A stretch of DNA of 62,299 bases from an uncultured Actinomycetes bacterium (lineage in GTDB: Bacteria > Actinomycetota > CADDZG01 > WHSQ01). A program made the translations under genes and the position numbers. Below the pieces are notes generated by a model. It did no database searches and had not been told where the DNA came from. It saw nothing but the letters and a program-made list of their open reading frames with translations. Positions 1 to 62,299 of this stretch are shown one piece after another (position 1 is the stretch's first letter; each line of letters starts with the position of its first letter). The stretch lies in assembly GCA_937863385.1 (NCBI GenBank), contig CALMBW010000003.1, positions 1 through 62,299 on the forward strand, written 5' to 3'.

Positions 1-177
1 GGCCCTACCAGCGTCGGCAACAACGAGCACAAGTGCTGGCCCTGTCACGTCGACAAGACCGACGACGACCGCAAGGCAGGCAAGTTCGGCAACCACCCCG
101 GCAAAGACCCTCCGCGGGCACGACCCAGACGCCGAGCAAAGCTCAAACATCAACGTCCACACGAGAGTCGTGAGTAA
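1..177 (+). CDS. HNH endonuclease, C-terminal part (partial, runs in from the left)
   Basis: Reading frame 1 is open from the first base to TAA at 175-177 and gives 58 residues. It contains an N-N-E-H-K-C-W-P-C-H-V-D-K-T-D-D-D-R core. This matches the last part of phage-type HNH nucleases, where a Cys-x2-Cys-H pair and K-T-x-x-D follow the metal-binding His. A basic tail rich in Arg and Lys ends the protein. In phages such proteins usually sit near the terminase and act on DNA. The N-terminal half lies outside the window, so activity cannot be judged. The stop overlaps the integrase remnant that follows, which suggests a deletion joined the two. Confidence 0.6.
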   Translation, partial: GPTSVGNNEHKCWPCHVDKTDDDRKAGKFGNHPGKDPPRARPRRRAKLKHQRPHESRE

Positions 178-310
178 GCCCTTCGGTCACTCGACAGTCG
201 CTTTCACGATGGACGTCTACAGCCACGCGATCCCATCTATGGAAGCCGAAGCCGCCGAAACGATCGCCAACCTCGTCCGAGGCTCAAAAGGTGCGGGAGG
301 GCCCGCCTAG
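170..310 (+). pseudogene. Tyrosine integrase, C-terminal remnant of element 1
   Basis: From about position 182 the frame reads GHSTVAFTMDVYSHAIPSME and then an alanine/glutamate-rich tail ending with TAG at 308-310. This is nearly identical to the end of the element 2 integrase (to 10657) and includes the last catalytic His (LGH motif) and the nucleophilic Tyr (VYSHA). Everything upstream of the LGH motif is missing: no core-binding domain, no catalytic Arg and no HxxR box. A GTG at 170 is in frame, but a product of about 46 residues could not recombine DNA. It is best read as the stump of a deleted integrase. Confidence 0.8.
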
Positions 311-645
311 TGGAAAGAGCGGATCAGGAAGCGGCACTGCGTTGGGCCTTCAGCGAGGAGCGGGTCATGTATCTGATTCACGCGCTGTTGGAGATGGCCG
401 ACGAGGAGGTTGCGGCTGAACGGATAGTCGAAGCCTGCGACTGCGAAGTGCTCGAGGAGTACAACCGCCGACGTGAGGGTCGGACAAAGCTATTGCTCGC
501 GTACTTGGCGGGAGACGTGCCGATTCACGTCGTGGTGAACGTCCAAAGGTTCGAGAGCAACTTCGAGGCTCGGCTGGTGGTCGTAACTGTGTATGAACCG
601 AGACTTCCGAAGTGGATCGACGAACGGACTAGGGGGATGCGATGA
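310..645 (+). CDS. DUF4258 domain protein (toxin-like)
   Basis: The product is 111 residues. It starts with GTG, whose G is the last base of the integrase remnant's stop codon, so the two reading frames touch. The C-terminal half, with HVVVNV followed by VVVTVYEPRLPKW, fits the DUF4258 beta-sheet pattern (HVVV then a TVYEP-x-x-W ending). DUF4258 proteins are small and often sit beside YgiT/MqsA-type zinc-finger antitoxin-like proteins, as here, where the next gene overlaps the stop by 4 bp. An RNase-like toxin role is inferred from this partnership. The fold family is likely, but activity is unproven. Confidence 0.65.
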   Translation: MERADQEAALRWAFSEERVMYLIHALLEMADEEVAAERIVEACDCEVLEEYNRRREGRTKLLLAYLAGDVPIHVVVNVQRFESNFEARLVVVTVYEPRLPKWIDERTRGMR

Positions 646-929
646 TTGACGGTATGGAGTTTCCGCCACCGGAGAAGCGCGAGGACTATCCCCCCGACTG
701 CACCCTTTGTGGCGGTTCCGTTCGGCGGGAAAGAGTCACGCTCACGTATCCAAACAAGGAGGCTCCGACCAAGGTCCGGGTCATCGATGGTGTGCCCGCC
801 GGGGTGTGCGACCAATGCGGCGAGAAGTACTTCCTGCACGAGGTCGTCGTCGAGGTTCAACGGCTGATAGCGGAACCACCGACCCGGCACGAAACCGTGT
901 CGGTATGGGAGTACGCCGAGACCGCGTAG
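642..929 (+). CDS. YgiT-type zinc-finger protein (antitoxin-like)
   Basis: The product is 95 residues and starts with ATG inside the last codons of the DUF4258 gene (ATGA overlap). Two Cys pairs, CTLCGG near residue 21 and CDQCGEKY near residue 56, with the linking GVPAGVC segment, are the signature of the YgiT/MqsA N-terminal zinc-binding domain. There is no C-terminal helix-turn-helix domain of the MqsA kind, so autoregulation through this protein alone is doubtful. Together with the gene upstream it forms a two-gene toxin-antitoxin-like unit placed just after the integrase remnant. The family is fairly clear; the antitoxin role is inference. Confidence 0.7.
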   Translation: MIDGMEFPPPEKREDYPPDCTLCGGSVRRERVTLTYPNKEAPTKVRVIDGVPAGVCDQCGEKYFLHEVVVEVQRLIAEPPTRHETVSVWEYAETA

Positions 930-942
930 AGGGGCCGGATCT

Positions 943-1183
943 GATGGGTGACGAGTTCCCAAGGTATGCCATCGCGATCTTCCCGGACGAGGAGGACGGT
1001 GACAACATAGCGGTCGTGCCCGATCTCAAAGGCTGCTCCGCCTCTGGGGGTAGGCCGGAAGATGCCCTCCGGGAGATCCAGATCGCCAAGGATCTTTGGC
1101 TTAAGGCCGTTCGCGATCGCGGGTGGGATATCCCTGAGCCTCGGTGGAAGCCACCGACAGAGGCTGCCCAGGCAGCGGGTTAG
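943..1183 (+). CDS. HicB-like protein (type II toxin-antitoxin antitoxin fold)
   Basis: The product is 79 residues. ATG at 943 follows a GAGGGG ribosome-binding site. The pattern Y-A-I-A-I-F-P-D, then I-A-V-V-P-D-L-K-G-C-S-A-S-G, then a helix ending in A-L-R-E-I is the partial RNase H-like HicB fold (PDLPGC..GDT.EEA). No HicA gene lies next to it, unlike the HicA/HicB pair at 10654-11116 in element 2. It is therefore an orphan antitoxin-like gene or has another partner. The C-terminal P-E-P-R tail is typical of stand-alone HicB-like proteins. Confidence 0.65.
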
Positions 1184-1243
1184 ATGCCAACGCTTCAAGT
1201 CGAGATCTTCTACGGCCATGAGCTCGGCCTGTAGGGCTGCACC

Positions 1244-1957
1244 ATGTCCGTTCCCGAGGCCCAAGACCTAGTCGCAGAGAAGTTCCTACGTCCTCCCATA
1301 GCAGCTCGGGGCGTCTATCTCGACCGACGGCAGGGACGCGCAGACGTCCATATGCGATTCGTCTGGGCAGCCCCGGACAGGTGGGTGTGGATGCATCACG
1401 CGGAGCCACTGGCCGGCGCGATGACAGACGGAACGACAAACGTGATCGTCGAGGACGGTGTTGCCGTGCTGGTAACAACAGAGGGCAGAGTGGGAACAAC
1501 GCATCTGTTGCTAAACCTTCTTCGACCGAGTGGATATGACTTCGAGGGCTGGGAGATGGGGCCGGTATCAGCCAGGACACACATAGGTAGAGAAGCATGG
1601 ATCTTCTCGGTCACGCCGACGATGGCGGGGAAGGCACCTCACGAACTCGTTTTCGATGCCGATTCAGGAGTGATCCTGTGCATGCGAACGGACAACTTCT
1701 ACCTCGGCTTCAAAGAGCTGTATCTCGACGAAACGATCCCCGATGAGACCTTCCGATGGCACGGACCCGTTGAGCCTCGCAAGCTCGGTCATGCCCTCGT
1801 CATCTCCGAGGAAAATGGCACTCATTCGGTGATCTGGCAGGTGTCGGTCCGCGGTCGTCCAATGTTCGATGCACAGGGACCGAGAGGGATCAGCCGAGAC
1901 GAAGCAGTCATATGGAGCGAGGAGCGTGCCGTCGAGGCGATCATCCGCGGTGAGTAA
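1244..1957 (+). CDS. Hypothetical protein with a LolA/RseB-like beta-sheet pattern
   Basis: The product is 237 residues with no signal peptide and no membrane segment. The middle part (IGREAWIFSVTP, then HELVFDADSGVILCM) resembles the lipoprotein-carrier-like fold seen in actinobacterial proteins, where a beta-half-barrel is followed by a D-A-x-T-G-V-I-L turn. The C-terminal third (about residues 175-237) looks like a separate small domain. It is the last clear gene of element 1 and follows the HicB-like gene by 60 bp. I do not recognise a function; the fold suggestion is weak. Confidence 0.55.
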   Translation: MSVPEAQDLVAEKFLRPPIAARGVYLDRRQGRADVHMRFVWAAPDRWVWMHHAEPLAGAMTDGTTNVIVEDGVAVLVTTEGRVGTTHLLLNLLRPSGYDFEGWEMGPVSARTHIGREAWIFSVTPTMAGKAPHELVFDADSGVILCMRTDNFYLGFKELYLDETIPDETFRWHGPVEPRKLGHALVISEENGTHSVIWQVSVRGRPMFDAQGPRGISRDEAVIWSEERAVEAIIRGE

Positions 1958-2409
1958 CCTGCCCCTCAGAAAAGGTAGCGGCCCTGACTGCAGTCGAAAG
2001 GAAGGTGGGCTTCGCTCGGCGAAATAGTCTTTATGGCCCAGCGAATCTCGGCTCTCGTGACTGCGGTGGTGCTGGTCACGGCTGCCCAAGCTTCAGCCTT
2101 GGAGAAGCCCGACGAACGAAAATACTGCTCGCGGAAACACGCCAAAGCAGAGAATCCATTCCTGACCACGTCTGGGGCTTTCGTTTCAACCTTGAGCGGA
2201 CATCTCTCGAACTAGCTCCATGGGCGAGTGGAACATTCCAGGGAAAGGGTCCGTCGACTGCGTAATGCACGCTTGGAACATGTCTTGGCAACCCTGAAAG
2301 CCGGATCGGGACGCTATGACTCGTTACACCTTCGACTCGGTCACGGCTAATTACGAATGCTGTCCCGGGTTAGCAGATCGGGAACTCGGCCCTCGTTCCC
2401 CGGAAAGGT
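1958..2409. other. Stretch without a supported gene at the right end of element 1
   Basis: About 450 bp between the last gene and the terminator beside the tRNA fragment. Several overlapping open frames exist on both strands, and none has a family pattern. One at 2033-2215 (+) begins with a hydrophobic, signal-like stretch but has no ribosome-binding site and soon becomes ordinary sequence. Near 2374 a GGTTAGCAGATCGG sequence resembles the repeat near the right end of element 2 (12967-12991). It may be a degenerate integrase arm site. Confidence 0.4.
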
Positions 2410-2433
2410 AAAGGCCCTGTTACCAGGGCCTTT
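2410..2433. terminator. Bidirectional hairpin terminator beside att copy 1
   Basis: AAGGCCCTG and CAGGGCCTT form a perfect stem around a short loop. There are A/T runs on both sides, so it can stop transcription in both directions. It sits one base beyond the 3' end of the tRNA fragment, where a tRNA-fMet terminator would lie. Confidence 0.8.
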
Positions 2434-2434
2434 G

Positions 2435-2481
2435 TGGTTGCTGGGGCGGGATTTGAACCCGCGACCTCCGGGTTATGAGCC
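2435..2481 (-). repeat. att copy 1: 3' half of tRNA-fMet (direct repeat of the integration site)
   Basis: These 47 bp correspond to tRNA-fMet from the anticodon stem-loop (CAT anticodon) to the encoded CCA. The copy matches those at 13067-13113 and 25644-25690 and ends at the same base, after which the three sequences diverge. The T-stem here is GCGGG/CCCGC, against GTGGG/CCCAC in the intact tRNA. The acceptor strand has A at tRNA position 69 where the intact gene has T. No 5' half is present, so it is not a tRNA gene. It marks the border between elements 1 and 2. Confidence 0.9.
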
Positions 2482-2594
2482 GCTATCAGCTAGTTCTGAG
2501 TGGTCAGGGCTCTTTCTGGCTGGTGCGTTTCCGTAGGTCAGACGCTTGTGGTTCGAACTTCCATCCGGACTCATCCGGGTCGATCCGTCTCCGG

Positions 2595-2613
2595 CGTTAG
2601 CAAGCCGTTAGCG
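2595..2613. repeat. Putative integrase arm-binding repeat, left end of element 2
   Basis: Two copies of CGTTAGC occur 11 bp apart (CGTTAGCAA at 2595 and CGTTAGCGC at 2606). They lie about 114 bp inside att copy 1. The same motif is repeated in the same orientation near the right end of the element at 12967-12991. Element 3 shows a different motif at matching positions. An arm-site role is inferred from the position. Confidence 0.5.
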
Positions 2614-2616
2614 CGG

Positions 2617-3567
2617 TCATGTTGTAGACGTCGTCTGATCTGGAGCCGTGACATCGAACGACTCGATCTCGACGGCGAGGTGACCGAGCCCAACCAGCCT
2701 TTCGAGATTCCTGAACACAAGTGGGAACCCTCGCCCTCGCAATCGGTCGAAGTCCTTCTGGGGAGTGAGGTTCAGATCGATCTCACCCCAGTAGTGAATC
2801 TCGAAGCGACGCGCTTCCAGGTGGGCAACGCGCCATTCATTCACTGAAAGAAAGAATCTCACCGGAGCGCCACCGCTACCCTTGACCTCGATCAGACGTG
2901 ACGGGCTTTCACTGACATCCTCAACGTCGTAACCCAAGTTCTGGTTCTCACGCGAAACCCATCGAATTGAGGAGGCATCTCCCCTCCGAAGTCTTTCTAG
3001 TTGGTACGTGTACAACTCCGCTCTATCGCCGACCTTGAGCCGGAGCGATTCTTCTCGTGACCTGCTTGGCTCGAAGACCCAGACGTCGCCAAGTTCTTTG
3101 GCAATATCAGCTGGAACAAGCACGTCGCTTGCGACAATGGTCGCCGGCCATCTTCGCAAGATTCCAACAAGCTGAGGCGCCAGTTTCAGTGCCTGGCCAC
3201 GAGGACACCGAAGTGATCCGTCAGAGTCCAGCGAACCCGCCTCCGTTAGCAGACGAGCTTGCTCTGCAAAATGTCCTGATCGAATCAAGGAAAGCCCTAG
3301 AAGCCGGCCACCTTGCTGGTGATCTTGGGTGGCTACCAATCGGCCGCTCTTAGTGATTCGAACGCGACCGTCCCTGAGCGTGACCAAGTCGCATCCAGCC
3401 AAGGTTTCGAGGAGAGCAGCAACCTCTTCCAAAGGGCCCCCACAGCTGGTCCATATGACTCGGATGGCCTTATCAAGCGCGAGACCAGCAGGAGGGAACT
3501 TCGACACCGCACGTGTAATCGCGTGCATCCGTTGAGCTCTTGAACCGGTTAGCTCACCGTCGCGCAT
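2617..3567 (-). CDS. DUF3883 domain protein, PD-(D/E)xK nuclease-like
   Basis: The product is 316 residues. The N-terminal part (about 1-170) is helical without a recognised family. The C-terminal part has LGYDVEDVS (about 211-219), then LIEVKG (about 225-230) and a VNEWRVAHL segment. This is the DUF3883 pattern, and the Asp and the E-x-K have the spacing of restriction-endonuclease-like active sites. DUF3883 domains are common in defence loci. This is the last gene of a four-gene operon; its start lies one base after the stop of the helicase gene upstream, which implies translational coupling. It is a likely DNA-cutting effector, and that role is inference. Confidence 0.7.
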   Translation of the reverse strand: MRDGELTGSRAQRMHAITRAVSKFPPAGLALDKAIRVIWTSCGGPLEEVAALLETLAGCDLVTLRDGRVRITKSGRLVATQDHQQGGRLLGLSLIRSGHFAEQARLLTEAGSLDSDGSLRCPRGQALKLAPQLVGILRRWPATIVASDVLVPADIAKELGDVWVFEPSRSREESLRLKVGDRAELYTYQLERLRRGDASSIRWVSRENQNLGYDVEDVSESPSRLIEVKGSGGAPVRFFLSVNEWRVAHLEARRFEIHYWGEIDLNLTPQKDFDRLRGRGFPLVFRNLERLVGLGHLAVEIESFDVTAPDQTTSTT

Positions 3568-3568
3568 T

Positions 3569-5527
3569 TCACGATGCCCGATCGTCTTCGCCCAGTAAGT
3601 ATCGAAGGAGATCGCTTAGGTCATCACGATTGCCGTCGGAATCATCGAGTGGGTCAGCGGCAAGATTGAGTGGCGCCAAATCCGCGCCTTCAAGCAAGCG
3701 GCGCATCGTCGTTTCTTTTCGGAGTAGCGATTGATCCACAAGATGGTCGATCGTTTCATTGCCAGAGTTCACTGAACAGAAGATGTGAATCTTGACCTGA
3801 CGATCAAGGGGCATTCCCATGCGGTGGATGCGATCGATTGACTGGAGAAACAGTGCCGCGTCGTACGTTCGATCGAGATAGATCGCGGTGTGGCACGTTG
3901 AATGAAGAGATATGGACTCGGAGCATGATGCCGGGTTCGTAACTAGGAAGGCGGCTCCCTCTAGGTCGAGGAATCGGCGAATTATTTGTTCGCGTGTGTC
4001 ACTTTCACCAGGTTCCTCCTTCAGGGCTACCGGATCATCTCGCAGAGCATCGTCGCCTGCAGGCACGCGTCCATCGATCTGATAGACGGGCGCCGCTATC
4101 TTGGCACGCAAGAAGTGAGCGATGGCATCCAGGTTCGGAACAAAGTTGCTCCAGCAGACTGCCTTTTCTCCGCGGTTGGCTAGGTCGCTTACAAGGTCCA
4201 AGAGCATTCCGAATTTGGCTGGCACCTCTCGCTCCTGATAGGCGGCGAGTCGCTCCATGAGGGTCGCCGGTTCAGTTCGAAGGGCCGGTAGGCCGAAATA
4301 TGAATCAGTACGACTAAAGACCGAGGGGTTGGTAGCTGCCTGCAAGAGGCGGATTGGTCTCCCTCGACGAAGAGCGTCCAACTTGTCCCGCCAAGTGTCC
4401 GCATCCTCCAGCCGGCGGCGAAACCTTCCCTCAATCAGCTCGTAAATCTCTGCCTGGGTCCCCGTCATTTCGATTTCATGACGTTCGATTTCGTACGGCG
4501 GTAGCCCTAGGGCCTCCTTAGGTGTTCTCGAGATGAATGGATGGATTGTTCGAAGTACGCCATCAAGATCGTTGTCCACCCGGGCCGCGAACGCGTCACG
4601 AGTCCCGGTCACCTGACCATCGGGCCAAAGAACGTTGAACTGCGTAAAGAGATCACGACCCGACTGCGGCATAGGAGTGCCCGACAGAATGGTGCGAACA
4701 CGGGCGCGGCGCGAGAGTTCAAGGATCGCAGGTGCCCAGAGTCCACCACGAAACCGCTTTATTCGATGAGACTCGTCGACAACCAGCATCACTCGCCACG
4801 CGGAGAAGAGATCCAGCAACAGCCGTTGATCTGAAGCCGCCGTCGCATAGCTGATGAGAATGCAGTCCCCTCGTCGAGCACTCCGATAGAGGTCTGCCCT
4901 TCGCGACGCATCCCCCCGCACTCTTCGCACTCGGAGTCCCTCAGGAAGTGCCCGCGCCGACTCGCGCTCCCACGGATCGAAACAGGCGAGTGGACCGATA
5001 ACGATGACGACATCGATCGTTTCCGACGCGAGGTGTGCCGAAGCTGTGGCTAGGGTCGTCAAGGTCTTTCCAGAGCCAGGCACTGAGAAATTCGCCGCGT
5101 TGATTGCCGTAAGCGCGTGGGCAACCGCGGTCTTCTGATGAGGCGCTAGCTCGCGATCGTCCTTCCAGCCGTAGTTGTCCATCGACAAGGCCACGTCATC
5201 CCACTCGAACGCCGTAGCCCCATCCTTCAAAGCCGACGCCGCATCGCGAGTACGGGCAAAGCTCTTGCGCCGTTCTAACTCTGCCGAAACCTGCGATCGA
5301 ATTTGGTGGTCAGGATCGACTTCATAGCCGCGGGAGGTGAGCCAGTCATAGACGCGAAGCGCCAAGTATTGGACCGAGGACCGACGAGATGGGCATCGCC
5401 ACCCGCTTTCGGTCTGGGTCGCGCCAAGAATGCTCCTAAAGAACAGGCGGGGACGGCGCGTGAAGAGGGACTGTCCACCTTCGACGAGGACGTCCTCCGC
5501 ATCGATTCTTAGGGCAACGCGATCCAT
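3569..5527 (-). CDS. SNF2-like superfamily 2 helicase/translocase
   Basis: The product is 652 residues. Walker A reads SVPGSGKTL (about 148-156), with V-P in place of the usual A-D/M-G. Motif II is DESH (about 251-254), motif III is SGTPMPQ (about 282-288), and motif VI is QSIDRIHRMG (about 562-571). This set is typical of SNF2 ATPases, which translocate on double-stranded DNA. About 120 residues precede the ATPase core, and an acidic tail ends the protein. It is two bases downstream of the ParB-like gene and one base upstream of the DUF3883 gene. It probably drives target scanning or remodelling for the methyltransferase/nuclease pair; that role is inferred. Confidence 0.85.
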   Translation of the reverse strand: MDRVALRIDAEDVLVEGGQSLFTRRPRLFFRSILGATQTESGWRCPSRRSSVQYLALRVYDWLTSRGYEVDPDHQIRSQVSAELERRKSFARTRDAASALKDGATAFEWDDVALSMDNYGWKDDRELAPHQKTAVAHALTAINAANFSVPGSGKTLTTLATASAHLASETIDVVIVIGPLACFDPWERESARALPEGLRVRRVRGDASRRADLYRSARRGDCILISYATAASDQRLLLDLFSAWRVMLVVDESHRIKRFRGGLWAPAILELSRRARVRTILSGTPMPQSGRDLFTQFNVLWPDGQVTGTRDAFAARVDNDLDGVLRTIHPFISRTPKEALGLPPYEIERHEIEMTGTQAEIYELIEGRFRRRLEDADTWRDKLDALRRGRPIRLLQAATNPSVFSRTDSYFGLPALRTEPATLMERLAAYQEREVPAKFGMLLDLVSDLANRGEKAVCWSNFVPNLDAIAHFLRAKIAAPVYQIDGRVPAGDDALRDDPVALKEEPGESDTREQIIRRFLDLEGAAFLVTNPASCSESISLHSTCHTAIYLDRTYDAALFLQSIDRIHRMGMPLDRQVKIHIFCSVNSGNETIDHLVDQSLLRKETTMRRLLEGADLAPLNLAADPLDDSDGNRDDLSDLLRYLLGEDDRAS

Positions 5528-5529
5528 TG

Positions 5530-6858
5530 CTATGACGACTTGCGAACTTGCGAGTCGTACGTCTCAAACCAAGCGACAAGTTTGGCTACTTCATCAAGGA
5601 TTCCCTGGTCAACGTCGCCGCTTTGAAGTTTCTGAATCAGCCGCTCTCCAATCGCCTCAATGCGGTTGGATATTTCCTTCAAGATTCGAAGGAGGTCCTC
5701 CTGGCGAGATGACGTGAACCCATCGATCGCTACCTGAATTGCGGTGGCGATTTCATCCTTCGGATAGTTCGATACCTGAGGGCCTGGCAGGTCTTCATCA
5801 AAATCGTCATCGTCATCGTCGCTAGATTCTGGCGGAGTCTCGGTCGGCGATTCCAAGACCGGAGAGGTCGCTCCAAAATCATCCTCCGCTTGGGCGATTT
5901 CTTCGCTCAAGGAGTCGAATCGGACCCGGTCCTTCCTGAACATCTGTCGGATCTGTCGAATGTCCCCGTGCGGACGATTCGCCCGCACAGCAGCGAAGAG
6001 AACTTGCAACACTTGATCTGCGTCGTCCGCGTAATCGGTTTCAACTTGCATCATCATCCGGCCGATGTCACGGAACCGTTCAAGGGTGCGAAGGAGCCGG
6101 TGATATTGGCCGGGCTGCCCTTGGTCATCAAGGAAGATGTCCATGTACTTGATGGCGAAGAGGTCTCTGATCACCTCGCCCTTGGACTTCTCGACCATCG
6201 CTTGGAGTTGCCCTGCCACGTCGTCGATTGAATCTGACTCATGCCAATCGATGCCTCTTAGTTGGGCCGCCTCCCGTAGGGCAAGCAGGTAATCAATATC
6301 GTTGTAGCGGACCTTGAAGTTAGCGGTGAGCTGTTCACGCTGTTCCATCTCGAGCAGTGTTGCTTCGTCAATTTCATCCTCTTCGAGGATGATTGCCTCG
6401 ATCCACTGGTGGCCGGCATCTCCGCTCTCGCGTTGAAGTCGCTTCACCATCGCGAGGCGACGATTCCCATTCCGGACGGTGCCATCAGGGCGGATCCAAA
6501 TCGCGGTCTCTTGCTTTCGCACCAGCCAGTCGTTCTTCAGGGCGTCGAAGTCATCAGTGGGATTACCGACTATGCGGGCTCCATCTACTCGGTGCGAACT
6601 ATCGAGAAGAAGCGACTCAACCGACCGCTCATCGTCGGGGTTGTTCTCTGGATCGAGGTCGTGACCCAGCTGCTCCTCCGCCCACATTCGCTCAGCCCGA
6701 AAGCGCCTGTTATCGACGTTGAGGACGAGAGCATCCACTGGAACACTCCACACCTCGAAATCCATCCATTCATTCCTGACCCAGAGTCGCTCTGGGCCCC
6801 GATCCGCCGGTTGACGACGTTCAGCGATGAGTTGTTTACGTTCCTCGGCTGTCTTCAT
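5530..6858 (-). CDS. ParB/sulfiredoxin-like domain protein with acidic linker
   Basis: The product is 442 residues. The N-terminal part contains VPVDALVLNVDNRRFR (about 39-54) and GNRRLAMVKRL (about 131-141). This is the ParB N-terminal (Srx-like) fold, whose G-x-R-R box binds nucleotide in ParB-type proteins. A helical middle follows, then a run of Asp/Glu near residues 350-360 and a coiled-coil-like C-terminus. The start overlaps the end of the methyltransferase gene by 23 bp, and the stop is 2 bp before the helicase gene. ParB-like domains in defence loci can be nucleases or nucleotide-dependent clamps. Which applies here cannot be told from sequence. Confidence 0.7.
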   Translation of the reverse strand: MKTAEERKQLIAERRQPADRGPERLWVRNEWMDFEVWSVPVDALVLNVDNRRFRAERMWAEEQLGHDLDPENNPDDERSVESLLLDSSHRVDGARIVGNPTDDFDALKNDWLVRKQETAIWIRPDGTVRNGNRRLAMVKRLQRESGDAGHQWIEAIILEEDEIDEATLLEMEQREQLTANFKVRYNDIDYLLALREAAQLRGIDWHESDSIDDVAGQLQAMVEKSKGEVIRDLFAIKYMDIFLDDQGQPGQYHRLLRTLERFRDIGRMMMQVETDYADDADQVLQVLFAAVRANRPHGDIRQIRQMFRKDRVRFDSLSEEIAQAEDDFGATSPVLESPTETPPESSDDDDDDFDEDLPGPQVSNYPKDEIATAIQVAIDGFTSSRQEDLLRILKEISNRIEAIGERLIQKLQSGDVDQGILDEVAKLVAWFETYDSQVRKSS

Positions 6859-8791
6859 TTTCTGTCCCCCCAGTTGCGACGCCGAACCGCTCCTTGCAAA
6901 TTTCGATCGCGTATTGAAAGTTCAGTTGATCAGTCTTGCTCACCTTGAGTGGCGCAACTCGGGAGACCCACTCAGCAGCCGTCGCCTCCGTCCGCATCGG
7001 GATTACAGCCTCGACCGAACGGCACGTAATGGCAACGTCCCACTCGCAGTTGCCCGGGAAGGAATGATGTCCCATGTGGACGTCACTCAGTACTGGCCAC
7101 GCGGCCGTGACTCGCAGCTTGGCTTCGTCTAGAGCCTCACCAACGACATCCCAAGCTTGCTTCGAGCTCGCGTGATAGGTAAAAACCAGCGGCATCCCAT
7201 CTTGTGTCGCTTCCACGCAGCGACGAAAGGCCAGGGCCAAGCTCTCTTGAAACTGGTGGTCGTTGTCACCCTCTGGGAAGAGAGGTACGCCGCCTCGCCG
7301 GGATAGACCCATCATGACGCGCTGCAGATGTGACAGCTCGTCATAATCGATGAAGTCGAAGTACGGCGGGTCGAAAACGCAAAGCTGCGCCGAGTGAAGC
7401 CTTGCCTCAGGGATAGATCGAGTGGCTGATCTCAAGCCAAAGTCAATACCTTTTCGATTCTCCTCAAACCCGAACACATGTCTTTCGACACGTCTTCTCT
7501 TAGGGTTCCAAACATGCCGAAGAACGCGCGCTTCGCTAGCTTTCGCAACGCGCTGTAGACACGCAGGCAGCGTCCCGCGCCCTGCAGAAGGATGGAGCGG
7601 GTTTAGCTCCACTGACATTGAGGGCAGGGCATATCCGCGCACCGAAAAGAGCGGTGAGATTCGACCGTAGTCAGTCGCGTACCCACAGAGCCGATTGTTT
7701 GTGGTGACTGCATTGGAAACCGCTAGAGAAAGCGCGGCGCGTACCGGCTGATCCGTGTCAGCCTCGGCTATCCATTGCTTTGCCAGTGCGAAGAGCAGCA
7801 ACTGGCGGGGCGTAAATAACTGATCCAGATCGACGATTCCGAAACTTTGCGGGCGGCCATCCCTTGTGGTTCCGATCTTCCGAGACGACCAGCTGAACGC
7901 TTCTCGTTTCTCGCTCCAGTAGTTCCCTGCTCGACGGATCGCGTCATGATCATGCGCTTTGGGCGCTCGGACTTCCCTGTATGCGTCGTCAGCGGTTTCC
8001 TCCACCGCAATGAGGATGCTGGGAGCGCCTCCCGTCTTCAGGTCTTGATGCGAGGACCGGGAACCGCAGGAGGGGCATGAGTAACGGCCAGCCGTATAGG
8101 TCCCCTCCCAGATGGAGTGGTACTCCCCGCAGCAATGGAGGCGCTGGCGGTCAGGATCTGCCAAGCGATGGATGTCTCGGCATGTGGGACAGAACACGGT
8201 TAACCCTGCGTCGCGGACGACACTGCCTCTTGCCCCTGTGTATCGAGCAAGTGCCAGCGATCGATAGAGGAGATTTTCGTAATCGCACCCAGGGCACGTA
8301 ACCAGGCGAAGCGTGAAGTAATGAAGGGGCGTCTTCGACGGGGCCGGATAGTAACGACCCAGTTGGGATGAAAGGTGCTCAAGTAGTGCCGCACCGGCTA
8401 CCTCAACATCATTCCGGTTCGCTGGGTTCAGCTCGTATTTCGTGATCGCCACCGCCAGGGGGTCCACATCCCCTCCCCAGACTTTGGCGCCCAACCGCCT
8501 CGCTTCGACCAAAGTGGTCCCACCGCCCGCGAACGGATCTAGGACCTTGAGGTCGCTCAGGAGAGGGGTATCCGAGGCGAAGTCTTGCCAGAACTCATCT
8601 GAGCTCGCTCCGGCATCACTTGCCGCAGCAATGAGAAGCGCTCTCATGAGTCCGGGCGGGCGGCGGGCCCACCAGCGGTGGACTCGGTAGGCAGGATCGT
8701 TGATTCTTCGGTCGGCGCGGAGGACCAGCGAAACCTCCCGGAAGGGGAAGCTCGCTTCCAACAGCGTTGGCTTGTAAGGCTCCACTCTCAT
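6836..8791 (-). CDS. Adenine/cytosine-N-type DNA methyltransferase with zinc-ribbon insertion (DUF1156/COG1743-like)
   Basis: The product is 651 residues. The chosen ATG at 8791 has GGAG seven bases upstream; the frame stays open to 9325, but that extension has no ribosome-binding site and looks non-coding. The N-terminal W-W-A-R-R-P box (about 40-45) and DPFAGGGTTLVEARRLG (about 85-101) are the AdoMet-binding part of DUF1156-type methylases. DPPY is at about 474-477. Between them is an insert of over 300 residues with four Cys pairs (about 167/170, 201/204, 220/221, 239/242), likely zinc ribbons that could read DNA. It is the first gene of the four-gene operon. Modification of host DNA is the probable role. 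Confidence 0.8.
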   Translation of the reverse strand: MRVEPYKPTLLEASFPFREVSLVLRADRRINDPAYRVHRWWARRPPGLMRALLIAAASDAGASSDEFWQDFASDTPLLSDLKVLDPFAGGGTTLVEARRLGAKVWGGDVDPLAVAITKYELNPANRNDVEVAGAALLEHLSSQLGRYYPAPSKTPLHYFTLRLVTCPGCDYENLLYRSLALARYTGARGSVVRDAGLTVFCPTCRDIHRLADPDRQRLHCCGEYHSIWEGTYTAGRYSCPSCGSRSSHQDLKTGGAPSILIAVEETADDAYREVRAPKAHDHDAIRRAGNYWSEKREAFSWSSRKIGTTRDGRPQSFGIVDLDQLFTPRQLLLFALAKQWIAEADTDQPVRAALSLAVSNAVTTNNRLCGYATDYGRISPLFSVRGYALPSMSVELNPLHPSAGRGTLPACLQRVAKASEARVLRHVWNPKRRRVERHVFGFEENRKGIDFGLRSATRSIPEARLHSAQLCVFDPPYFDFIDYDELSHLQRVMMGLSRRGGVPLFPEGDNDHQFQESLALAFRRCVEATQDGMPLVFTYHASSKQAWDVVGEALDEAKLRVTAAWPVLSDVHMGHHSFPGNCEWDVAITCRSVEAVIPMRTEATAAEWVSRVAPLKVSKTDQLNFQYAIEICKERFGVATGGTENEDSRGT

Positions 8792-9234
8792 TGCTTGCTC
8801 CGCTGGTCTGACTTGGGCATCTTGAAGTCTAGGTGCGACACAACCACTTATCAGGTGATTCCACGGGACCGTGGTCCAGCGGTCCACCTGCTCCGTTCGG
8901 AGCATGATGAAGCACACAGTTGCACCGGTCCCGGTGCGTATACGCGAAGGACGATTCCCGAGGTCGCAAGCTCCTGTCTGTTCCGGCTCTGAATCCCGTA
9001 GAGATTCATACGCCTGCACCCTTGTGCTGGAGGACCGATATGCTTGCTTCGCTTGAAGACTCCCCGGAGGGCGGGTGCAAGTGTTTGTTACTCCAGCGCT
9101 CCGCGCAGGGAGATCGAAAACTGGGGGCGACGAAATGGCTCTAGCGAGAAAGATTGGAGCCAATTCTGACTCGCCAATTCTTCTCAAAGTTTTCTTCAAT
9201 TGAACAGGCCCGGCCCAACTGGTACTTCTCAGGT
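8792..9234. promoter_or_regulatory. Divergent control region with four inverted repeats
   Basis: This gap separates the methyltransferase operon (minus) from the excisionase/integrase genes (plus). Within about 90 bp it holds four palindromes: CCACGG-GA-CCGTGG (8861-8874), TGCTCCG-TT-CGGAGCA (8889-8904), GCACCGG-TC-CCGGTGC (8922-8937) and GCGTATACGC (8936-8945). They may be operators or small RNA hairpins in the operon leader. I see no convincing gene and cannot assign -10/-35 boxes. Confidence 0.5.
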
Positions 9235-9507
9235 ATGGCCCGGACCACAAAACCCCGAATATCTGATGGTCAGCTAGAGCTTCCTGACGCAGGTAGTGGC
9301 TACGGTGAGGAACCGAGCCAGGCACTCCTGCTCACGGTCAAGGAGGCGGCGAAACTCATGCGCATTGGACGAGACATGGCCTACGCCCTGGTGGCCGAGG
9401 GCCGCATCCCCTCCATCCGGCTCGGCCGCCACATCAGGATCCCCCGAGCCAGCCTGATCGCGCACCTCCAGGCGAAAGCCGAGAAACTCCACGGGGAGGC
9501 GTCGTGA
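9235..9507 (+). CDS. Excisionase-like helix-turn-helix protein
   Basis: The product is 90 residues from ATG 9235; an earlier in-frame ATG at 9154 has no supporting sequence. The core LLTVKEAAKLMRIGRDMAYA followed by VAEGRIPSIRLGRHIRIPRA is the MerR-like winged helix of Xis/HTH_17 proteins: a recognition helix, then a wing with R-L-G-R-x-I-R-I-P. Its end overlaps the integrase start by 4 bp, as usual for xis-int pairs. It probably bends attachment-site DNA and directs excision, and may regulate the operon upstream. Confidence 0.85.
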   Translation: MARTTKPRISDGQLELPDAGSGYGEEPSQALLLTVKEAAKLMRIGRDMAYALVAEGRIPSIRLGRHIRIPRASLIAHLQAKAEKLHGEAS

Positions 9508-10657
9508 GCAGGCGCGGCCACGTCTACAAGCGGGGAGACGCCTGGACCTACGTCCTCGATATCTCGCTCCCGGGTCAGCGGCGGCGCCAGAAGTCCAAGG
9601 GCGGCTACCGGACGAAGCGGGATGCTCTCGCCGCACTCAACGAGGCGCAGGGTGCCCTCCAGCGGGGTCTGTACGTGGAGCCGTCGAAGCTGTCGGTCAA
9701 GACGTTCTTAGTCGACCACTGGCTCCCGGCGATCGCCTCAAGCCTGCGAGAGAGCACGCTGCGGGGTTATCGCTCCGCGATCAGGATCTATGTGATCCCC
9801 CGGCTCGGTGAGACACGCCTACAAGCGCTGACCCCCGACCAGCTGAACGCGTTCTACGGCGAGCGCCTGCGGGAGGGTCGGCGGGATGGCAAGAGCGGGC
9901 TGAGTCCCAAGACGGTCCACAACGTCCACGTGATGCTCCACAAGGCGCTTCACGACGCCGTTCGCTGGGGACACCTCCCCCGGAACGTGGCCGAGTTCTC
10001 TGACCCTCCCAAGCAGACCTCGTCAGGTAAAGCCATGCGGACCTGGACACCCGAGGAGCTCCGGAGCCTTTTCGAGCACGTGACGGTTGATCCCTACTAC
10101 GCAGCTTTCGTGCTTGCGGCTAGCACCGGCATGCGACGAGGAGAGGTTCTCGGCGTCCGGTGGCAAGACATCGATCTCGACCGTCGGCGACTTTCGATCG
10201 CCAGACGATCATCTCGATCGACTACCGGGTGGAGATCGGCGAACCCAAGACCGCCCGTGGTCGCCGGAGCGTTGCCCTCGATAGCGGGACCGTGACCGCT
10301 CTGCGGGCCCATCGCGCGGCCCAGAATCAGCAGAAGCTGAGCCTCGGTGAGGCATACCAGGACCAGGGCCTGGTCTTCTGCCGGGAAGACGGCACACCTG
10401 TCCACCCCGATCGCTTCACGCAGATGTTCGACAAGCACGTCAAGGCCAGCGGACTTCCTCGCATCCGGCTCCACGACCTGAGACACACACACGCCACGCT
10501 CGCCCTCGCCGCCGGGATCCACCCGAAGGTCATGAGCGAACGCCTCGGTCACTCGACGGTCGCGTTCACCATGGACGTCTATAGCCACGCGATCCCTTCG
10601 ATGGAAGCCGAAGCCGCCGAAACGATCGCCAGCCTCGTAAGGGGCTCAGGACCATGA
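9504..10657 (+). pseudogene. Tyrosine integrase of element 2, frameshifted
   Basis: The frame from GTG 9504 is clearly a phage-type tyrosine recombinase: an arm-binding N-terminus, a core-binding domain and the first catalytic Arg (TGMRRGE). It leaves the family pattern near 10199. The family sequence resumes one frame over (RQTIISIDYR) and runs through HDLRHT, LGHST and the Tyr of VYSHA to TGA at 10657. Compared with the intact integrase at 22163-23329 (LAIRQT), the change fits loss of one C in an ATC-CGC-CAG context. As read, the product lacks the HxxR, His and Tyr residues and cannot recombine. A sequencing error is possible. Confidence 0.85.
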
Positions 10658-10866
10658 TGGCGAAGCGCAAGCGTTACACCCAGAAGCAGCTGATCAAGAC
10701 GCTCAAAGAGCATGGATGGGAGCAATCGATCGGCGGCAAGCGCCAGGTGAAGATGGTCTGGGAGGGCCATCGACCCGTGACCATCCCCGAATTCAAGGGC
10801 GAGACCCTGCCAGTTGGCCTCTCGCAGGCGATCCTCAAGCAGGCCGGAATCGAGGACGACAGCTAG
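10654..10866 (+). CDS. HicA-like mRNA interferase toxin, active-site His not conserved
   Basis: The product is 70 residues. An ATG-ATG pair (10654/10657) overlaps the integrase stop. The order lysine-rich start, L-I-K-T-L-K-E-H-G-W-E, then V-T-I-P-E-F-K-G-E-T-L-P-V-G-L-S-Q-A-I-L-K-Q-A-G-I is the HicA double-stranded RNA-binding-like fold. The usual G-S-H-x-x-(F/Y) active-site segment reads G-G-K-R-Q-V-K-M here, so the catalytic His appears to be missing. HicB follows one base downstream. It is either an inactive toxin or a variant that uses other residues. Confidence 0.75.
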   Translation: MMAKRKRYTQKQLIKTLKEHGWEQSIGGKRQVKMVWEGHRPVTIPEFKGETLPVGLSQAILKQAGIEDDS

Positions 10867-10867
10867 A

Positions 10868-11116
10868 ATGAAGATGATGGAACTCGAAGTGATCGTTCAC
10901 CACGACTCTGAGACCAAAGGCTTCTGGGCCGAAGTCGTCCAGCTACCTGGTTGCTTCGCGGCCGGGCACACCCGCGAGGAGCTCGAGGAGTCGCTGAAGG
11001 AAGCGATTTCCCTCTATCTGCAGGACGAGGACCCCTCTGAGATTCTTTCGACTGACCACGTGGAAGCCGTGGAGCGCTACCGCTTCTCTGAGGCCGAAGG
11101 CCTAGTGCCGGCCTAA
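10868..11116 (+). CDS. HicB-like antitoxin
   Basis: The product is 82 residues from ATG 10868, one base after the HicA stop. EVIVHHDSETKGFWAEVVQL followed by PGCFAAGHTREEL is the HicB partial RNase H fold (x-A-x-V-x-x-L-P-G-C-x-A-x-G-x-T-x-E-E). The acidic tail is typical of HicB antitoxins that mask basic HicA. There is no clear C-terminal DNA-binding domain, so autoregulation would need another factor. The hicA-hicB order is the usual one. Confidence 0.8.
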   Translation: MKMMELEVIVHHDSETKGFWAEVVQLPGCFAAGHTREELEESLKEAISLYLQDEDPSEILSTDHVEAVERYRFSEAEGLVPA

Positions 11117-11123
11117 GCACTCG

Positions 11124-12128
11124 ATGCCCTCTTCTGTCGGAAGCGTTCTAACAGCCGCTGGAGTGAAGCGCGACGGCGTGGTCCGCTGGGGTGAATTGAT
11201 CAATTGCGATGAGCCCGGCATCTACATCGTCTCCGTGACCGACGACCCCGATGCAGTTGGAGGCGATTCACAAGACGCCCCGATAGACATCTCCAGTATT
11301 GAAACCCTTCTGCGGGTTCGGCCCGAGCTCAAGCTAGATGACAGACGTCCGACGTCCGACGAGCTCGCGACCAGGGTGAAAGAGTTCTGGCTCCCGGACG
11401 AACACATCGTCTACATAGGCCTCGCAACGGATCTGCACGATCGAGTCAACCAGTACTACGGCACTCCGCTTGGGGCCCGTCGACCTCACGCTGGCGGCTG
11501 GTTCCTCAAGACACTGAAGGACCTCGACAAGGTGTTCGTTCACTGGAGCCGGACCTACGACAGAGTCGTCGCCGAAGGATCGGCGATCGGGACGTTCGTC
11601 GCGAACGTTTCGGAGGCTTCCCGGACGCGTCTCCGTGATCCGGAACGGCCCTTCCCATTCGCCAATCTGGAGTGGCCCCCTGGAACTCGTAAACGTCATG
11701 GCATCAGTGGTGCGAAAGCGCCACGCGTCAGGGCGCCCGGCACCGAATCAGCGACGCGTCGTCAAGCCAAGGCCACAAGCCCGTCTGCGGCTCCCGCCGC
11801 CAAAGTGCCCCCTTCAGCTGCTCCGGAGTCGCAGGTGCGCACTTCGGCAATAGGCAAACGTGGTCATAGTCAGCGCGTGACCGCTGCCGACGTGTCTGGT
11901 GGCCGAATCCGAGTCCCGAAAGAAACCAAGCGGCTTCTGCCAACGGGCAAGGGACGGATCACGATTAATCTCCGAGGAAAGATCAAGGATGTGTCCTGGG
12001 ATCCCAGAACGGGTCCGCCCGAGAGGTCCGGAGTCATCAGCGTTGGCCGTCAGGATCTGGCTGCGGCGGTGCAGCCTGACGAGGTACTGCGAATCACGGT
12101 GTCGGGCGATGCGTACGTCATCGGCTAA
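11124..12128 (+). CDS. GIY-YIG-like nuclease domain protein
   Basis: The product is 334 residues from ATG 11124, seven bases after HicB. GIYIVSVTDD (about 32-41) and IVYIGLATDLHDRVNQYY (about 94-111) have the GxYxV ... (V/Y)YIG-x-x-x-x-L-x-x-R pattern of GIY-YIG nucleases, spaced further apart than usual. A low-complexity Ala/Pro/Ser/Arg linker (about 190-250) follows. A compact beta-rich C-terminal domain (about 255-334, with GGRIRVPKETKRLLP) may bind DNA or partners. The setting, between HicAB and a glycosylase-like protein, suggests an anti-phage nuclease. The functional claim is inference. Confidence 0.6.
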   Translation: MPSSVGSVLTAAGVKRDGVVRWGELINCDEPGIYIVSVTDDPDAVGGDSQDAPIDISSIETLLRVRPELKLDDRRPTSDELATRVKEFWLPDEHIVYIGLATDLHDRVNQYYGTPLGARRPHAGGWFLKTLKDLDKVFVHWSRTYDRVVAEGSAIGTFVANVSEASRTRLRDPERPFPFANLEWPPGTRKRHGISGAKAPRVRAPGTESATRRQAKATSPSAAPAAKVPPSAAPESQVRTSAIGKRGHSQRVTAADVSGGRIRVPKETKRLLPTGKGRITINLRGKIKDVSWDPRTGPPERSGVISVGRQDLAAAVQPDEVLRITVSGDAYVIG

Positions 12129-12139
12129 GGCATTAGCCC

Positions 12140-12904
12140 GTGGCTGATCGCCTCGCAGTTCAAATCGTTTCCAAATACAAGAACGGGCCTTCGGTCCCGG
12201 CACGGGCTTTCAGAGTGCTGCTCGCTGAAGAGATCCGTTGTTTTCGAACATCGACGGACGATCACGGCGTCTGGTGGGATAGCGGCGGCTGGCTGAAGGC
12301 AGGCGGATGGTCTCGACAGGACCGAACAAACATACAGACGCTAGCAACGTGGCTAGCGTCCAGACACGTGGCCTCCCCCGATTCCGCTTGGCGTCTCATC
12401 TCGAGAGCGGACGTTTTCGCCCGGGCGACTACAGCACACGACGACATGTTCCTACTTGCGGTCCTGGCTTGGGGATACGGGGCGACCAATGATCGTTTCG
12501 GAAACGGACCGATGGCTGCCAAAGACGCTCGCAACAAGGGTGTATCGAACATCGTCCGCTCCCTCCAGGCAGCCGCGGTTGAGGGCCCAGAGGCGACGTT
12601 CCGCGCATGGTCAGGGATCGCCAAAGTTGCTCGGCTTGGCCCTTCGTACGCCAGTAAGCTCGCCCACTTCGCTTGCTACAACCGGAGGTCTGGAAGCGGG
12701 CCGCTCATCGCCGACACAAACACCGCGTGGGCATATTGGCTATTCACGCGTGAAGAGGGAAGCGCCGCCGGGCCTGTCCCCTACTCTCGCTACGTGACAT
12801 GGTGTGAGGAGCAGGCCAGGGTGATGGGACATCGATCGGACGACATCGAGAGAGCGATGTTCGGACTAGGTCAGGACATTCGTCAGATTTACAACCACCT
12901 GTAG
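12140..12904 (+). CDS. OGG-fold (8-oxoguanine glycosylase-like) protein
   Basis: The product is 254 residues from GTG 12140, 11 bp after the GIY-YIG-like gene. The part around residues 165-195 (LGPSYASKLAHFACYN and then PLIADTNTAW) matches the helix-hairpin-helix and following Asp segment of the bacterial OGG-fold protein family. That family resembles 8-oxoguanine DNA glycosylases and is often found in mobile or defence loci. In this reading a conserved Lys in the P-S-Y-x-x-K segment and the Asp of IAD would be the catalytic pair. Base-excision attack on invading DNA is a reasonable idea, and the family assignment is moderate. Confidence 0.55.
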   Translation: MADRLAVQIVSKYKNGPSVPARAFRVLLAEEIRCFRTSTDDHGVWWDSGGWLKAGGWSRQDRTNIQTLATWLASRHVASPDSAWRLISRADVFARATTAHDDMFLLAVLAWGYGATNDRFGNGPMAAKDARNKGVSNIVRSLQAAAVEGPEATFRAWSGIAKVARLGPSYASKLAHFACYNRRSGSGPLIADTNTAWAYWLFTREEGSAAGPVPYSRYVTWCEEQARVMGHRSDDIERAMFGLGQDIRQIYNHL

Positions 12905-12966
12905 CGCCCTCTTCGCCCTTGCCCTGCGGACAGAGAAACCACTTTAAGACCGAAGCGTCTTTCCGC

Positions 12967-12991
12967 CGTTAGCAAATCGTTAGCAAATCGG
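12967..12991. repeat. Putative integrase arm-binding repeat, right end of element 2
   Basis: CGTTAGCAAAT occurs twice, 11 bp apart (from 12967 and from 12978), about 76 bp inside att copy 2. It is in the same orientation as the related pair at 2595-2613. Position and spacing suit arm-type sites for the element 2 integrase. Confidence 0.5.
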
Positions 12992-13029
12992 CTCCGGCAC
13001 TCTGTTGATCGATTGGCCCTGAAAAAGAG

Positions 13030-13055
13030 AAAAGCCCCTGTGACCAGGGGCTTTT
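13030..13055. terminator. Bidirectional hairpin terminator beside att copy 2
   Basis: AAAAGCCCCTG and CAGGGGCTTTT form a perfect stem with A and T runs on both sides. It lies 11 bp from the 3' end of the second tRNA fragment, in the same place as the hairpins at 2410 and near 25600. Confidence 0.85.
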
Positions 13056-13066
13056 CTTTGTTTCTT

Positions 13067-13113
13067 TGGTTGCAGGGGCAGGATTTGAACCTGCGACCTC
13101 CGGGTTATGAGCC
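13067..13113 (-). repeat. att copy 2: 3' half of tRNA-fMet
   Basis: These 47 bp run from the anticodon arm to CCA, the same extent as copy 1 and the 3' half of the intact tRNA. The T-stem is GCAGG/CCTGC, paired differently from the resident gene but fully complementary. The acceptor strand CCCTGCA equals the resident gene. It marks the junction of elements 2 and 3. Confidence 0.9.
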
Positions 13114-13228
13114 TATTCGTACGGTCCAGCCACATCCGGGCTCATCCGCCTACATAGCTTTGATCTGCACTTATGTCGTGTCTGGTCAATTTTCTGTTCG
13201 GCTCCGTCCGACCAAGTTCGGGGTCGTT

Positions 13229-13254
13229 ACGTTGCAAACGCGTTGCAGAAAGGC
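13229..13254. repeat. Putative integrase arm-binding repeat, left end of element 3
   Basis: ACGTTGCAAAC followed by CGTTGCAG and AAAGGC. The same 26-27 bp pattern, in the same orientation, occurs at 25565-25591 near the other end, with a one-base longer spacer. It lies about 116 bp inside att copy 2, which matches the distance of the left repeat in element 2. Confidence 0.55.
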
Positions 13255-13270
13255 TAAAAGATCAGCTCCG

Positions 13271-14074
13271 TTAGCTAGAGGCTTCGAGGGTTGGTGGCTC
13301 CTCCACATCGTCGTTATCGATTGCCTTATTGGGTTCCCTCAGTGAAGCTTTTTCGGCCGTGAGCCAACCTTGAACCCCGGCGTCGACTTCGTCGATCTCT
13401 TCGCTTGAAAGCACTCGGGCGCCGCCCTCATCAACGACGGCGAGTTGAACGGGAGGGCCGACAAGGGATGAGGAAACCCTGCACGTAGTCTCGATAGCTC
13501 GATAGGCAACCCACAAGCCCAACTTGACCGGCAAGTCGTCACCTTCAACGTAGTGGGCCATCAATCCATTGGTCACGTCAGCGAATGGTCCGCCACTTCC
13601 TACGGCGCAAAACTTAGCCGCCGTGTGCCAGTTGAGTTGACCATCACCCGCAATCTCCAGAGCGTATGGGGTCCCTGATGAATAACCGAGAACGAGAAAG
13701 TCGCTATGCCAAGGGTGCTGTGTCCCCCCGAAGGGCGTGGGGATCGCGTTCACTCCGGGCATTGCACTCCCATAGGCCCTCTTCATAGCGTCGCAAACGA
13801 ACGACTGGAGATTTTGTCTGATGACTGGCAGATCAGGCTTTGCGAATGCCGCCTTTGTTATGGGTTGCGAGGCCGCAGTGACCTCCAAATCCTTGAGCGC
13901 CTGGTCAACCTCTTCGATGATGTAGACGGACCCTGCTGCCGTCCACACAGCATTCAGTTCGGGACATGCCCGAACCTTTTGAGCAGGGTGCGCCGTATTC
14001 GAGATTGTCGAGGCCATGCTGTCCGACGCGACGACGACGCCATCGCTACAGACAAGGCCAATGGCGACAGTCAT
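13271..14074 (-). CDS. Proteasome-beta/HslV-like Ntn hydrolase
   Basis: The product is 267 residues. The second residue is Thr in MTVAIGLVCSDGVVVASDSM, the hallmark N-terminus of proteasome-type peptidases, where removal of Met exposes the Thr nucleophile. Further along, AVGSGGPFADV (about 157-167) fits the G-S-G segment of the family, and the Asp in VVASDS fits the catalytic Asp. The chain is longer than HslV, with an acidic tail. It follows the YwgA-like gene by 9 bp, so the two are probably one transcript. There is no ATPase partner (HslU, ARC/Mpa) in the window. Proteolytic activity is likely; a conflict role is inferred. Confidence 0.75.
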   Translation of the reverse strand: MTVAIGLVCSDGVVVASDSMASTISNTAHPAQKVRACPELNAVWTAAGSVYIIEEVDQALKDLEVTAASQPITKAAFAKPDLPVIRQNLQSFVCDAMKRAYGSAMPGVNAIPTPFGGTQHPWHSDFLVLGYSSGTPYALEIAGDGQLNWHTAAKFCAVGSGGPFADVTNGLMAHYVEGDDLPVKLGLWVAYRAIETTCRVSSSLVGPPVQLAVVDEGGARVLSSEEIDEVDAGVQGWLTAEKASLREPNKAIDNDDVEEPPTLEASS

Positions 14075-14083
14075 GTAGGAGAC

Positions 14084-14533
14084 TCAGCTCTGGAACCGCG
14101 AGTTCACCGCGTAATCGGGAAAGCGTCCGTAGACCTCCCGAAGCAGCTGACTGAACGAGCGGGACGTCACGTAGGCTCGGACCTTCGACACGAACTCGAC
14201 GTGTTTGGAATCCATCTCCTCAAGAAGTTTGGCGACTCGCGCGTCCCCCTCGTAAGTGGTTCGATAACGCGGATACCGACGCCCGGGGACCGACTCAATC
14301 TCCAGGAGGTTGTCGTTGACCAGTTGGGCAATCTCTCTGGTCAATTCGCGGGAGAAGGGGCCCCAGTCCCAGGGCTCAAAATCGAATAGATTACGCCAAC
14401 GCTCGTCCCCCGCCATCTGGAGGATGAAGACGCCCTTCTGCAGGCGTAGACGGTCAAGAGCTTCTGGCTCTTGCGCTGGAGCAAGCTCGTCAGCAGCAAG
14501 CAGAAGCGGTAGGTCCGCTCGGTTCACAAACAC
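14084..14533 (-). CDS. YwgA/SocA (Panacea/DUF4065)-like protein
   Basis: The product is 149 residues. LDRLRLQKGVFILQM, then F-E-P-W-D-W-G-P-F-S-R-E-L, a short helix, and the ending L-L-R-E-V-Y-G-R-F-P-D-Y-A-V-N-S-R follow the phage-associated YwgA/DUF4065 pattern (LQK-(L/G)-x-(Y/F), a G-P-(F/Y)-S box and a VY-x-x-(Y/F)-P-x-(Y/F) C-terminus). Panacea-domain proteins act as antitoxins for many unrelated toxins. Its direct upstream position to the Ntn hydrolase gene suggests it controls or delivers substrates to that protease. The family call is fair; the pairing role is inference. Confidence 0.6.
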   Translation of the reverse strand: MFVNRADLPLLLAADELAPAQEPEALDRLRLQKGVFILQMAGDERWRNLFDFEPWDWGPFSRELTREIAQLVNDNLLEIESVPGRRYPRYRTTYEGDARVAKLLEEMDSKHVEFVSKVRAYVTSRSFSQLLREVYGRFPDYAVNSRFQS

Positions 14534-14729
14534 ATCCTATGGGCTTGGGACAGACTTGGCCGGAATCCGACCAACTTCAGTCGTAAGCGTACATGTGACG
14601 TGCGACACAACCTGCCTCGCCTGGAAAGTGCCAACGCTTAAACAACGAGGGGATTTCGCGGCTCACATTGTCGCCGAATTCCAGAACGAGGCAGTAGAAG
14701 CGCTCATCCGCCTGTACGAGGGGTAATCC

Positions 14730-15224
14730 TCACTCGTCGGCGTAGTAGGCGCTGATGTCCGACTCAAAAGCGAGTAGGTCTTCAGAGGGCTCTGGCTGCT
14801 GATTGCGAAGAATCGCACCGAGGGTCAGGTGAGCCTCACGGCGGATGACGTACCCGACCTTGAACGGAGAGCCATGGCCCATTCGATCCAGGGTGTCGAC
14901 CTGGAAAAAAGCGTTCGCGACGCGCGCCATATTCGTTCGAGCGTCTTCCCCTTGCAGCAGCAGAGCCTCGCGCTCGATTTCGCGGACGACATCTCGAATG
15001 GCGGACTGAGGCGGCGACGTTCCATGCTCATACAGGCCCTCGAAAATCTCGTTTGCCTTGTCGATTAGTGCGAGTAGACGCTCTGCCGCCTCTCTTGACG
15101 ACCTCCTCAAAGCTGCTCGTTCTTCTCGTTGTTCTTGTCTGGCCGCTGCGATCCACGCACCACCGAGGGCAAAGATTCCACCTACGGCAACGCTTGCGAG
15201 GTTCTGTATCCATTGTTCGTTCAC
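14730..15224 (-). CDS. Membrane-anchored helical protein, unknown function
   Basis: The product is 164 residues. One N-terminal membrane segment (about 8-28, ASVAVGGIFALGGAWIAAAR) is followed by a charged helix rich in Arg and Glu and more amphipathic helices. There is no catalytic motif. Such N-anchored helical proteins are common in phages and in actinobacterial islands. It stands alone on the minus strand, about 200 bp from the YwgA-like gene. I do not recognise a family. Confidence 0.6.
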   Translation of the reverse strand: MNEQWIQNLASVAVGGIFALGGAWIAAARQEQREERAALRRSSREAAERLLALIDKANEIFEGLYEHGTSPPQSAIRDVVREIEREALLLQGEDARTNMARVANAFFQVDTLDRMGHGSPFKVGYVIRREAHLTLGAILRNQQPEPSEDLLAFESDISAYYADE

Positions 15225-15502
15225 TAATGCACTCCCGGTCGACTGTCTTGTCCAACTAGTTCCGAGCGCTTGGCAGTTGTTGCACTAAGTCTCCTTCATC
15301 TGAACCGGCAAACAAAAATCTTCATGGACCGCATGACTTGTCACACGCGCCCTTCACTCGGAAACCATCGCGTTCCGGTACGACGCGTGTACTGTGAGCG
15401 GGACAGCTCATCAAGAGTGGGAGCGAGGGACAGGCCCTGCAACCTCCCCGGCAACCCCGGTCGTCAGATCGGTAGGTGCCAATGCCTGAACGATGGGGGA
15501 AA

Positions 15503-15913
15503 ATGCACGTCTCCAGAAGGTCCTTTCTTAAGGCGGTCGGGGCGCTCCCGTTCGTGTCCACCTCATTCCGCTCAATGCCGGAGCAAAGAACGCCGCTTCC
15601 GAGTTTTGTGTTATCCGAGGAAGGCTGCCCGATGTGCGGCAGCGAGGACGTACGGGAAATCGTCCACGGGCTACATGGTTGGCTGGAACCCCAACAGATC
15701 GGTGGCGGATGTTGTCCGAGCGACTACGATCCAGACTTCATCTGCGGAGCTTGTCAAATGCTATGGCGGCACGATCGGTTCCCCTTTTCCCCCGCCTGGG
15801 AAGTGTTGCGTGACGACATGTATGTAGAAGGCTGGACGCGGTCCGTGGTACGCAATGTAGTGAACCCAGACAACTCTTGGCGGTTCAATCTTCGACCACA
15901 TGGGGCGGGCTAG
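15503..15913 (+). CDS. Protein with Tat signal motif and zinc-ribbon-like Cys pairs
   Basis: The product is 136 residues. ATG 15503 is preceded by GGGGGA; an earlier in-frame ATG lacks a site. The start MHVSRRSFLKAVGALPF has the S-R-R-x-F-L-K twin-arginine motif and a hydrophobic stretch. The mature part has CPMCGSEDV, GGGCC and ICGAC Cys groups. Export of a metal-binding protein by the Tat route would be unusual for a satellite. Alternatively the Tat-like start is a coincidence and this is a small cytoplasmic Zn protein. No family recognised. Confidence 0.5.
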   Translation: MHVSRRSFLKAVGALPFVSTSFRSMPEQRTPLPSFVLSEEGCPMCGSEDVREIVHGLHGWLEPQQIGGGCCPSDYDPDFICGACQMLWRHDRFPFSPAWEVLRDDMYVEGWTRSVVRNVVNPDNSWRFNLRPHGAG

Positions 15914-15915
15914 GC

Positions 15916-16122
15916 GTGGCATTGCCCGAAGGGAGATTTCGGGGCAGCGATCTTCCGTGCGGATGGTTGCGCTTTGTCTGGTTGCCAACCGACATCGACT
16001 TCTTCAATTCAGACGGTGAGCTAGTTCAGCCTCGCCTTCCGATGTCGCAGGAGGAGTATCTACGTTTGGATGGTTGGAGGGAGATTGAGATCGCTCATGG
16101 GCTCGGTCGTGGGCGGACGTGA
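15916..16122 (+). CDS. Small hypothetical protein
   Basis: The product is 68 residues if GTG 15916 is used, two bases after the previous stop, which suggests coupling. It is rich in Trp and acidic residues (P-C-G-W-L-R-F-V-W-L-P and D-G-W-R-E-I-E). Its end overlaps the end of the convergent gene on the other strand by 28 bp. No family or motif recognised; it may be part of a two-gene unit with the Tat-motif protein. Confidence 0.4.
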   Translation: MALPEGRFRGSDLPCGWLRFVWLPTDIDFFNSDGELVQPRLPMSQEEYLRLDGWREIEIAHGLGRGRT

Positions 16123-16511
16123 TCAGCTCCCCAAAGTGCCTCTAGGGCTTCGAAGAGGTATTGGCGAGCGTCTCCAGCAAGGTTCGGCACCTTTCCTGAG
16201 TTGTCGTGCCTAGCCAATCCAAGGATGACATCCTCAACCATCTCTCGCGACGGGAAGGGCCCATTCTGACGCCTGGACGGTCCATGAAGGATGTGCCTCA
16301 GAACAAAGGCAGCTAATAAAAATACGTCGTTCCGACGTCCCTCCCGGTAGCAATCCATGGCTACATCCCTCGCGTGCAATTGATCCACCAAGGCAATGAG
16401 TCGGCACCCGCAGATCGAACAAAATGAATCGTCGGGCTCGTAAGACTTGCCGCACCAGCACTCACCGTCAAGCAGCTCGTCCCGTCGCCTAGCCCATTCC
16501 GAGATATCCAT
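16095..16511 (-). CDS. Zinc-ribbon hypothetical protein
   Basis: The product is 138 residues from ATG 16511 (MDISEWARRRDELL). ECWCGKSYEPDDSFCSICGC gives two Cys pairs at about 18/20 and 31/34. A helical C-terminal part with R-N-D-V-F-L-L-A-A-F follows. It is a small metal-binding helical protein of unknown role, probably a DNA- or protein-binding accessory of the element. It lies downstream of the Xre repressor on the same strand. Confidence 0.5.
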   Translation of the reverse strand: MDISEWARRRDELLDGECWCGKSYEPDDSFCSICGCRLIALVDQLHARDVAMDCYREGRRNDVFLLAAFVLRHILHGPSRRQNGPFPSREMVEDVILGLARHDNSGKVPNLAGDARQYLFEALEALWGADHVRPRPSP

Positions 16512-16549
16512 GAAGTGAGTGTACTGAACGTCTAACGGCCCTTCTGGGG

Positions 16550-16780
16550 CTATGTAAACGATCGCTTGATGAGTTCGCTGAGCGGGCATCGAAAACCGTC
16601 TGACAAGGCCAGCAGAGTCATCAGCGTCGGGTTCCGTTCGCCGCGCTCCAGATCTCCAATGTAGTTGGGGTGGAGTCCCGAGCGTTCAGCAAGCTGTTCC
16701 TGGGTGAGATCGGCTTCGAGTCGAAGCTCGGCGAGAGAACGGCCGAACTTTCGAAGGGTTGTTTCCCGCTTGCGCGCCAT
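16550..16780 (-). CDS. Xre-family repressor
   Basis: The product is 76 residues from ATG 16780. KFGRSLAELRLEADLTQEQL, then A-E-R-S-G-L-H-P-N-Y-I-G-D-L-E-R-G-E-R-N-P-T is a complete cro/C1-type helix-turn-helix domain with little else. A perfect palindrome (16798-16833) lies just upstream, at the start of the divergent gene, and is the likely operator. It could keep element 3 silent or control only the divergent membrane protein. Phage satellites usually carry such a switch. Confidence 0.85.
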   Translation of the reverse strand: MARKRETTLRKFGRSLAELRLEADLTQEQLAERSGLHPNYIGDLERGERNPTLMTLLALSDGFRCPLSELIKRSFT

Positions 16781-16797
16781 GACACAGAAGGAAATGA

Positions 16798-16833
16798 CCC
16801 CACTCATAGATGGTCCACCCACTATGAGTGGGG
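16798..16833. promoter_or_regulatory. Perfect 12-bp inverted repeat, probable Xre operator
   Basis: CCCCACTCATAG and CTATGAGTGGGG form a perfect inverted repeat separated by 12 bp. It lies between the divergent starts of the Xre gene (16780) and the membrane-protein gene (16825); the right arm covers the start codon of the latter. Binding there would block both transcription and translation of that gene. Confidence 0.75.
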
Positions 16834-17414
16834 TTAAGGTTTCAGTCACGGACAGCTTGGTGGAAGGAGTTGCAGTGGGAAGTGAGATACCACCTCAACA
16901 GAGACCTGGTCCTTCGTTTGCGCAAGAGAACAAGGGCCCTCTCATCATTGGCGCGGCGATCATTCTCGCTGCCTTGATTGTGGTCCTCGCCACTCGAAAG
17001 GATGGCTCATCCAGCCCGGACATCCCACCAGAAGCGTCCGCGAGCGCATCTGCGGAAATACGGGATGTATCCGGCACCTTCACCTTGGTTCAACGGTCAG
17101 GCTTCTTTATCTACGGGTCATCAGCAAGCGGAGCGGATCTTTGTGAAGGGACTGGCGGATACTCCGACATCCAAGAGGGTCTTCCGGTAGATGTGGCCGA
17201 CCAAGACGGAACGGTTCTGTCTGCTGGCGCACTGGGTCGGGGCGTTGTGGAAGGGGAAGGCTCCGCCCAGGTATGTGAGTTTGACTTTGACCTTCCATCT
17301 GTCCAAGATGCCGATCGGTACGTCATCGAGGTTGGTGACCGCGGCGAACTCAGCTATTCACGGGCTCAACTCGAAGAGATGAACTGGGAGGTCTCGTTTT
17401 CTCTTGGAGACTGA
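16825..17414 (+). CDS. Single-pass membrane protein with extracytoplasmic domain
   Basis: The product is 196 residues from ATG 16825 (an ATG at 16795 is also in frame). A Pro/Gln-rich cytoplasmic start, a membrane segment at about 39-56 (PLIIGAAIILAALIVVLA), a Ser/Ala/Pro linker and a beta-rich domain of about 130 residues (DVSGTFTLVQRSG onward) follow in order. The outer domain has single Cys residues that could form a disulfide. The domain layout resembles small actinobacterial surface proteins with a DVSG-x-F-x-L start. Placed under the Xre operator, it may alter the host surface, for example by superinfection exclusion. That is speculation. Confidence 0.6.
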
Positions 17415-17439
17415 AGCAACTCCAAGCCGACGGCCGGAA

Positions 17440-17865
17440 CTAGCTTCCCCATTGCGCAGCGCTCTTGTATAGGTCTGAGGCCTCAGCATCTCCCTGTGCC
17501 GCTTTGTATTCAGACAAGAGCTTCTGACCCTCAGGATCGCCGTAGACGAGGCTGTAGCCCTTGCTGATTGTCACACCCTTGAGACTCGCTAACTCTTCCG
17601 CTCGTTCATGCAGCCTGTTAGCGACCTCGTTCGCCTTCTCATCGTCTACAACGGCAGACTTTTCGGTTCGCTCGGCTAGGGGATGTCCGCACTCTGGACA
17701 TACTTTGGAGCCATCAAGGTAAGCCCTGCACTCGGAACACTTTGCCCCTTCGTCATACGACTTGAAGAAGACGATCTCCGCCTCCGGGTTAGCTCCTCGC
17801 TTGACGAGCGCGACCTTTCGAATGCGAAGGTTCCGAAGAAAGGCTGGGTTGTTAACTGCCATCAC
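17440..17865 (-). CDS. Phage capsid-maturation (prohead protease/scaffold)-like protein with zinc ribbon
   Basis: The product is 141 residues. LRIRKVALVKRGANPEAEIV followed by F-F-K-S near the start is the strand-turn pattern (V-D/x-x-V-x-R-G-A-N-P-x-A) seen at the N-terminus of head-maturation proteins of actinophages. A CSEC...CPECG zinc ribbon follows, then a helical Glu-rich tail. It is too short for a full protease, and no catalytic Ser/His is visible. It overlaps the gene upstream by 4 bp and lies downstream of the terminase genes, where head-assembly genes usually sit. It may redirect helper-phage capsid assembly. Confidence 0.5.
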   Translation of the reverse strand: MMAVNNPAFLRNLRIRKVALVKRGANPEAEIVFFKSYDEGAKCSECRAYLDGSKVCPECGHPLAERTEKSAVVDDEKANEVANRLHERAEELASLKGVTISKGYSLVYGDPEGQKLLSEYKAAQGDAEASDLYKSAAQWGS

Positions 17866-18239
17866 TGGTCTCCAAGCACTTGAGCGATGAACTGGGCGAG
17901 ATCTGCCCGTTCGGCCCCGCTGAGTTCTCGACCAAAGAGACGGAGAGATGATTTGAGCCCTCGTCTCCGCTCTTCATGGAACTCGCTCCGCTTACTTGTT
18001 TGCTTTCGATCTTCAATAGCGATATCTCGACAATGTTGAGTGCTCTTGTCGGTTCTGCTCTTGGCGTCTCGTACTAGCTGATGGCGTTCGATCTCCAGGT
18101 TCAGCTCTCGGAAAAGCTCCTCGTCTCCTCTCGTCCACGTAGAGCGTTCCTTTCCGAGTAACGCGGAGCGCTCGGCTAGAAGAGCCGTCTCACTCATCTG
18201 CTGAAGTCGAACCTCGTTGCGAATAGGTGAATGCATCAC
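17862..18239 (-). CDS. Charged helical protein of the packaging cluster
   Basis: The product is 125 residues, with a very high content of Arg, Lys, Glu and Ser. The N-terminal half is a predicted helix pair (LQQMSETALLAERSALLGK), and the C-terminal half has SLRLFGRELSGAERADLAQF. It lies between the large terminase and the capsid-maturation-like gene and overlaps the latter by 4 bp. No family recognised. A scaffold or connector role is possible from the position only. Confidence 0.5.
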   Translation of the reverse strand: MMHSPIRNEVRLQQMSETALLAERSALLGKERSTWTRGDEELFRELNLEIERHQLVRDAKSRTDKSTQHCRDIAIEDRKQTSKRSEFHEERRRGLKSSLRLFGRELSGAERADLAQFIAQVLGDQ

Positions 18240-18297
18240 TTCCCCTTTCTGCTGTCTCGTTGGTCTTGTTCATCTCTAATAGAACGGAGCCCGCGGA

Positions 18298-19731
18298 TCA
18301 CCAATCCCATCCGTCATCACCTGCTAAGCCGAGCGAAGCGGGAACGATCTCGTTCTGTTCTATGAGCCAGGAATCCGCTTTGGGAACCACAATCGGAGTA
18401 ACTGCTTGCACCTGCGGGGGTGCCGAAGAAAGAGCCTGCACGCACAAAGCGACGGCGACAGCGCGGTCATCGTGCTGATCGGGGTCATGGTCCATCCGCA
18501 ATACGCCCGGCGACGTCTCCCGAAGCCGAACGTTCGCCAGCTCGTCGAGAAGTTCTTTGTCGTCTGGAAGAGCTAGTGCCTGATTCCTCAGCGCGAGATG
18601 AAGGCCGCTCGCAAGTCGGCCGACACTTCCGCTGCTGAAAGTGAACTCTTCAACACGCACACCTCGATCCCGTAGTCGTTGAGCAAGCCCGATGGCCTGC
18701 CAAGGATCGAGGACGATCCGCGCTCCGTTGAACTGCCGGTGCGCCTGAAGCAGCCATCTTTCGACAGCTTCAACCTTGACCGGGTTCGTACGCGTGCCCT
18801 GCCACACCTCGATGCGATCAAGGATCACCTTCCGCTGCCCAGGCTTGCGCTGATCATGTTCGGCATGGGCGACAACGGCAACGGTTCGATCTCTCTTCAG
18901 GCCAAGGTCAAGGGAAATGACGTAGCGCACACCCCTCTCCGGATCAAGAGGACCATCGAGAACCACGCAGGCGCGAAGGTCATCAAGCGAGGTCAACCGA
19001 TCCTCTGACGCCGTCCACTCGTTCAGGAATAGTCGCTGGAATGAACTCTCAGGAAGTCGACGGCGTTGCTCTTCGAGACGCTCCTTACTCATCCAAGGGG
19101 CAGGGCCCCACAGCTCGTTTACTCGCCACATCGGGTCGGCCTTAGCGTGCTCCAAGACCTTGTACGACCAATGAGCTGGCTCACCCGCCGATGTCAGCAA
19201 GACCAACCGGCAACCAGGCACTTTGGCAACTGCGGATGTGATTGCCTCGAAGACGACCTTCGGTTGTGACGTCGAAGGCCAGTTCGCCACCTCATCGATG
19301 ACAACAAAGTCCGGTCTCAGGCCCCACGAACCTGACGCGTCCGCAGCGAGTATCTCCAATGTCGATCCAGTTTCCAGATCCGTGGCCTTGAATGCCCCAA
19401 TCACAAACCGTCCTTCGAGTGAAGGCGTCCGCTCAGCGAAGCCCCTAAAGGCATCTAGCAGGAGCCGCCCCTGGTCTCGATCAGCGGCGACCGCATAACA
19501 GCGAGAGCCCGGTCGAAGCTGAGCCACAATCGCGACTTGGACGATGGCAGCAAGGTCACTTGTCTTTGACCGGCCTCGGGCTCGCGTGAGGAAGTGATAG
19601 GGGGTTGCGCTCTCGGTATCGAGGACCGCACCAAAATCGACCCACTGTGCTGCCTCAGCCATCTGTCCTAAGCGACAGTCGTCTGGCATCACGAAACTCG
19701 CGAGCAGGTCGAGAGCGTCGGTGGTCTTCAT
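18298..19731 (-). CDS. Phage terminase large subunit
   Basis: The product is 477 residues. The N-terminal ATPase has RARGRSKTSDLA (a Walker A variant with S-K-T, about 50-61) and FVVIDEVANW (Walker B with catalytic Glu, about 141-150), then LVLLTSAG as the coupling motif. The C-terminal nuclease has SLDLGLKRDRT (about 272-282) and DHDPDQHDDRAVAVAL (about 430-445), the acidic residues of the RNase H-like fold. Length is in the usual range. It is downstream of the P27-like small subunit. It would package DNA into heads, which for this element must come from a helper phage. Confidence 0.85.
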   Translation of the reverse strand: MKTTDALDLLASFVMPDDCRLGQMAEAAQWVDFGAVLDTESATPYHFLTRARGRSKTSDLAAIVQVAIVAQLRPGSRCYAVAADRDQGRLLLDAFRGFAERTPSLEGRFVIGAFKATDLETGSTLEILAADASGSWGLRPDFVVIDEVANWPSTSQPKVVFEAITSAVAKVPGCRLVLLTSAGEPAHWSYKVLEHAKADPMWRVNELWGPAPWMSKERLEEQRRRLPESSFQRLFLNEWTASEDRLTSLDDLRACVVLDGPLDPERGVRYVISLDLGLKRDRTVAVVAHAEHDQRKPGQRKVILDRIEVWQGTRTNPVKVEAVERWLLQAHRQFNGARIVLDPWQAIGLAQRLRDRGVRVEEFTFSSGSVGRLASGLHLALRNQALALPDDKELLDELANVRLRETSPGVLRMDHDPDQHDDRAVAVALCVQALSSAPPQVQAVTPIVVPKADSWLIEQNEIVPASLGLAGDDGWDW

Positions 19732-19955
19732 TCCTCCTCACCAACAAATCGAAAATAGGAGGTGAGCCCGATGTAATCAAAGCGCTCGTAAACAACGCTC
19801 TTTAGCTCGAATGGCAACACTTGCTGGTCACGCCCTACGGTTGCGCCATCCAAGTGCTCCAGTACCAAACGGTGTGGAGGCTCAATGGATTCCAGCCACT
19901 CCGCCCCAACACACGGTCCGTCTACTAGAAGGATGTTGTAAGGGGTGCTACTCAT
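19728..19955 (-). CDS. Small hypothetical protein between terminase subunits
   Basis: The product is 75 residues. It overlaps the small terminase gene by 8 bp and the large terminase gene by 4 bp, so it is embedded in the packaging operon. The sequence reads like a compact alpha/beta domain (YNILLVDGPCVG, then a C-terminal YFRFVGEEE). There are no known motifs. Size and location suggest a packaging accessory. Confidence 0.5.
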   Translation of the reverse strand: MSSTPYNILLVDGPCVGAEWLESIEPPHRLVLEHLDGATVGRDQQVLPFELKSVVYERFDYIGLTSYFRFVGEEE

Positions 19956-20424
19956 CAGCTTCCAACTCCGATCGGGCTTCAGCAGCGAGCCGCAACCGCC
20001 GTCCCTCAGCCATCTCCCTGGACATCAAGCCCCGGTCCCTTGCCGCAGCTCCGAGATCGCGCTGGAGTCGCGCTGATGAGGACGGGTCAAGTCCCAGACG
20101 AGCGCGAGCCTCAGCCGCCAATCTTTCGAGCTTGACTGCAAAGTCCGCAGCAGGTCGTTGCGCGCCGGTCTCGGGATCGAGGAGTCCGTGCTCGTCCAAC
20201 CACTCTGAAACGAGAGCACAGCGAGCCTCGGCGCGACCCCATGCAGTCAAAGCTGGGCCGAACTCAGGGACATCGAGCCAGGGGATGCGCTCCACAGCGG
20301 CAGCGACGATCTGAGCTGCTAGGGGCGCGATAGAGCGCTCGGAATTGGCCCCGTGCCGGAGCGCTGCGGTGTTGCGCTTCTCAAAAGGGGGCCAAGAGTA
20401 GTTACGGGCTGGGGATCTGGACAC
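19948..20424 (-). CDS. Phage terminase small subunit (P27-like)
   Basis: The product is 158 residues from GTG 20424. An HGANSERSIAPLAAQIV start, where H-G-A-x-S is the typical opening of actinobacterial P27-type small subunits, is followed by helices rich in Ala, Arg and Glu and an A-R-A-R-L-G-L-D-P-S-S-x-A-R-L ending segment, also characteristic of P27 proteins. It would recognise the packaging site and recruit the large subunit. In satellites a private small terminase diverts helper packaging to the element genome. Confidence 0.75.
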   Translation of the reverse strand: MSRSPARNYSWPPFEKRNTAALRHGANSERSIAPLAAQIVAAAVERIPWLDVPEFGPALTAWGRAEARCALVSEWLDEHGLLDPETGAQRPAADFAVKLERLAAEARARLGLDPSSSARLQRDLGAAARDRGLMSREMAEGRRLRLAAEARSELEADE

Positions 20425-20775
20425 CTAGATCACCACTTCCGACAGCTGAACCTCCGGGTTGTGAAACAGGTGGCAGGCCCCTGACCTGCGCACTTGGGTG
20501 CCCCGCAACGCAGTTGCAACACTTCGGTCCGCCACCCCGGCGGCACCACGCATCGTTTTTCCAAACAGGAAGCCCCTAGCAAGAGGGGGGGTAGGAGACT
20601 GGCTCTTGCTTGCCCTCAGAGAGGGGGTGGCGACGGAGTCGCCCCGTCTGTAAGACGGAATCTCTGTAGAAGTCTCTGTCGAAGTCTCTGTTAAGAACAC
20701 GCCAAAACAGTGGGATGGAGACGCCATCTTGGAGTTACCACCCCGCCGCTTCGGCGCCATAGACCTGACAATCAA
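20425..20775 (-). other. Probable out-of-frame tail of the replication protein
   Basis: This frame contains FLTETSTETSTEIP, encoded by a 12-bp tandem repeat (three units, 20658-20691). The T-E-T repeat is a known feature of the C-terminal tail of the same phage replication protein family as the gene at 20735-21154, whose frame ends by TAA at 20735. A frameshift near 20740 would join the two. The frame ends with TAG directly before the GTG of the small terminase. As an independent gene it has no ribosome-binding site. It also contains an inverted repeat GCAAGAG/CTCTTGC. Confidence 0.45.
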
Positions 20776-21154
20776 CGCTCATGCCGTCAATCTGGCGCCT
20801 TGATGCCGCCACCTGTTCCAGCTGGCGCAACCGCTCGTAGTTGAGCCTGTACCACTTTCTTCGATCGGGGCCACGACGTTGTGCCGAGATGAGTACTCCT
20901 TGGTCCTCAAGAGAAGTCACTGTGCGCTCTATGGTCCGTGGTGACCAGAAGGGGAAGTTGGTCTGCCAACCCTTGTAAGAGTTGTATGTCCAGGTGTACC
21001 CGTCCCATCGGTTCTTTCCGCGCTCTTCATTCTTCTGGACCCAGTAGTGCACCTGCTGCAGGAAGATCGCCTCGTTGAGCCCAACAATCAGTGCCAAGCT
21101 CGGGAGAACCTGTAACGGTGGTTCAGCAATCAGGAGTCCGCGGTAGTCACTCAT
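20735..21154 (-). CDS. Phage replication protein (replisome-organiser type), possibly truncated
   Basis: The product is 139 residues from ATG 21154 (MSDYRGLLIAEPPLQVLPSL). The segment L-N-E-A-I-F-L-Q-Q-V-H-Y-W-V, then the T-Y-N-S-Y-K-G-W-Q-x-x-F-P-F-W-S-x-R-T-I-E-R motif, is a winged-helix domain shared by many Gram-positive phage and plasmid replication proteins. Such proteins bind the origin and recruit the host helicase loader. Usual members continue with an acidic T-E-T tail. Here that tail appears in another frame, so the gene may be frameshifted. The excisionase gene overlaps its 5' end. Confidence 0.7.
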   Translation of the reverse strand: MSDYRGLLIAEPPLQVLPSLALIVGLNEAIFLQQVHYWVQKNEERGKNRWDGYTWTYNSYKGWQTNFPFWSPRTIERTVTSLEDQGVLISAQRRGPDRRKWYRLNYERLRQLEQVAASRRQIDGMSVDCQVYGAEAAGW

Positions 21155-21413
21155 GACGTTCCGGTCCTGGGTCCCCTTCAGCAAGGGGTCCGTCATTGCC
21201 CCCCATCAATCGCGCAAGCGAGGCTCGTCCGATCCGAAGCTTCCGGCCCACACGGAAGGCTCCCTCAATCTGGCCCGCTTTCACAGCCGCGTAAAGCGCA
21301 GACCTCTTCACGCGTAGCACTTCAGCAGCCTCGGGAATAGTTAGAGCAACAGGGAGGTCCTCAAGGCGCGTCACGCAATCCTCAGATGAGTTAATGCCAA
21401 GATCAACGTTCAT
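21147..21413 (-). CDS. Excisionase-like helix-turn-helix protein of element 3
   Basis: The product is 88 residues from ATG 21413; a GTG at 21422 is an alternative start. ALTIPEAAEVLRVKRSALYA followed by A-V-K-A-G-Q-I-E-G-A-F-R-V-G-R-K-L-R-I is the MerR/Xis winged helix. Unlike in element 2, it is transcribed away from the integrase, as the first gene of the replication-packaging operon, so it may double as a control protein of that operon. An inverted repeat (21417-21437) lies just upstream of its start. Confidence 0.8.
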   Translation of the reverse strand: MNVDLGINSSEDCVTRLEDLPVALTIPEAAEVLRVKRSALYAAVKAGQIEGAFRVGRKLRIGRASLARLMGGNDGPLAEGDPGPERHE

Positions 21414-21530
21414 GGATTCCACCGTACGAAGGTGGAACGAGAACGCCTAGAGCGAGATCCAGCCGAAATAGATCCAGGTTATTCAACCAGGACCCGCGGT
21501 TCCTGGCGTTAATTGCGCTAGTGTGAAGGC
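21414..21530. promoter_or_regulatory. Divergent control region with inverted repeat
   Basis: TTCCACC and GGTGGAA (21417-21423 and 21431-21437) form a perfect 7-bp inverted repeat with a 7-bp spacer immediately upstream of the excisionase start. The region must carry promoters for the minus-strand replication-packaging operon and for the plus-strand genes 21531 and the integrase. It is a good candidate for autoregulation by the excisionase-like protein. Confidence 0.5.
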
Positions 21531-22166
21531 ATGACGCCGACGAAGAGGGTCAGTCCCTTCGATCAAGACCTGTACTTCGCCATCCGCGTGGTGGGTGGTC
21601 GAACGGGCCGTCCTCGCCTACTGGGAACCGAGCGACCAAAGGCTTCCGTTCCTCGGAGCATCATCATTAGAACGAAGATCGTCCTGATTGAAGGGCGTCC
21701 AGAACTCGTTGAGCTTGAAATCGGATCGAACTTCTCGTTCGGCGCTTCATCGAGTCCGATCGCCATTACCTCAGACGTGCTGAGAGGGATTCGAGTTGCT
21801 GAACTGATGCAGACAGCACTCCGCCGAAACGCTCAGGAACTCCGTCAACTCAGTCAGGAGCACCCAAACGTTGCGGCTCTTTCGCGCCGTTTAGCCCGGG
21901 CTGAGGAGATCGCCGCGAGGGGTCGGAGGGGCGTAAAGGACAAGGGGCTTCACCACTACCAAGAAGTTGCCAAGGTCTATAACGCCGCGGTCATCTCAAG
22001 ACAACCGCCAACTAAGGCGGTCCAGGAACACTGGAAAGAGGACTACGAAACAGCTAAACGCTGGGTCAACACGGCTCGCCACAAGTATGGGCTACTCCCC
22101 CTCACGCAGGCAGGCAAGGCGCGAGGGGCACAGGGACTAGATGTGGGAAAGGAGAGCGAGAGATGA
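21531..22166 (+). CDS. Hypothetical protein preceding the integrase
   Basis: The product is 211 residues. The N-terminal half is beta-rich (FAIRVVGGRTGRPRLLG; IVLIEGRPELVELEIG). The C-terminal half is helical and basic (K-E-D-Y-E-T-A-K-R-W-V-N-T-A-R-H-K-Y-G-L-L-P), resembling a small DNA-binding tail. The stop overlaps the integrase start by 4 bp, so the two are co-expressed. Proteins of similar build sit beside integrases in actinobacterial mobile elements. No family name is certain. Confidence 0.6.
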   Translation: MTPTKRVSPFDQDLYFAIRVVGGRTGRPRLLGTERPKASVPRSIIIRTKIVLIEGRPELVELEIGSNFSFGASSSPIAITSDVLRGIRVAELMQTALRRNAQELRQLSQEHPNVAALSRRLARAEEIAARGRRGVKDKGLHHYQEVAKVYNAAVISRQPPTKAVQEHWKEDYETAKRWVNTARHKYGLLPLTQAGKARGAQGLDVGKESER

Positions 22167-23329
22167 AGACCAGCAATTTCGCATCAACCAAGTACACGGG
22201 TGTTTATCGTCGGGGCGCAACCTTTAGTTTCCGGATCTCAGGGGTTCCCCGACGAGGTGGCACCAAGGGCGACCTCTGGAAGGGTGGGTTCCGCACGGCC
22301 GGGGAGGCTCGGGACGCTCGCAATGAGACCCTTACCGCCCTCAAACACAAGACCTATGTAGGACCGTCCAAGATGACGGTGGCTGAGTTCCTGATCGAGA
22401 AATGGCTTCCAGGATTGAGCGTTCGACCCTCGACCCGGTCCAGCTATGAGCAGATCGTGGAGAAACAACTTGTACCTCGCATTGGCAATCACAAGCTGGA
22501 AGAACTCGACGCCGCAGACCTGAATCGTCTCTACGCCGAACTCTTGACCAATGGTCGCAAGGACGGTGCAGGTCTCTCGTTGAAATCCGTTCGCAACACT
22601 CACGTTGTTATCCGAAAAGCATTGAGTGATGCCTTGCGCTGGGGCCTCCTCTCGCGCAATGTTGCAACCCTCTCTGACCCGCCTAAGCACGCGTTACATG
22701 GATCAAAAGAGCTGAAGACATGGGATCGAACCCAGCTGAACGCTTTTCTAGAAGGCGTCAAAGACGATCGCCTTTGCGCCGCCTATCGTCTGGCAGCAAT
22801 GACCGGGATGCGTCGCGGAGAAGTCCTTGGTCTTCGCTGGAAAGACCTAGACCTAGAGAATAGAAGGCTGGCGATTCGTCAAACACTTATCTCCATCGAC
22901 TACAGAATTGAGTTCAGCAGTCCAAAAACCAAGAGATCGTGCCGATCCGTTGCTCTCGACGAGGCAACCGCCTCCACCCTCAGGTCCCACAAGAGCCAGC
23001 AAGCTAGAGAACGCCTCCGGCTCGGACCGGCCTATGAGGCAAGTGACCTCGTCTTCACCCGAGAAGACGGCACGCCCCTGCATCCCGACCTGTTTTCTGA
23101 TAGCTTCGAGAAGCACGCATCCAGACTGGGCTTGGATCGAATACGCCTGCACGATCTGCGGCACACGTTCGCAACTCTTGGCCTCCAGGCTGGTTTGCAT
23201 CCAAAGGTCGTTAGCGAAACTCTTGGTCACGCGAGCGTTGCTTTCACGATGGACGTCTACAGTCATGCAATCCCTTCGATGCAGGAGGAAGCAGCAGAAG
23301 TGTTTGCCGCACTGATTGAAGGTTCTTGA
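22163..23329 (+). CDS. int: Tyrosine integrase of element 3 (intact)
   Basis: The product is 388 residues. An N-terminal arm-binding domain (about 10-65) is followed by a core-binding domain (about 70-170) and a catalytic domain. Catalytic residues visible are the Arg in TGMRRGE (about 217), a Lys in the beta-hairpin (about 255), HDLRHT (His about 330, Arg about 333), LGH (His about 356) and the nucleophile Tyr in VYSHA (about 366). It would integrate element 3 at the anticodon arm of tRNA-fMet. The three integrases of this window share the same C-terminal motif, so they form one family with one target. Confidence 0.95.
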   Translation: MKTSNFASTKYTGVYRRGATFSFRISGVPRRGGTKGDLWKGGFRTAGEARDARNETLTALKHKTYVGPSKMTVAEFLIEKWLPGLSVRPSTRSSYEQIVEKQLVPRIGNHKLEELDAADLNRLYAELLTNGRKDGAGLSLKSVRNTHVVIRKALSDALRWGLLSRNVATLSDPPKHALHGSKELKTWDRTQLNAFLEGVKDDRLCAAYRLAAMTGMRRGEVLGLRWKDLDLENRRLAIRQTLISIDYRIEFSSPKTKRSCRSVALDEATASTLRSHKSQQARERLRLGPAYEASDLVFTREDGTPLHPDLFSDSFEKHASRLGLDRIRLHDLRHTFATLGLQAGLHPKVVSETLGHASVAFTMDVYSHAIPSMQEEAAEVFAALIEGS

Positions 23330-23514
23330 AAGATGAAATACAAGTCCCACACGCAACGAACATTGAATGCCGTAGCAACGGTGAAGGAGGACATGACTTC
23401 CACGCGCACTGCGTCTTGTGCTCCTTCGACGGTCCTGGTCGCCCGACGCTCTTAGAGGCCCAGGGCGACGCATGGAGTCACGAACAAGGAGACAACTTCG
23501 ACAACCTCATGTGA
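23326..23514 (+). CDS. Small Cys/His-rich protein downstream of the integrase
   Basis: The product is 62 residues. A TTG start overlaps the integrase stop by 4 bp. The core C-R-S-N-G-E-G-G-H-D-F-H-A-H-C-V-L-C with a later H-E-Q-G could bind a zinc ion. The tail E-Q-G-D-N-F-D-N-L-M is acidic. It sits in the slot right after the integrase where elements 1 and 2 carry toxin-antitoxin-like genes. No family recognised; the weak start codon lowers confidence. Confidence 0.45.
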   Translation: MKDEIQVPHATNIECRSNGEGGHDFHAHCVLCSFDGPGRPTLLEAQGDAWSHEQGDNFDNLM

Positions 23515-23531
23515 CGAGATCAGAGTTTCGT

Positions 23532-25442
23532 TCAAGATTCAGGCAAATCAGCGACGAATTTCTCGCCCTGCCTTGGCGAAACTATTCCCTGAAGAAAACG
23601 CGTCAGCTGATGGGAGCTATCAGCGCGTCCAGCGCGCGCTTGCAGGCCGGACCTCTTCGCGGCATAAGTGACGTACAGGTGACTCCGAGCACGCGTTAAG
23701 GAAACATAGAGAAGGCGACGCTCATCACCTTCTTCAACCTCGCCCTCAGCGTTGCCCGGGATCAATTGATCTTCGCAATTGGGAACGATTACAGCCGTAG
23801 CAGTCAAGCCTTTGGCGGCGTGCATAGACATGAAGCGAACAGCATCTTCCTCACCCTGCCGCATGACTTCATCGATGTAGTCACGGACAGCCTGAAGACC
23901 GCTGAAGACCTGCTGGAGCGATTTAGGGTCCTCTCCCGCCAGGAGAAGCAAGACCTCGAAATACTCCGCTACATCGTCTCGCTCCAAGACGAGCTGAAGC
24001 AGCTGAGTCAAGGCAGCTGGCATCTCTTCTTCAAGCAGGGGTTCACCCTTCTCCAGGATTTCCTCGATTGCTTCGAGGTCTGCGGCGAGGCGGCTTCGGT
24101 TCGCTGCTTGAAGAACCCCTGGGTTGGCTCGGACCGTTTGGAGGGCTGCAGCGAATGTGCCACCCTGCTCCCGTGCAAGGTCGTAAACAGCCCTAAGCGT
24201 CGCACCCCCGACTCCGTTCTTTCGAAGCTCAAGCAGTTCTCTCCAGGCGAGACTGTCCTCACGGTTTACAAGGAGCCGCAGGGCGCAGACGACCTGTCGG
24301 CCGTCCGATTCTTCCAGGATCGCGAAAGGGTTCGAAATTCGCAGTCCGCGTATCCCCAGGTCGTCCAGAGCCTCGATGATGGGTTGGGAAAAGCCGTTCG
24401 CACGATCCATCCGCTGGAGGACAAGAACCTCGTTCGCAGGAACCCCTTCGACGTTGACGAGGTAATGGATCAATGCGGCGACCCCTTCGGCTTCGCTACT
24501 TCCATTGCGAAACGCCAGTACCTCTGCAACGCCATCAGGGGCGTCCTCTCGCGGGCGGAGAGCTTTTGGAACGGACCTGACATCCTGTTCAGCCACAGCG
24601 CGTGCCACAGCAAGAATGTCCTTAGCGCAGCGGTGACAGACCTCCAACTCTTCTTCGGCCGCTCCCGGGTAGGTTTCGGAGAACTCTCTGATTCCTTGCG
24701 GGAACGCGTGGCGGAAGGAGTAGATGCTTTGATCATCGTCTCCAGCAACGAAGAGGTCAGCACCTCTTGCTTCTAACGCTTGAACTACTGCCAACTCACA
24801 TTTGTTCAGGTCTTGATACTCATCGACAATGACGTACCTGAATTCTCGCTCGATCTCGAACTCGGGCCTTTCCTGTAACGCTCTCTTTACGCGATAGACC
24901 AACTCTGACCGGAGTGTGTAGCCGTAGACGGTTCGGTGCTCACGAAAAGCGGCCAGGAAAGCAGGATCAGGATGATTGGACTCCCAATCCTCCGTCTCAA
25001 CGTTGAGTGTTTCCCAGTCACTCGCTAGGTTCTGAAAGCTCTTCTGAACTTGGCGGACCGATCGTCTGAGAATGGTCTTGAGATCTTCGTCAACGACATA
25101 ACGCTCGTCAAAGTCATCCGCAATGAAAATGGGCGTCGGAAGTTCCGGAGCCCCACCATTCTTCAGAAGTTGTCGGAGAGCGAAGGCATGAATGGTTGAG
25201 ACCATCGGAACCGGCACGCTCAATTCATCGAGTCTCTCCCGCAATTCCCGAGCGGCTGCTCGTCCAAACGTGAGAACAAGAATGTCCTCGGCGTCGACAG
25301 ACAACTCTTCGATCAGAAAGGCGATTCGATTGGTGATCGTTCTGGTCTTGCCGGTACCGGGCCCTGAAAGTAGACGCGTGTGCGGCCCCGGCGCTGACGC
25401 AGCGCTCTCTTGCTCTGGTGAGAGACCGTCCTGCCAAGCCAA
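23532..25442 (-). CDS. UvrD/Rep-type superfamily 1 helicase
   Basis: The product is 636 residues. TTG 25442 has GGGAGG five bases upstream, so the weak start is supported. Motif I is GPGTGKT (about 27-33), Ia includes LTFGRAAARELR, II is VDEYQD, III is GDDDQSIYSFR, V is FMSMHAAKGLT and VI is RRLLYVSLTRAR, so the ATPase is complete. It is shorter than PcrA/UvrD and lacks a nuclease domain and the UvrD C-terminal tail. It is the only gene between the integrase end and the tRNA-side terminus on this strand. Helicases of this type occur in defence pairs such as Gabija, but no OLD-family nuclease gene is present. Confidence 0.85.
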   Translation of the reverse strand: MAWQDGLSPEQESAASAPGPHTRLLSGPGTGKTRTITNRIAFLIEELSVDAEDILVLTFGRAAARELRERLDELSVPVPMVSTIHAFALRQLLKNGGAPELPTPIFIADDFDERYVVDEDLKTILRRSVRQVQKSFQNLASDWETLNVETEDWESNHPDPAFLAAFREHRTVYGYTLRSELVYRVKRALQERPEFEIEREFRYVIVDEYQDLNKCELAVVQALEARGADLFVAGDDDQSIYSFRHAFPQGIREFSETYPGAAEEELEVCHRCAKDILAVARAVAEQDVRSVPKALRPREDAPDGVAEVLAFRNGSSEAEGVAALIHYLVNVEGVPANEVLVLQRMDRANGFSQPIIEALDDLGIRGLRISNPFAILEESDGRQVVCALRLLVNREDSLAWRELLELRKNGVGGATLRAVYDLAREQGGTFAAALQTVRANPGVLQAANRSRLAADLEAIEEILEKGEPLLEEEMPAALTQLLQLVLERDDVAEYFEVLLLLAGEDPKSLQQVFSGLQAVRDYIDEVMRQGEEDAVRFMSMHAAKGLTATAVIVPNCEDQLIPGNAEGEVEEGDERRLLYVSLTRARSHLYVTYAAKRSGLQARAGRADSSHQLTRFLQGIVSPRQGEKFVADLPES

Positions 25443-25564
25443 CTACGCCTCCCATCCTAGTGAGGACCCACAATCCTTGGTCAACTGACTGATTTCAAGA
25501 GACCTCAGGTGTCAAGCATCTCTGTCATTTCTAGACCGAACTCTCACACCGAGCTTTCGCCTCA

Positions 25565-25591
25565 ACGTTGCAAACTACGTTGCAGGAAGGC
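25565..25591. repeat. Putative integrase arm-binding repeat, right end of element 3
   Basis: ACGTTGCAAAC, a short spacer, CGTTGCAG and GAAGGC. It is a direct repeat of 13229-13254, with the two CGTTGCA boxes 12 bp apart. It lies about 53 bp inside the tRNA-side end. Both boxes may bind the N-terminal domain of the element 3 integrase. Confidence 0.55.
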
Positions 25592-25596
25592 AATGC

Positions 25597-25640
25597 AGAG
25601 AGGCCCCGAACATGTGTTCAGAGCCTCTGACCTGCTGTTT
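25597..25640. terminator. Hairpin terminator at the 3' side of tRNA-fMet
   Basis: AGAGGC...GCCTCT forms an outer stem, and GAACATGTGTTC inside it is itself self-complementary. A T-run follows on the plus strand near 25638. It occupies the same place as the hairpins at 2410 and 13030, just past the tRNA 3' end, and probably ends both the tRNA transcript and element transcription. Confidence 0.6.
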
Positions 25641-25643
25641 TTG

Positions 25644-25720
25644 TGGTTGCAGGGGTGGGATTTGAACCCACGACCTCCGGGTTATGAGCCCGGCGAGCTA
25701 CCAGACTGCTCCACCCTGCG
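25644..25720 (-). tRNA. Initiator tRNA-fMet (anticodon CAT), integration target
   Basis: The gene is 77 nt including the encoded CCA. It begins with CGCAGGG, and the acceptor 3' strand is CCCTGCA, so position 1 is C facing A72, the unpaired 1-72 pair that marks initiator tRNA. The anticodon stem GCCGGG/CCCGG-type carries the CAT loop and the G-C run before it typical of fMet. The T-stem is GTGGG/CCCAC. The 3' 47 bp (25644-25690) are the att core also found at 2435 and 13067. The 3' half seen now was probably supplied by element 3. Confidence 0.95.
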
Positions 25721-25763
25721 TCCGAAACCCTAACGTAAGGGGCTTGGTCGGGTGAACACGGGG

Positions 25764-26315
25764 CTAGCGGGGTGGGTCCTCGCCTACGAGACCATCCACC
25801 GACTCGCGGATGAGGTCGGCGTGACCGACGTGGCGGGCGTACTCCTCGATGAGGTCGATGAGCATGCGCCTGAGACTGGGCGTGCGCCCGTCGGGCCAGG
25901 TGAACTTCGCCGGTTGATCTAGACCCCCATGTTCCAAAGCGTGCTCTATGGCTGCCCGGGAGCGATCGACCGCCCGTTCCCACAAGGTCATCAACTGCTC
26001 AGGGGTATCCTCGGCGGCCGAATGCCAATCCCAATCTGGATCGGCATCCCAGTCCACGGCATCCCAAGGAGGACCCATCTCGCCCCCCTGCAACTTCTCG
26101 GTGAAGTAGTAGTCCTCGACGAGGGCCAAGTGTTTGAGCAGCCCACCCAGAGTCATCGATGACGCACCGACCTTCGCCTGAAGACCGGCAGCATCGAGCC
26201 CTCCGCACTTCCAGGCGAAGGTTGCTCTCTGGCGCTCGAGCGAGCCCAGCATCGTGGCGGTCTCGTCTCCGGCTGCCGGCGGTTCCGGGAAGCTCCGGTC
26301 CTCGGTGTCGGTCAC
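25764..26315 (-). CDS. DinB-like protein (DUF664)
   Basis: The product is 183 residues from GTG 26315. T-M-L-G-S-L-E-R-Q-R-A-T-F-A-W-K-C-G-G-L-D, then M-T-L-G-G-L-L-K-H-L-A-L-V-E-D-Y-Y-F and a late R-H-V-G-H-A-D-L-I-R-E segment are the DUF664/DinB four-helix bundle. The three His positions (LKHLA and RHVGHAD) bind a divalent metal in the family. In actinobacteria such proteins are linked to mycothiol- or bacillithiol-dependent reactions; no substrate can be named here. It is the first chromosomal gene after the tRNA. Confidence 0.8.
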   Translation of the reverse strand: MTDTEDRSFPEPPAAGDETATMLGSLERQRATFAWKCGGLDAAGLQAKVGASSMTLGGLLKHLALVEDYYFTEKLQGGEMGPPWDAVDWDADPDWDWHSAAEDTPEQLMTLWERAVDRSRAAIEHALEHGGLDQPAKFTWPDGRTPSLRRMLIDLIEEYARHVGHADLIRESVDGLVGEDPPR

Positions 26316-26336
26316 AGGAGATAGTTCACGATCAGA

Positions 26337-29252
26337 TCAGTTGTTGTTGTCTCCGTTGGACCCACCGTTGTCGTTGTCTTGTTTGGCATTCTGCGATGGC
26401 AGAGACACTCCGGTTAGCTCTTCGAGCTGGCTCAGGACGTCGCCCAGCTCCTCGATGAGGCGGCCGTACTCCTCGAAGTCACCTGCGGAAAGCGCTGCCT
26501 GGGCGTCTTCGTAGAGCTGGGCGGCTTGCGCGATCAGGTCTTCGACCTCGGCAGGAGGCTCGGTCTCGCCACCGGTAGGACTCGGACCCGGGGTGGGCTC
26601 ACCGTCGTCGGGTTGTTCGACATCGGAACCGAAGAGAGAGGTCAGGGCGGCACCGAAGTTTGACTCCATGACCACGTCCTCGCCCAGGACCATGGCAACG
26701 AACTTCAATTCGGGGATGCCGCCGGTCGGCGTGGTGGTTCCGGTACCACCGGCGGTTACGAAGATGGGCTGCACGTACAGAAGCGCATCGTCGATGGGAA
26801 GGATGACCAGCGAACCGAACTGCACGTCCGATCCACGCTGGCGCAGCAACGACAACGTCTGAGAGATCTCGACATCTTGGTTGATGAGGTTGTCGACCTG
26901 CTGGGGGCCGAGCACCGCAAGGTTGCGGGGGAACTGCAGCGTGGTGATCTCGCCATAGCTATCGGGGTCAGAGCTAGCCACGAGCAACGAGATCATATTG
27001 GGCCTGTTGCGAGGCACGAAGGGTCGCGTGATGACGAACCGTTCGTCGGTCTCGCCTGGTGGCCGGTAGAGCACGTAGATCGGATCGATCGACGAATCGG
27101 CATCCGTGGTGGTGCTGAAGTTGCCCACCTGCGGCGTCGTGGGGATGTTCCACTCGTCTTCCTTGGCGTAGAAGACCTGCGCGTCGGTCATGTGGTACGT
27201 GCGATAGACCTCGGTCTGCAACCGGAAGAGGTCCTCCGGGTAACGGAAGTGCTCACGCAGCTCGTCCGACGGCTCCTCCTCGGTGAACAGATCGGGGAAG
27301 GCGTTGTCCCAAGCCTGGATCAATGGATCTGACTCATCCACGATGTAGAAATCCATCGTGCCGTCGTAGGCATCCACGACGACCTTGACCGAGTTGCGGA
27401 TGTAGTTGATGTTGCCATCCAGCGTGCCCGTAGCACTGGGCTCGGCTACCCCATCACTCGCGTCGAAACGTTCGGAGTATGGATAGTTGCTGGTCGTGGT
27501 GTAAGCGTCGATCACCCACTTGATGCGGTCATCGGCAACCACGGGGTAAGGATCGGAGTCCAGCGACAAGAAGGGAGCCGCGCGCCGCACCCGGTCTCGC
27601 ACATTGCGATAGATCAGGATCTTGGATTCTCCGGTTATCAGCGACGACAGGACGAGATTGGGATCGCGCTCTCGGATGGCGAACGCTAGCCGCTTGAAGA
27701 TGTTGTTGATCTGGACGCCGCCCTCGCCGCTGTAGTTGGTGCGTTCGACCTCTCCACCATCGATCGGATAGTCGAGTTCGGCTTGCCCTGAGTTCACGAT
27801 CGAGTACTCGGAATCCTTGAAACTCTCGCCGTAGTAGATGCGTGGTTGTTCGGCCACCAGGGACTCGGCCCCCGCGACCGCGGTGCCGGGGATGCGGCTG
27901 ATCAAGAAGCTCGGCTGACCGGCCGTGGTGCTGGCGTTGGCGAGGCTCGCAACCAAACCGAAGCCGTGCGTGTACTGAAGATGCAGGTTCTGCCACGTCT
28001 TCGAGCGTTCGGGGATCTGCGAGATGGACAACTCGCGTGCCGACAACAACACTTGCCGGAGTTCGCCGTCGATCTCGTAGCGATCAACGTCAACATCGGT
28101 GAACTCGTAATAGGTGCGGATCGTTTGCAGTTGCTCGTAGGCCCTTTGAAGAACGGCCGGATCCCACAACCGGATGTTCTGGATCGAGGTCTCGTTCTCG
28201 GCAAGCTGTTCCTCTGTCAGAGACGAGGCAGCAGCGTAAGGCTGCGTCTCGACGTCGGTCAGTCCGAAGCCCTCGCGCGTGGCTGCCAGGTTCCGGTCGA
28301 TGTAAGGCGCCTCACGTTGCGGCTCTTGCGGCTCGACCGAGAAGCGCTGCACCACGAAGGGCCACACGGCCCCCGCAAGGAAAGCCGTCAACACCCAGAT
28401 CCCCACGGCTGCTAGCGGCAGAGACAGACGCCGGACCTGGATGTTCACCAGGAAGAGCACGGCAGAGATGAGCGAGATGATCGCAAGGAGTTTCAGAGCA
28501 GGGAGATGCGCGTTCACGTCCGTGTAGCTCGCTCCCACGACGGTCCCCCGCTCGGAGAAGTTCAATTGGAAGGTTCCGAGCCAGTACTGGAACGCTTTCA
28601 CCACCGCCAGCAGGCCCAGTAGGACCGAAACGTGAGCGAGAGCGCCGGGAAGGATCCCTCTCCATCCCATCTCGGGCCGTATCGACCCGTAGAAGTAGTG
28701 GGCGGCAAACGTCACCAGGACCGAAGCCATCAAGGCGAACCACACCCAGTTCGAGATGGTGTCGAGGAAAGGGAGCTCGAAGACGTAGAAGCCGAGGTCC
28801 TTGCCGAACTGTGGATCCTTGGTCCCGAAGTCCACCCGATTGGCCCACAGCAAGAAGGTTTGCCATGCGGTGCTAGCCGCCACTCCGGCACTGAGGCCGA
28901 TGAAAGCGGCGACGGCGAGCCTGACCCACACGATGAAGGGGCGGATCGCCTCGCGATAACGATCGAAGGGATCGGGTCGTCCCTCGATACTCGGCCTCAC
29001 GTAGGTCGGGGCGAGACGGCCGGCGATCCAGAGATTCAGCAGCACGATGGTTGCGGTTACGAACCCAACGGCGAGCCCTACCCCGAACTGCGTTCGCAAG
29101 CTCTTCCACAGAACCGACGAGAGGCCGACCTCCTTGAACCAGAGGATGTCGGTATAGAAGCGGGTGCTGGCGATGAGTAACAGGAGAATCGCGATCACTA
29201 CGATCGCAGCGATGGTCCGCTTGTTGATGGGAGGACGGCTGGGGGAGATCAT
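26337..29252 (-). CDS. UPF0182 family membrane protein
   Basis: The product is 971 residues. Seven hydrophobic segments occur in the first third (about 10-330), for example AIVVIAILLLLIASTRFYTD. A large extracytoplasmic domain of about 560 residues follows, with the conserved PYIDRNLAATREGF and LHLQYTHGFGLVASL segments of UPF0182. The tail is acidic and rich in Gly, Pro and Glu and ends in an Asn/Gly run. UPF0182 is widespread in actinobacteria and some other lineages; its function is unknown. It is transcribed alone, 21 bp upstream of the DinB-like gene. Confidence 0.95.
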   Translation of the reverse strand: MISPSRPPINKRTIAAIVVIAILLLLIASTRFYTDILWFKEVGLSSVLWKSLRTQFGVGLAVGFVTATIVLLNLWIAGRLAPTYVRPSIEGRPDPFDRYREAIRPFIVWVRLAVAAFIGLSAGVAASTAWQTFLLWANRVDFGTKDPQFGKDLGFYVFELPFLDTISNWVWFALMASVLVTFAAHYFYGSIRPEMGWRGILPGALAHVSVLLGLLAVVKAFQYWLGTFQLNFSERGTVVGASYTDVNAHLPALKLLAIISLISAVLFLVNIQVRRLSLPLAAVGIWVLTAFLAGAVWPFVVQRFSVEPQEPQREAPYIDRNLAATREGFGLTDVETQPYAAASSLTEEQLAENETSIQNIRLWDPAVLQRAYEQLQTIRTYYEFTDVDVDRYEIDGELRQVLLSARELSISQIPERSKTWQNLHLQYTHGFGLVASLANASTTAGQPSFLISRIPGTAVAGAESLVAEQPRIYYGESFKDSEYSIVNSGQAELDYPIDGGEVERTNYSGEGGVQINNIFKRLAFAIRERDPNLVLSSLITGESKILIYRNVRDRVRRAAPFLSLDSDPYPVVADDRIKWVIDAYTTTSNYPYSERFDASDGVAEPSATGTLDGNINYIRNSVKVVVDAYDGTMDFYIVDESDPLIQAWDNAFPDLFTEEEPSDELREHFRYPEDLFRLQTEVYRTYHMTDAQVFYAKEDEWNIPTTPQVGNFSTTTDADSSIDPIYVLYRPPGETDERFVITRPFVPRNRPNMISLLVASSDPDSYGEITTLQFPRNLAVLGPQQVDNLINQDVEISQTLSLLRQRGSDVQFGSLVILPIDDALLYVQPIFVTAGGTGTTTPTGGIPELKFVAMVLGEDVVMESNFGAALTSLFGSDVEQPDDGEPTPGPSPTGGETEPPAEVEDLIAQAAQLYEDAQAALSAGDFEEYGRLIEELGDVLSQLEELTGVSLPSQNAKQDNDNGGSNGDNNN

Positions 29253-29299
29253 CGGCTCAGAGTAACGGGCCCGGAACGCAAGCTAGTGCGCCGTCCCGG

Positions 29300-29653
29300 T
29301 CACCCGACGGCGGCACGGATGTGCTCGATCAAAGCGTCCGGAGCGAAGGGCTTTCCAACGAACACCGCCCCCGGCCATTCCTCGTCCGAGCCTCGGGACA
29401 TGCCCGACAGCACCAGGACCGGGATGTTCTTGGTTGATTCGTCGGCGCGCAGCGCCTTCAAAACCTCTTTCCCGTCCATCTTCGGCATCATCTGATCCAG
29501 CAGGATCACATCGGGGAGTGATTCGAGCGCCATCTGGAGCGCGGCTTGCCCATCGGGTGCCATGAGGACCTCGAACCCTTCGTCCTCCAAGACGAATCCG
29601 ATCGTCAACCGAACGCTGGGATCGTCCTCTGCTACGAGGATCCGGGGAGCCAT
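29300..29653 (-). CDS. Single-domain response regulator (receiver only)
   Basis: The product is 117 residues. The receiver residues are complete: the acidic pair in VAEDDPS, the phospho-acceptor Asp in VILLDQMMPKMDG (about 52), Ser in LVLSGM and Lys in FVGKPF. No output domain is present, so it works by protein contact, like CheY or Spo0F. Its start overlaps the end of the FecR-like gene by 22 bp. The large sensor kinase two genes upstream is a likely phosphate source, by neighbourhood only. Confidence 0.9.
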   Translation of the reverse strand: MAPRILVAEDDPSVRLTIGFVLEDEGFEVLMAPDGQAALQMALESLPDVILLDQMMPKMDGKEVLKALRADESTKNIPVLVLSGMSRGSDEEWPGAVFVGKPFAPDALIEHIRAAVG

Positions 29654-31047
29654 ACCCCCAAAACTAGCGGAACGGACACTCCCACGCGGGCCACAGAGAC
29701 GCTGCTCGCGCGGTTCCCACCACCGCCGAAGACGTTGAAGGGCCCGTCGCCTCCCTCGCCCCCGCTGGTTTCAGGAGGGCAAACACCGGGGGGTGGATCG
29801 GGTTCGTCGCAACCCAAGATCTCGTCTACCGCCTCTTGGGTGTCGCAGTCGGTCCCATCCTGGCAATCATCCGGGTCGCCGTCGCCGCCGCCCGGGTCTC
29901 CACCGCCGTCACCTGGATCTTCGCCGGGGTCGGTGGGAGCCTCGTCACCCGGGTCAGATGGGTTGCCGTTGTCACCGGGGTCTCTGCTCCCAGGGTCGTT
30001 GGCTTCCTGAGCCGCAGCAACGCTAAGGAGCGGCTGCGAGCCCTCGGAGCCGCCGCCGTCTGCCACCCCTGTTGCGAGAACGATGTCGGTGAGTTGTGCC
30101 AACAAGGGCTTGGAACGGGCTTCGAGGATGGTGGCCACAACACCCCATTGCCCGCCTTCATCGTGATACGAGAACGCCTGGCGGAACGATCGGTCGAAGC
30201 TCGCCGAGGTGTTGCGAGCGATGGTGAAACCGATCAGGACGTCCCCCGTCGCGCGCTTCATATAGGGGCGCATCGTCGACACATCGCCGCCGCGCAGTTC
30301 CCGGTAGAACGCGAGCGACGGCCGTCGCCCATCTAGCTGAGCGGTGAGCCCGTCGGCCTTCTGTTGCAGCTGATCGTCGAGATCGATGACCGCTTGGAGC
30401 TCTTCTTGGTCCCAAGAGTCACGCTCTGAGTAAGTGTAAGGAGACGTGCGGACGGGAAGCTCGCCACCTGCGATCGAGGCCTGGAACAGAGGTTCCAACG
30501 TCAACGACTCTTGGCCTGGGCTGGTTAGTTGCGCCTCTCCTTGGTACACGGTCGCGGTCACGAACCCCGGGCCCGTGTCGACTCGGAACGAGGCACTGTT
30601 GGAAAGCGGGGTGAGCTCGGCCTTGTCGATGCTCAGCGTCATCGTGTCACCGTCGGTGATCTCGGCCTTCACTTTGCCCTGGCGCACCTCGAGGCTTTCC
30701 TCGTCGCTCACAATGACTTCGGTGAAAGGTGCCAAGAAAGCGAGGCGCAGCCCGGAAAGGCGCAAGAGGGCAGAAGCACGGTCGACCGTCTTGATCACGT
30801 CCCCAGGTTTGATCGAGGTATCTCCATCCACGGTGATGGTGTCGCCACCGCGCAGGATCACCACATCTCCGACCTGCTCCTGAACCTGCATCTGACCGAT
30901 CTCGTCACTGCCCCAGGAGGGAAGGAACACCAAGCCGGCAGCGACGAGCGCGCCTGTGACCACGACGGCGATACGTTTTAGAAGAACCCCGTCGAGGCTA
31001 TCGGTAGTCAGTCGAGGCCGGTCCTGGACCAGCCTGGTTGAACTCAT
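29632..31047 (-). CDS. FecR-domain membrane protein with Asp/Pro/Gly-rich tail
   Basis: The product is 471 residues. A membrane anchor at about 28-46 (IAVVVTGALVAAGLVFLPS) is followed by a FecR-type beta-domain (about 60-200: VQEQVGDVVILRGGDTITVD, VIKTVDRASALLRLSG, LEVRQGKVKAEI). The middle part is helical. The last 130 residues are low complexity, rich in D-P-G, and end in a hydrophobic stretch. FecR domains are usually extracytoplasmic sensors or scaffolds. With the receiver downstream and the sensor kinase upstream it may form a surface-sensing unit. The far C-terminus is uncertain. Confidence 0.75.
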   Translation of the reverse strand: MSSTRLVQDRPRLTTDSLDGVLLKRIAVVVTGALVAAGLVFLPSWGSDEIGQMQVQEQVGDVVILRGGDTITVDGDTSIKPGDVIKTVDRASALLRLSGLRLAFLAPFTEVIVSDEESLEVRQGKVKAEITDGDTMTLSIDKAELTPLSNSASFRVDTGPGFVTATVYQGEAQLTSPGQESLTLEPLFQASIAGGELPVRTSPYTYSERDSWDQEELQAVIDLDDQLQQKADGLTAQLDGRRPSLAFYRELRGGDVSTMRPYMKRATGDVLIGFTIARNTSASFDRSFRQAFSYHDEGGQWGVVATILEARSKPLLAQLTDIVLATGVADGGGSEGSQPLLSVAAAQEANDPGSRDPGDNGNPSDPGDEAPTDPGEDPGDGGGDPGGGDGDPDDCQDGTDCDTQEAVDEILGCDEPDPPPGVCPPETSGGEGGDGPFNVFGGGGNRASSVSVARVGVSVPLVLGVWLPGSS

Positions 31048-31101
31048 ATCCCATATTTTGTCCGACTCCGCCCCTAGTCGTGAATAGCACGATAGGACTA
31101 G

Positions 31102-33990
31102 TCACCTACTGCTCTCAGGCGCCGCTTCCGCTTCTAGCGAAGGGGTTGCGGCCGTCTCGTCGGCCTCCGGAGATGCCGGAGGCTCGGGGGTGCCGGCAGG
31201 TAGCTCGAGTGTGAACCGCGCCCCTCTGTCGGGTTCGCTCTCTACCCGGATATCCCCATCGTGCGCTTGGGCGATCCGGCGCGCGTAGGCCAGACCGAGA
31301 CCAAGGCCTCCGTAGGACCTCGTTTCGGAGCCATCGAGTTGCTGGAAGTCAGAGAAGACGCGCGGTAGGTCCTCGGGCAAGATCCCGATCCCTTCATCAC
31401 CGATCGTGAGCTCGACGGTCCCGGCAGAGTCTCTGCCGTCGTCGACGACTGTTGCCTCGAGCGTGATGCGACCACCATGGGGCGAGAACTTCACAGCGTT
31501 ATCCAGAAGCTCGTCCAGACTGCGGCGGATCAGTCGTTCGTCGCCCATCACCGGAGCCATGTCCGCGGCAACGTGGGTAACGAACTCGTGTTGGGTCGTC
31601 CTCGCGCGCCATTTCTCAGCCAGTTCCTCGAGCATCTCCTTAGCATCGATCCGGGTACTCTTCGGCGACATGCGTCCGGCTTCCATCGCGGCGAAGTCAA
31701 CGAGAAGCTCGACGATGCGTTCCAGGCGACCGGTCGAGTCCAGGATGCCTCTTACGAACTGCTTGACCTTGTCGGGAGGCACATCCTTGCGCTGAAGTAT
31801 CTCTGCATAGCCCTTGATCGGCGTTAAGGGGGTACGCAGCTCGTGTGAGATGTTGGAAAGGAACTCCGTCTTCATCCGTTCGACCTCACGCTCACGTGTC
31901 ATGTCGCGAAGGACGGCAACCGCACCGGATACCTCTTCGTCTTCGCTGCGCAAGACTGCGCTCGTGATGGCCACGGGAACCGAATCTCCATCACGGTTGT
32001 CCAAGAAGATGCCACCCAATGATCCCTCGGTCAGCTGGTGGATGGGCAGAGGCACGGGCGCTCCTTGTCCATCACGAGCAGAAAGGATCGACGTGATCGG
32101 GCTACCGACCGCTTCCGCCGCGGGAACACCGGTCAGGTGCTCGGCCTCACGGTTGAACGCGAGGACGTTGCCATTTGCGTCGACAGCTACAAGACCGTCG
32201 GCCATCGACTGGATGATCGTCTCGATACGTGAACGCAGGGAATGTTCTTCACGCGCAGCGGCGCGCAGATCGGTAGTCATCTTGAGCAGCGATGCGGTCA
32301 TCTCGTTGAAGGTCTCGCCAAGCTCGCCAACCTCATCGAGACCAGAGACGGGAGCCTGAGCCGACAGGTCCCCTTCCCGCACTCGGGTAGCCGTCGCTGT
32401 CAACTCTTGGATCGGCCTAGTGATCCGGCGGCCTGAGAACCAAGCTAGGACCAGGGCCACGGCCCCTACCAGCATCGCCGCCAAGAACAGCAACCGGTTC
32501 ACCTGGGAGCGGGTCGACGCCACGACGGTCGCCCGCGAAGAGATCACCAGGGTGGCTACGGGCTTTCCGTTCTCCTCTAAGACTGCATAACCGTTGAAGA
32601 AAGACCGGCCATCGAAGGTTGCCTGCGCAGACGACGATCCGGCGACGAAGACTTCTGCGCGTTGCTCCTCGGGGATGGAGATATCGCGCTTGATCGGACC
32701 GATAAAGCTCGATGCGATGACGGCGTCGTTGTCGATCAGCGAGACATCCGCAGACACCTGACTGGCAAGTCCCTGCATCTCGCGGTCATCGATCCAACGT
32801 CCCAAGGTTATCGAGCCCACGCGCTTGGAGTCCAAACGCAATCCTTGTGAAGCGATAGCTGCAACGAACGTGCGCCCGTTCGACATGGTCAATCGCACCG
32901 TGCCTGCTGATGATGAGGTGCGGCCTTCGACCACAGCCAAGTAGACAGGCGAGCCGATCAGAGCAAGACGCTGTTGGTCGGTGAGCTTGGTCTGGATGAA
33001 CTCGGTTCGCCCCCCGTCCTCGCCGCGGCGCGCAACCTCGGGCCCCTCACCGAAGAAGCCCGCATTACCCGACTGCGGATCGGCGATGACGAAGTCGGCG
33101 TTGAACACGTTCCTTTTCGAGATGATCTCCGCAAGGCCGCTCGGGTCGTTCCCCGCACGTAACCGCGGTGCCACGTCTACGAAGCCCGTGATGGATCGTG
33201 CACGATCTGACAGATCACCACTGATCAATGACTCGATGGAGTCCACCGCACCCACCGCCTGCGACTGGACACGATCGAGCTCTTCACCTTCGACGTTGTT
33301 GGAGATAACGCCCGTCAAAGCCGTTGACAGCGTGAGGATGACCGAGATCAGCAAGGCACCGAACGAAGCGACGAATCTGATGCGGATCGAAGTGACGATC
33401 GCGCTCCAGAACCACGCAGCAATAAGAAGGAAGCCGAGTGCCTTCAGGCCGTGGGCGGCATACGCCAACCCCTCGACCGAATCCGTTCCGAACAGGGCAT
33501 CGGGGACCGACGACGTAGCGACATCGGACAGTGCCAAGAGCAGCATGGCCGCGGTCAGCCGGCGATAGCCTCGCATGTCCGCACGCTTGGAGGTCGAGTA
33601 GGCAGCGAGCGCGACAAGCAAGGCGACGCCCGCCGGTGCCAGTAGAAGAGGCTTCTCGGTGTCCAGGCCCAGGAAGGCGGCCGCGCCGGCGGGGCGGACG
33701 GTCCCCACCACTCCGATGAAGATCAGGGCAAGGCCGAGAGCCCGCATCCCAACGACCAGGTCGGCACCGTCGGTTGCACCCGAATCCGCCCCCAGATCGA
33801 ACGACCCTCCATGCAGCACCTGAGCGATCGCTATAGCCCCGAAACCCATGGCCACCGAAAGTCGGTTCGAACGGGGACCGGGGACCAAGGCGGGGCGGCT
33901 GGCCGCGAGCAAAGCCGCCCCCGCGGCTACCAGGAAGCCGAGGAACTCAACGGTGAAATGGAGTGGGACCGCAAGAAAGCTCTCGAACAC
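31102..33990 (-). CDS. Large membrane sensor histidine kinase (HAMP-PAS-HisKA-HATPase)
   Basis: The product is 962 residues from GTG 33990. About seven N-terminal membrane helices (to about 230) are followed by an extracytoplasmic sensor domain of about 270 residues. A membrane helix (LLFLAAMLVGAVALVLAWFSG), a HAMP region (RRITRPIQELTATATRVREG) and a PAS domain (IIQSMADGLVAVDANGNVLA) come next. HisKA has the phospho-His in FLSNISHELRTPLTPIKGY. The ATPase has N (DNAVKFSPHG), G1 (GDEGIGI) and G2 (GGLGLGLAYARRI) boxes. It is a complete kinase. No DNA-binding regulator gene is adjacent, only the receiver at 29300. Confidence 0.95.
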   Translation of the reverse strand: MFESFLAVPLHFTVEFLGFLVAAGAALLAASRPALVPGPRSNRLSVAMGFGAIAIAQVLHGGSFDLGADSGATDGADLVVGMRALGLALIFIGVVGTVRPAGAAAFLGLDTEKPLLLAPAGVALLVALAAYSTSKRADMRGYRRLTAAMLLLALSDVATSSVPDALFGTDSVEGLAYAAHGLKALGFLLIAAWFWSAIVTSIRIRFVASFGALLISVILTLSTALTGVISNNVEGEELDRVQSQAVGAVDSIESLISGDLSDRARSITGFVDVAPRLRAGNDPSGLAEIISKRNVFNADFVIADPQSGNAGFFGEGPEVARRGEDGGRTEFIQTKLTDQQRLALIGSPVYLAVVEGRTSSSAGTVRLTMSNGRTFVAAIASQGLRLDSKRVGSITLGRWIDDREMQGLASQVSADVSLIDNDAVIASSFIGPIKRDISIPEEQRAEVFVAGSSSAQATFDGRSFFNGYAVLEENGKPVATLVISSRATVVASTRSQVNRLLFLAAMLVGAVALVLAWFSGRRITRPIQELTATATRVREGDLSAQAPVSGLDEVGELGETFNEMTASLLKMTTDLRAAAREEHSLRSRIETIIQSMADGLVAVDANGNVLAFNREAEHLTGVPAAEAVGSPITSILSARDGQGAPVPLPIHQLTEGSLGGIFLDNRDGDSVPVAITSAVLRSEDEEVSGAVAVLRDMTREREVERMKTEFLSNISHELRTPLTPIKGYAEILQRKDVPPDKVKQFVRGILDSTGRLERIVELLVDFAAMEAGRMSPKSTRIDAKEMLEELAEKWRARTTQHEFVTHVAADMAPVMGDERLIRRSLDELLDNAVKFSPHGGRITLEATVVDDGRDSAGTVELTIGDEGIGILPEDLPRVFSDFQQLDGSETRSYGGLGLGLAYARRIAQAHDGDIRVESEPDRGARFTLELPAGTPEPPASPEADETAATPSLEAEAAPESSR

Positions 33991-34044
33991 GGCAAATAGT
34001 CTCGCATGCCGGGCGTCGCGAACCCAGAGGCCCTTTCTGAGCCC

Positions 34045-35094
34045 TTACCTGCTGCCCTCCAGATACTCCAAGGCATCGGTGAAGTTCGAGACCCTGACGA
34101 CCTCGATCTCGTCGGCAGCAGCCAGGGCTGCTTCGTAGTTCGCAGCCGGAGCCAAAAACACCTCGGCCCCCTCTTCCTCGGCCCCCGCCACCTTCTGCTG
34201 GACCCCTCCGATCGGCCCGACCCCGCCATCACAAGCGATCGTTCCGGTCCCGGCGATACTGCGCCCACCCGTCAGATCCTCAGGTGTCAGCAAGTCATAG
34301 ATCGCGAGCGAGAACATCAACCCGGCGCTCGGCCCTGCCACCTCACCGGTATCGATGGTGACCTCGGCCTCGGGGTCGAAGGAGTAGTTGATGTCTTCCA
34401 TGAAGATCCCGAGGAAGGGGAGATCGGGGTCCTGCGGGTTCTGAACCGTCTCGATCTGGACGGTCACCTTCTCGCCGTTTCGGCGAACCTGAACCTCAAC
34501 CACGTCACCCGGCTCGTTCTGATCGACGAAGCGCCCAACGTCGCAAGTGGTTTCGACCCGGTTCCCACCCACGCTAAGGATCACATCGTCCTTGCGGAGC
34601 TTGCCATCGGATGGCGACCCATCCGCCGGTCGCACGATGCGCACACCGTCGGCATCTGGCTCGGCGAGTCCCAAGGCGGCGAAGGCCACCTCGATAGCGT
34701 GTTGCTTGGATTCGTCCATCTCGGCCTCTTGCTCGCGCTCAAGCTGATCCAGGCTGGTCCCGCGTGGGATCAAGGAATCTTTGTCGATGACCACTGAGTT
34801 GGGATCGATCAGCGTCATGACGAAATCGACAAGCGAGACCTCGGTGTCGACGGAAACCGTGACCATGTAGAGCTCACCTTCCGACGAGTACGTCTCTGCT
34901 CCCTCGACCTCGACCATCTGTTCAACGCCACGAACGGGGCCGGGCAGATACGCGTAGTACATCGGAAGAGAGATCCGGGTGGAGGCGAAATAGAGCGCGA
35001 CCAGAACCACGAGGGCCGCGAGGCGCTTGGCCCAACGTGAGCGCCGCCGGGGAGGTTCTGCGAGCGGACGCTGCCGCTCGAGTTCAGGATCCAT
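34045..35094 (-). CDS. PDZ and Lon-type (S16) protease, YlbL-like
   Basis: The product is 349 residues. One membrane anchor (about 27-45, LAALVVLVALYFASTRISL) precedes a PDZ domain (about 135-215, with G-D-V-V-E-V-Q-V-R-R-N-G). The S16 protease domain has Ser in GPSAGLMFSLA (about 268) and Lys in G-G-V-Q-Q-K-V-A-G-A (about 309), the catalytic Ser-Lys dyad. No AAA ATPase is attached, as usual for YlbL/SdrC-type anchored proteases of Gram-positive bacteria. It lies downstream of mreB on the same strand. It probably cuts regulatory or envelope proteins at the outer membrane face. Confidence 0.9.
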   Translation of the reverse strand: MDPELERQRPLAEPPRRRSRWAKRLAALVVLVALYFASTRISLPMYYAYLPGPVRGVEQMVEVEGAETYSSEGELYMVTVSVDTEVSLVDFVMTLIDPNSVVIDKDSLIPRGTSLDQLEREQEAEMDESKQHAIEVAFAALGLAEPDADGVRIVRPADGSPSDGKLRKDDVILSVGGNRVETTCDVGRFVDQNEPGDVVEVQVRRNGEKVTVQIETVQNPQDPDLPFLGIFMEDINYSFDPEAEVTIDTGEVAGPSAGLMFSLAIYDLLTPEDLTGGRSIAGTGTIACDGGVGPIGGVQQKVAGAEEEGAEVFLAPAANYEAALAAADEIEVVRVSNFTDALEYLEGSR

Positions 35095-35130
35095 CAGAGA
35101 AGGTTACGTGCGGCCCGTGGCTATCCAGCA

Positions 35131-36135
35131 TCAGCGCCCGGTGTCGAGCAGGACCGACTTGATGCTGTCGAACGCTTCCAGACACCGCCCGGCCCCCATG
35201 ACCACTGCTTCGAGAGGTTGTGGGGTGACGTGAACCGGCACCTCAGCCTCTTGCGAGATCAGCATGTCGAGGCCCTTGAGCATGGCTCCGCCGCCGGTCA
35301 AAGCGATGCCATTGGTAAGCACGTCTTGGACAAGATCGGGAGGCGACTGACCGAGACATTCCACCACAGCCGTGATGATCGCCCGAACTTGCTCGTTGAT
35401 CGCTTCGCGGATCTCCTCGGAAGTGATCAAGACATTCTTCGGCAGACCGGTAGCAAGATCACGACCGCGCAGCTCTGCCTTCTCTTCGTGCGCCAGCGGG
35501 AATGCACTTCCGATGGTCATCTTGATACGTTCGGCGGTGCGTTCACCGATGGCGATCGTGTACTCGCGGCGAACGTAGTTCTGGATGGCAGCATCGAGGT
35601 CGAACCCGCCTACCCTGGTGGCGGTGTTCGTGACGATCCCGCCCATCGAGATGAGGGCGACCTCGCTGGTGCCACCACCGACGTCGACGACCATGTTGCC
35701 CAAGGGCTCATGGATCGGAAGTCCGGCGCCGATCGCGGCGGCCACCGGCTCTTCGATCAGGTGACACGACCGCGCACCGGCGGATAAGGCAGCTTCTTCG
35801 ACCGCACGACGTTCGATCTCGGTCAAGGCACTGGCGACGCTGATCAAAGTGCGTGGGCGAGACATGCGTGAAACACCGGCACGTTGGAGGATCAGTCTGA
35901 GCAATTTCTCGGTGATCTCAAAGTCCGAGATCGCGCCCGAGCGCAGCGGCCGCACGGCAACGATGTAGCCGGGTGTCCGGCCGATCATCTGCCAGGCCTC
36001 TTCACCCATGGCTAGGACCGCGCCGGTTTCCTTGTTCAACGCGAGCACTGTGGGCTCGGCGAACAAGATGCCCTTCTGCTTCTGGTAGACGAGGGTGTTC
36101 GCGGTCCCCAGGTCGATCGCTAGGTCGCGGGCCAT
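35131..36135 (-). CDS. mreB: MreB/Mbl rod-shape-determining actin homologue
   Basis: The product is 334 residues. Phosphate-1 (LAIDLGTANTLVY, about 5-17), phosphate-2 (VVDVGGGTSEVALIS, about 150-164) and adenosine (IALTGGGAMLKGLDM) motifs are intact, as is the A-V-R-P-L-R-S-G-A-I-S-D-F-E segment typical of MreB. It forms membrane-bound filaments that guide cell-wall synthesis. The usual mreC and mreD genes are not next to it; a small membrane protein gene precedes it and the PDZ/Lon protease follows. This isolated form is found in actinobacteria that also have MreB elsewhere. Confidence 0.95.
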   Translation of the reverse strand: MARDLAIDLGTANTLVYQKQKGILFAEPTVLALNKETGAVLAMGEEAWQMIGRTPGYIVAVRPLRSGAISDFEITEKLLRLILQRAGVSRMSRPRTLISVASALTEIERRAVEEAALSAGARSCHLIEEPVAAAIGAGLPIHEPLGNMVVDVGGGTSEVALISMGGIVTNTATRVGGFDLDAAIQNYVRREYTIAIGERTAERIKMTIGSAFPLAHEEKAELRGRDLATGLPKNVLITSEEIREAINEQVRAIITAVVECLGQSPPDLVQDVLTNGIALTGGGAMLKGLDMLISQEAEVPVHVTPQPLEAVVMGAGRCLEAFDSIKSVLLDTGR

Positions 36136-36172
36136 CTAGATCATCCCAACGATGGCTGGAGGTAACGCCGTT

Positions 36173-36454
36173 TCAGGCGACGCGCTGACGAGCACGACGT
36201 CGAGCTTCGATCCGGCGTTTGGCAGCCTCGCGCCGAGCGGGGTCAAGTTGCGTCCTCGGAGCATGCGCGATCGGTGCCGGACGCTGCGAGCGGACGCCCG
36301 GTGGGCGACGGCGGGTTTGGGGGGGCGAGATCTTCTGGAGGCTGTCACGGAAGCCGTCGACAGAATTGAGCCGGGCGTTCTCCCGGTGTTGCTGCAGCCA
36401 GAGCCTTGTGATCCCGGCTGCCGCTACTGCGACCATGATTGCGAGATAGATCAA
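36173..36454 (-). CDS. Small membrane protein upstream of mreB
   Basis: The product is 93 residues from TTG 36454, with GGGAG about 10 bp upstream; an ATG at 36436 is also possible. One membrane helix (IYLAIMVAVAAAGITRLWLQ) is followed by a very basic cytoplasmic tail (A-A-K-R-R-I-E-A-R-R-R-A-R-Q-R). It lies 37 bp before mreB and is likely co-transcribed. Function unknown; the basic tail could contact nucleic acid, membrane or MreB filaments. Confidence 0.5.
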   Translation of the reverse strand: MIYLAIMVAVAAAGITRLWLQQHRENARLNSVDGFRDSLQKISPPQTRRRPPGVRSQRPAPIAHAPRTQLDPARREAAKRRIEARRRARQRVA

Positions 36455-36616
36455 GTCAGATACTCCCTGTGTCTACTGGGGGCGAAGGGCCCTAGAGGAA
36501 AAACAGCTTGTTTCGCTGCTCCCGCTCTGTGTCCTGCAGGAGGTTACCAGAGCCCCGGTCCGGCCCCCTCTAAAGGCTCTCTTTGAAGCACCGGGACGGG
36601 TTGATACGCCGTTCTT

Positions 36617-37681
36617 CTAGGCAGCTCGGCGCCTGAGGCCTTTGAAGACCCCCACGGCAGCGATCCCCGCTACTCCGATCAATCCGGCCCGCTTGAGGTC
36701 GGACGTGTTGACTTTCGCCCGGCCCAAGCGGACCCGGCCACGCGTCACCTCAAGGGTTGCCATCAAAGAGTCATAGCTCGAATGCTCGCACTTGAACCCA
36801 GCTGCTTCGAGACGGTCCGGCGACATGACCCACGGGTACATGACGTAGTGCAGATACCCGGCCGGAGCCTCACCCAGACCCATGGCCCACATGCGGTCGG
36901 CCATCGAGAAGGCCACCGGCTCGGGGATGTCTACCCGCCGGCGTCCGATGATCGAAGAGATCTCGTCATACTCCAGCCAATCGCGGGGGGCCAGGTTGTA
37001 GGCACCGTTCATGTCGGCGGTCACCGAGAAGGCGAGCGCACCTGCGACGTCGTCTTCATGCACGAACTGGAATGGAGGCCTGTGCCCTTGGATCGAGAAC
37101 AGCACCGGTGCCTCGAGTTGATGCGACCACGCGCTGTCGGCATGAGGTCCTAGAACGATCGCAGGTCTGAAAGTGACCACTTTCGTCTCCGGGAACTCAT
37201 CTAGGAACTCCCTAACGACGTATTCGCACTCGAGCTTGTGGGCCGAATAAGAGAAATCAAGGTTGGCTCGCAGCGGAGACTCTTCGGTCAAAGGCACATC
37301 GTTGTCGGGGTGGGCCCCGTATGCGACCGCCGATGAGGTGTAGACGACCTTCGGCACTCCGGCTTTGCCGGCACTCTTGAAGACGTTCTGCGTGCCGTTC
37401 ACATTCACATCACGCATGGACGCCTCGTCTTTGATCGGATCCATCACGAACGCTAGGTGGATCAAGACGTCCACCCCCGATAACCGTGTCCCGAGAGCGG
37501 GATTGCGCACATCGACAGAGTCAAAGATCAACTTGGTGCTGCGAGTGTCACCCGGTGGCTGGATGTCGAATCCAAGGATGCGAGAGACCCGGTCGTCTCT
37601 CTCGAGCAGCTCGATCAACCGGCCTCCGACATAGCCGGATACACCGGTGATCGCGACGGTGAGACCTTGGTCATTACCCAT
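36617..37681 (-). CDS. NAD-dependent epimerase/dehydratase (extended SDR)
   Basis: The product is 354 residues from ATG 37681; the frame is open further upstream but without family sequence. The Rossmann motif is GVSGYVGG (about 11-18), and the catalytic Tyr/Lys are in YSAHKLECE (about 143-151). The L-I-H-L-A-F-V-M-D-P and S-S-A-V-A-Y-G-A segments also fit the extended SDR family. The C-terminal 40 residues are basic and end in hydrophobic and Arg-rich sequence (GVAGIAAVGVFKGLRRRAA), perhaps a membrane tail. A sugar-nucleotide or steroid-like substrate is possible and not determined. Confidence 0.85.
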   Translation of the reverse strand: MGNDQGLTVAITGVSGYVGGRLIELLERDDRVSRILGFDIQPPGDTRSTKLIFDSVDVRNPALGTRLSGVDVLIHLAFVMDPIKDEASMRDVNVNGTQNVFKSAGKAGVPKVVYTSSAVAYGAHPDNDVPLTEESPLRANLDFSYSAHKLECEYVVREFLDEFPETKVVTFRPAIVLGPHADSAWSHQLEAPVLFSIQGHRPPFQFVHEDDVAGALAFSVTADMNGAYNLAPRDWLEYDEISSIIGRRRVDIPEPVAFSMADRMWAMGLGEAPAGYLHYVMYPWVMSPDRLEAAGFKCEHSSYDSLMATLEVTRGRVRLGRAKVNTSDLKRAGLIGVAGIAAVGVFKGLRRRAA

Positions 37682-37703
37682 GCATCGAGCGTAACCTGAG
37701 GTC

Positions 37704-38840
37704 ATGAGCCAAGAGCCATTCGGCGACATCCCTCTGTTCAGAGAGCTCCAACGTCTGCTGACGAGCAACCAAGGACCGTTCAACACCGAGATCGCCCGCC
37801 AGTTCGCCGTGTCGTTGGCTACCCAGGGGATGTCCGAACCTGGCATCGACTCCACCATCAAGACCCGGTATGCGACTTCTGTCGAAAGCGCTTACAGGAT
37901 GCTGAGCGGCTACACCCGCCAGGTGACCGACGAACCCCCCGTTGGGGAGGTCATCAGCAGAACCGCATGGGTAGACAAGACCCTGGACGGCTGGGGATGG
38001 TTGGCCGAAGCCTTCTCCTCCCGATTCAAGGCGATAGCAGAACAGCGCGCCGGTGATGCCGAGGAAGCGCGTTCGATCGAGGCCGCGATCGCCCAGATCA
38101 TGCCACTCATGATGGGCATCCAGGTGGGTTCGTTGATCGGGAATCTCGCCAAGGATGCGATGTATCGCTACGAGCTTCCGATCCCTCGAGCCGGCGACGA
38201 CAAGCTCTTCATCGTGGAATCGAACCTTCGATCGACCGCCGAAGCCTACGACCTTGCACTCGACGATCTGGTGGGATGGGTCGCACTCAGCGACACCGGA
38301 CGACACTTGATCCTCAGTGCCAACCCATGGGTATCTAACTACTTCCGCTCCGCACTCTCCGAACTGATCTCATCCATCGAGATCGACGTGTCGGATCTAG
38401 AGCGCAAGATGATGGACCTGCAGAGCGGAGCATTCGAAGGTCTCTCAGAGGCCCAACCGCCCGGCCTGCCGGTGGTTCAGACGCCACGCCACAGTGCTGC
38501 ATTGGATCGCCTGCGTGCCTTCTTCAGCGTCTTCGAGGGCTATGCGGGACAGGCGTCCTCGGCCGTTGCGTCCGAGATCATCCCCTCCGCCACGCGCATC
38601 GAAGAAGGTCTGGCTCGGCGGGCACTGGCTTCCAGTGAAGGTCAGCAGGCTCTCGAGAGCGTGCTCGGGATATCTCTCGACAGAACGATCACCACCGCAG
38701 GGCTCACCTTCTGCGCAGCAGTCGTGAAGATGAGAGGCATCGCAACGCTCAACCTGGTGTGGGAGGCACCGGACAACCTTCCGACGGTTGCCGAGATCAA
38801 AGATCCCTTCGCATGGATGGAGCGGGTAGCCGACGGTTAA
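37704..38840 (+). CDS. DUF2342/zincin-like protein lacking the HExxH motif
   Basis: The product is 378 residues. The first two thirds follow the DUF2342 (putative zinc metalloprotease, F420-associated) family: helices with I-A-Q-I-M-P-L-M-M-G-I-Q-V-G-S-L-I-G and Y-E-L-P-I-P. Family members have H-E-x-x-H in the helix after the D-L-x-x-W-V-A-L segment. Here that helix reads V-A-L-S-D-T-G-R-H-L-I-L-S-A-N-P-W-V, so the first His and Glu are replaced by Ser and Asp and zinc catalysis is unlikely. It is divergent to the epimerase gene and 9 bp upstream of the LarA-like gene. Confidence 0.75.
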   Translation: MSQEPFGDIPLFRELQRLLTSNQGPFNTEIARQFAVSLATQGMSEPGIDSTIKTRYATSVESAYRMLSGYTRQVTDEPPVGEVISRTAWVDKTLDGWGWLAEAFSSRFKAIAEQRAGDAEEARSIEAAIAQIMPLMMGIQVGSLIGNLAKDAMYRYELPIPRAGDDKLFIVESNLRSTAEAYDLALDDLVGWVALSDTGRHLILSANPWVSNYFRSALSELISSIEIDVSDLERKMMDLQSGAFEGLSEAQPPGLPVVQTPRHSAALDRLRAFFSVFEGYAGQASSAVASEIIPSATRIEEGLARRALASSEGQQALESVLGISLDRTITTAGLTFCAAVVKMRGIATLNLVWEAPDNLPTVAEIKDPFAWMERVADG

Positions 38841-38849
38841 AGTCCGCCG

Positions 38850-40232
38850 ATGCAAAGGTCGATCGTGTGTGGACCCGAGATGGTGGTGGCGGAAGTACCC
38901 GGCCACACCCAGGTGATCTCGCCGGGCCTGTCGGTCGACCTCAGCACTGCCGATGACCTCGACGCTGTGGTTGCAGAGGCCGTCGATGTGCCTTTGGACC
39001 GCCCACCCCTGGATCGATTGGCTCGTCCAGGGATGCGCGTAACCGTTGCATTCGACGACCCGACGGTGCCCTGCTACGCGCCGATCTGGTCGAGCGCGAT
39101 CCGGATCGTCATCGATCGTTTGCAAAAAGCCGGTGTGAAGCAAAGAGATATCCAACTCGTTTGCGCGAACTCTCTTCATAGACAATTCACCCACGACGAG
39201 ATCGCGCGAACGATCGGGGATGATCTCGTACGTACCCATGGCGATCGCTTGCGGTGCCACGATGCAGAAGATCCCGACCAGATGGTCCATCTAGGCACCA
39301 CCCAGAGCGGTTACGACGTGGTGCTCGGCAGGTCCGTCACCGATTCCGACCTGACCGTCTACATCAATTGCTCGACCATGCGTGGCTTCTCGGGAGGGTG
39401 GAAGTCCGTGTGCGTCGGTTTGTCGGGTTATCGCTCGATCGCCCACCACCACACCCCCGACATCATGAGCATGTCGCTCGATCGCAACCGCATGCACGCG
39501 ATCCTCGACGAGATGGGCACGATGACCGAAGACCGGCTGGGGGAAGATCGGATCTTCAAACTCGAGACGGTGCTGGCGAACCCTCTGGGGGTTCACAAGA
39601 TGTTCGGTGGAAGCGTGTGGGCAACGCGAAAGGCGGCGATCGAAACACTTCGTTCGAAGCAACCCGCGCGTCGCACGCTCGTACAGGAGCCGGTTGACAT
39701 CGTCATCTACGGGGTCCCGGATTGGAGTCCTTACGCTGCTTTCAGTCACACCAACCCGATCCTGGATCTGATCTCTACAGGTCTCGGATACCTGGGCGGG
39801 ATGATCGAAGCTCTCGGAAAGCCTGGATGCACGGTCATCCTCGCGACCCCATGCCCACTTCGGTGGAACATGACGCATCATCCTGCCTACCGTGAGGTCT
39901 GGGAAGAAGTTCTGTCGGCCGACACCGACCCCGAGCACGTCCGCCACCACATCGAACCCGAGCTCGCCCGGCGCGGGGACTACATCGAGCTATACCGCTT
40001 TCAAAACGCGTTCCATCCGGTCCACGCCTCCATGGCGTTGTATCCGTTGAAACGGCTACGGCACGCAGGCAAAGTGATCGTCGCAGGAGCCCATGATGAA
40101 AGCGTGCCGCGTCACCTCGGGTTCGACTATGCCCCGTCCGTTACCGACGCAATCGCGATGGCTCAGTTAGAGATGGGTCCCGGTGCCACGATCGCTCTGG
40201 TCGAGAACCCGCTCGCTTTCAACCGCCAGTAG
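38850..40232 (+). CDS. LarA-like nickel-pincer racemase (DUF2088)
   Basis: The product is 460 residues. CANSLHRQFTHDEI (about 108-121, His pair) and GFSGGWKSVCVGLSGYRSIA (about 180-199, Lys for pincer cofactor attachment), followed by H-H-H, are the LarA motifs that bind the nickel pincer nucleotide. LarA enzymes racemise or epimerise 2-hydroxy acids. The larB, larC and larE cofactor genes are not in the window. The gene follows the DUF2342-like gene by 9 bp. The substrate may differ from lactate, as in many LarA homologues. Confidence 0.85.
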   Translation: MQRSIVCGPEMVVAEVPGHTQVISPGLSVDLSTADDLDAVVAEAVDVPLDRPPLDRLARPGMRVTVAFDDPTVPCYAPIWSSAIRIVIDRLQKAGVKQRDIQLVCANSLHRQFTHDEIARTIGDDLVRTHGDRLRCHDAEDPDQMVHLGTTQSGYDVVLGRSVTDSDLTVYINCSTMRGFSGGWKSVCVGLSGYRSIAHHHTPDIMSMSLDRNRMHAILDEMGTMTEDRLGEDRIFKLETVLANPLGVHKMFGGSVWATRKAAIETLRSKQPARRTLVQEPVDIVIYGVPDWSPYAAFSHTNPILDLISTGLGYLGGMIEALGKPGCTVILATPCPLRWNMTHHPAYREVWEEVLSADTDPEHVRHHIEPELARRGDYIELYRFQNAFHPVHASMALYPLKRLRHAGKVIVAGAHDESVPRHLGFDYAPSVTDAIAMAQLEMGPGATIALVENPLAFNRQ

Positions 40233-40251
40233 GGCTTGGGTCGAGTGCGAT

Positions 40252-40737
40252 TCAGACGGGCACGATCTCGGCCTCGACCGAACCATCTTGGATCCACAGC
40301 AAGCCCATCGACGTGGTCGGAGCCTGGCGCTTCCACGTCGCGCTACCGGGGTTGAACAGCAACAGTGAGTCGCGATCTTCGACGAAAGGGAGATGGGAGT
40401 GACCGAAGATCACGACCCGGGCTCGAGGAAACCGGCCACGCATCCGTTGCCATCGCCCGGATGAGGGTCCGGAATCGTGGATCACCGCTATCGGGATGCC
40501 TTCCAGAACCACCTCGGCCGTCTCGCGGGCACCCCATTCATGGACATCCCACGCATCGCAGTTGCCCATCACAACCGTCAACGGCGCGAGCGCAGCAAGT
40601 TCATCTAAGAGTGCGGGTTCCAGAACGTCACCCGCATGGATGATGTGATCGGCCGACTCCAAAAACGGCCAGGCACCCTTCGGTACGGGCCGGCTGTTGC
40701 CACGTGTATGGGTATCGGAGATGACGGCGATCTTCAC
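40252..40737 (-). CDS. YfcE/MJ0936-type metallophosphoesterase
   Basis: The product is 161 residues from GTG 40737. The motifs D-T-H (SDTHTRGN, about 8-10), G-D-V (HAGDVLEPALLD), G-N-C-D (about 58-61), G-H-S-H (FGHSHLPF, about 112-115) and the final N-P-G-S are those of the small calcineurin-like phosphodiesterases with two metal ions. They cleave simple phosphodiesters or cyclic nucleotides. It lies 24 bp after the E1/rhodanese gene on the same strand. Confidence 0.9.
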   Translation of the reverse strand: MKIAVISDTHTRGNSRPVPKGAWPFLESADHIIHAGDVLEPALLDELAALAPLTVVMGNCDAWDVHEWGARETAEVVLEGIPIAVIHDSGPSSGRWQRMRGRFPRARVVIFGHSHLPFVEDRDSLLLFNPGSATWKRQAPTTSMGLLWIQDGSVEAEIVPV

Positions 40738-40761
40738 GATGCGACCTGTTGGGTGGTTCGT

Positions 40762-41919
40762 CTAAGCGAGACGGAGCTCCCTGACGCGCTCTGTGTGCTC
40801 TTGGACCTCGCGTTCCCCGCACGCGGGGCACTTAGGATCGCGACGAACCTTCACCTCGCCGAAACGCGTCCCCTGAGCATCGAAAGTAAGCAGTCGCCCG
40901 ACAAGAGGTTCGCCGTAACCGACGATCAGCTTGAGAGCTTCGTTGGCTTCGAGGCTGCCGATGATCCCCGGCAGAACGCCTAGCACGCCGGCCTCACTGC
41001 AAGAAGGCGCAAGCTCTGGAGGTGGAGCCTCCGGGTACAGGCATCGATAACAAGGCCCCTCATAGGGGACGAACGTCGAAAGCATGCCCTCGAACCGGAA
41101 GATCGATCCGTGGACCACCGGCTTGCGCAGTTCCACCGCAGCATCGTTGATGAAATAGCGGGTTTCGAAGTTGTCCGAACCATCCACGATCACGTCGTAG
41201 TCCTTGATGATCTCGTGGACGTTGGAAGCATCGAGACGCACGGCGTGCACGTTCACCTTCACATCGCGGTTCAGGTTCGCGATGAAGTCGCGCGCGGACT
41301 CGGCCTTTAGCTGGCCTACGGTTTCATAGTTGTGGATCACCTGCCGCTGGAGGTTCGACTCTTCAACCACATCCGAGTCAACGACTCCGAGGGTGCCAAC
41401 ACCTGCAGCCGCGAGATAGAGCAGCGCAGGTGACCCGAGGCCGCCGGCCCCGATCGACAGGACCTTGGCGTCGAGCAGCTTCTGCTGGCCTACCTCGCCA
41501 ACCTCTTTGAGGATCAAGTGACGGGAATAGCGGTCACGTTGCTCTCTGGTGAGGGTTCGGGGAACCGAGAAGTCATAGCCGAGGTCCTTCCAGCGCGTGA
41601 AGCCGCCAGACATGGAGGCGACATCGCTGTAACCGAGCTCCATGAGTGTCTTGGCGGCGAAAGCACTACGCACCCCGCCCTGGCAGTAGACGATCAGCTC
41701 TTGGTCCTTATCGGGGAAAAGATCCTCGATCCGCGACTCGAGGTAAGACCGGGTGAGATGGGCCGCCGATGGGATGACCCCGGCCGCCACCTCGTCTTGC
41801 TCGCGCACGTCTAACAGCCGCGGGCTGTCGCCGGCATCCAGCCGCTGCTTGAGCTCCTCGGGGGACAGCTCCTTGATCTCGCTCTTGACCTGCCGGAGCA
41901 GGTCCCTGAAATTAGCCAT
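40762..41919 (-). CDS. Rhodanese-E1 adenylyltransferase (MoeB/ThiF type)
   Basis: The product is 385 residues. An N-terminal rhodanese domain (about 12-110, LLDVREQDEVAAGVIPSA; sulfur-carrying Cys in V-Y-C-Q-G-G-V-R-S) precedes an E1-like domain (ATP site G-A-G-G-L-G-S-P-A; S-N-L-Q-R-Q; D-N-F-E-T-R). Cys-rich zinc ligands are C-Y-R-C-L-Y-P and C-P-A-C-G near the end. It would adenylate the C-terminus of small sulfur carriers (MoaD/ThiS/CysO types) and transfer sulfur. In the best-known MoeZ-type fusions the rhodanese is C-terminal; here it is N-terminal. The carrier gene is not adjacent. Confidence 0.9.
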   Translation of the reverse strand: MANFRDLLRQVKSEIKELSPEELKQRLDAGDSPRLLDVREQDEVAAGVIPSAAHLTRSYLESRIEDLFPDKDQELIVYCQGGVRSAFAAKTLMELGYSDVASMSGGFTRWKDLGYDFSVPRTLTREQRDRYSRHLILKEVGEVGQQKLLDAKVLSIGAGGLGSPALLYLAAAGVGTLGVVDSDVVEESNLQRQVIHNYETVGQLKAESARDFIANLNRDVKVNVHAVRLDASNVHEIIKDYDVIVDGSDNFETRYFINDAAVELRKPVVHGSIFRFEGMLSTFVPYEGPCYRCLYPEAPPPELAPSCSEAGVLGVLPGIIGSLEANEALKLIVGYGEPLVGRLLTFDAQGTRFGEVKVRRDPKCPACGEREVQEHTERVRELRLA

Positions 41920-41963
41920 ATTCGTACCTTACTATACGTGCAAAGTCGCCGCATCCCTGCCCG

Positions 41964-42200
41964 TCAGACGGAAAGCGCTTCTTTCACGTGGGCCAAGGTG
42001 GGGTTGACCAGCAATCTCTCGCCAACCTCGACCGTGGGAACGGTCCTGAAGCCGCCGCTCGCGTCCTCGATATCCGCTGCCCTCGAAGGATCGGCCTCGA
42101 TATCGACCTCGGAATACGAGATCCCTGCTTCATCGAACTGCCGCTTGAGACGCCGGCAATGGCCGCACCAGGTGGTCGTGAAGATCGTCACCGCTTGCAT
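41964..42200 (-). CDS. Mycoredoxin/glutaredoxin-like protein
   Basis: The product is 78 residues from ATG 42200 (MQAVTIFTTTWCGHC). The active site is C-G-H-C, followed by R-R-L-K; T-V-P-T-V-E-V-G gives the cis-Pro loop, and the end N-P-T-L-A-H-V fits the mycoredoxin family. It would reduce mycothiol- or glutathione-mixed disulfides in the cytoplasm. It is 44 bp upstream of the rhodanese-E1 gene and could be co-transcribed with it. C-G-H-C differs from the common C-G-Y-C/C-P-Y-C of the family. Confidence 0.85.
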   Translation of the reverse strand: MQAVTIFTTTWCGHCRRLKRQFDEAGISYSEVDIEADPSRAADIEDASGGFRTVPTVEVGERLLVNPTLAHVKEALSV

Positions 42201-42309
42201 GTGGTCCTTTAACTCCCCTGCTCTGTCGAGGAAGATAACCATCCCCTACATCTGACGATTCCCGCCCGGGTGGGTCCGTCAAACGTGCACCGAGAGCGCT
42301 AGGAGCAGG

Positions 42310-43362
42310 ATGAAAGCGGTCGTTTACGCCGGCGACGGACGGGTCGAGGTGGACTCTGTCACCGATCCACGGATACAGGAATCCACCGATGCGATCGTCA
42401 AGGTGGCGCGGACGGCGATCTGCGGGTCTGACCTACACCTTCTCGACGGCAAGACGCCCGGGATGCGCGAGGGGTCTGTCATCGGGCACGAATTCGTCGG
42501 AGTGATCACGGATCTCGGTAGCGAGGTGACCCGTCACGCACAGGGGACGCGCGTGCTGGGAAGCTTCCTGATCGCCTGCGGATCCTGCACCGCTTGCGCA
42601 GCGGGTCGGTTCAATTTCTGCTCTAACCGGCGCGCGCTCGGTCTGGGAACCTTCACCGGCGATCTTGACGGTGCCCAAGCCGAATACGTCCGGGTACCCG
42701 GAGCCGATCTGAACCTCAAACTCCTGGATGGCGCACTTTCGGGATTGAGCGACGAGGAAGCGTTATTCGGTGGCGACATCCTCACGACCGGCTTCTACGC
42801 GGCCGAGCTCGCGGAACCCGAGCCCGAAGACGTCATAGTCATCGTGGGAGCTGGTCCGGTGGGCCTGTTCACCGCAGCGGCTCTGCGCGGCAGGTGCGCA
42901 CGCGTGATCTTGCTGGACCGCGATGAAATCCGCGTGAGCTTCGCGCAGGAGCTGCTCGGACAAGACACCGCTTTCCTCGTCGGTGAAGATCCTCACCCCG
43001 TGGTGGCGCGGGAGACGGGCGGGGAGCTGGCATCCGTTGCGATCGACGCCGTGGGATCGGTTGATGTCTTCAAGTCCACGCTCAAGCTCGTGCGTGAAGG
43101 TGGCGCCGTCGTCGTCATCGGCGTTTACGGAGCCGAGCGCGTCGAGATGTCCATGGGCCGTGCATGGGTGCGCGGACTACAGGTCAGGTTCTCGGGGATG
43201 GGCAACATCCACGCGCATTGGGACACGGCGCTGATGACGGTCGCGAAGGGCGGTATCGATCCGACGAGATTGATCACCCATCGACTCAGCCTTGACGATG
43301 CGGTCGAGGGCTACCGCGCGTTCGCTGCCAGAGAAGCAACCAAGGTGGTGCTAACTCCTTAG
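42310..43362 (+). CDS. Zinc-dependent alcohol dehydrogenase (MDR family)
   Basis: The product is 350 residues. ATG 42310 has AGGAGCAGG upstream. Catalytic zinc ligands lie in A-I-C-G-S-D-L-H and G-H-E-F-V-G-V (Cys about 38, His-Glu about 60). The structural zinc loop is CGSCTACAAGRFNFC (four Cys, about 92-106). The NAD site is G-A-G-P-V-G-L-F (about 180-187) with an Asp after beta-2 (L-L-D-R-D), which favours NAD. It resembles formaldehyde or alcohol dehydrogenase-like proteins. It is a single gene between convergent and divergent neighbours. Confidence 0.9.
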   Translation: MKAVVYAGDGRVEVDSVTDPRIQESTDAIVKVARTAICGSDLHLLDGKTPGMREGSVIGHEFVGVITDLGSEVTRHAQGTRVLGSFLIACGSCTACAAGRFNFCSNRRALGLGTFTGDLDGAQAEYVRVPGADLNLKLLDGALSGLSDEEALFGGDILTTGFYAAELAEPEPEDVIVIVGAGPVGLFTAAALRGRCARVILLDRDEIRVSFAQELLGQDTAFLVGEDPHPVVARETGGELASVAIDAVGSVDVFKSTLKLVREGGAVVVIGVYGAERVEMSMGRAWVRGLQVRFSGMGNIHAHWDTALMTVAKGGIDPTRLITHRLSLDDAVEGYRAFAAREATKVVLTP

Positions 43363-43387
43363 CTGCGGCACGGTCGCACGTGTGGCG

Positions 43388-43663
43388 CTAGGACGAGGTT
43401 TGGTTCTTCTTGGCCTTCTCGGCCACGATGTCTTCCGCGCTCTTGCCGCAACCGGGACAGAACTTCGACTCGGCCGGGACGTTGGCTGCACAGAAGGGGC
43501 AAGGGCCCTCGACGGGCTCTTCCTTGTAGCCCTCCTTGAGTCCCGACTTGAATTCCTTGGAGGCTTGGCCCATGGAGCGGGCCAGCTTCGGCAAGCGCGA
43601 GGCGCCGAACAGCAACAAGACCACGAGCAGCACGATCAGGAGCTCGGGTGCGCTGAAGTTCAT
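43388..43663 (-). CDS. tatA: TatA-like translocase subunit with C-terminal zinc ribbon
   Basis: The product is 91 residues from ATG 43663, with GGAGACA upstream. The start MNFSAPELLIVLLVVLLLFG, then A-S-R-L-P-K-L-A-R-S-M-G-Q-A-S-K-E-F-K is the TatA membrane helix, hinge with F-G-A-x-x-L-P and amphipathic helix. The rest is unusual: C-P-F-C and C-P-G-C-G pairs (about 55/58 and 69/72) form a zinc ribbon at the cytoplasmic end. TatB/TatC are not in the window. It overlaps no neighbour and ends 26 bp after the dehydrogenase on the opposite strand. Confidence 0.85.
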   Translation of the reverse strand: MNFSAPELLIVLLVVLLLFGASRLPKLARSMGQASKEFKSGLKEGYKEEPVEGPCPFCAANVPAESKFCPGCGKSAEDIVAEKAKKNQTSS

Positions 43664-43673
43664 CTCTTGTCTC

Positions 43674-44687
43674 CTATCCCCGTAGCGCGGGGAGCACCTC
43701 GGCCCCCAGCAGATCGATGTCTTCGACATCGCTCAGCTGGAAGGGCAGAGCTCCCAGCGTGACGATCACTTCTTCGACCCCCAACGCGGCCAGCTCTCCG
43801 AATCGGTCGGTCACCTCGGCGACTGTCCCGGCGACCCGGGTAGCTCTGAACGACTCGAAGGATACTGCCCCTGCTCCACTAGCTTCCGACAAAACACCCG
43901 GCGGCGTCACGGACACGAGGCGTTCGAAGCGCCGCGCGACGTCGGCATCGTCGGAGCCGGCTAGAACGTAAGCGCCGACACTTCGCCGCAGCGGACGCTC
44001 CCGGCCTTCACTCTCGCAGATGTGCTCGCACACCTCCAACCGCTGCCGGTAGGTCTCGGTATCACCGAGCCAGGAGAAGTTCCAGCCATCGGCGTGACGG
44101 GCGACCATCTTCAAGAGATAGTCCCCCTTGCCACCGATCCAGATGGCCGGGCGTGGGGTCTGATGGGGGCCGGGCCTGCAGATCGCGCCGTCGATGTCGT
44201 AGAAGCGACCGTGGTGGGTCAGCTCCTCGCCGTCTAGCAGACGCGCCACTACCGAGGCAGCTTCACCCACTCGGGCGATACGGACCCCGGGTTCGTCAAG
44301 CTCGATGCCTGCAGCGGTGTACTCGGGCGCGTACCAGCCCGCTCCCAGTCCCAGCTCCAAGCGGCCCGCGCAAAGAAGGTCGAGGGTCGCTGCCATCTTC
44401 GCAAGCAGGGCGGGATTGCGAAGGTCGTTGCAGAGCGTCAGGGTCCCGAGGCGAACCCGGCTAGTCACCCCCGCAAGTGCCGCCAGCGTCGTCCACGCTT
44501 CGAGAGACCCTTGCTTGTCCGGCGGACCGCCGTACTTCGACCAATCAAGGAAGAGATGATCGGAGATCCACAGGGAGTCGAACCCCGCAGCCTCGGCTCT
44601 AGCCGCAACCGCCGCCACGCCCTTGAACGACGCCGGCGATCCTGACAGCGAAGTGTCGTAGTGGGGTAACGCCAGTCCGAATCGCAT
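43674..44687 (-). CDS. LLM-class F420-dependent oxidoreductase
   Basis: The product is 337 residues. The start MRFGLALPHYDTSLSG, then S-L-W-I-S-D-H-L-F-L-D-W and V-R-L-G-T-L-T-L-C-N-D-L-R-N-P-A are the luciferase-like TIM-barrel core; G-A-G-W-Y-A-P-E-Y and P-A-I-W-I-G-G-K-G fit F420-binding members of actinobacteria. The substrate is unknown. It is 10 bp upstream of the tatA-like gene on the same strand, so one transcript is possible. It is divergent to the CBS gene. Confidence 0.9.
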   Translation of the reverse strand: MRFGLALPHYDTSLSGSPASFKGVAAVAARAEAAGFDSLWISDHLFLDWSKYGGPPDKQGSLEAWTTLAALAGVTSRVRLGTLTLCNDLRNPALLAKMAATLDLLCAGRLELGLGAGWYAPEYTAAGIELDEPGVRIARVGEAASVVARLLDGEELTHHGRFYDIDGAICRPGPHQTPRPAIWIGGKGDYLLKMVARHADGWNFSWLGDTETYRQRLEVCEHICESEGRERPLRRSVGAYVLAGSDDADVARRFERLVSVTPPGVLSEASGAGAVSFESFRATRVAGTVAEVTDRFGELAALGVEEVIVTLGALPFQLSDVEDIDLLGAEVLPALRG

Positions 44688-44735
44688 GTCACCAGTGTAG
44701 ATACGCGTGACGAGCCGCCGGTCTGTCCCGGTAGG

Positions 44736-45209
44736 ATGCTCGACATGAAGGTCTCAGACATCATGACTTCGGCGGCCGCAACCGACTCTCCGAGCGATTC
44801 GGTGGGCGACGCGGCGGCGAAGATGCGTCAGCAACAAACCGGTTCACTCCTGATCACCGAAGGATCCAAGCTCCTCGGGATCATCACCGAGCGAGACGTT
44901 CTGCGTGTGGTCGCAGAGGGCAAGGATCCGAAAACCGCAACGATCGGTGATGAGATGACCCGCGATCCAGTCACCATCGAGCCGGATACCAGCCTCAAAG
45001 ACGCTGCGGATCTGATGTTCAAGCACTGGTTCCGTCACCTTCCGGTCGTGGACACCAGCGGAGACCTCGTTGGGATCATCTCGACCCGAGACTTGCTCCG
45101 CATGGTGTCGGCAGGGATGGCCGAGCCGCAGAACCTTCAGGCACTGACCGGGCACAAGCTGGCGCGCGACATCAGGATCGAGCGGATCGAAGCCGGAGAT
45201 CTCGACTAA
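44736..45209 (+). CDS. CBS-domain pair protein
   Basis: The product is 157 residues from ATG 44736 (ATG 44745 is equally possible). Two CBS domains (about 6-62 and 70-125) show the V-x-D-I-M-T and M-T-R-D-P-V-T-I-E-P starts and the L-x-G-I-I-T-E-R-D-V-L / L-V-G-I-I-S-T-R-D-L-L endings with Asp, which commonly bind adenine nucleotides. No catalytic domain is present. It is likely a stand-alone energy sensor. Confidence 0.9.
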   Translation: MLDMKVSDIMTSAAATDSPSDSVGDAAAKMRQQQTGSLLITEGSKLLGIITERDVLRVVAEGKDPKTATIGDEMTRDPVTIEPDTSLKDAADLMFKHWFRHLPVVDTSGDLVGIISTRDLLRMVSAGMAEPQNLQALTGHKLARDIRIERIEAGDLD

Positions 45210-45246
45210 GGATCCTGCGGAGGGCCCTAAGACCGGCTCGCCGCAA

Positions 45247-46314
45247 CTAACGGTTAGAGACCAGATCGATCTGTAAGGACGCTAGGCTCAGTTCTCTCAT
45301 CGAGCCCGGCGCGTCCAGCACCTGCTTAAGGGCTTTCACGACATCCCCGTCGTAGCTGATCCCGGATAGCTCGTCGAGTTCGTTGAGCGCTTCCTCGATC
45401 CCCCGACTCGACCTGAATGCCCGGGTGGAGGTCATTGCATCGAGACTGTCGGCAACCCTGATGATGCGGCCGAGCACGGGGATATCGCCAGCCTCCAGGC
45501 CGGTCGGGTACCCGGTCCCATCCCAGTTCTCGTGGTGAGCGAGCACACCATCGACCACGTCTGCGTAGAGCTTGATCGGGGCCAGGATGTTCGCTCCGAT
45601 GATCGGATGTGCACGCATGATCACCCACTCGTTGTCGGTTAGGGGGGCGTCCTTGGAAAGGATGTTGTCCGGCACCCCCACCTTGCCAACATCGTGGAGC
45701 AGCCCTGCTAGGTACGCGCGGTAGGGATCTACATCCATCTCACCTGCGATCTTCTCGCAAAGTAACGCCACGGAAACGGAGTGGCCCTTGGTGTATTGAT
45801 CGCGCGCTTCGAGCGCCATGACGAGCGATCTGATGATCCGATTGTGCAGACGATCGTGCTCTGAGGCGAGCTTGAAATCCTGGTAACTCTCGTAGTACCG
45901 GCAGACGCATTCGTGCAGTGTTTCGAAAAGCAGTTCACGCTCGTTGGGAGAAGGGCCGATCACCCGGCTCATCACGAAGCGTCCGGAGGTCAGGGCTCGT
46001 TGGAAACCGTTGTCCGCCGAGCCCGGCCTCCTCCCTCGTCGCTCGGCCAGCCCGTCGATGATCGTCTGTGTGAGCGTCCAGTCACCGTCATCGAAGATCT
46101 CGCACAGCCCCGACAGCAGCGAGCGCAGTTGGCGCTCCAGATCGGGTTGCTCGTGGCGCTCGGCTTCGGGGATCAGTTCCATCCACTGCGCCGCGATCGC
46201 GTCTTTGTTGCTGGCCAGGGCTGAGCGGAGTTTTCGAGCGGCGATCTCGCGGCGACGGGCAACGAAAGGCGAGAACGATTCGCTATGTGGTTCGTGTCGC
46301 TCGCTCATCGCCAT
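45247..46314 (-). CDS. HD-GYP domain phosphodiesterase
   Basis: The product is 355 residues. The N-terminal half (about 1-165) is helical with no known family. The C-terminal half has G-H-S-V-S-V, the HD pair in LAGLLHDVGKVGVPD (about 206-220), H-P-I-I-G-A, L-A-H-H-E-N-W-D-G-T-G-Y-P with the GYP signature (about 256-268) and V-A-D-S-L-D-A-M. It is a complete HD-GYP and probably hydrolyses cyclic-di-GMP. The GGDEF protein at 58321 shows that the second messenger is in use. An inverted repeat lies just upstream of its start. Confidence 0.9.
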   Translation of the reverse strand: MAMSERHEPHSESFSPFVARRREIAARKLRSALASNKDAIAAQWMELIPEAERHEQPDLERQLRSLLSGLCEIFDDGDWTLTQTIIDGLAERRGRRPGSADNGFQRALTSGRFVMSRVIGPSPNERELLFETLHECVCRYYESYQDFKLASEHDRLHNRIIRSLVMALEARDQYTKGHSVSVALLCEKIAGEMDVDPYRAYLAGLLHDVGKVGVPDNILSKDAPLTDNEWVIMRAHPIIGANILAPIKLYADVVDGVLAHHENWDGTGYPTGLEAGDIPVLGRIIRVADSLDAMTSTRAFRSSRGIEEALNELDELSGISYDGDVVKALKQVLDAPGSMRELSLASLQIDLVSNR

Positions 46315-46337
46315 CGGCCTCTCCCGGTTAGGAGACT

Positions 46338-46359
46338 AGGTAACTGTGAGTAGTTACCT
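46338..46359. promoter_or_regulatory. Inverted repeat upstream of the HD-GYP gene
   Basis: AGGTAACT and AGTTACCT form a perfect 8-bp inverted repeat with a 6-bp spacer, 24 bp upstream of the start codon (46314, minus strand). A partial third copy of the box (ATTACCTG) lies near 46388. It is a probable transcription-factor site. Confidence 0.5.
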
Positions 46360-46537
46360 GACTACGCGCTAGAGTACATTCCCATGAATTACCTGTCTAT
46401 AACCCCTTGGTCCCTAACTTTCTGGCGAAGGGAGGACTAGCCCGTAATACGTATCGAGAGCCCTGAGGGGTCGACCGGTTCCGGAGCGCGCTCGACCAGG
46501 GTCGGGGTCGCCAGAGGGCCTTGCGGGGCCATTCGCC

Positions 46538-47710
46538 TTAGATCTTGTACTTCTCCAGCAGCCGCCGGGCGATGACGGTCTTTTGGATCTCCGACGTGCC
46601 TTCCCCGATCAGCAGGAAGGGAGCGTCCCGGTAGAGCCGCTCGACGGTGAACTCCTTGGAATAGCCATATCCACCGTGTACCCGCAGCGACTTCAGCACG
46701 ATCTCGTTACATGCCTCCGACGCGAAGAGCTTGGCCATCCCCGCCTCTAGGTCGCTGCGTTCGCCGGCCGATTTCTTCTCGGCTGCTTGGTAGAGCATCA
46801 GCTTGGCGGCTTCGAGGGTGGTTCCCATCTCGGCCAGGTGGATCTGGATCGCCTGATGACCCGAGATCGCCTTTCCGAAAGCCTTTCGCTCTTGGGCGTA
46901 ACGGATCGCCTCTTCGAAAGCACGGGTTGCAACACCCACGGCACGGGCGGCGACGTTCACCCGCCCCAACTCGATGCCGTCCAGCACCTGCTGGAAGCCC
47001 TTGCCCTCTTCGGTGCCGAGCAACTGGCTGCGGGCGATGCGATAGTCGTTGAAGACCATCTCGGTGGTCTCGACGCCCTTGTAGCCGAGCTTGGGGATGT
47101 TCTTTCCAACGTCGAGGCCTTCGGCCGGGGTGGGGTTACCGCCTTCCTTCTCGACGATCAGCATGCTCATCCCCTTGTGCGGGGGATCTGCCGAAGGGTC
47201 GGTCTTGACGAGGGTCATCACGATGCTCGACCTCAGGCCATTCGTCAGCCACATCTTCTGACCGTTCACCACATAGTCGTCGCCGTCCGCTATCGCTTTG
47301 GTCGTGATCGCTTGGACATCCGAACCTGCCTCGGGCTCGGACATGGCCAGGGCAGCCCGCCACTCCCCGGTTGCCATCTTGGGCAAGTAGTGCTGCTTCT
47401 GCTCGTCGGTCCCGAAACGGTTGATCAGGTAGCAGCCCATGAAGTGGGTGTTGAGCACACCGGAAAGGCTCATCCATCCACGGGCAAGCTCCACGACGGT
47501 CAAGGCGTAGGTCGTCAAGGATTCGCCGATGCCCCCGAACTCCTCTGGCACGGTGATGCCGAAGAGGCCCATCTCCTTCATCTGCTCGACGATCTTCTCG
47601 GGATACTCGTCGTTGTGCTCCATCTCGTCCGCTACGGGGATCACTTCGCTCTGAACGAAGTCGCGGACGGTAGAGACGATCTCCTTCTGGATATCAGTTA
47701 GCTCGAGCAT
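46538..47710 (-). CDS. Acyl-CoA dehydrogenase
   Basis: The product is 390 residues from ATG 47710. N-terminal helices, then A-L-A-M-S-E-P-E-A-G-S-D-V-Q-A, W-L-T-N-G-x-R-S and the C-terminal R-V-H-G-G-Y-G-Y-S-K-E, then I-G-E-G-T-S-E-I-Q-K-T are the full family pattern; the Glu in G-E-G-T-S is the catalytic base position of the short/medium-chain type. FAD-dependent. It follows the CitE-like gene by 4 bp on the same strand, so the two probably share one acyl-CoA pathway. Confidence 0.95.
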   Translation of the reverse strand: MLELTDIQKEIVSTVRDFVQSEVIPVADEMEHNDEYPEKIVEQMKEMGLFGITVPEEFGGIGESLTTYALTVVELARGWMSLSGVLNTHFMGCYLINRFGTDEQKQHYLPKMATGEWRAALAMSEPEAGSDVQAITTKAIADGDDYVVNGQKMWLTNGLRSSIVMTLVKTDPSADPPHKGMSMLIVEKEGGNPTPAEGLDVGKNIPKLGYKGVETTEMVFNDYRIARSQLLGTEEGKGFQQVLDGIELGRVNVAARAVGVATRAFEEAIRYAQERKAFGKAISGHQAIQIHLAEMGTTLEAAKLMLYQAAEKKSAGERSDLEAGMAKLFASEACNEIVLKSLRVHGGYGYSKEFTVERLYRDAPFLLIGEGTSEIQKTVIARRLLEKYKI

Positions 47711-47714
47711 CCCT

Positions 47715-48674
47715 TTACTTACCTGCCTTCTCGGCCCATTCGGCTTGGAAGTCCTCGAGTTTCTTGGACACCTGCATACCGGCGGCGCGACCGCGGTCTG
47801 CGAACTGGATCGCCATCTTGCGCGATGCCTCATCGATCATCTCGTTGCCGAACATGACGGCCCCGGTCCGGTCCACATCGGTGGCGTGCTTGTACGCGTC
47901 AAGCAGTGCTTCGGCCTTGTCGTACTCCTCCTGAGAGGGCGTGAACACTTCGTTGAGGACGTCGATCTGACCGGGGTGCAACGCCCACTTGCCGTCGTAA
48001 CCGAGTGCACGCGACCGCATGGACATCTCGCGGAAGCCGTCGAGGTCCTTGATCAGCAGATAGGGGCCATCGATAGCCTGCAGACCGGCATCACGAGCAG
48101 CCACGAGGATGGTCTCGAGGACCCAGTGGAAATGATCGCCGGGGTAACCGGGCATCGGCATCCCTGCGGTCACCGTCGGCAGACCCAGCGAAGCGCTCAT
48201 ATCGGCAGGGCCAAAGATCAAGGTCTCGGCGCGATCCGAGGCATGTGCGATCTCGTTGATGTTGCGGAGGCCCGTGGCCGTCTCGATCTGGATCTCGAGG
48301 CCGATCCTCTTATCGAGGCCGAGATTGGTCTCGATCATGCGAAGCATGTGATCCACGAACATCACCTCGTGCGCATGCTGCACCTTGGGGATCATCAGAC
48401 AATCGATGTGCTCGTGGGCACCTTCGATGATCGTCTTGATGTCGTCTGCGGCCCACTGGGTGTCGATCGAGTTGATGCGGACGACGACCGTTTTGTCGCC
48501 CCAGTCGTTGTTCTTCAAGGCATCGATCACGTTCCCGCGGGCCTCTTCCTTGGCCAGCGGAGCAACCGAGTCCTCGAGGTCCATGAAGACCTGGTCGGCC
48601 GGAAGGCCCGGGGCCTTGCCGAGCATCTTGGGGGACGAACCTGGGACGGACAGACACGACCTGCGTGCGCGCAA
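47715..48674 (-). CDS. HpcH/HpaI-CitE-type CoA ester lyase
   Basis: The product is 319 residues. TTG 48674 is chosen because AAGGAGG lies seven bases upstream and the product then opens with R-A-R-R-S-C-L-S-V-P-G-S-S, the standard start of the family. D-Q-V-F-M-D-L-E-D-S-V-A-P gives the metal Glu/Asp, V-V-V-R-I-N-S provides Arg and the Glu of G-L-E-I-Q-I-E-T-A the second ligand. It acts on malyl-, citramalyl- or citryl-CoA-like esters with Mg. The frame stays open to 48857 but the extension is not coding-like. Paired with the acyl-CoA dehydrogenase. Confidence 0.9.
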   Translation of the reverse strand: MRARRSCLSVPGSSPKMLGKAPGLPADQVFMDLEDSVAPLAKEEARGNVIDALKNNDWGDKTVVVRINSIDTQWAADDIKTIIEGAHEHIDCLMIPKVQHAHEVMFVDHMLRMIETNLGLDKRIGLEIQIETATGLRNINEIAHASDRAETLIFGPADMSASLGLPTVTAGMPMPGYPGDHFHWVLETILVAARDAGLQAIDGPYLLIKDLDGFREMSMRSRALGYDGKWALHPGQIDVLNEVFTPSQEEYDKAEALLDAYKHATDVDRTGAVMFGNEMIDEASRKMAIQFADRGRAAGMQVSKKLEDFQAEWAEKAGK

Positions 48675-48931
48675 CTTGGGGCCTCCTTGGGGACTTGCCT
48701 TTGAGAATGAAGTGGGCCTGGTGCACCATCCCGCAAATAATCCCCATGCCAGAGCGGCCCTGCATCGACGTTGACTGCGTTGCTCCTCGCGCCCGTACTC
48801 CCCGGTACGAACGACTCGTCGCGCCTTGCCCTCGCCGCGCAGTGCCGCTCTGGACAAAGTCGTTACTTGCGAGACGGCGCACTAGCCTAACTTTCCCAGC
48901 CCACCCTCCGCGCCCACCGCGACGGGCATGC

Positions 48932-50509
48932 TTACTCGACGTAGCCGAGGCCTCTCAGGTGGGTCTCGATCTCGGTCTCTTCCTGCGAGGTGAGCCCCTC
49001 ATCGGACCGATCGCCGTCCTCGACACCCTCACCGACCTCTAGCCGGGCGTCGGGGCCGACCAACTGTGACAAGACCTTGCCGTCTCGGGGCACGGCAGTA
49101 GTCACGTTGAGGGCCGCTAGCGCCGTGGGCATGAGGTCGACCAACTCGACGGTCTCTTTGAGCGGCCCCGGTGTGACTTCCGGCCCGGTAGCGACCAGAA
49201 CACCTTCGAGACGATGATCGCCAGACAACCAGTCGGCATCCTCTACTGCCGTCCGAGCGTGTGTCAGCGAATAGAAAGGTGCCGGGACGAGCACGAGGTC
49301 GGGTCCCCAGTCGAGGTATTTGCCGCTGAGCACCTCTTCCTTCCGATAGATCTTCTTGATCGGGCTTCGCCCGGTCTTGGGATCGATGAAGCTTTGAAGA
49401 GCGGCGGCCAGTTCATCTCGCAAACGCTCGTAGTCCTTCGGGTCGACGATGCCCTGCGGTTCACGTCCCTTGAGGTTCAGCGACACGCCTTCACCGGTCG
49501 AGGTGACGCTGGTGTAGGCACGCGACTTGTCCCAATCGAGCGGCGATGCAGGCAACGCCACCTTCCCGTGCAGCTTGAGCAGGTCGTAGACCCGGCGAGC
49601 GATACGGCGTCCCGGCCCCCAGCGGATCAGGTTGGTCGCGAAACTGCCTTTGCTGAATTGAGCCCATCCCAGGCTCTCGAGGATGCGGTCCATCGTGCAC
49701 GTGCGCGTGCATGGCTGATGACCGTGATCACTCATGAACATCACGAGGTCGTTATCGGTTGTCCGCTCGAGAAGCCGGGCCAATCCTTCATCGAGCTGCC
49801 GGTAAACGGCACGCGTTTGGGCAGCTACCGGTGTGTCCTTCAGCTTCGGATAGTCCGGATGCTCGGGGTGGATGTACTCGATCAGACAGTGCTGGATCCT
49901 GTCGGTGGACATGAATCCCAACACGGCCACGTCCCACTCGGTCGTGTCGAGCAGGTACTCGAATGCCGTCTGACGCTTCTCCGTTACGCGAGCGCACTCT
50001 TGCAGGAACGCTTCGGGCCGGTTGCGGAAGGTGGTCCAGCTCATCCCGTTTATCGGGAAAGGGGCATTGGCATCCAGCTCCTGCTGGAGCTCCAACGGAT
50101 ACGTGTAGCTGCGAGCCGCCGGAAGCACTCCCCCGGCAACGATCTTCCCCTTGATAGCGGGGGCCGGGAACGTCAGAGGGATGTTGGCAACCACCGAAGT
50201 CTTGCCGGCGTCGGTTAGGTCGGCGAAAGTCGTCCGAGCCTTGACCGAGTGGTACGTGATGGGCAGCCGCCGGTTAGCACCGGGCTTGTACTCCAAGATG
50301 TCGAAGACGCCGTGTCCGGCTGGATTCAGACCCGTCATGAACGAAGGCCAAGCACACCAAGAGTGGCTCGGCACTGTGGACAGGCAGTCGCCGTAGGCTC
50401 CCCTGTCTATGAGGGCGGCGAGGTTAGGAAGCTCGCCGTTGTCGAGCATCGGTTGGAGGACCTTCCAGTCGACCCCATCCCAACCGATAATCAGTACTCG
50501 TTCAGGCAC
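48932..50509 (-). CDS. Alkaline-phosphatase-fold phosphodiesterase/nucleotide pyrophosphatase-like protein
   Basis: The product is 525 residues from GTG 50509. The start RVLIIGWDGVDWKVLQP has the metal Asp. S-W-C-A-W-P-S-F-M-T-G carries the nucleophile position. F-M-S-D-H-G-H-Q-P (about 258-266) gives the Asp-His metal pair. A late S-G-D-H-R-L-E-G gives another metal His. No signal peptide is visible, so it may be cytoplasmic. Members are phosphodiesterases, phosphoglycerate mutases or sulfatase-like. Substrate unknown. It is divergent to the DUF2207 gene, with 17 bp between the start codons. Confidence 0.85.
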   Translation of the reverse strand: MPERVLIIGWDGVDWKVLQPMLDNGELPNLAALIDRGAYGDCLSTVPSHSWCAWPSFMTGLNPAGHGVFDILEYKPGANRRLPITYHSVKARTTFADLTDAGKTSVVANIPLTFPAPAIKGKIVAGGVLPAARSYTYPLELQQELDANAPFPINGMSWTTFRNRPEAFLQECARVTEKRQTAFEYLLDTTEWDVAVLGFMSTDRIQHCLIEYIHPEHPDYPKLKDTPVAAQTRAVYRQLDEGLARLLERTTDNDLVMFMSDHGHQPCTRTCTMDRILESLGWAQFSKGSFATNLIRWGPGRRIARRVYDLLKLHGKVALPASPLDWDKSRAYTSVTSTGEGVSLNLKGREPQGIVDPKDYERLRDELAAALQSFIDPKTGRSPIKKIYRKEEVLSGKYLDWGPDLVLVPAPFYSLTHARTAVEDADWLSGDHRLEGVLVATGPEVTPGPLKETVELVDLMPTALAALNVTTAVPRDGKVLSQLVGPDARLEVGEGVEDGDRSDEGLTSQEETEIETHLRGLGYVE

Positions 50510-50526
50510 GTCGGGAGGATAAACGC

Positions 50527-52433
50527 ATGCGGAGGCTCTTGGTCACGCTGGGTGTCTTTGGGGTCGTCTCGATGGCGCTGCAGCCCGCAGCGATGGCGCA
50601 GGACAAGAGCTTCTACCTGCCTACTGCGGAGGTGCTGGTCGAGGTTCGGCCCGACGGCTCCCTGAGGGTGACCGAGCAGATCCAGTTCTCGTTCTCCGGG
50701 GATTTCTCGGGCGCCTACCGGGACATCCCCGTGCGGGACGGCGAACAGATCACCGACATCACGGTCACCGAGGATGACCGCGAGTACTCACCCGGAGCGT
50801 CGGCAGAGCTCGGATCTTCGGGCTCTCCCGACACCTTCGGAGTGGCCTACCTCGACGATGTCGTCCGTGTCGTGTGGCACTACTCGGCCGCGAACGAATC
50901 GCGGACCTTCGAGATCGGCTACACCTTCCGAGGTCTCGCCGTTGCCTACGACGATGTGGTCGATGTGAACCTTCAGGTATGGGGGGACGAATGGAAGGTC
51001 GAGCTCTCGAGCCTCCGCGCAACCATGAGGGTTCCCGGTGCCGCACCGGGAGAGATCCGCGTGTGGGGCCATCCCGCTACCGTGGAAGGGATCACGGTAC
51101 TGAACCCTGACGGCACGGGGGCCGAGTTGTGGGCGAACGCGATCCGGCCCGGTTACTTCGCCGAGATGCGCATGGTCTTCCCGCGCTCTTTGCTCTCTGA
51201 TACCTCCGGGGCGCGACGGTCGTCGAAGGCAACGGTCTTGACAAGATCCTGGCTGAGGAACGCGCATTCGAACGCAACGCACAGCGAGACAGGGAGCGGG
51301 TCGAGTGGTTGAAGCGGAACCTCGGGTGGTTGATCCCGCTCGCTCTTCTGCTGACCGCTCTCCCAGCCGTGCTTATCGGCTTCTTCATCTGGATGCGGTG
51401 GGGCAAGGAACCGAAGGTGCCCCAACCTCCTCAGCACATCTTCGAGCCGCCAGGAACCGAGGCACCTGCACTGATAGCCGCTCTGCTCGCCGAGGGCCAC
51501 ACGAAGACCACGGGCGATGCTTTCGCCGCAACGCTTTTCGATCTGATCCGTCGCAAGCATCTCGACGCGTTCCCGACCAGCTCCGTCAAAGACACCTGGG
51601 CCGGTCTGCGATCCGAAGATGTCAGTGACCTAGCCGTGAAGCTCCGCGAGAACGCACCGGAAGAAGCCCTGACCCCGTACGAGAACGAAGTGATGAAAGC
51701 CATAAAGAGGGCGGCAGAAGGCAAGGAGCAACTGCTACTTAGTGACCTGAAAGACATCATCAAGAAAGACCCCACGTACTACTCGAAACGTTTCAAGGGT
51801 TTCAAAGAGAAGGTGTCCGACGCTGTGCGCGAGAAAGGCTGGTGGTCCACCAAGGGGTTCAAAGCGACCGGGATAGCGATCGGTGTCTTCATCCTGCTCA
51901 CTGCGGCCGCCATAGCTCTAGCGATCGTCACCTTTGATCCGGTCACGGGCTTCCCGTGGTCGACCTTGCTCTGGGGGTTCATGGCTGCGGTCATGGCCTT
52001 CAATACCTTCCTGTTGATCGGATTCGCCTTGATACGCCGAGGATGGGAGAGCCGCACGCCGCAGGCGGCGGCCGATGCTGCTCGTTGGGCGGCATTCAAG
52101 AGATTCCTCTCGGAGTTCAAAGGCATCCCTGAGGCCGTGCCGGGGTCCATAACGATCTGGGAGCAGTTCCTCGTCTACGGGATCGCGTTCGGTGTCGCCG
52201 ATCGCGTCCTTGAAGCGGCGCAGCTATACGCGCCTGCCGAACTCGAGAAACACAGCTCTTTGTATTGGATCGATTCCAACGGTGCCTTGGGCTCAGGCCG
52301 GTCGGCTTTCGCTATCGCCGACATCTCCCACTCGGTTGCGAGCGCGGCCGCGCCTTCGTCGGGCGGCGGGGGTGGAGGTTTCTCCGGTGGAGGTGGCGGT
52401 GGTGGAGGTGGCGGTGGTGGAGGCGCCTGGTGA
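50527..52433 (+). pseudogene. DUF2207 membrane protein, frameshifted near 51215
   Basis: The first part (50527 onward, signal peptide of about 25 residues, then a beta-rich DUF2207 domain: V-L-V-E-V-R-P-D-G-S-L-R-V-T-E and Y-R-D-I-P-V-R-D-G) reads correctly to about 51215. The family sequence then continues one frame over (V-V-E-G-N-G-L-D-K-I-L-A-E-E-R-A) into a membrane helix (about 51330-51390), a cytoplasmic domain, two more helices (51880-52030) and a Gly-rich tail ending in G-A-W. A GCGCG run at the break suggests a 1-2 bp indel. If real, two fragments are made; a base-calling error is equally likely. Confidence 0.85.
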
Positions 52434-52458
52434 CTCGGTGTGTCGGACCTATCCGAAG

Positions 52459-53679
52459 TCAGTCTTGCCGGGCTTGGGCCAGCCGGTGGGCGCGCAGCGC
52501 GAGGTGCAAGCGCAGCTTGTCCTCGGCTTCTCGTAGCGACCAACCGGTCAGCTTCTCGATCTGCTTCAGCCTGTAGCTAACCGTGTGAGGGTGAGCGAAC
52601 AGCGCCTCGCCGGCAAGCTTGACGCTGCCATCGGCATCGAAGAACGCTTCTAGCGTCCGCACGAGTTCGCCCTTTCGCCGGTCGTCGTACTCCAAGAGCG
52701 GGCCCAGCATCTGGCTCACGAATCGATCGATCAGGCCGGGTTCGGCGCGCAAGAAGTGATACAGCAGCAGATCCTCGAAACGGCTGACGACCTCCTCTGA
52801 CCCCAGCGCGGTTCCGATCTCAAGAGCCTCGCGCGCTTCCAGATAGGCCCGCCTGATGCCCTCCAGGCCCAGCGCAGGCCCACCCATCCCGAACCTCCAC
52901 CCGCTACCGAGTTCGGCGACCAGCTTCTCGGGTACGAGGTCTTGCTCGACATCCACCGGCAAGAGAGCGATAGTTTGATCCGCTCGCTGGAGAACGATCG
53001 GATCAGCGACACCCAGTGAAACGTTCGAAGCTGCAGTCGCTACCAGTGCTTCTTTCCGATTGTCTTTACCGGGCCCGGTCCCCACCAGCGCGACATAGCT
53101 CAGAGACAGGTCGTATCCAAACGTGTGAGCCCTGCTAAGCAGGTCCTCCGCTGGCGTGTCCGACGCCCCGTAGAGCAGGTCCGAAAGGAACTCACGACGA
53201 GCCCCCTCCTGTTCCCGCACGATCATCCGTTGTGCACGTGAGTATGCCTCGGCCACGGACCGCGATAGCTGATCGGAGTACTTGAGGACCGCTTCGGCTA
53301 GGTCGAGCGATGCTTCGAGGGCACCTTCGCCCTCGAAGGCACGGCATTCCTCGGCCAACACGTCCCAGCAAACCCTGAACACCGTCCTGTACGCGTGCAG
53401 GACGTCGTCTAGGGGGATGGATGCCTCAGCCCGCCGTGCACCGACCTTCTCTATGGGCTCGAGTTCATCTTTGCGGATCTCCCGTCCCTCGGTGAGCACC
53501 CTCGCGAGGGTCGACGCGTTGTCGCGAACCGCCGCTTGAACGTCTTCAAGGAGGGGATCACCCACGCGCCCGTAGGAGGGGACGGAATCCCAGATCGCCT
53601 CGGCGGACCGTTCTACGACCTGGTCCAAGCGGCCGACGAACCGATCGACGATGCGCTCGAGCGGGGTCTTCTCCCTCAT
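52459..53679 (-). CDS. PucR/CdaR-type transcriptional regulator
   Basis: The product is 406 residues. The first part is a helical sensor of about 180 residues, and a GGDEF-like fold without motif follows. The C-terminal helix-turn-helix (about 335-395) has the typical L-V-R-T-L-E-A-F-F-D-A-D-G-S-V, A-L-F-A-H-P-H-T-V-S-Y-R-L and I-E-K-L-T-G segments of the PucR family. Its start overlaps the DUF302 stop by 4 bp, so the two genes are one unit. The controlled pathway is not evident. Confidence 0.9.
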   Translation of the reverse strand: MREKTPLERIVDRFVGRLDQVVERSAEAIWDSVPSYGRVGDPLLEDVQAAVRDNASTLARVLTEGREIRKDELEPIEKVGARRAEASIPLDDVLHAYRTVFRVCWDVLAEECRAFEGEGALEASLDLAEAVLKYSDQLSRSVAEAYSRAQRMIVREQEGARREFLSDLLYGASDTPAEDLLSRAHTFGYDLSLSYVALVGTGPGKDNRKEALVATAASNVSLGVADPIVLQRADQTIALLPVDVEQDLVPEKLVAELGSGWRFGMGGPALGLEGIRRAYLEAREALEIGTALGSEEVVSRFEDLLLYHFLRAEPGLIDRFVSQMLGPLLEYDDRRKGELVRTLEAFFDADGSVKLAGEALFAHPHTVSYRLKQIEKLTGWSLREAEDKLRLHLALRAHRLAQARQD

Positions 53680-54068
53680 GCTTTGGCCGCGATCCTCGTC
53701 AGAACCTTGGTAAGGGCTGAGCGCGCAGATTCGGTCGCTTGGATCGATGCTTCATCCGAAGGCTCCAGAACGTCTATGGGATCCAGTGCAGCAACTATCG
53801 CCGACTCTCCGGTCTCTTGAACCACCAGGTTGCACGGGAGATGAACGGCCACACGGGTATCCGGATCGATCTGCTTATCGCTGAGGGCCGCGTTGAAAAC
53901 GCCCATGATCAGGTACTGGCGATCGGCTCCAGCCTCCGCGCCGAGAAGCCCGCCTACGTGCATCTCGGAGAGGATGGAGAAACCTTCACCTCTGAAGGCA
54001 AGTCGTGCTTGCACGACTGCCTCGTCATAGCCGGCCGGCACTTCGACCGTGTATCCATAGTCGGTCAT
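53676..54068 (-). CDS. DUF302 protein
   Basis: The product is 130 residues. D-E-A-V-V-Q-A-R-L-A-F-R-G-E-G-F-S-I-L-S-E-M-H-V, A-L-S-D-K-Q-I-D-P-D and H-L-P-C-N-L-V-V-Q-E are the conserved DUF302 segments. It forms a dimeric alpha/beta fold of unknown function. It overlaps the PucR-type gene by 4 bp. Confidence 0.85.
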   Translation of the reverse strand: MTDYGYTVEVPAGYDEAVVQARLAFRGEGFSILSEMHVGGLLGAEAGADRQYLIMGVFNAALSDKQIDPDTRVAVHLPCNLVVQETGESAIVAALDPIDVLEPSDEASIQATESARSALTKVLTRIAAKA

Positions 54069-54103
54069 CGCCCAATACGGTAACGCTTAGGGAGGGCCTT
54101 TAG

Positions 54104-54955
54104 ATGTCTGTCCTCGTGATACCGAACGTCTCGGCTGCAAAGAACCCTCTGCTGGTGCAACAACTAGCGGAAACGGTACGAAACAGCCATGCCCGGGTTC
54201 TCGACGTTCATTCCGACCCGGTGCACGAAAGGTCGGTGCTGACGGTAACCGGGACCACGGATCACCTCATCGACGCGATGGAGGCACTGGCGATAAGAGC
54301 CGCCGAGCTCATCGACCTGCGGGTCCATCGGGGCGTCCACCCACGTTTCGGCGTCTTCGACGTATGCCCGTTCGTACCTCTCGAGGAAGGGGATCGGATG
54401 GATGAGGCTACAGATGCTGCCGTACGGACGGCCGACCGGATCGCCAGCCGGGCAGGCATCGCGGTCTACCTGTATGGCGCGGCAGCTCGATCGGAGAACC
54501 GCTTCGATCTGGTGGATGTGCGAAAGGCGATAGCTCAGGGGGAGGCCCCAGATCTTGGATCTCCGCCTTCGGCGCGAAGTGGAGCCGTTTGTGTCGGAGC
54601 GAGGCAGGTGCTCATCGCATTCAACGTCTGGCTTAGATGTGACATCGCAACAGCACGAGACATCGCCGCCACCATCCGAGAACGTAACGGGGGTCTAACG
54701 GGGGTGCGCGCCCTAGGGCTCGAGATATCGCCGGACCGATGTCAGGTATCAACCAACATCACGAAACCTGCTGACTGTGGGATCGATGATGTCTACGACG
54801 AGGTCACGAGGTTGGCCCGGGACCGCGGGGTCGAGGTACAAGCATCCGAGATCGTGGGAGCGCCACCGCAGAGATTCCTGCCCGACCCTTCGAAAGAAGC
54901 GGCCCGGCGACTGATGTCACCGGGCCGCTCCCTCGAAACGTTGCTGGCGCTTTAG
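54104..54955 (+). CDS. ftcD: Glutamate formimidoyltransferase (FTCD N-terminal domain type)
   Basis: The product is 283 residues; ATG 54104 has AGGGAGG upstream. The segment H-R-G-V-H-P-R-F-G-V-F-D-V-C-P-F-V-P-L-E is the formiminotransferase N-subdomain motif with the catalytic His, and A-F-N-V-W-L, A-L-G-L-E-I and C-Q-V-S-T-N-I-T-K-P fit the C-subdomain. It transfers the formimino group between formimidoyl-glutamate and tetrahydrofolate. No cyclodeaminase domain is attached. The stop codon overlaps that of the histone-like gene in opposite orientation. Confidence 0.85.
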   Translation: MSVLVIPNVSAAKNPLLVQQLAETVRNSHARVLDVHSDPVHERSVLTVTGTTDHLIDAMEALAIRAAELIDLRVHRGVHPRFGVFDVCPFVPLEEGDRMDEATDAAVRTADRIASRAGIAVYLYGAAARSENRFDLVDVRKAIAQGEAPDLGSPPSARSGAVCVGARQVLIAFNVWLRCDIATARDIAATIRERNGGLTGVRALGLEISPDRCQVSTNITKPADCGIDDVYDEVTRLARDRGVEVQASEIVGAPPQRFLPDPSKEAARRLMSPGRSLETLLAL

Positions 54956-55446
54956 CGCCGGCGAGTCGTCTTACGTGCCGTGCTCTTGCGTCGAGCTGCC
55001 GGCTTGCGAGCCGTGGTCTTCCTGCGCGCCGCTGGCTTGCGTGCTGCAGTCTTACGAGCTGCCGGCTTGCGAGCCGTGGTCTTCTTACGAGCCGTGGTCT
55101 TCTTCCGACCCGTCGACTTGCGTGCAGCAGTCTTCTTACGAGCTGCCGGCTTACGAGCCGTGGTCTTCTTCCGACCCGTCGACTTGCGTGCAGCAGTCTT
55201 ACGAGCTGCCGGCTTGCGAGCCGTCGTCTTCTTGCGACCGGTGGTCTTCTTGCGACCGGTGGTCTTCCTCGCAGCAGTCTTCCGAGCGGTGGTCTTCCTA
55301 CGACCGGTGCTCTTCTTACGTGCCGTCGACTTGCGTGCCGTCGACTTGCGAGCTGTGGACTTACGTGCCGCAGTCTTCCGAGCCGCGGGCTTTCTGGTTG
55401 TCTTCCGAGCGGAGGACTTCCTACCCGTTGTCTTCTTCGCAGCCAC
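54952..55446 (-). CDS. Histone H1-like Lys/Arg/Ala repeat protein
   Basis: The product is 164 residues from GTG 55446, with GGAGG upstream. It consists almost entirely of short units of the types A-A-R-K-T, K-K-T-T-A-R and K-S-T-G-R, repeated about 25 times. Such K/A/R-rich tails bind DNA backbone and are known from HupB-like and histone H1-like proteins of actinobacteria. There is no HU-like domain here, so it is a free tail. The DNA shows matching 12- to 18-bp repetition, which is prone to expansion or contraction. Confidence 0.85.
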   Translation of the reverse strand: MAAKKTTGRKSSARKTTRKPAARKTAARKSTARKSTARKSTARKKSTGRRKTTARKTAARKTTGRKKTTGRKKTTARKPAARKTAARKSTGRKKTTARKPAARKKTAARKSTGRKKTTARKKTTARKPAARKTAARKPAARRKTTARKPAARRKSTARKTTRRR

Positions 55447-55622
55447 TCCCCACACCTCCAATCAACGTTCTCGGTGAGATCCCTCTTCTAGATCTCATTC
55501 CCCTGTTACCGCGAACGCGCTTCGCACAAACGCGCATTCAACTGGTAATTAGGCACGAATAAACCGCGTGGTGCAAGCATTGCGGGAAGTTTTTTCGCAA
55601 ACGCACTACGCAGAGTGAGCAG

Positions 55623-55895
55623 CTAGGAAACCGCGCGTAACGTTCGACGAGTGCGTTCGCGTCGCAAACGACGACGTTCGCGTTCGGATGTTCCTCCCCA
55701 GATACCGAACTGTTCCTTGTTGTTCAGCGCGTACTCGAGACATTGATTGCGAACGGGACAGTCATTACAAACGGCGCGCGCGGCCTTCGACGAACCGCCG
55801 CGCTCTGGAAAGAAGATCTCGGGATCCACCTCATGGCATCGCGCGTCGCTCTGCCATTCGACAGGCTGCAACAACTTGGTCGTGATCCTCTGCAT
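55623..55895 (-). CDS. WhiB-family iron-sulfur regulator
   Basis: The product is 90 residues from ATG 55895. The four cluster-binding Cys are in D-A-R-C-H-E-V-D-P-E-I-F-F-P and A-V-C-N-D-C-P-V-R-N-Q-C. The G-I-W-G-G-T-S loop and basic R-R-R-L-R-R-E-R-T-R-R tail follow. WhiB proteins bind a [4Fe-4S] cluster and act with sigma factors. It is specific to actinobacteria and is one of the main taxonomic markers here. It is a single gene with about 175 bp of leader region to the histone-like gene. Confidence 0.95.
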   Translation of the reverse strand: MQRITTKLLQPVEWQSDARCHEVDPEIFFPERGGSSKAARAVCNDCPVRNQCLEYALNNKEQFGIWGGTSERERRRLRRERTRRTLRAVS

Positions 55896-56062
55896 CTCCC
55901 CCGGCCCTTCTCTTCTTGCGCGCCCCCTGTGGAAACCCTTGTGGATAAGGGGCACGGTCTAATCACATTCTTGTAATCCTAAGCATGTAATTCAGGATCA
56001 GGCAACCCCCCATATCAGGAAAGTTGCGCGGATCCCCGGATCTGGAGCGCTAGATGTCCGCT

Positions 56063-56422
56063 CTAAGAGATGAGTGAAAGCGTTTCGGCTACGAGCTCGC
56101 TCGATTCGATCGGCTGTATCCGTACGCGTGACGCGCCTGCTTGACGCGCCAACCACTCGTCCTGCGCGCGCTCGACGAGCATCAGCACTGGGATGCCGTG
56201 TTGAGTGGCACGCTGCGACATGTCGCGCAGCAAACCGAATCCTCCGGCACTTCCCGTTCGGATATCTACGATCAACACGTTCGGAACTTCGGTCTTCATG
56301 CGCAGAGATGCTTCACGAGAGTCCGAAGCGGTAGAGATCTCCACGCCGGTTGGAAAACCAAACTCGGCCTCGTTGCGGATCTGCTCGTCATCACTGACGA
56401 CGAGCACCTTCACCCCTTCCAC
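56063..56422 (-). CDS. Receiver-like protein with altered active site
   Basis: The product is 119 residues from GTG 56422. V-L-V-V-S-D-D-E-Q-I-R provides the acidic pair and V-L-I-V-D-I-R the phospho-acceptor Asp. The usual Thr/Ser (V-L-M-L-V-E-R) is Val, and the Lys position (R-V-R-I-Q-P-I-E) is Gln. Phosphorylation would therefore be atypical or absent. There is no output domain. The gene follows the zinc-ribbon gene by 2 bp. Confidence 0.75.
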   Translation of the reverse strand: MEGVKVLVVSDDEQIRNEAEFGFPTGVEISTASDSREASLRMKTEVPNVLIVDIRTGSAGGFGLLRDMSQRATQHGIPVLMLVERAQDEWLARQAGASRVRIQPIESSELVAETLSLIS

Positions 56423-56424
56423 CT

Positions 56425-56700
56425 TTAGGAAGGTGCCTTTATGTGCTTCATCACTGCCCCAGCGAGCTTCTCCTCATCGATCTGGAAGCCGGTTTCCATG
56501 GAGCGAACCTTCTCAAGTGCATTCAGGAAGTAGGCAGACGCCTTCTCTGCGTTCTCCACAGCCTCGATGAGTTGGGAATTGTAGTGACGGGAGAATCTTG
56601 CCCCGCAGAAGGGGCAACGACCGGGAGCGTCCGACTCCGGACCGATCTGTCCTAGCAGGAAGTCACGCTGACAGGTATCGCACTTCGCTTGGATCTTCAT
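56425..56700 (-). CDS. Small zinc-ribbon protein
   Basis: The product is 91 residues from ATG 56700. C-D-T-C (about 7/10) and C-P-F-C-G (about 29/32) bind zinc; a helical tail of 55 residues follows (Y-N-S-Q-L-I-E-A-V-E-N-A-E-K-A). It lies between cytX and the receiver-like gene, with 10 and 2 bp spacing, so it belongs to the riboswitch-led transcript by position. Function unknown. Confidence 0.7.
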   Translation of the reverse strand: MKIQAKCDTCQRDFLLGQIGPESDAPGRCPFCGARFSRHYNSQLIEAVENAEKASAYFLNALEKVRSMETGFQIDEEKLAGAVMKHIKAPS

Positions 56701-56710
56701 CTGAGCCTTT

Positions 56711-58111
56711 CTAGTCCGTCCGGCCCTCGGATGATATCCGGCGTCCGACGACCCAGGCGAGGACGAACGCCACCAAGAATGCGGGTACCGAACCACCCAG
56801 CCAGGAGTATCTCGCGCTCAACGGAGTCCCTACGACTTCCGTGACGAGATCGGTCCACCACCCGAGCGCTGTCGGAGTGATCCAGTGGTAGACGATGAAA
56901 CCTGCCGCCCATGGGGCAATGGCTCGAAGGTTCACTCCGCCCGTGTACCAATACTTCCCTCCTCGCTTGTCGAGCTCTGTGGCATCTATCCGAGCTCGAC
57001 GGCCCCGCAGCTGATCGGCCGCGAGGATTCCGAATAGTGGGATGAACACCGATCCGATCCACAACAAGAAGGACTCATAGAGCTCCATCGTGAACGCCGC
57101 CGCCAGCACGGTTCCAAGCACACCGATGCCGACTATGGCCACAGGCTGGGATACGCGGGGAAAGACGTTTCGCAGGCTTATCGCTCCCGAATAGATGTCT
57201 GCGAACGCCTCGTCAGTCTCGACCACGAGCAGGCCCGCCAGGAACGCGATGCCTGCGACGGAACCGCCCGCTACCGCCAGGATGCCCACCGCGATACCTT
57301 CGGGCGAAGCGCTAGCCCCGGCCCCCAGAATGAGCAAGACTCCGAGGGTGTAGAGCCAGATATTCGCGATCAGATAACCGATCATCGTGCCGGTGAAGGC
57401 TGCTTTCTCGCTGCGAGCGAACCGTGAGTAGTCGGCCACCAGAGGCAGCCAAGAGATCGGCATGGCGATCACCAGGTCGATGGCGATGCCGAACGTCGGA
57501 AAGCCTCCTACCCCCGGTGCCGCCAGGGCATCTTGCAACCCATCCTGGGTCAGTAACAGCACGGTCACGGCCGCTGAGATCGCCACGACTACCCAAGCGC
57601 CGAACCGTTCCATCCAGACACGGGTCACCCCGACCGGCCCCCACAGAGCAAGAGCGGTACAGGACACGGATGCGATCGAAAGCCACAGCCACCGTGCCGA
57701 TAGATCGAACACCTCCTTGGTGATCAGATCTGCAACGAAACTCATCGCCCAGAATTCGACCGCCGTCCAGCCAACGAGTTGCACGACGTTGAGAACACTT
57801 GGGAACCAAGACCCCCGGATACCGAGACTGGGGCGAAAAAGGACCATCGTGGGTACGCCATGGCGGGCTCCCGCGGCCGAACCTAGAGCCAACAGGGCCA
57901 CTCCGATGATGCTGCCGATCACGATGGCGATCATGGCCGAGGCGAAACCAAGCCCTGGGACCAGCAACGCGCCCACGACCAGAACGAGGATCCCGATGCC
58001 CAGATCGCCCCAAAGAACGGCGAAGTCGAACGCGCCTAGAGCGCGCTTGTCACTTGGTACGGGTTCGATGCCCCACGCGGCCGTCGAGATCTCGTCGGCG
58101 ATGTTCCTCAT
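56711..58111 (-). CDS. cytX: CytX-like hydroxymethylpyrimidine/thiamine-precursor permease (NCS1 family)
   Basis: The product is 466 residues with 12 hydrophobic segments. R-A-L-G-A-F-D-F-A-V-L-W-G-D-L-G-I-G-I at the start is the NCS1 helix 1 motif, and D-Y-S-R-F-A-R and R-G-R-R-A-R further on are loop motifs of the family. NCS1 members import nucleobases. A TPP riboswitch directly upstream and the general use of CytX in thiamine salvage point to hydroxymethylpyrimidine as the substrate. Other thiamine genes are not adjacent. Confidence 0.85.
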   Translation of the reverse strand: MRNIADEISTAAWGIEPVPSDKRALGAFDFAVLWGDLGIGILVLVVGALLVPGLGFASAMIAIVIGSIIGVALLALGSAAGARHGVPTMVLFRPSLGIRGSWFPSVLNVVQLVGWTAVEFWAMSFVADLITKEVFDLSARWLWLSIASVSCTALALWGPVGVTRVWMERFGAWVVVAISAAVTVLLLTQDGLQDALAAPGVGGFPTFGIAIDLVIAMPISWLPLVADYSRFARSEKAAFTGTMIGYLIANIWLYTLGVLLILGAGASASPEGIAVGILAVAGGSVAGIAFLAGLLVVETDEAFADIYSGAISLRNVFPRVSQPVAIVGIGVLGTVLAAAFTMELYESFLLWIGSVFIPLFGILAADQLRGRRARIDATELDKRGGKYWYTGGVNLRAIAPWAAGFIVYHWITPTALGWWTDLVTEVVGTPLSARYSWLGGSVPAFLVAFVLAWVVGRRISSEGRTD

Positions 58112-58116
58112 GAACG

Positions 58117-58227
58117 CCTCCCTCCGCAGGTCTTAACCTGATCAGGTGAACCGCCATAGCGGTCTAGAAGGGTCGCTTGGCCGCTCTCTCGAGCTAGCTG
58201 CCTCTCAGCCCTTTGGGCTCCCCCGGC
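58117..58227 (-). promoter_or_regulatory. TPP riboswitch
   Basis: Read on the minus strand, the leader shows GGGGGAGCCC, then GGGCTGAGAGG, then GACCCTTC, then CACCTGATCAGGTTAAGACC and TGCGGAGGGA. These are, in order, the conserved blocks of the thiamine-pyrophosphate aptamer. The terminal GGAGGGAGG block contains the ribosome-binding site of cytX six to eight bases before its ATG, so control is probably translational: TPP binding would hide the site. Confidence 0.9.
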
Positions 58228-58270
58228 TTACTAAGAGCATCCTACGACGGACACCCACTCCGCACGCGAC

Positions 58271-58288
58271 GAAGGCCCCTTTCGGGGC
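58271..58288. terminator. Hairpin terminator after the GGDEF gene
   Basis: AGGCCCC and GGGGCC form a short GC-rich stem around TTTC. It lies 33 bp past the end of the GGDEF gene (minus strand) and before the riboswitch. The T-run is weak. Confidence 0.4.
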
Positions 58289-58320
58289 CATCGGTGGGTT
58301 TGAGACTCGCTTAGGGCCCC

Positions 58321-59196
58321 TTAGGCCGACGCGGCGTGCTGCTTAAGGGTGTTGTTCTTGACCTCACGAAGAGCTGCCTCGGCATCGGCGAAGAACACCC
58401 GGGGGTCGGGGATATCAGCCTGTGAGACGCCCGCTGAAACCGTCACCGCAGAGTCGTCATCACGCAGGTTCGCGATCGCCCATCCCAAACGGATCGCTGC
58501 GATCTCGGCTCCTTCACAGGAAGTGTTCGGCATGATCACTGCGAACTCATCGCCACCGATGCGAAAGGTTGAGTCTGCGGCTCGAGCTTGTCCAAGGACG
58601 TGCCCGATCTCGGCCAGGATCTCATCGCACGCTTCGGGGCCATAGCGATCATTCATTCGGCCGAAGTCGTCCACATCGAAAACAACCAGGCTTATCGGCT
58701 CGTCGTAGCGAGTAGCCCGGGATAACTCCCAGCCCAACCTCTCATCGAAAGCGAGCCGGTTACCGAGACCCGTTAGTTGATCGACACGGCTCTCGAAAGC
58801 AACACTTGCATAGGCGAGCGCGTGACTGATGTGGGCCCCGATGCCTTCAGCGACCAGGCGTAGCGCCTCGAAATCGGGCTCGCTGAAACCGTCGGTTTGA
58901 CTCTTGGCTACTGTGAGGACACCGATCTCCACGTCGTGCTTGAGCACTACCGAGTGCCGGGAGCTTGCCCCGTCCATCACCCCGTACACCACCATCTTCT
59001 GGACATCCGGAGTGTTGATCTCTATCGAGGCCCCGTCGGCGCATGTGACAACCTTGGCCACCTTGGCGGCGACCTCGGCCACTTCGTCGGGGTCAAGTGA
59101 CGCAGCAGCGACGGCGTTCAAGCCGTCCACGATGCTGAGGAGCCTGTCTGAATCGAGTCTGAGGTATGTCATGGCTCTATCCATATCGGCTGGCAT
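58321..59196 (-). CDS. GAF-GGDEF diguanylate cyclase
   Basis: The product is 291 residues. The N-terminal part (about 1-130) is a GAF-like sensor domain (A-D-G-A-S-I-E-I-N, then V-E-I-G-V-L-T-V). The C-terminal GGDEF domain has Q-L-T-G-L-G-N-R-L-A-F-D-E-R (about 140-153), V-F-D-V-D-D-F-G-R-M-N-D and the intact R-I-G-G-D-E-F-A-V signature (about 210-218). An R-x-x-D inhibitory site is not obvious. It is likely active in cyclic-di-GMP synthesis, the counterpart of the HD-GYP protein at 45247. Confidence 0.9.
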   Translation of the reverse strand: MPADMDRAMTYLRLDSDRLLSIVDGLNAVAAASLDPDEVAEVAAKVAKVVTCADGASIEINTPDVQKMVVYGVMDGASSRHSVVLKHDVEIGVLTVAKSQTDGFSEPDFEALRLVAEGIGAHISHALAYASVAFESRVDQLTGLGNRLAFDERLGWELSRATRYDEPISLVVFDVDDFGRMNDRYGPEACDEILAEIGHVLGQARAADSTFRIGGDEFAVIMPNTSCEGAEIAAIRLGWAIANLRDDDSAVTVSAGVSQADIPDPRVFFADAEAALREVKNNTLKQHAASA

Positions 59197-59226
59197 GACC
59201 CGTTTTTCGCTAGGCCGAAAGTCTGA

Positions 59227-59257
59227 AAACCCGGGCCGATTGGTCCGGCCCGGGTTT
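59227..59257 (-). terminator. Terminator after the methionine synthase operon
   Basis: AAACCCGGGCC and GGCCCGGGTTT form an 11-bp perfect stem, and a T-run follows on the minus strand. It lies about 60 bp past the end of the MetE C-terminal gene and just before the GGDEF gene start. Confidence 0.85.
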
Positions 59258-59315
59258 CCTGGGGATTTCCGCGCGCATGGCGCGTTGGATGAGCGCTTGA
59301 TTCTTCGGTAAAAAC

Positions 59316-60299
59316 CTAGAGTTCTGTTAGGGCTGCGTCTACGGCTTGGCGGATGTTGCTCAGTTTCTGCTTGGCTTCCTCGACGGTACGCGTCTTGAGG
59401 CCACAGTCGGGGTCTACGAACATCCGTTCGGGCGGGATGTGCTTGAGTGAGCGCTTGATGCCTTCGACCATCTCCTCAACCGACTCGAGCTCGTGGGTGT
59501 GGACGTCCGATATCCCCAACCCGACGTACTTGGTGAAGGGATGGTCCGAGAACTCCTCCAATAGCGAGTAGTCCGAGTTGGCGAACTCGAGATCGATCTG
59601 ATCCACCGGGATCTCCAGCATCTTCGGATAGGCATTGTGGAAATCGCCGTAGCAGATGTGGGTGATCGTGTGAGCAGAGAGTGGCTCGGTGACGATCGCC
59701 ATCGCCTCGATAACGAGGTCCAACTCGTCCATCCGCGTTGATGCCGCCGGCTCGTCGATCTGGATGTAGCGCGCCCCTGCCTTCTCGAGGTCGAGCGCCT
59801 CATCCCGGATGACTTTCGCCAGATCCAGAACGAAGTCACGGCGGGTCGCGTAGTGCTCGTTGAAGGACCAGTCACAGATCGTGTACGGGCCCGTAAGCAT
59901 CCCCTTCACCGGTTTGTCGGTGAGCGACTGCGCGTAGCGCCACCAGTCGACGGTGATCGGAGCGTCGCGTCCGACAGGTCCGGTGGCGATGGGCTTGCGG
60001 TAGTAGCGGTTCCCGTAAGAGCGCACCAGCCCACCGATCTCTAGACCCGGCATCTCTTCGGCGAAGTAAGCGACCATGTCACCGCGATACATCTCGCCAT
60101 CAACGAGCAGGTCGGTTCCGATCGAGTCTTGGAACTCGATCCACTCCCGGGTAGCGCGTCGTTCGAGGTCGGTCAACTCGTCTTTGGTGATCTCGCCGCG
60201 GGCGAACTTGCCACGCGCTGAGAGGATGTAGTCGGGCTTAGGGAAACTACCGACCGAGGTCGTCCAGAGCCCCGGCCCTTTCAGATCGACTTTGCTCAT
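59316..60299 (-). CDS. Methionine synthase, C-terminal catalytic domain protein (split MetE)
   Basis: The product is 327 residues. G-S-F-P-K-P-D-Y opens the protein. I-Q-I-D-E-P-A (about 176-182), T-I-T-H-I-C-Y-G-D-F (about 202-211, zinc His and Cys) and V-D-P-D-C-G-L-K-T-R (about 295-304, zinc Cys) are the Meth_synt_2 active-site motifs. It would bind homocysteine on zinc and accept a methyl group. It begins directly after the stop of the gene encoding the N-terminal-like half. Full MetE is a single chain of about 750 residues; here it is two genes. Confidence 0.85.
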   Translation of the reverse strand: MSKVDLKGPGLWTTSVGSFPKPDYILSARGKFARGEITKDELTDLERRATREWIEFQDSIGTDLLVDGEMYRGDMVAYFAEEMPGLEIGGLVRSYGNRYYRKPIATGPVGRDAPITVDWWRYAQSLTDKPVKGMLTGPYTICDWSFNEHYATRRDFVLDLAKVIRDEALDLEKAGARYIQIDEPAASTRMDELDLVIEAMAIVTEPLSAHTITHICYGDFHNAYPKMLEIPVDQIDLEFANSDYSLLEEFSDHPFTKYVGLGISDVHTHELESVEEMVEGIKRSLKHIPPERMFVDPDCGLKTRTVEEAKQKLSNIRQAVDAALTEL

Positions 60300-61277
60300 C
60301 TAGGCACCCACTTCCTTGGTCACGGAACCGAGCAGTTCCAACTTGGCCCGGGCCTTTTCACGAGGCAGGTACTCGAGCCCCGACGATGGAGCGACCGAGA
60401 GGCGCCCGGCATCAACCACCTCGAGAAGCTTCTCGATCTGCACCTTCAGATCGTCGGACCGCTCCAACATCGTGTTGCGTGCGTCGAGGATGCCTGCCTG
60501 GATGTTCCGATCGGCAGGAGCCCGTTTGATGAGTTCGATGTTCTCGGGAGCCGACACGAGGTCGAAGGCGAACCCATCCACGGGCAGATCGAACAGATCG
60601 GTGCCGATCCGCTTGGCGTCGCCGAAATAGGTCCCGAGAACCGTCTCGACCCCGCTCAACCCATCAGTGATCATTGCGATGCCTGCTTTGGCGAGAGCAA
60701 GGTCCTCCGGTGCGTCGAGCAATGCCGGCTCGTCGATCTGGATGATGGTTGCCCCCGCTGCTTCAAGCTCGGCCGCCTCCTGGGCGAGCACGTCGGCGAT
60801 CCCGGCGACGAAGTTCTCGTGGTTCGCGTAGTACTCGTCTACCGACAGCCTCGCAAATGTGACCGGACCCGGGATGACCGCTTTCACGGTCGAGGTTTTG
60901 GCCACCGAGACGGCGAAGCGGAACGCTTCGACCGACGAGGGGCCGCGCCATTCGATCGGACCCGTGCAGACCGGTCGCCGGTAGTAGGTGTTGTTGTCGA
61001 ACCAACGCAGCAGTCCACCGATCTCGAACCCGGCCCAGTTCCGGGCGAACGGGGTGAGGATGTCCTCCCACCGGGCGTGTCCGTCTGTGATGACGTCGAT
61101 CCCCGCAGCCTCGTGCTCGCCGACGATCGCTGTGACCAACTCGTCCTGGGCGCGCTTCAGATCCTCTACCGTCGTTTCTCCACGATCGATCCCTTGGATC
61201 GTCTTGCGGACGTCGAAACGCTGCCCTTCATCGGGTGGCTTGGGGTACGAACCGACCACCGTGCTTCTGATCGTCAT
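60300..61277 (-). CDS. Methionine synthase, N-terminal-like half (split MetE)
   Basis: The product is 325 residues. V-V-G-S-Y-P-K-P-P, F-A-R-L-S-V-D-E-Y-Y, then I-I-Q-I-D-E-P-A-L-L, G-T-Y-F-G-D (about 217-222), L-P-V-D-G-F-A-F-D-L-V and A-G-I-L-D-A-R-N-T match the Meth_synt_1/MetE N-terminal pattern (T-Y-F-G; LPV-D-x-x-x-x-D; G-x-x-D-x-R-N). The zinc ligands found in the partner are absent (T-Y-F in place of H-x-C; S-S-G-L in place of D-C-G-L). It is the first gene of the operon under the SAM riboswitch. It may bind folate or be structural. Confidence 0.8.
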   Translation of the reverse strand: MTIRSTVVGSYPKPPDEGQRFDVRKTIQGIDRGETTVEDLKRAQDELVTAIVGEHEAAGIDVITDGHARWEDILTPFARNWAGFEIGGLLRWFDNNTYYRRPVCTGPIEWRGPSSVEAFRFAVSVAKTSTVKAVIPGPVTFARLSVDEYYANHENFVAGIADVLAQEAAELEAAGATIIQIDEPALLDAPEDLALAKAGIAMITDGLSGVETVLGTYFGDAKRIGTDLFDLPVDGFAFDLVSAPENIELIKRAPADRNIQAGILDARNTMLERSDDLKVQIEKLLEVVDAGRLSVAPSSGLEYLPREKARAKLELLGSVTKEVGA

Positions 61278-61300
61278 CTGTCGCGCAACCTCCCTGCATA

Positions 61301-61331
61301 GAAAAGGCCCCTCCCGGGAAAGGAGGGGCTC
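61301..61331 (-). terminator. Riboswitch-controlled terminator in the met leader
   Basis: AGCCCCTCC and GGAGGGGCC pair around TTTCCC, and CCTTTTC follows on the minus strand. It lies between the SAM aptamer and the first met gene, as an expression platform would. Confidence 0.8.
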
Positions 61332-61352
61332 ATCGCTGAGACCTTTTGCCTT

Positions 61353-61443
61353 CGCTCATCCACCCGGGGTTCGCACCTGCCGGATCACCCCGGTGGTTGC
61401 GGCGGGATCGACGGGCCGGACCCTCCCCCGCTCTTGATGAGCT
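61353..61443 (-). promoter_or_regulatory. SAM riboswitch (SAM-I/SAM-IV clan)
   Basis: Read on the minus strand: GCTCATCAAGAGCGGGGGAG, then GGGTCCGGCCCG, then GCCGCAACC, then GGTGCGAACCCCG and GATGAGC. The first and last blocks pair perfectly as P1, and the others are the conserved SAM aptamer blocks. Together with the downstream hairpin it probably stops transcription of the split methionine synthase genes when SAM is abundant. Tertiary details would be needed to separate SAM-I from SAM-IV. Confidence 0.9.
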
Positions 61444-61501
61444 GGTTCAGATACTAAGGCTATGCAGATGACCGGGGGGTCAATCCGGGACCGTGGACCA
61501 C

Positions 61502-61527
61502 GAAAAAGCCGCCCCGAAGGGCGGCTC
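61502..61527 (-). terminator. Terminator after the ErpA-type gene
   Basis: AGCCGCCC and GGGCGGCT pair around TTCG, with TTTTTCG following on the minus strand. It lies 27 bp past the stop of the ErpA-type gene. Confidence 0.85.
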
Positions 61528-61553
61528 CATCCGGTGCTTGTAGAGCGCAGCCG

Positions 61554-61922
61554 CTAGAACTGGGCGGAGTCGCCGCAGGCGCAGGTGCCCTTCGCGTTGG
61601 GGTTGTTGATGGTGAATCCGGACTGGGCGAGGGAGTCGACGTAGTCGATCTCGGCCCCCCGCAGGTACGGAGCGCTCATCTTGTCGGTTCGGATCTCGAC
61701 CCCACGGACCGAGGAGATGTCGTCGTCATCAAGCTGGCGGTCGTCGAAGTAAAGGGCGTACCGGAGTCCGGCGCAACCACCCGGCTGCACGGCAACACGC
61801 AAGGAGTAGGACTTGCCCTCGTGCTCTTGCGGGTTAGCGGAGATCTCGCGCTCTAAGAGTTCGGCGACCTTCTCGGCTGCGGACTGCGTGATGGAGATCG
61901 TGGTGGCTTCTGCTACTGACAC
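61554..61922 (-). CDS. erpA: ErpA/IscA-type iron-sulfur cluster insertion protein
   Basis: The product is 122 residues from GTG 61922, chosen because AAGGAGG lies nine bases upstream. I-S-I-T-Q-S-A-A-E-K-V, then V-Q-P-G-G-C-A-G-L-R-Y and the ending N-P-N-A-K-G-T-C-A-C-G-D-S give the three conserved Cys (C-x63ish-C-x-C) of A-type carriers. It would receive and deliver [2Fe-2S] or [4Fe-4S] clusters. Single-gene unit with a strong terminator. Confidence 0.9.
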   Translation of the reverse strand: MSVAEATTISITQSAAEKVAELLEREISANPQEHEGKSYSLRVAVQPGGCAGLRYALYFDDRQLDDDDISSVRGVEIRTDKMSAPYLRGAEIDYVDSLAQSGFTINNPNAKGTCACGDSAQF

Positions 61923-61977
61923 TTGGATTCCCTCCTTAAGTGGCACCTTTGGTGCTACTTCTGATTATAGGAAAACA

Positions 61978-62175
61978 TCAGTGAACGCCAAGCCATTCCC
62001 CGATAAGAAGTGCCGTGGCCATGCCTACGAGCCACCAGATCACGGGCCGGAAGCGGACCAAGCCGGGCGGCGTCTCGTCGAACACCAGCGGAACCAACGC
62101 CAGTATGGCCAGTCCGGCGGCTCCGAAAAGCGTGGTGCCCAGGACGATGAGGTGCCACAGATCGTGCCCTTCCAT
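61978..62175 (-). CDS. Small two-helix membrane protein
   Basis: The product is 65 residues. Two hydrophobic helices (LIVLGTTLFGAAGLAILALV and VIWWLVGMATALLIG) are separated by a short polar loop with F-D-E-T-P-P-G. The gene is between the ErpA-type gene and the partial thiamine-diphosphate enzyme gene on the same strand. No family recognised. Confidence 0.6.
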   Translation of the reverse strand: MEGHDLWHLIVLGTTLFGAAGLAILALVPLVFDETPPGLVRFRPVIWWLVGMATALLIGEWLGVH

Positions 62176-62189
62176 CTAAGTTGCCCTCA

Positions 62190-62299
62190 CTAGGCGAGGT
62201 TCGCCGACCGGGGGTAAGCGATGTCCGGGTCCGTAAGGACGTTGACCAGGTACGGCTCTCCCGAATCGAAGGCCCGCTTGATCGCAGGTCCGATCTCGG
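62190..62299 (-). CDS. Thiamine-diphosphate-dependent enzyme, C-terminal end (partial)
   Basis: The 36 visible residues end in [19 protein letters not shown], the typical C-terminus of acetolactate synthase-like or related thiamine-diphosphate enzymes ([10 protein letters not shown] and then P-x-L-V-x-V). Stop TAG at 62190-62192 on the minus strand. Most of the gene is beyond the window, so the exact enzyme is open. Confidence 0.65.

Follow-up and report, generated by a model that had tools for sequence, protein, structure and literature searches.

A proteasome-fold threonine peptidase and its YwgA-like neighbor: a recurrent two-gene unit that may act as a phage-carried toxin-antitoxin module

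Proteasome homologs have been catalogued by Fuchs, Alva, and Lupas (2021), who listed 22 proteasome-like families, some of them, such as AAH and PMI-4, phage-borne, and reported that no genomic context or co-occurrence hinted at their function (PMC8665760). AAH is most abundant in Actinobacteria, with no Actinobacteria-specific phage carrying it having been found, and the entries for PMI-4 come from phages and Euryarchaeota (PMC8665760). The second set of described systems relevant here comprises antitoxins. The C-terminal domain of DarG occludes the active site of DarT (PMC11481870). Panacea antitoxins bind their toxins directly and require a GPV motif for neutralization, unlike the Panacea protein SocA, which is a proteolytic adaptor (PMC8832971). 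No protease toxin is mentioned in the main texts of two Panacea papers.

The locus described here joins a member of the first set with a relative of the second. It lies on the minus strand of a 62,299-nucleotide stretch of DNA from an uncultured Actinomycetes bacterium, the whole of which is referred to below as the window, and consists of two genes at positions 13271 to 14533, with the YwgA-like gene first in the operon and the peptidase gene after it:

14084-14533, minus strand: YwgA-like partner, similar to the DarG C-terminal domain, 149 aa, GTG start
14075-14083, minus strand: intergenic gap of 9 bp
13271-14074, minus strand: proteasome-beta-like Ntn (Thr) peptidase, 267 aa, ATG start

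These positions and the 9-bp spacing are those given in the initial annotation, which had also described the peptidase as lacking an unfoldase partner; in agreement with that, neither an unfoldase nor an HslU gene appeared when selected ORFs from this region of the window were scanned with Pfam. On another contig, the host has two further PF00227 proteasome-family genes, so the window peptidase is an extra one. This 20S-like gene pair of the host, together with the genes around the locus, points to Actinomycetota as the host phylum.

The window peptidase scores 22.0 bits (E 1.4e-4) against the Proteasome domain (Pfam ID PF00227), just under the gathering cut-off of 22.4, and all 16 of the relatives compared match this domain, with a best E value of 1.8e-11. 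Its best PDB match is the beta subunit of Methanocaldococcus jannaschii (E 2.3e-6 in phmmer, improving to 1e-13 with a profile). An AlphaFold2 model, obtained from a 15-row alignment of natural relatives (pLDDT 80, pTM 0.80), retrieves in Foldseek exclusively 20S proteasome beta chains as top matches, with an E value of 2e-10 and TM scores of up to 0.81 when normalized to the target. The predicted structure thus has the proteasome-type alpha-beta-beta-alpha arrangement, and the earlier proposal of an Ntn fold, which a different fold would have contradicted, is borne out. So is the intact N-terminal Thr: the catalytic Thr2 directly follows the initiator Met1, and is accompanied by Asp18, Lys33, Gly48, and the triad Gly159-Ser160-Gly161, so that the nucleophile Thr and the equivalents of Asp17, Lys33, and Gly47 are all present, as they are, almost without exception, in 70 to 72 relatives. 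Since the sequence starts exactly with Met-Thr, the nucleophile would be exposed by methionine removal alone, without a propeptide. The tail is acidic and contains proline.

HslV, the 20S proteasome beta subunit, Anbu, and BPH share this fold and these catalytic residues; the window peptidase differs from them in having no HslU or alpha subunit beside it, in its different operon, and in scoring far below the NCBIfam cut-offs (28.6 versus 224 bits for arc_protsome_B). It belongs to the broad set of proteasome homologs of Fuchs et al. (PMC8665760). With AAH and PMI-4 it has in common the proteasome fold, the Thr1/Asp17/Lys33/Gly47 residues, the lack of a propeptide, and a partly phage-borne occurrence, and a comparison with these two families by distribution, the one criterion used, finds them compatible. 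In contrast to those families, for which no informative gene context was reported, the peptidase described here has a fixed partner gene. PADLOC returned for the proteases nothing beyond a spurious match to DrmC (E 0.003), and their inclusion in a known defense model was rejected.

By sequence, the partner does belong to a group of antitoxin-related domains that includes the DarG C-terminal domain, SocA/Panacea, and PDC-M19A, and its nearest profile neighbors are defense-related domains. In PADLOC, the window protein matches PDC-M19A with an E value of 7e-12; further matches of the partner are to a type I specificity subunit at its C-terminus (7e-10) and to DarG at residues approximately 165 to 274, the DarT-blocking domain (6.8e-7 for a Legionella member and 2.6e-5 for the window protein). 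Its best PDB profile match is also DarG (chain 7yk3_B, E 0.013), aligned through a shared YGP motif, and the similarity to DarG is statistically modest. The pair differs from DarTG in that it has neither the N-terminal ADP-ribosylglycohydrolase macrodomain of DarG nor DarT, the effector here being a peptidase. The partner had initially been described as Panacea-like; the antitoxin-related grouping stands, whereas the closer affinity is to the DarG C-terminal domain rather than to the Pfam Panacea model. The window protein has no Pfam match, and among five members of the partner family tested against Panacea (Pfam ID PF13274) a single one gave a match, sub-threshold at E 0.011, so that none reached the gathering score. 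Likeness to the Panacea systems (PanAT/SocAB) lies in the small antitoxin-like gene, partner swapping, mobile contexts, and possibly a conserved Gly-Pro. The Gly-Pro is invariant in all 73 partners (Gly58-Pro59 in the window protein, within WDWGPF; family consensus YDYGPFD) and is followed by Phe, not Val; it may correspond to the GPV motif of Panacea. The structural model of the partner is highly confident (pLDDT 95.8) and has a winged-helix core; Foldseek found no solved structure matching it at E <= 0.001, and its weak Foldseek and profile neighbors are the MarR, PadR, and RosR regulators.

The initial annotation proposed a neighborhood search for the pair, and the linkage proves to recur widely. 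In scans seeded with YwgA, 57 of the 63 informative loci from about 85,000 genomes had the peptidase adjoining, as did 11 of the 16 viral contigs that were informative. Peptidase-seeded scans returned 8 distinct viral contigs, every one of them paired and already known as such. Of the 57 linked genome loci, three are convergent and the other 54 tandem; their hosts belong to Pseudomonadota, Chloroflexota, Nitrospirota, Acidobacteriota, Planctomycetota, and Bacteroidota and also include a patescibacterium and an archaeon of the Methanomicrobiales. In the convergent pairs, all of them alphaproteobacterial (L098:5962-7226, L100:5836-7211, and L110:5980-7208), the stop regions overlap by 4 bp; in these the linkage persists without an operon. 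Among 396 genomes of the window's phylum, 15 others encode a peptidase relative (E <= 0.001), four with a YwgA-like gene directly upstream and 11 solo; an independent search of the same sample with the YwgA-like protein yielded five matches below 1e-50, each of them paired. When the neighbors of 79 loci were clustered, any other family was found in at most three loci, and no recurrent third gene, such as an unfoldase, accompanied the peptidase. The two-way seeding and this control led us to reject chance adjacency, and the pair is an autonomous two-gene unit. It is also rare and sporadic: of 388 sampled genomes of Pseudomonadota, just two had the module at 1e-12, one of them being the centre genome.

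Pattern scans based on the window peptidase alone, run on viral and genome contigs, found nothing, as its sequence is too divergent; the relatives were reached by whole-genome search and then by YwgA alignments, the combined 16-row YwgA alignment having no stretch conserved enough for a scan. Searches by tblastn with three peptidases against annotated phages and with two against plasmids gave no match. In crude gene calls (108 proteins), the genes adjoining the pairs encode terminase large subunits, a portal protein, integrases, IS1595 transposases, type I and type IIG restriction-modification systems, and many ordinary metabolic proteins, a mix that a mobile, self-sufficient cargo module would show. 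An IS1595-type transposase lies directly beside the pair at L105:2115-3107, and three such neighbors were seen.

Across the 73 pairs examined, the Met-Thr start is present in all 70 complete peptidases, Asp18 in 70 of 70, Lys33 in 71 of 72, and Gly48 in 72 of 72. A 4-bp overlap is the most frequent arrangement (32 of 67 tandem pairs), the gap otherwise being -1 to +25; with two small, adjacent, mostly co-directional, and coupled genes in a mobile setting, the pair has the gene layout of type II toxin-antitoxin systems. The peptidase and its YwgA-like partner diverge in step, with a Mantel correlation between their distance matrices of 0.73 versus a maximum of 0.23 in 2000 shuffles. In the peptidase tree, the window protein groups, on a long branch, with other members of its phylum (97*), and the solo peptidases form one side of a branch with a support of 93. 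These 11 solo copies (L017 to L027), a clade of chromosomally encoded proteasome-like peptidases from the window's phylum that have no YwgA gene beside them, led us to discard the notion that all relatives are paired. The clade is possibly the AAH family of Fuchs et al.

The YwgA family is not confined to peptidase partners. The members of one subfamily are extended at the C-terminus and have no peptidase next to them; what follows them, across a minimal gap or none, is a small conserved protein with two membrane segments predicted by eye and a DUF2335-like appearance, in the following four loci:

L104, 5989-7143: extended YwgA and two-TM protein
L106, 5971-7229: extended YwgA and two-TM protein
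L116, 5956-7193: extended YwgA and two-TM protein
L126, 5953-7193: extended YwgA and two-TM protein

This pair is a second, parallel module in which the effector has been swapped. No other observation hints as strongly that the YwgA protein serves as a restraint or sensor for different effectors. More distant YwgA-like proteins were seen just upstream of, or one gene from, large ORFs at L056:780-2835 and L068:1378-3447; these ORFs look alike by eye and perhaps represent another type of partner, possibly of a beta-protein family.

In the window, the pair sits at one end of a 12.6-kb element bounded by direct repeats derived from tRNA-Met:

13059-13113, no strand assigned: direct repeat, 3' half of tRNA-Met, putative att site at the peptidase-gene end
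18298-19731, minus strand: terminase-large-subunit-like ATPase, 477 aa, assigned by eye (PF03354 E 0.0011, below cut-off)
19948-20424, minus strand: TerS-sized ORF upstream of the terminase ATPase, 158 aa, assigned by position, no Pfam match
22163-23329, plus strand: tyrosine integrase of the element, 388 aa (PF00589 E 2e-24)
23532-25442, minus strand: UvrD-family helicase between the integrase and the att site, GajB-like PADLOC score
25636-25720, minus strand: other repeat copy (25636-25690) at the opposite end, within an intact tRNA-Met (25644-25720)

The UvrD-family helicase is a probable second cargo gene. No capsid or portal gene was recognized in the element, which, integrase matches excepted, is absent from 40 related genomes. 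The repeats, integrase, terminase-like ATPase, and TerS-sized ORF, together with the lack of capsid and portal genes, make the phage satellite setting proposed at the outset plausible, the label "satellite" being fair but unproven.

The tRNA-Met 3' half occurs in the window in three tandem copies, the third at 2435-2481, which, with the second integrase, indicates a series of at least two integrated elements; to their left, a third is suggested by an integrase-like match at 185-259. The neighboring tandem element carries, at 2617-9325, several defense-like genes and a 442-aa ORF of no known kind:

2617-3567: TmtA/PDC-S36-like ORF
3569-5527: SNF2 helicase with ZorD/DpdE-like scores
6836-9325: DUF1156-type methyltransferase

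Its integrase (9504-10657) consists of two overlapping ORFs in different frames, representing a frameshift or a pseudogene, and is 72% identical at the DNA level to part of the second integrase. Small overlapping ORFs elsewhere in the window read, by eye, like HicA (10654-10866) and HicB (10814-11116). Beside the att site, positions 12140-12904 encode a cargo protein of the OGG-like 8-oxoguanine glycosylase family (PF21790 E 2e-23).

We consider the pair to be, with a probability of roughly 45%, a self-contained two-gene module of the toxin-antitoxin or abortive-infection type, in which the YwgA-like protein restrains the Thr peptidase. A single mRNA would encode both proteins, the stop codon of the first gene usually overlapping the start codon of the second, and methionine aminopeptidase would expose the peptidase Thr with no need for propeptide removal. 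In the resting cell, the YwgA-like protein would most likely bind the peptidase and block its active site or its assembly or entry, on the model of the DarG C-terminal domain blocking DarT. Loss or alteration of the partner, for example upon infection by another phage, would free the peptidase, which would then degrade host or phage proteins, halting either the infection or the cell itself. The pair would travel as cargo in phages, satellites, and chromosomal islands. The gene pair itself, the fold, the catalytic residues, the two-way linkage, the co-divergence, and the effector swap are what the analysis shows; the binding of the two proteins, the restraint, its trigger, the toxicity, and the defense role are what we infer in this scheme. 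An antitoxin-related partner whose family swaps effectors fits the role of restraint or sensor. Several findings weigh against it. The 11 solo chromosomal peptidases of the same phylum indicate that this class of enzymes is not intrinsically lethal, the three alphaproteobacterial pairs are convergent, not operonic, and the resemblance of the partner to DarG is modest in statistical terms. Moreover, ring-forming peptidases that lack an unfoldase usually degrade only unfolded proteins.

Alternatively, the YwgA-like protein could stand in for the missing unfoldase as an adaptor that brings particular substrates to the peptidase or unlocks them, such that one host or phage factor is destroyed during infection or lysogeny. 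The delivery of SocB to ClpXP by SocA provides a precedent for such an adaptor (PMC8832971), the lack of an unfoldase as a recurrent third gene agrees with it, and co-divergence fits a physical complex; however, the pairing of the YwgA family with a non-protease membrane protein is a better fit to restraint or sensing than to delivery, and the DarG C-terminal domain is an inhibitor, which leaves delivery rather unlikely. Co-divergence also bears on whether the YwgA-like protein is simply a winged-helix transcriptional regulator of the operon, with the peptidase as the sole working part. While the confidently modeled winged-helix core and the weak MarR, PadR, and RosR neighbors would suit a regulator, there is no significant structural match, the strongest profile matches are to DarG and defense-system domains, and both the tight co-divergence and the retention of the pair in convergent arrangement favor contact between the two proteins, making a purely regulatory role very improbable. 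The peptidase, finally, could serve the phage life cycle or counter-defense, by virion maturation or by degradation of host defenses or repressors, with the YwgA-like protein as its cofactor. The pair does occur in bona fide phage contigs next to terminase and portal genes. Yet the phage at L041 has what looks by eye like a prohead protease ORF of its own, the pair also has unrelated chromosomal genes as neighbors, and no capsid genes were recognized in the window element; we regard such a role as improbable, too, if less so than the regulatory one.

Restraint of the peptidase by its partner remains our preferred reading. A little more tentatively, the recurrent pairs could be viewed as a widespread phage-carried toxin-antitoxin or abortive-infection family, built on a proteasome-fold Thr peptidase gated by a YwgA/DarG-type protein. 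We found no openly licensed PMC text that connects a peptidase of this kind to YwgA; to the extent that this could be checked, the pair is new and is made from known kinds of parts. If the proposed reading is true, this would be the first fixed partner, and hence the first functional handle, for an orphan family of proteasome homologs, and with a dedicated, co-evolving partner of antitoxin-related type, the function of one such family becomes directly testable. A promiscuous superfamily of antitoxins and sensors would also gain proteolysis by a proteasome relative among its effectors, and phages and satellites would be shown to use a proteasome-type enzyme as cargo.
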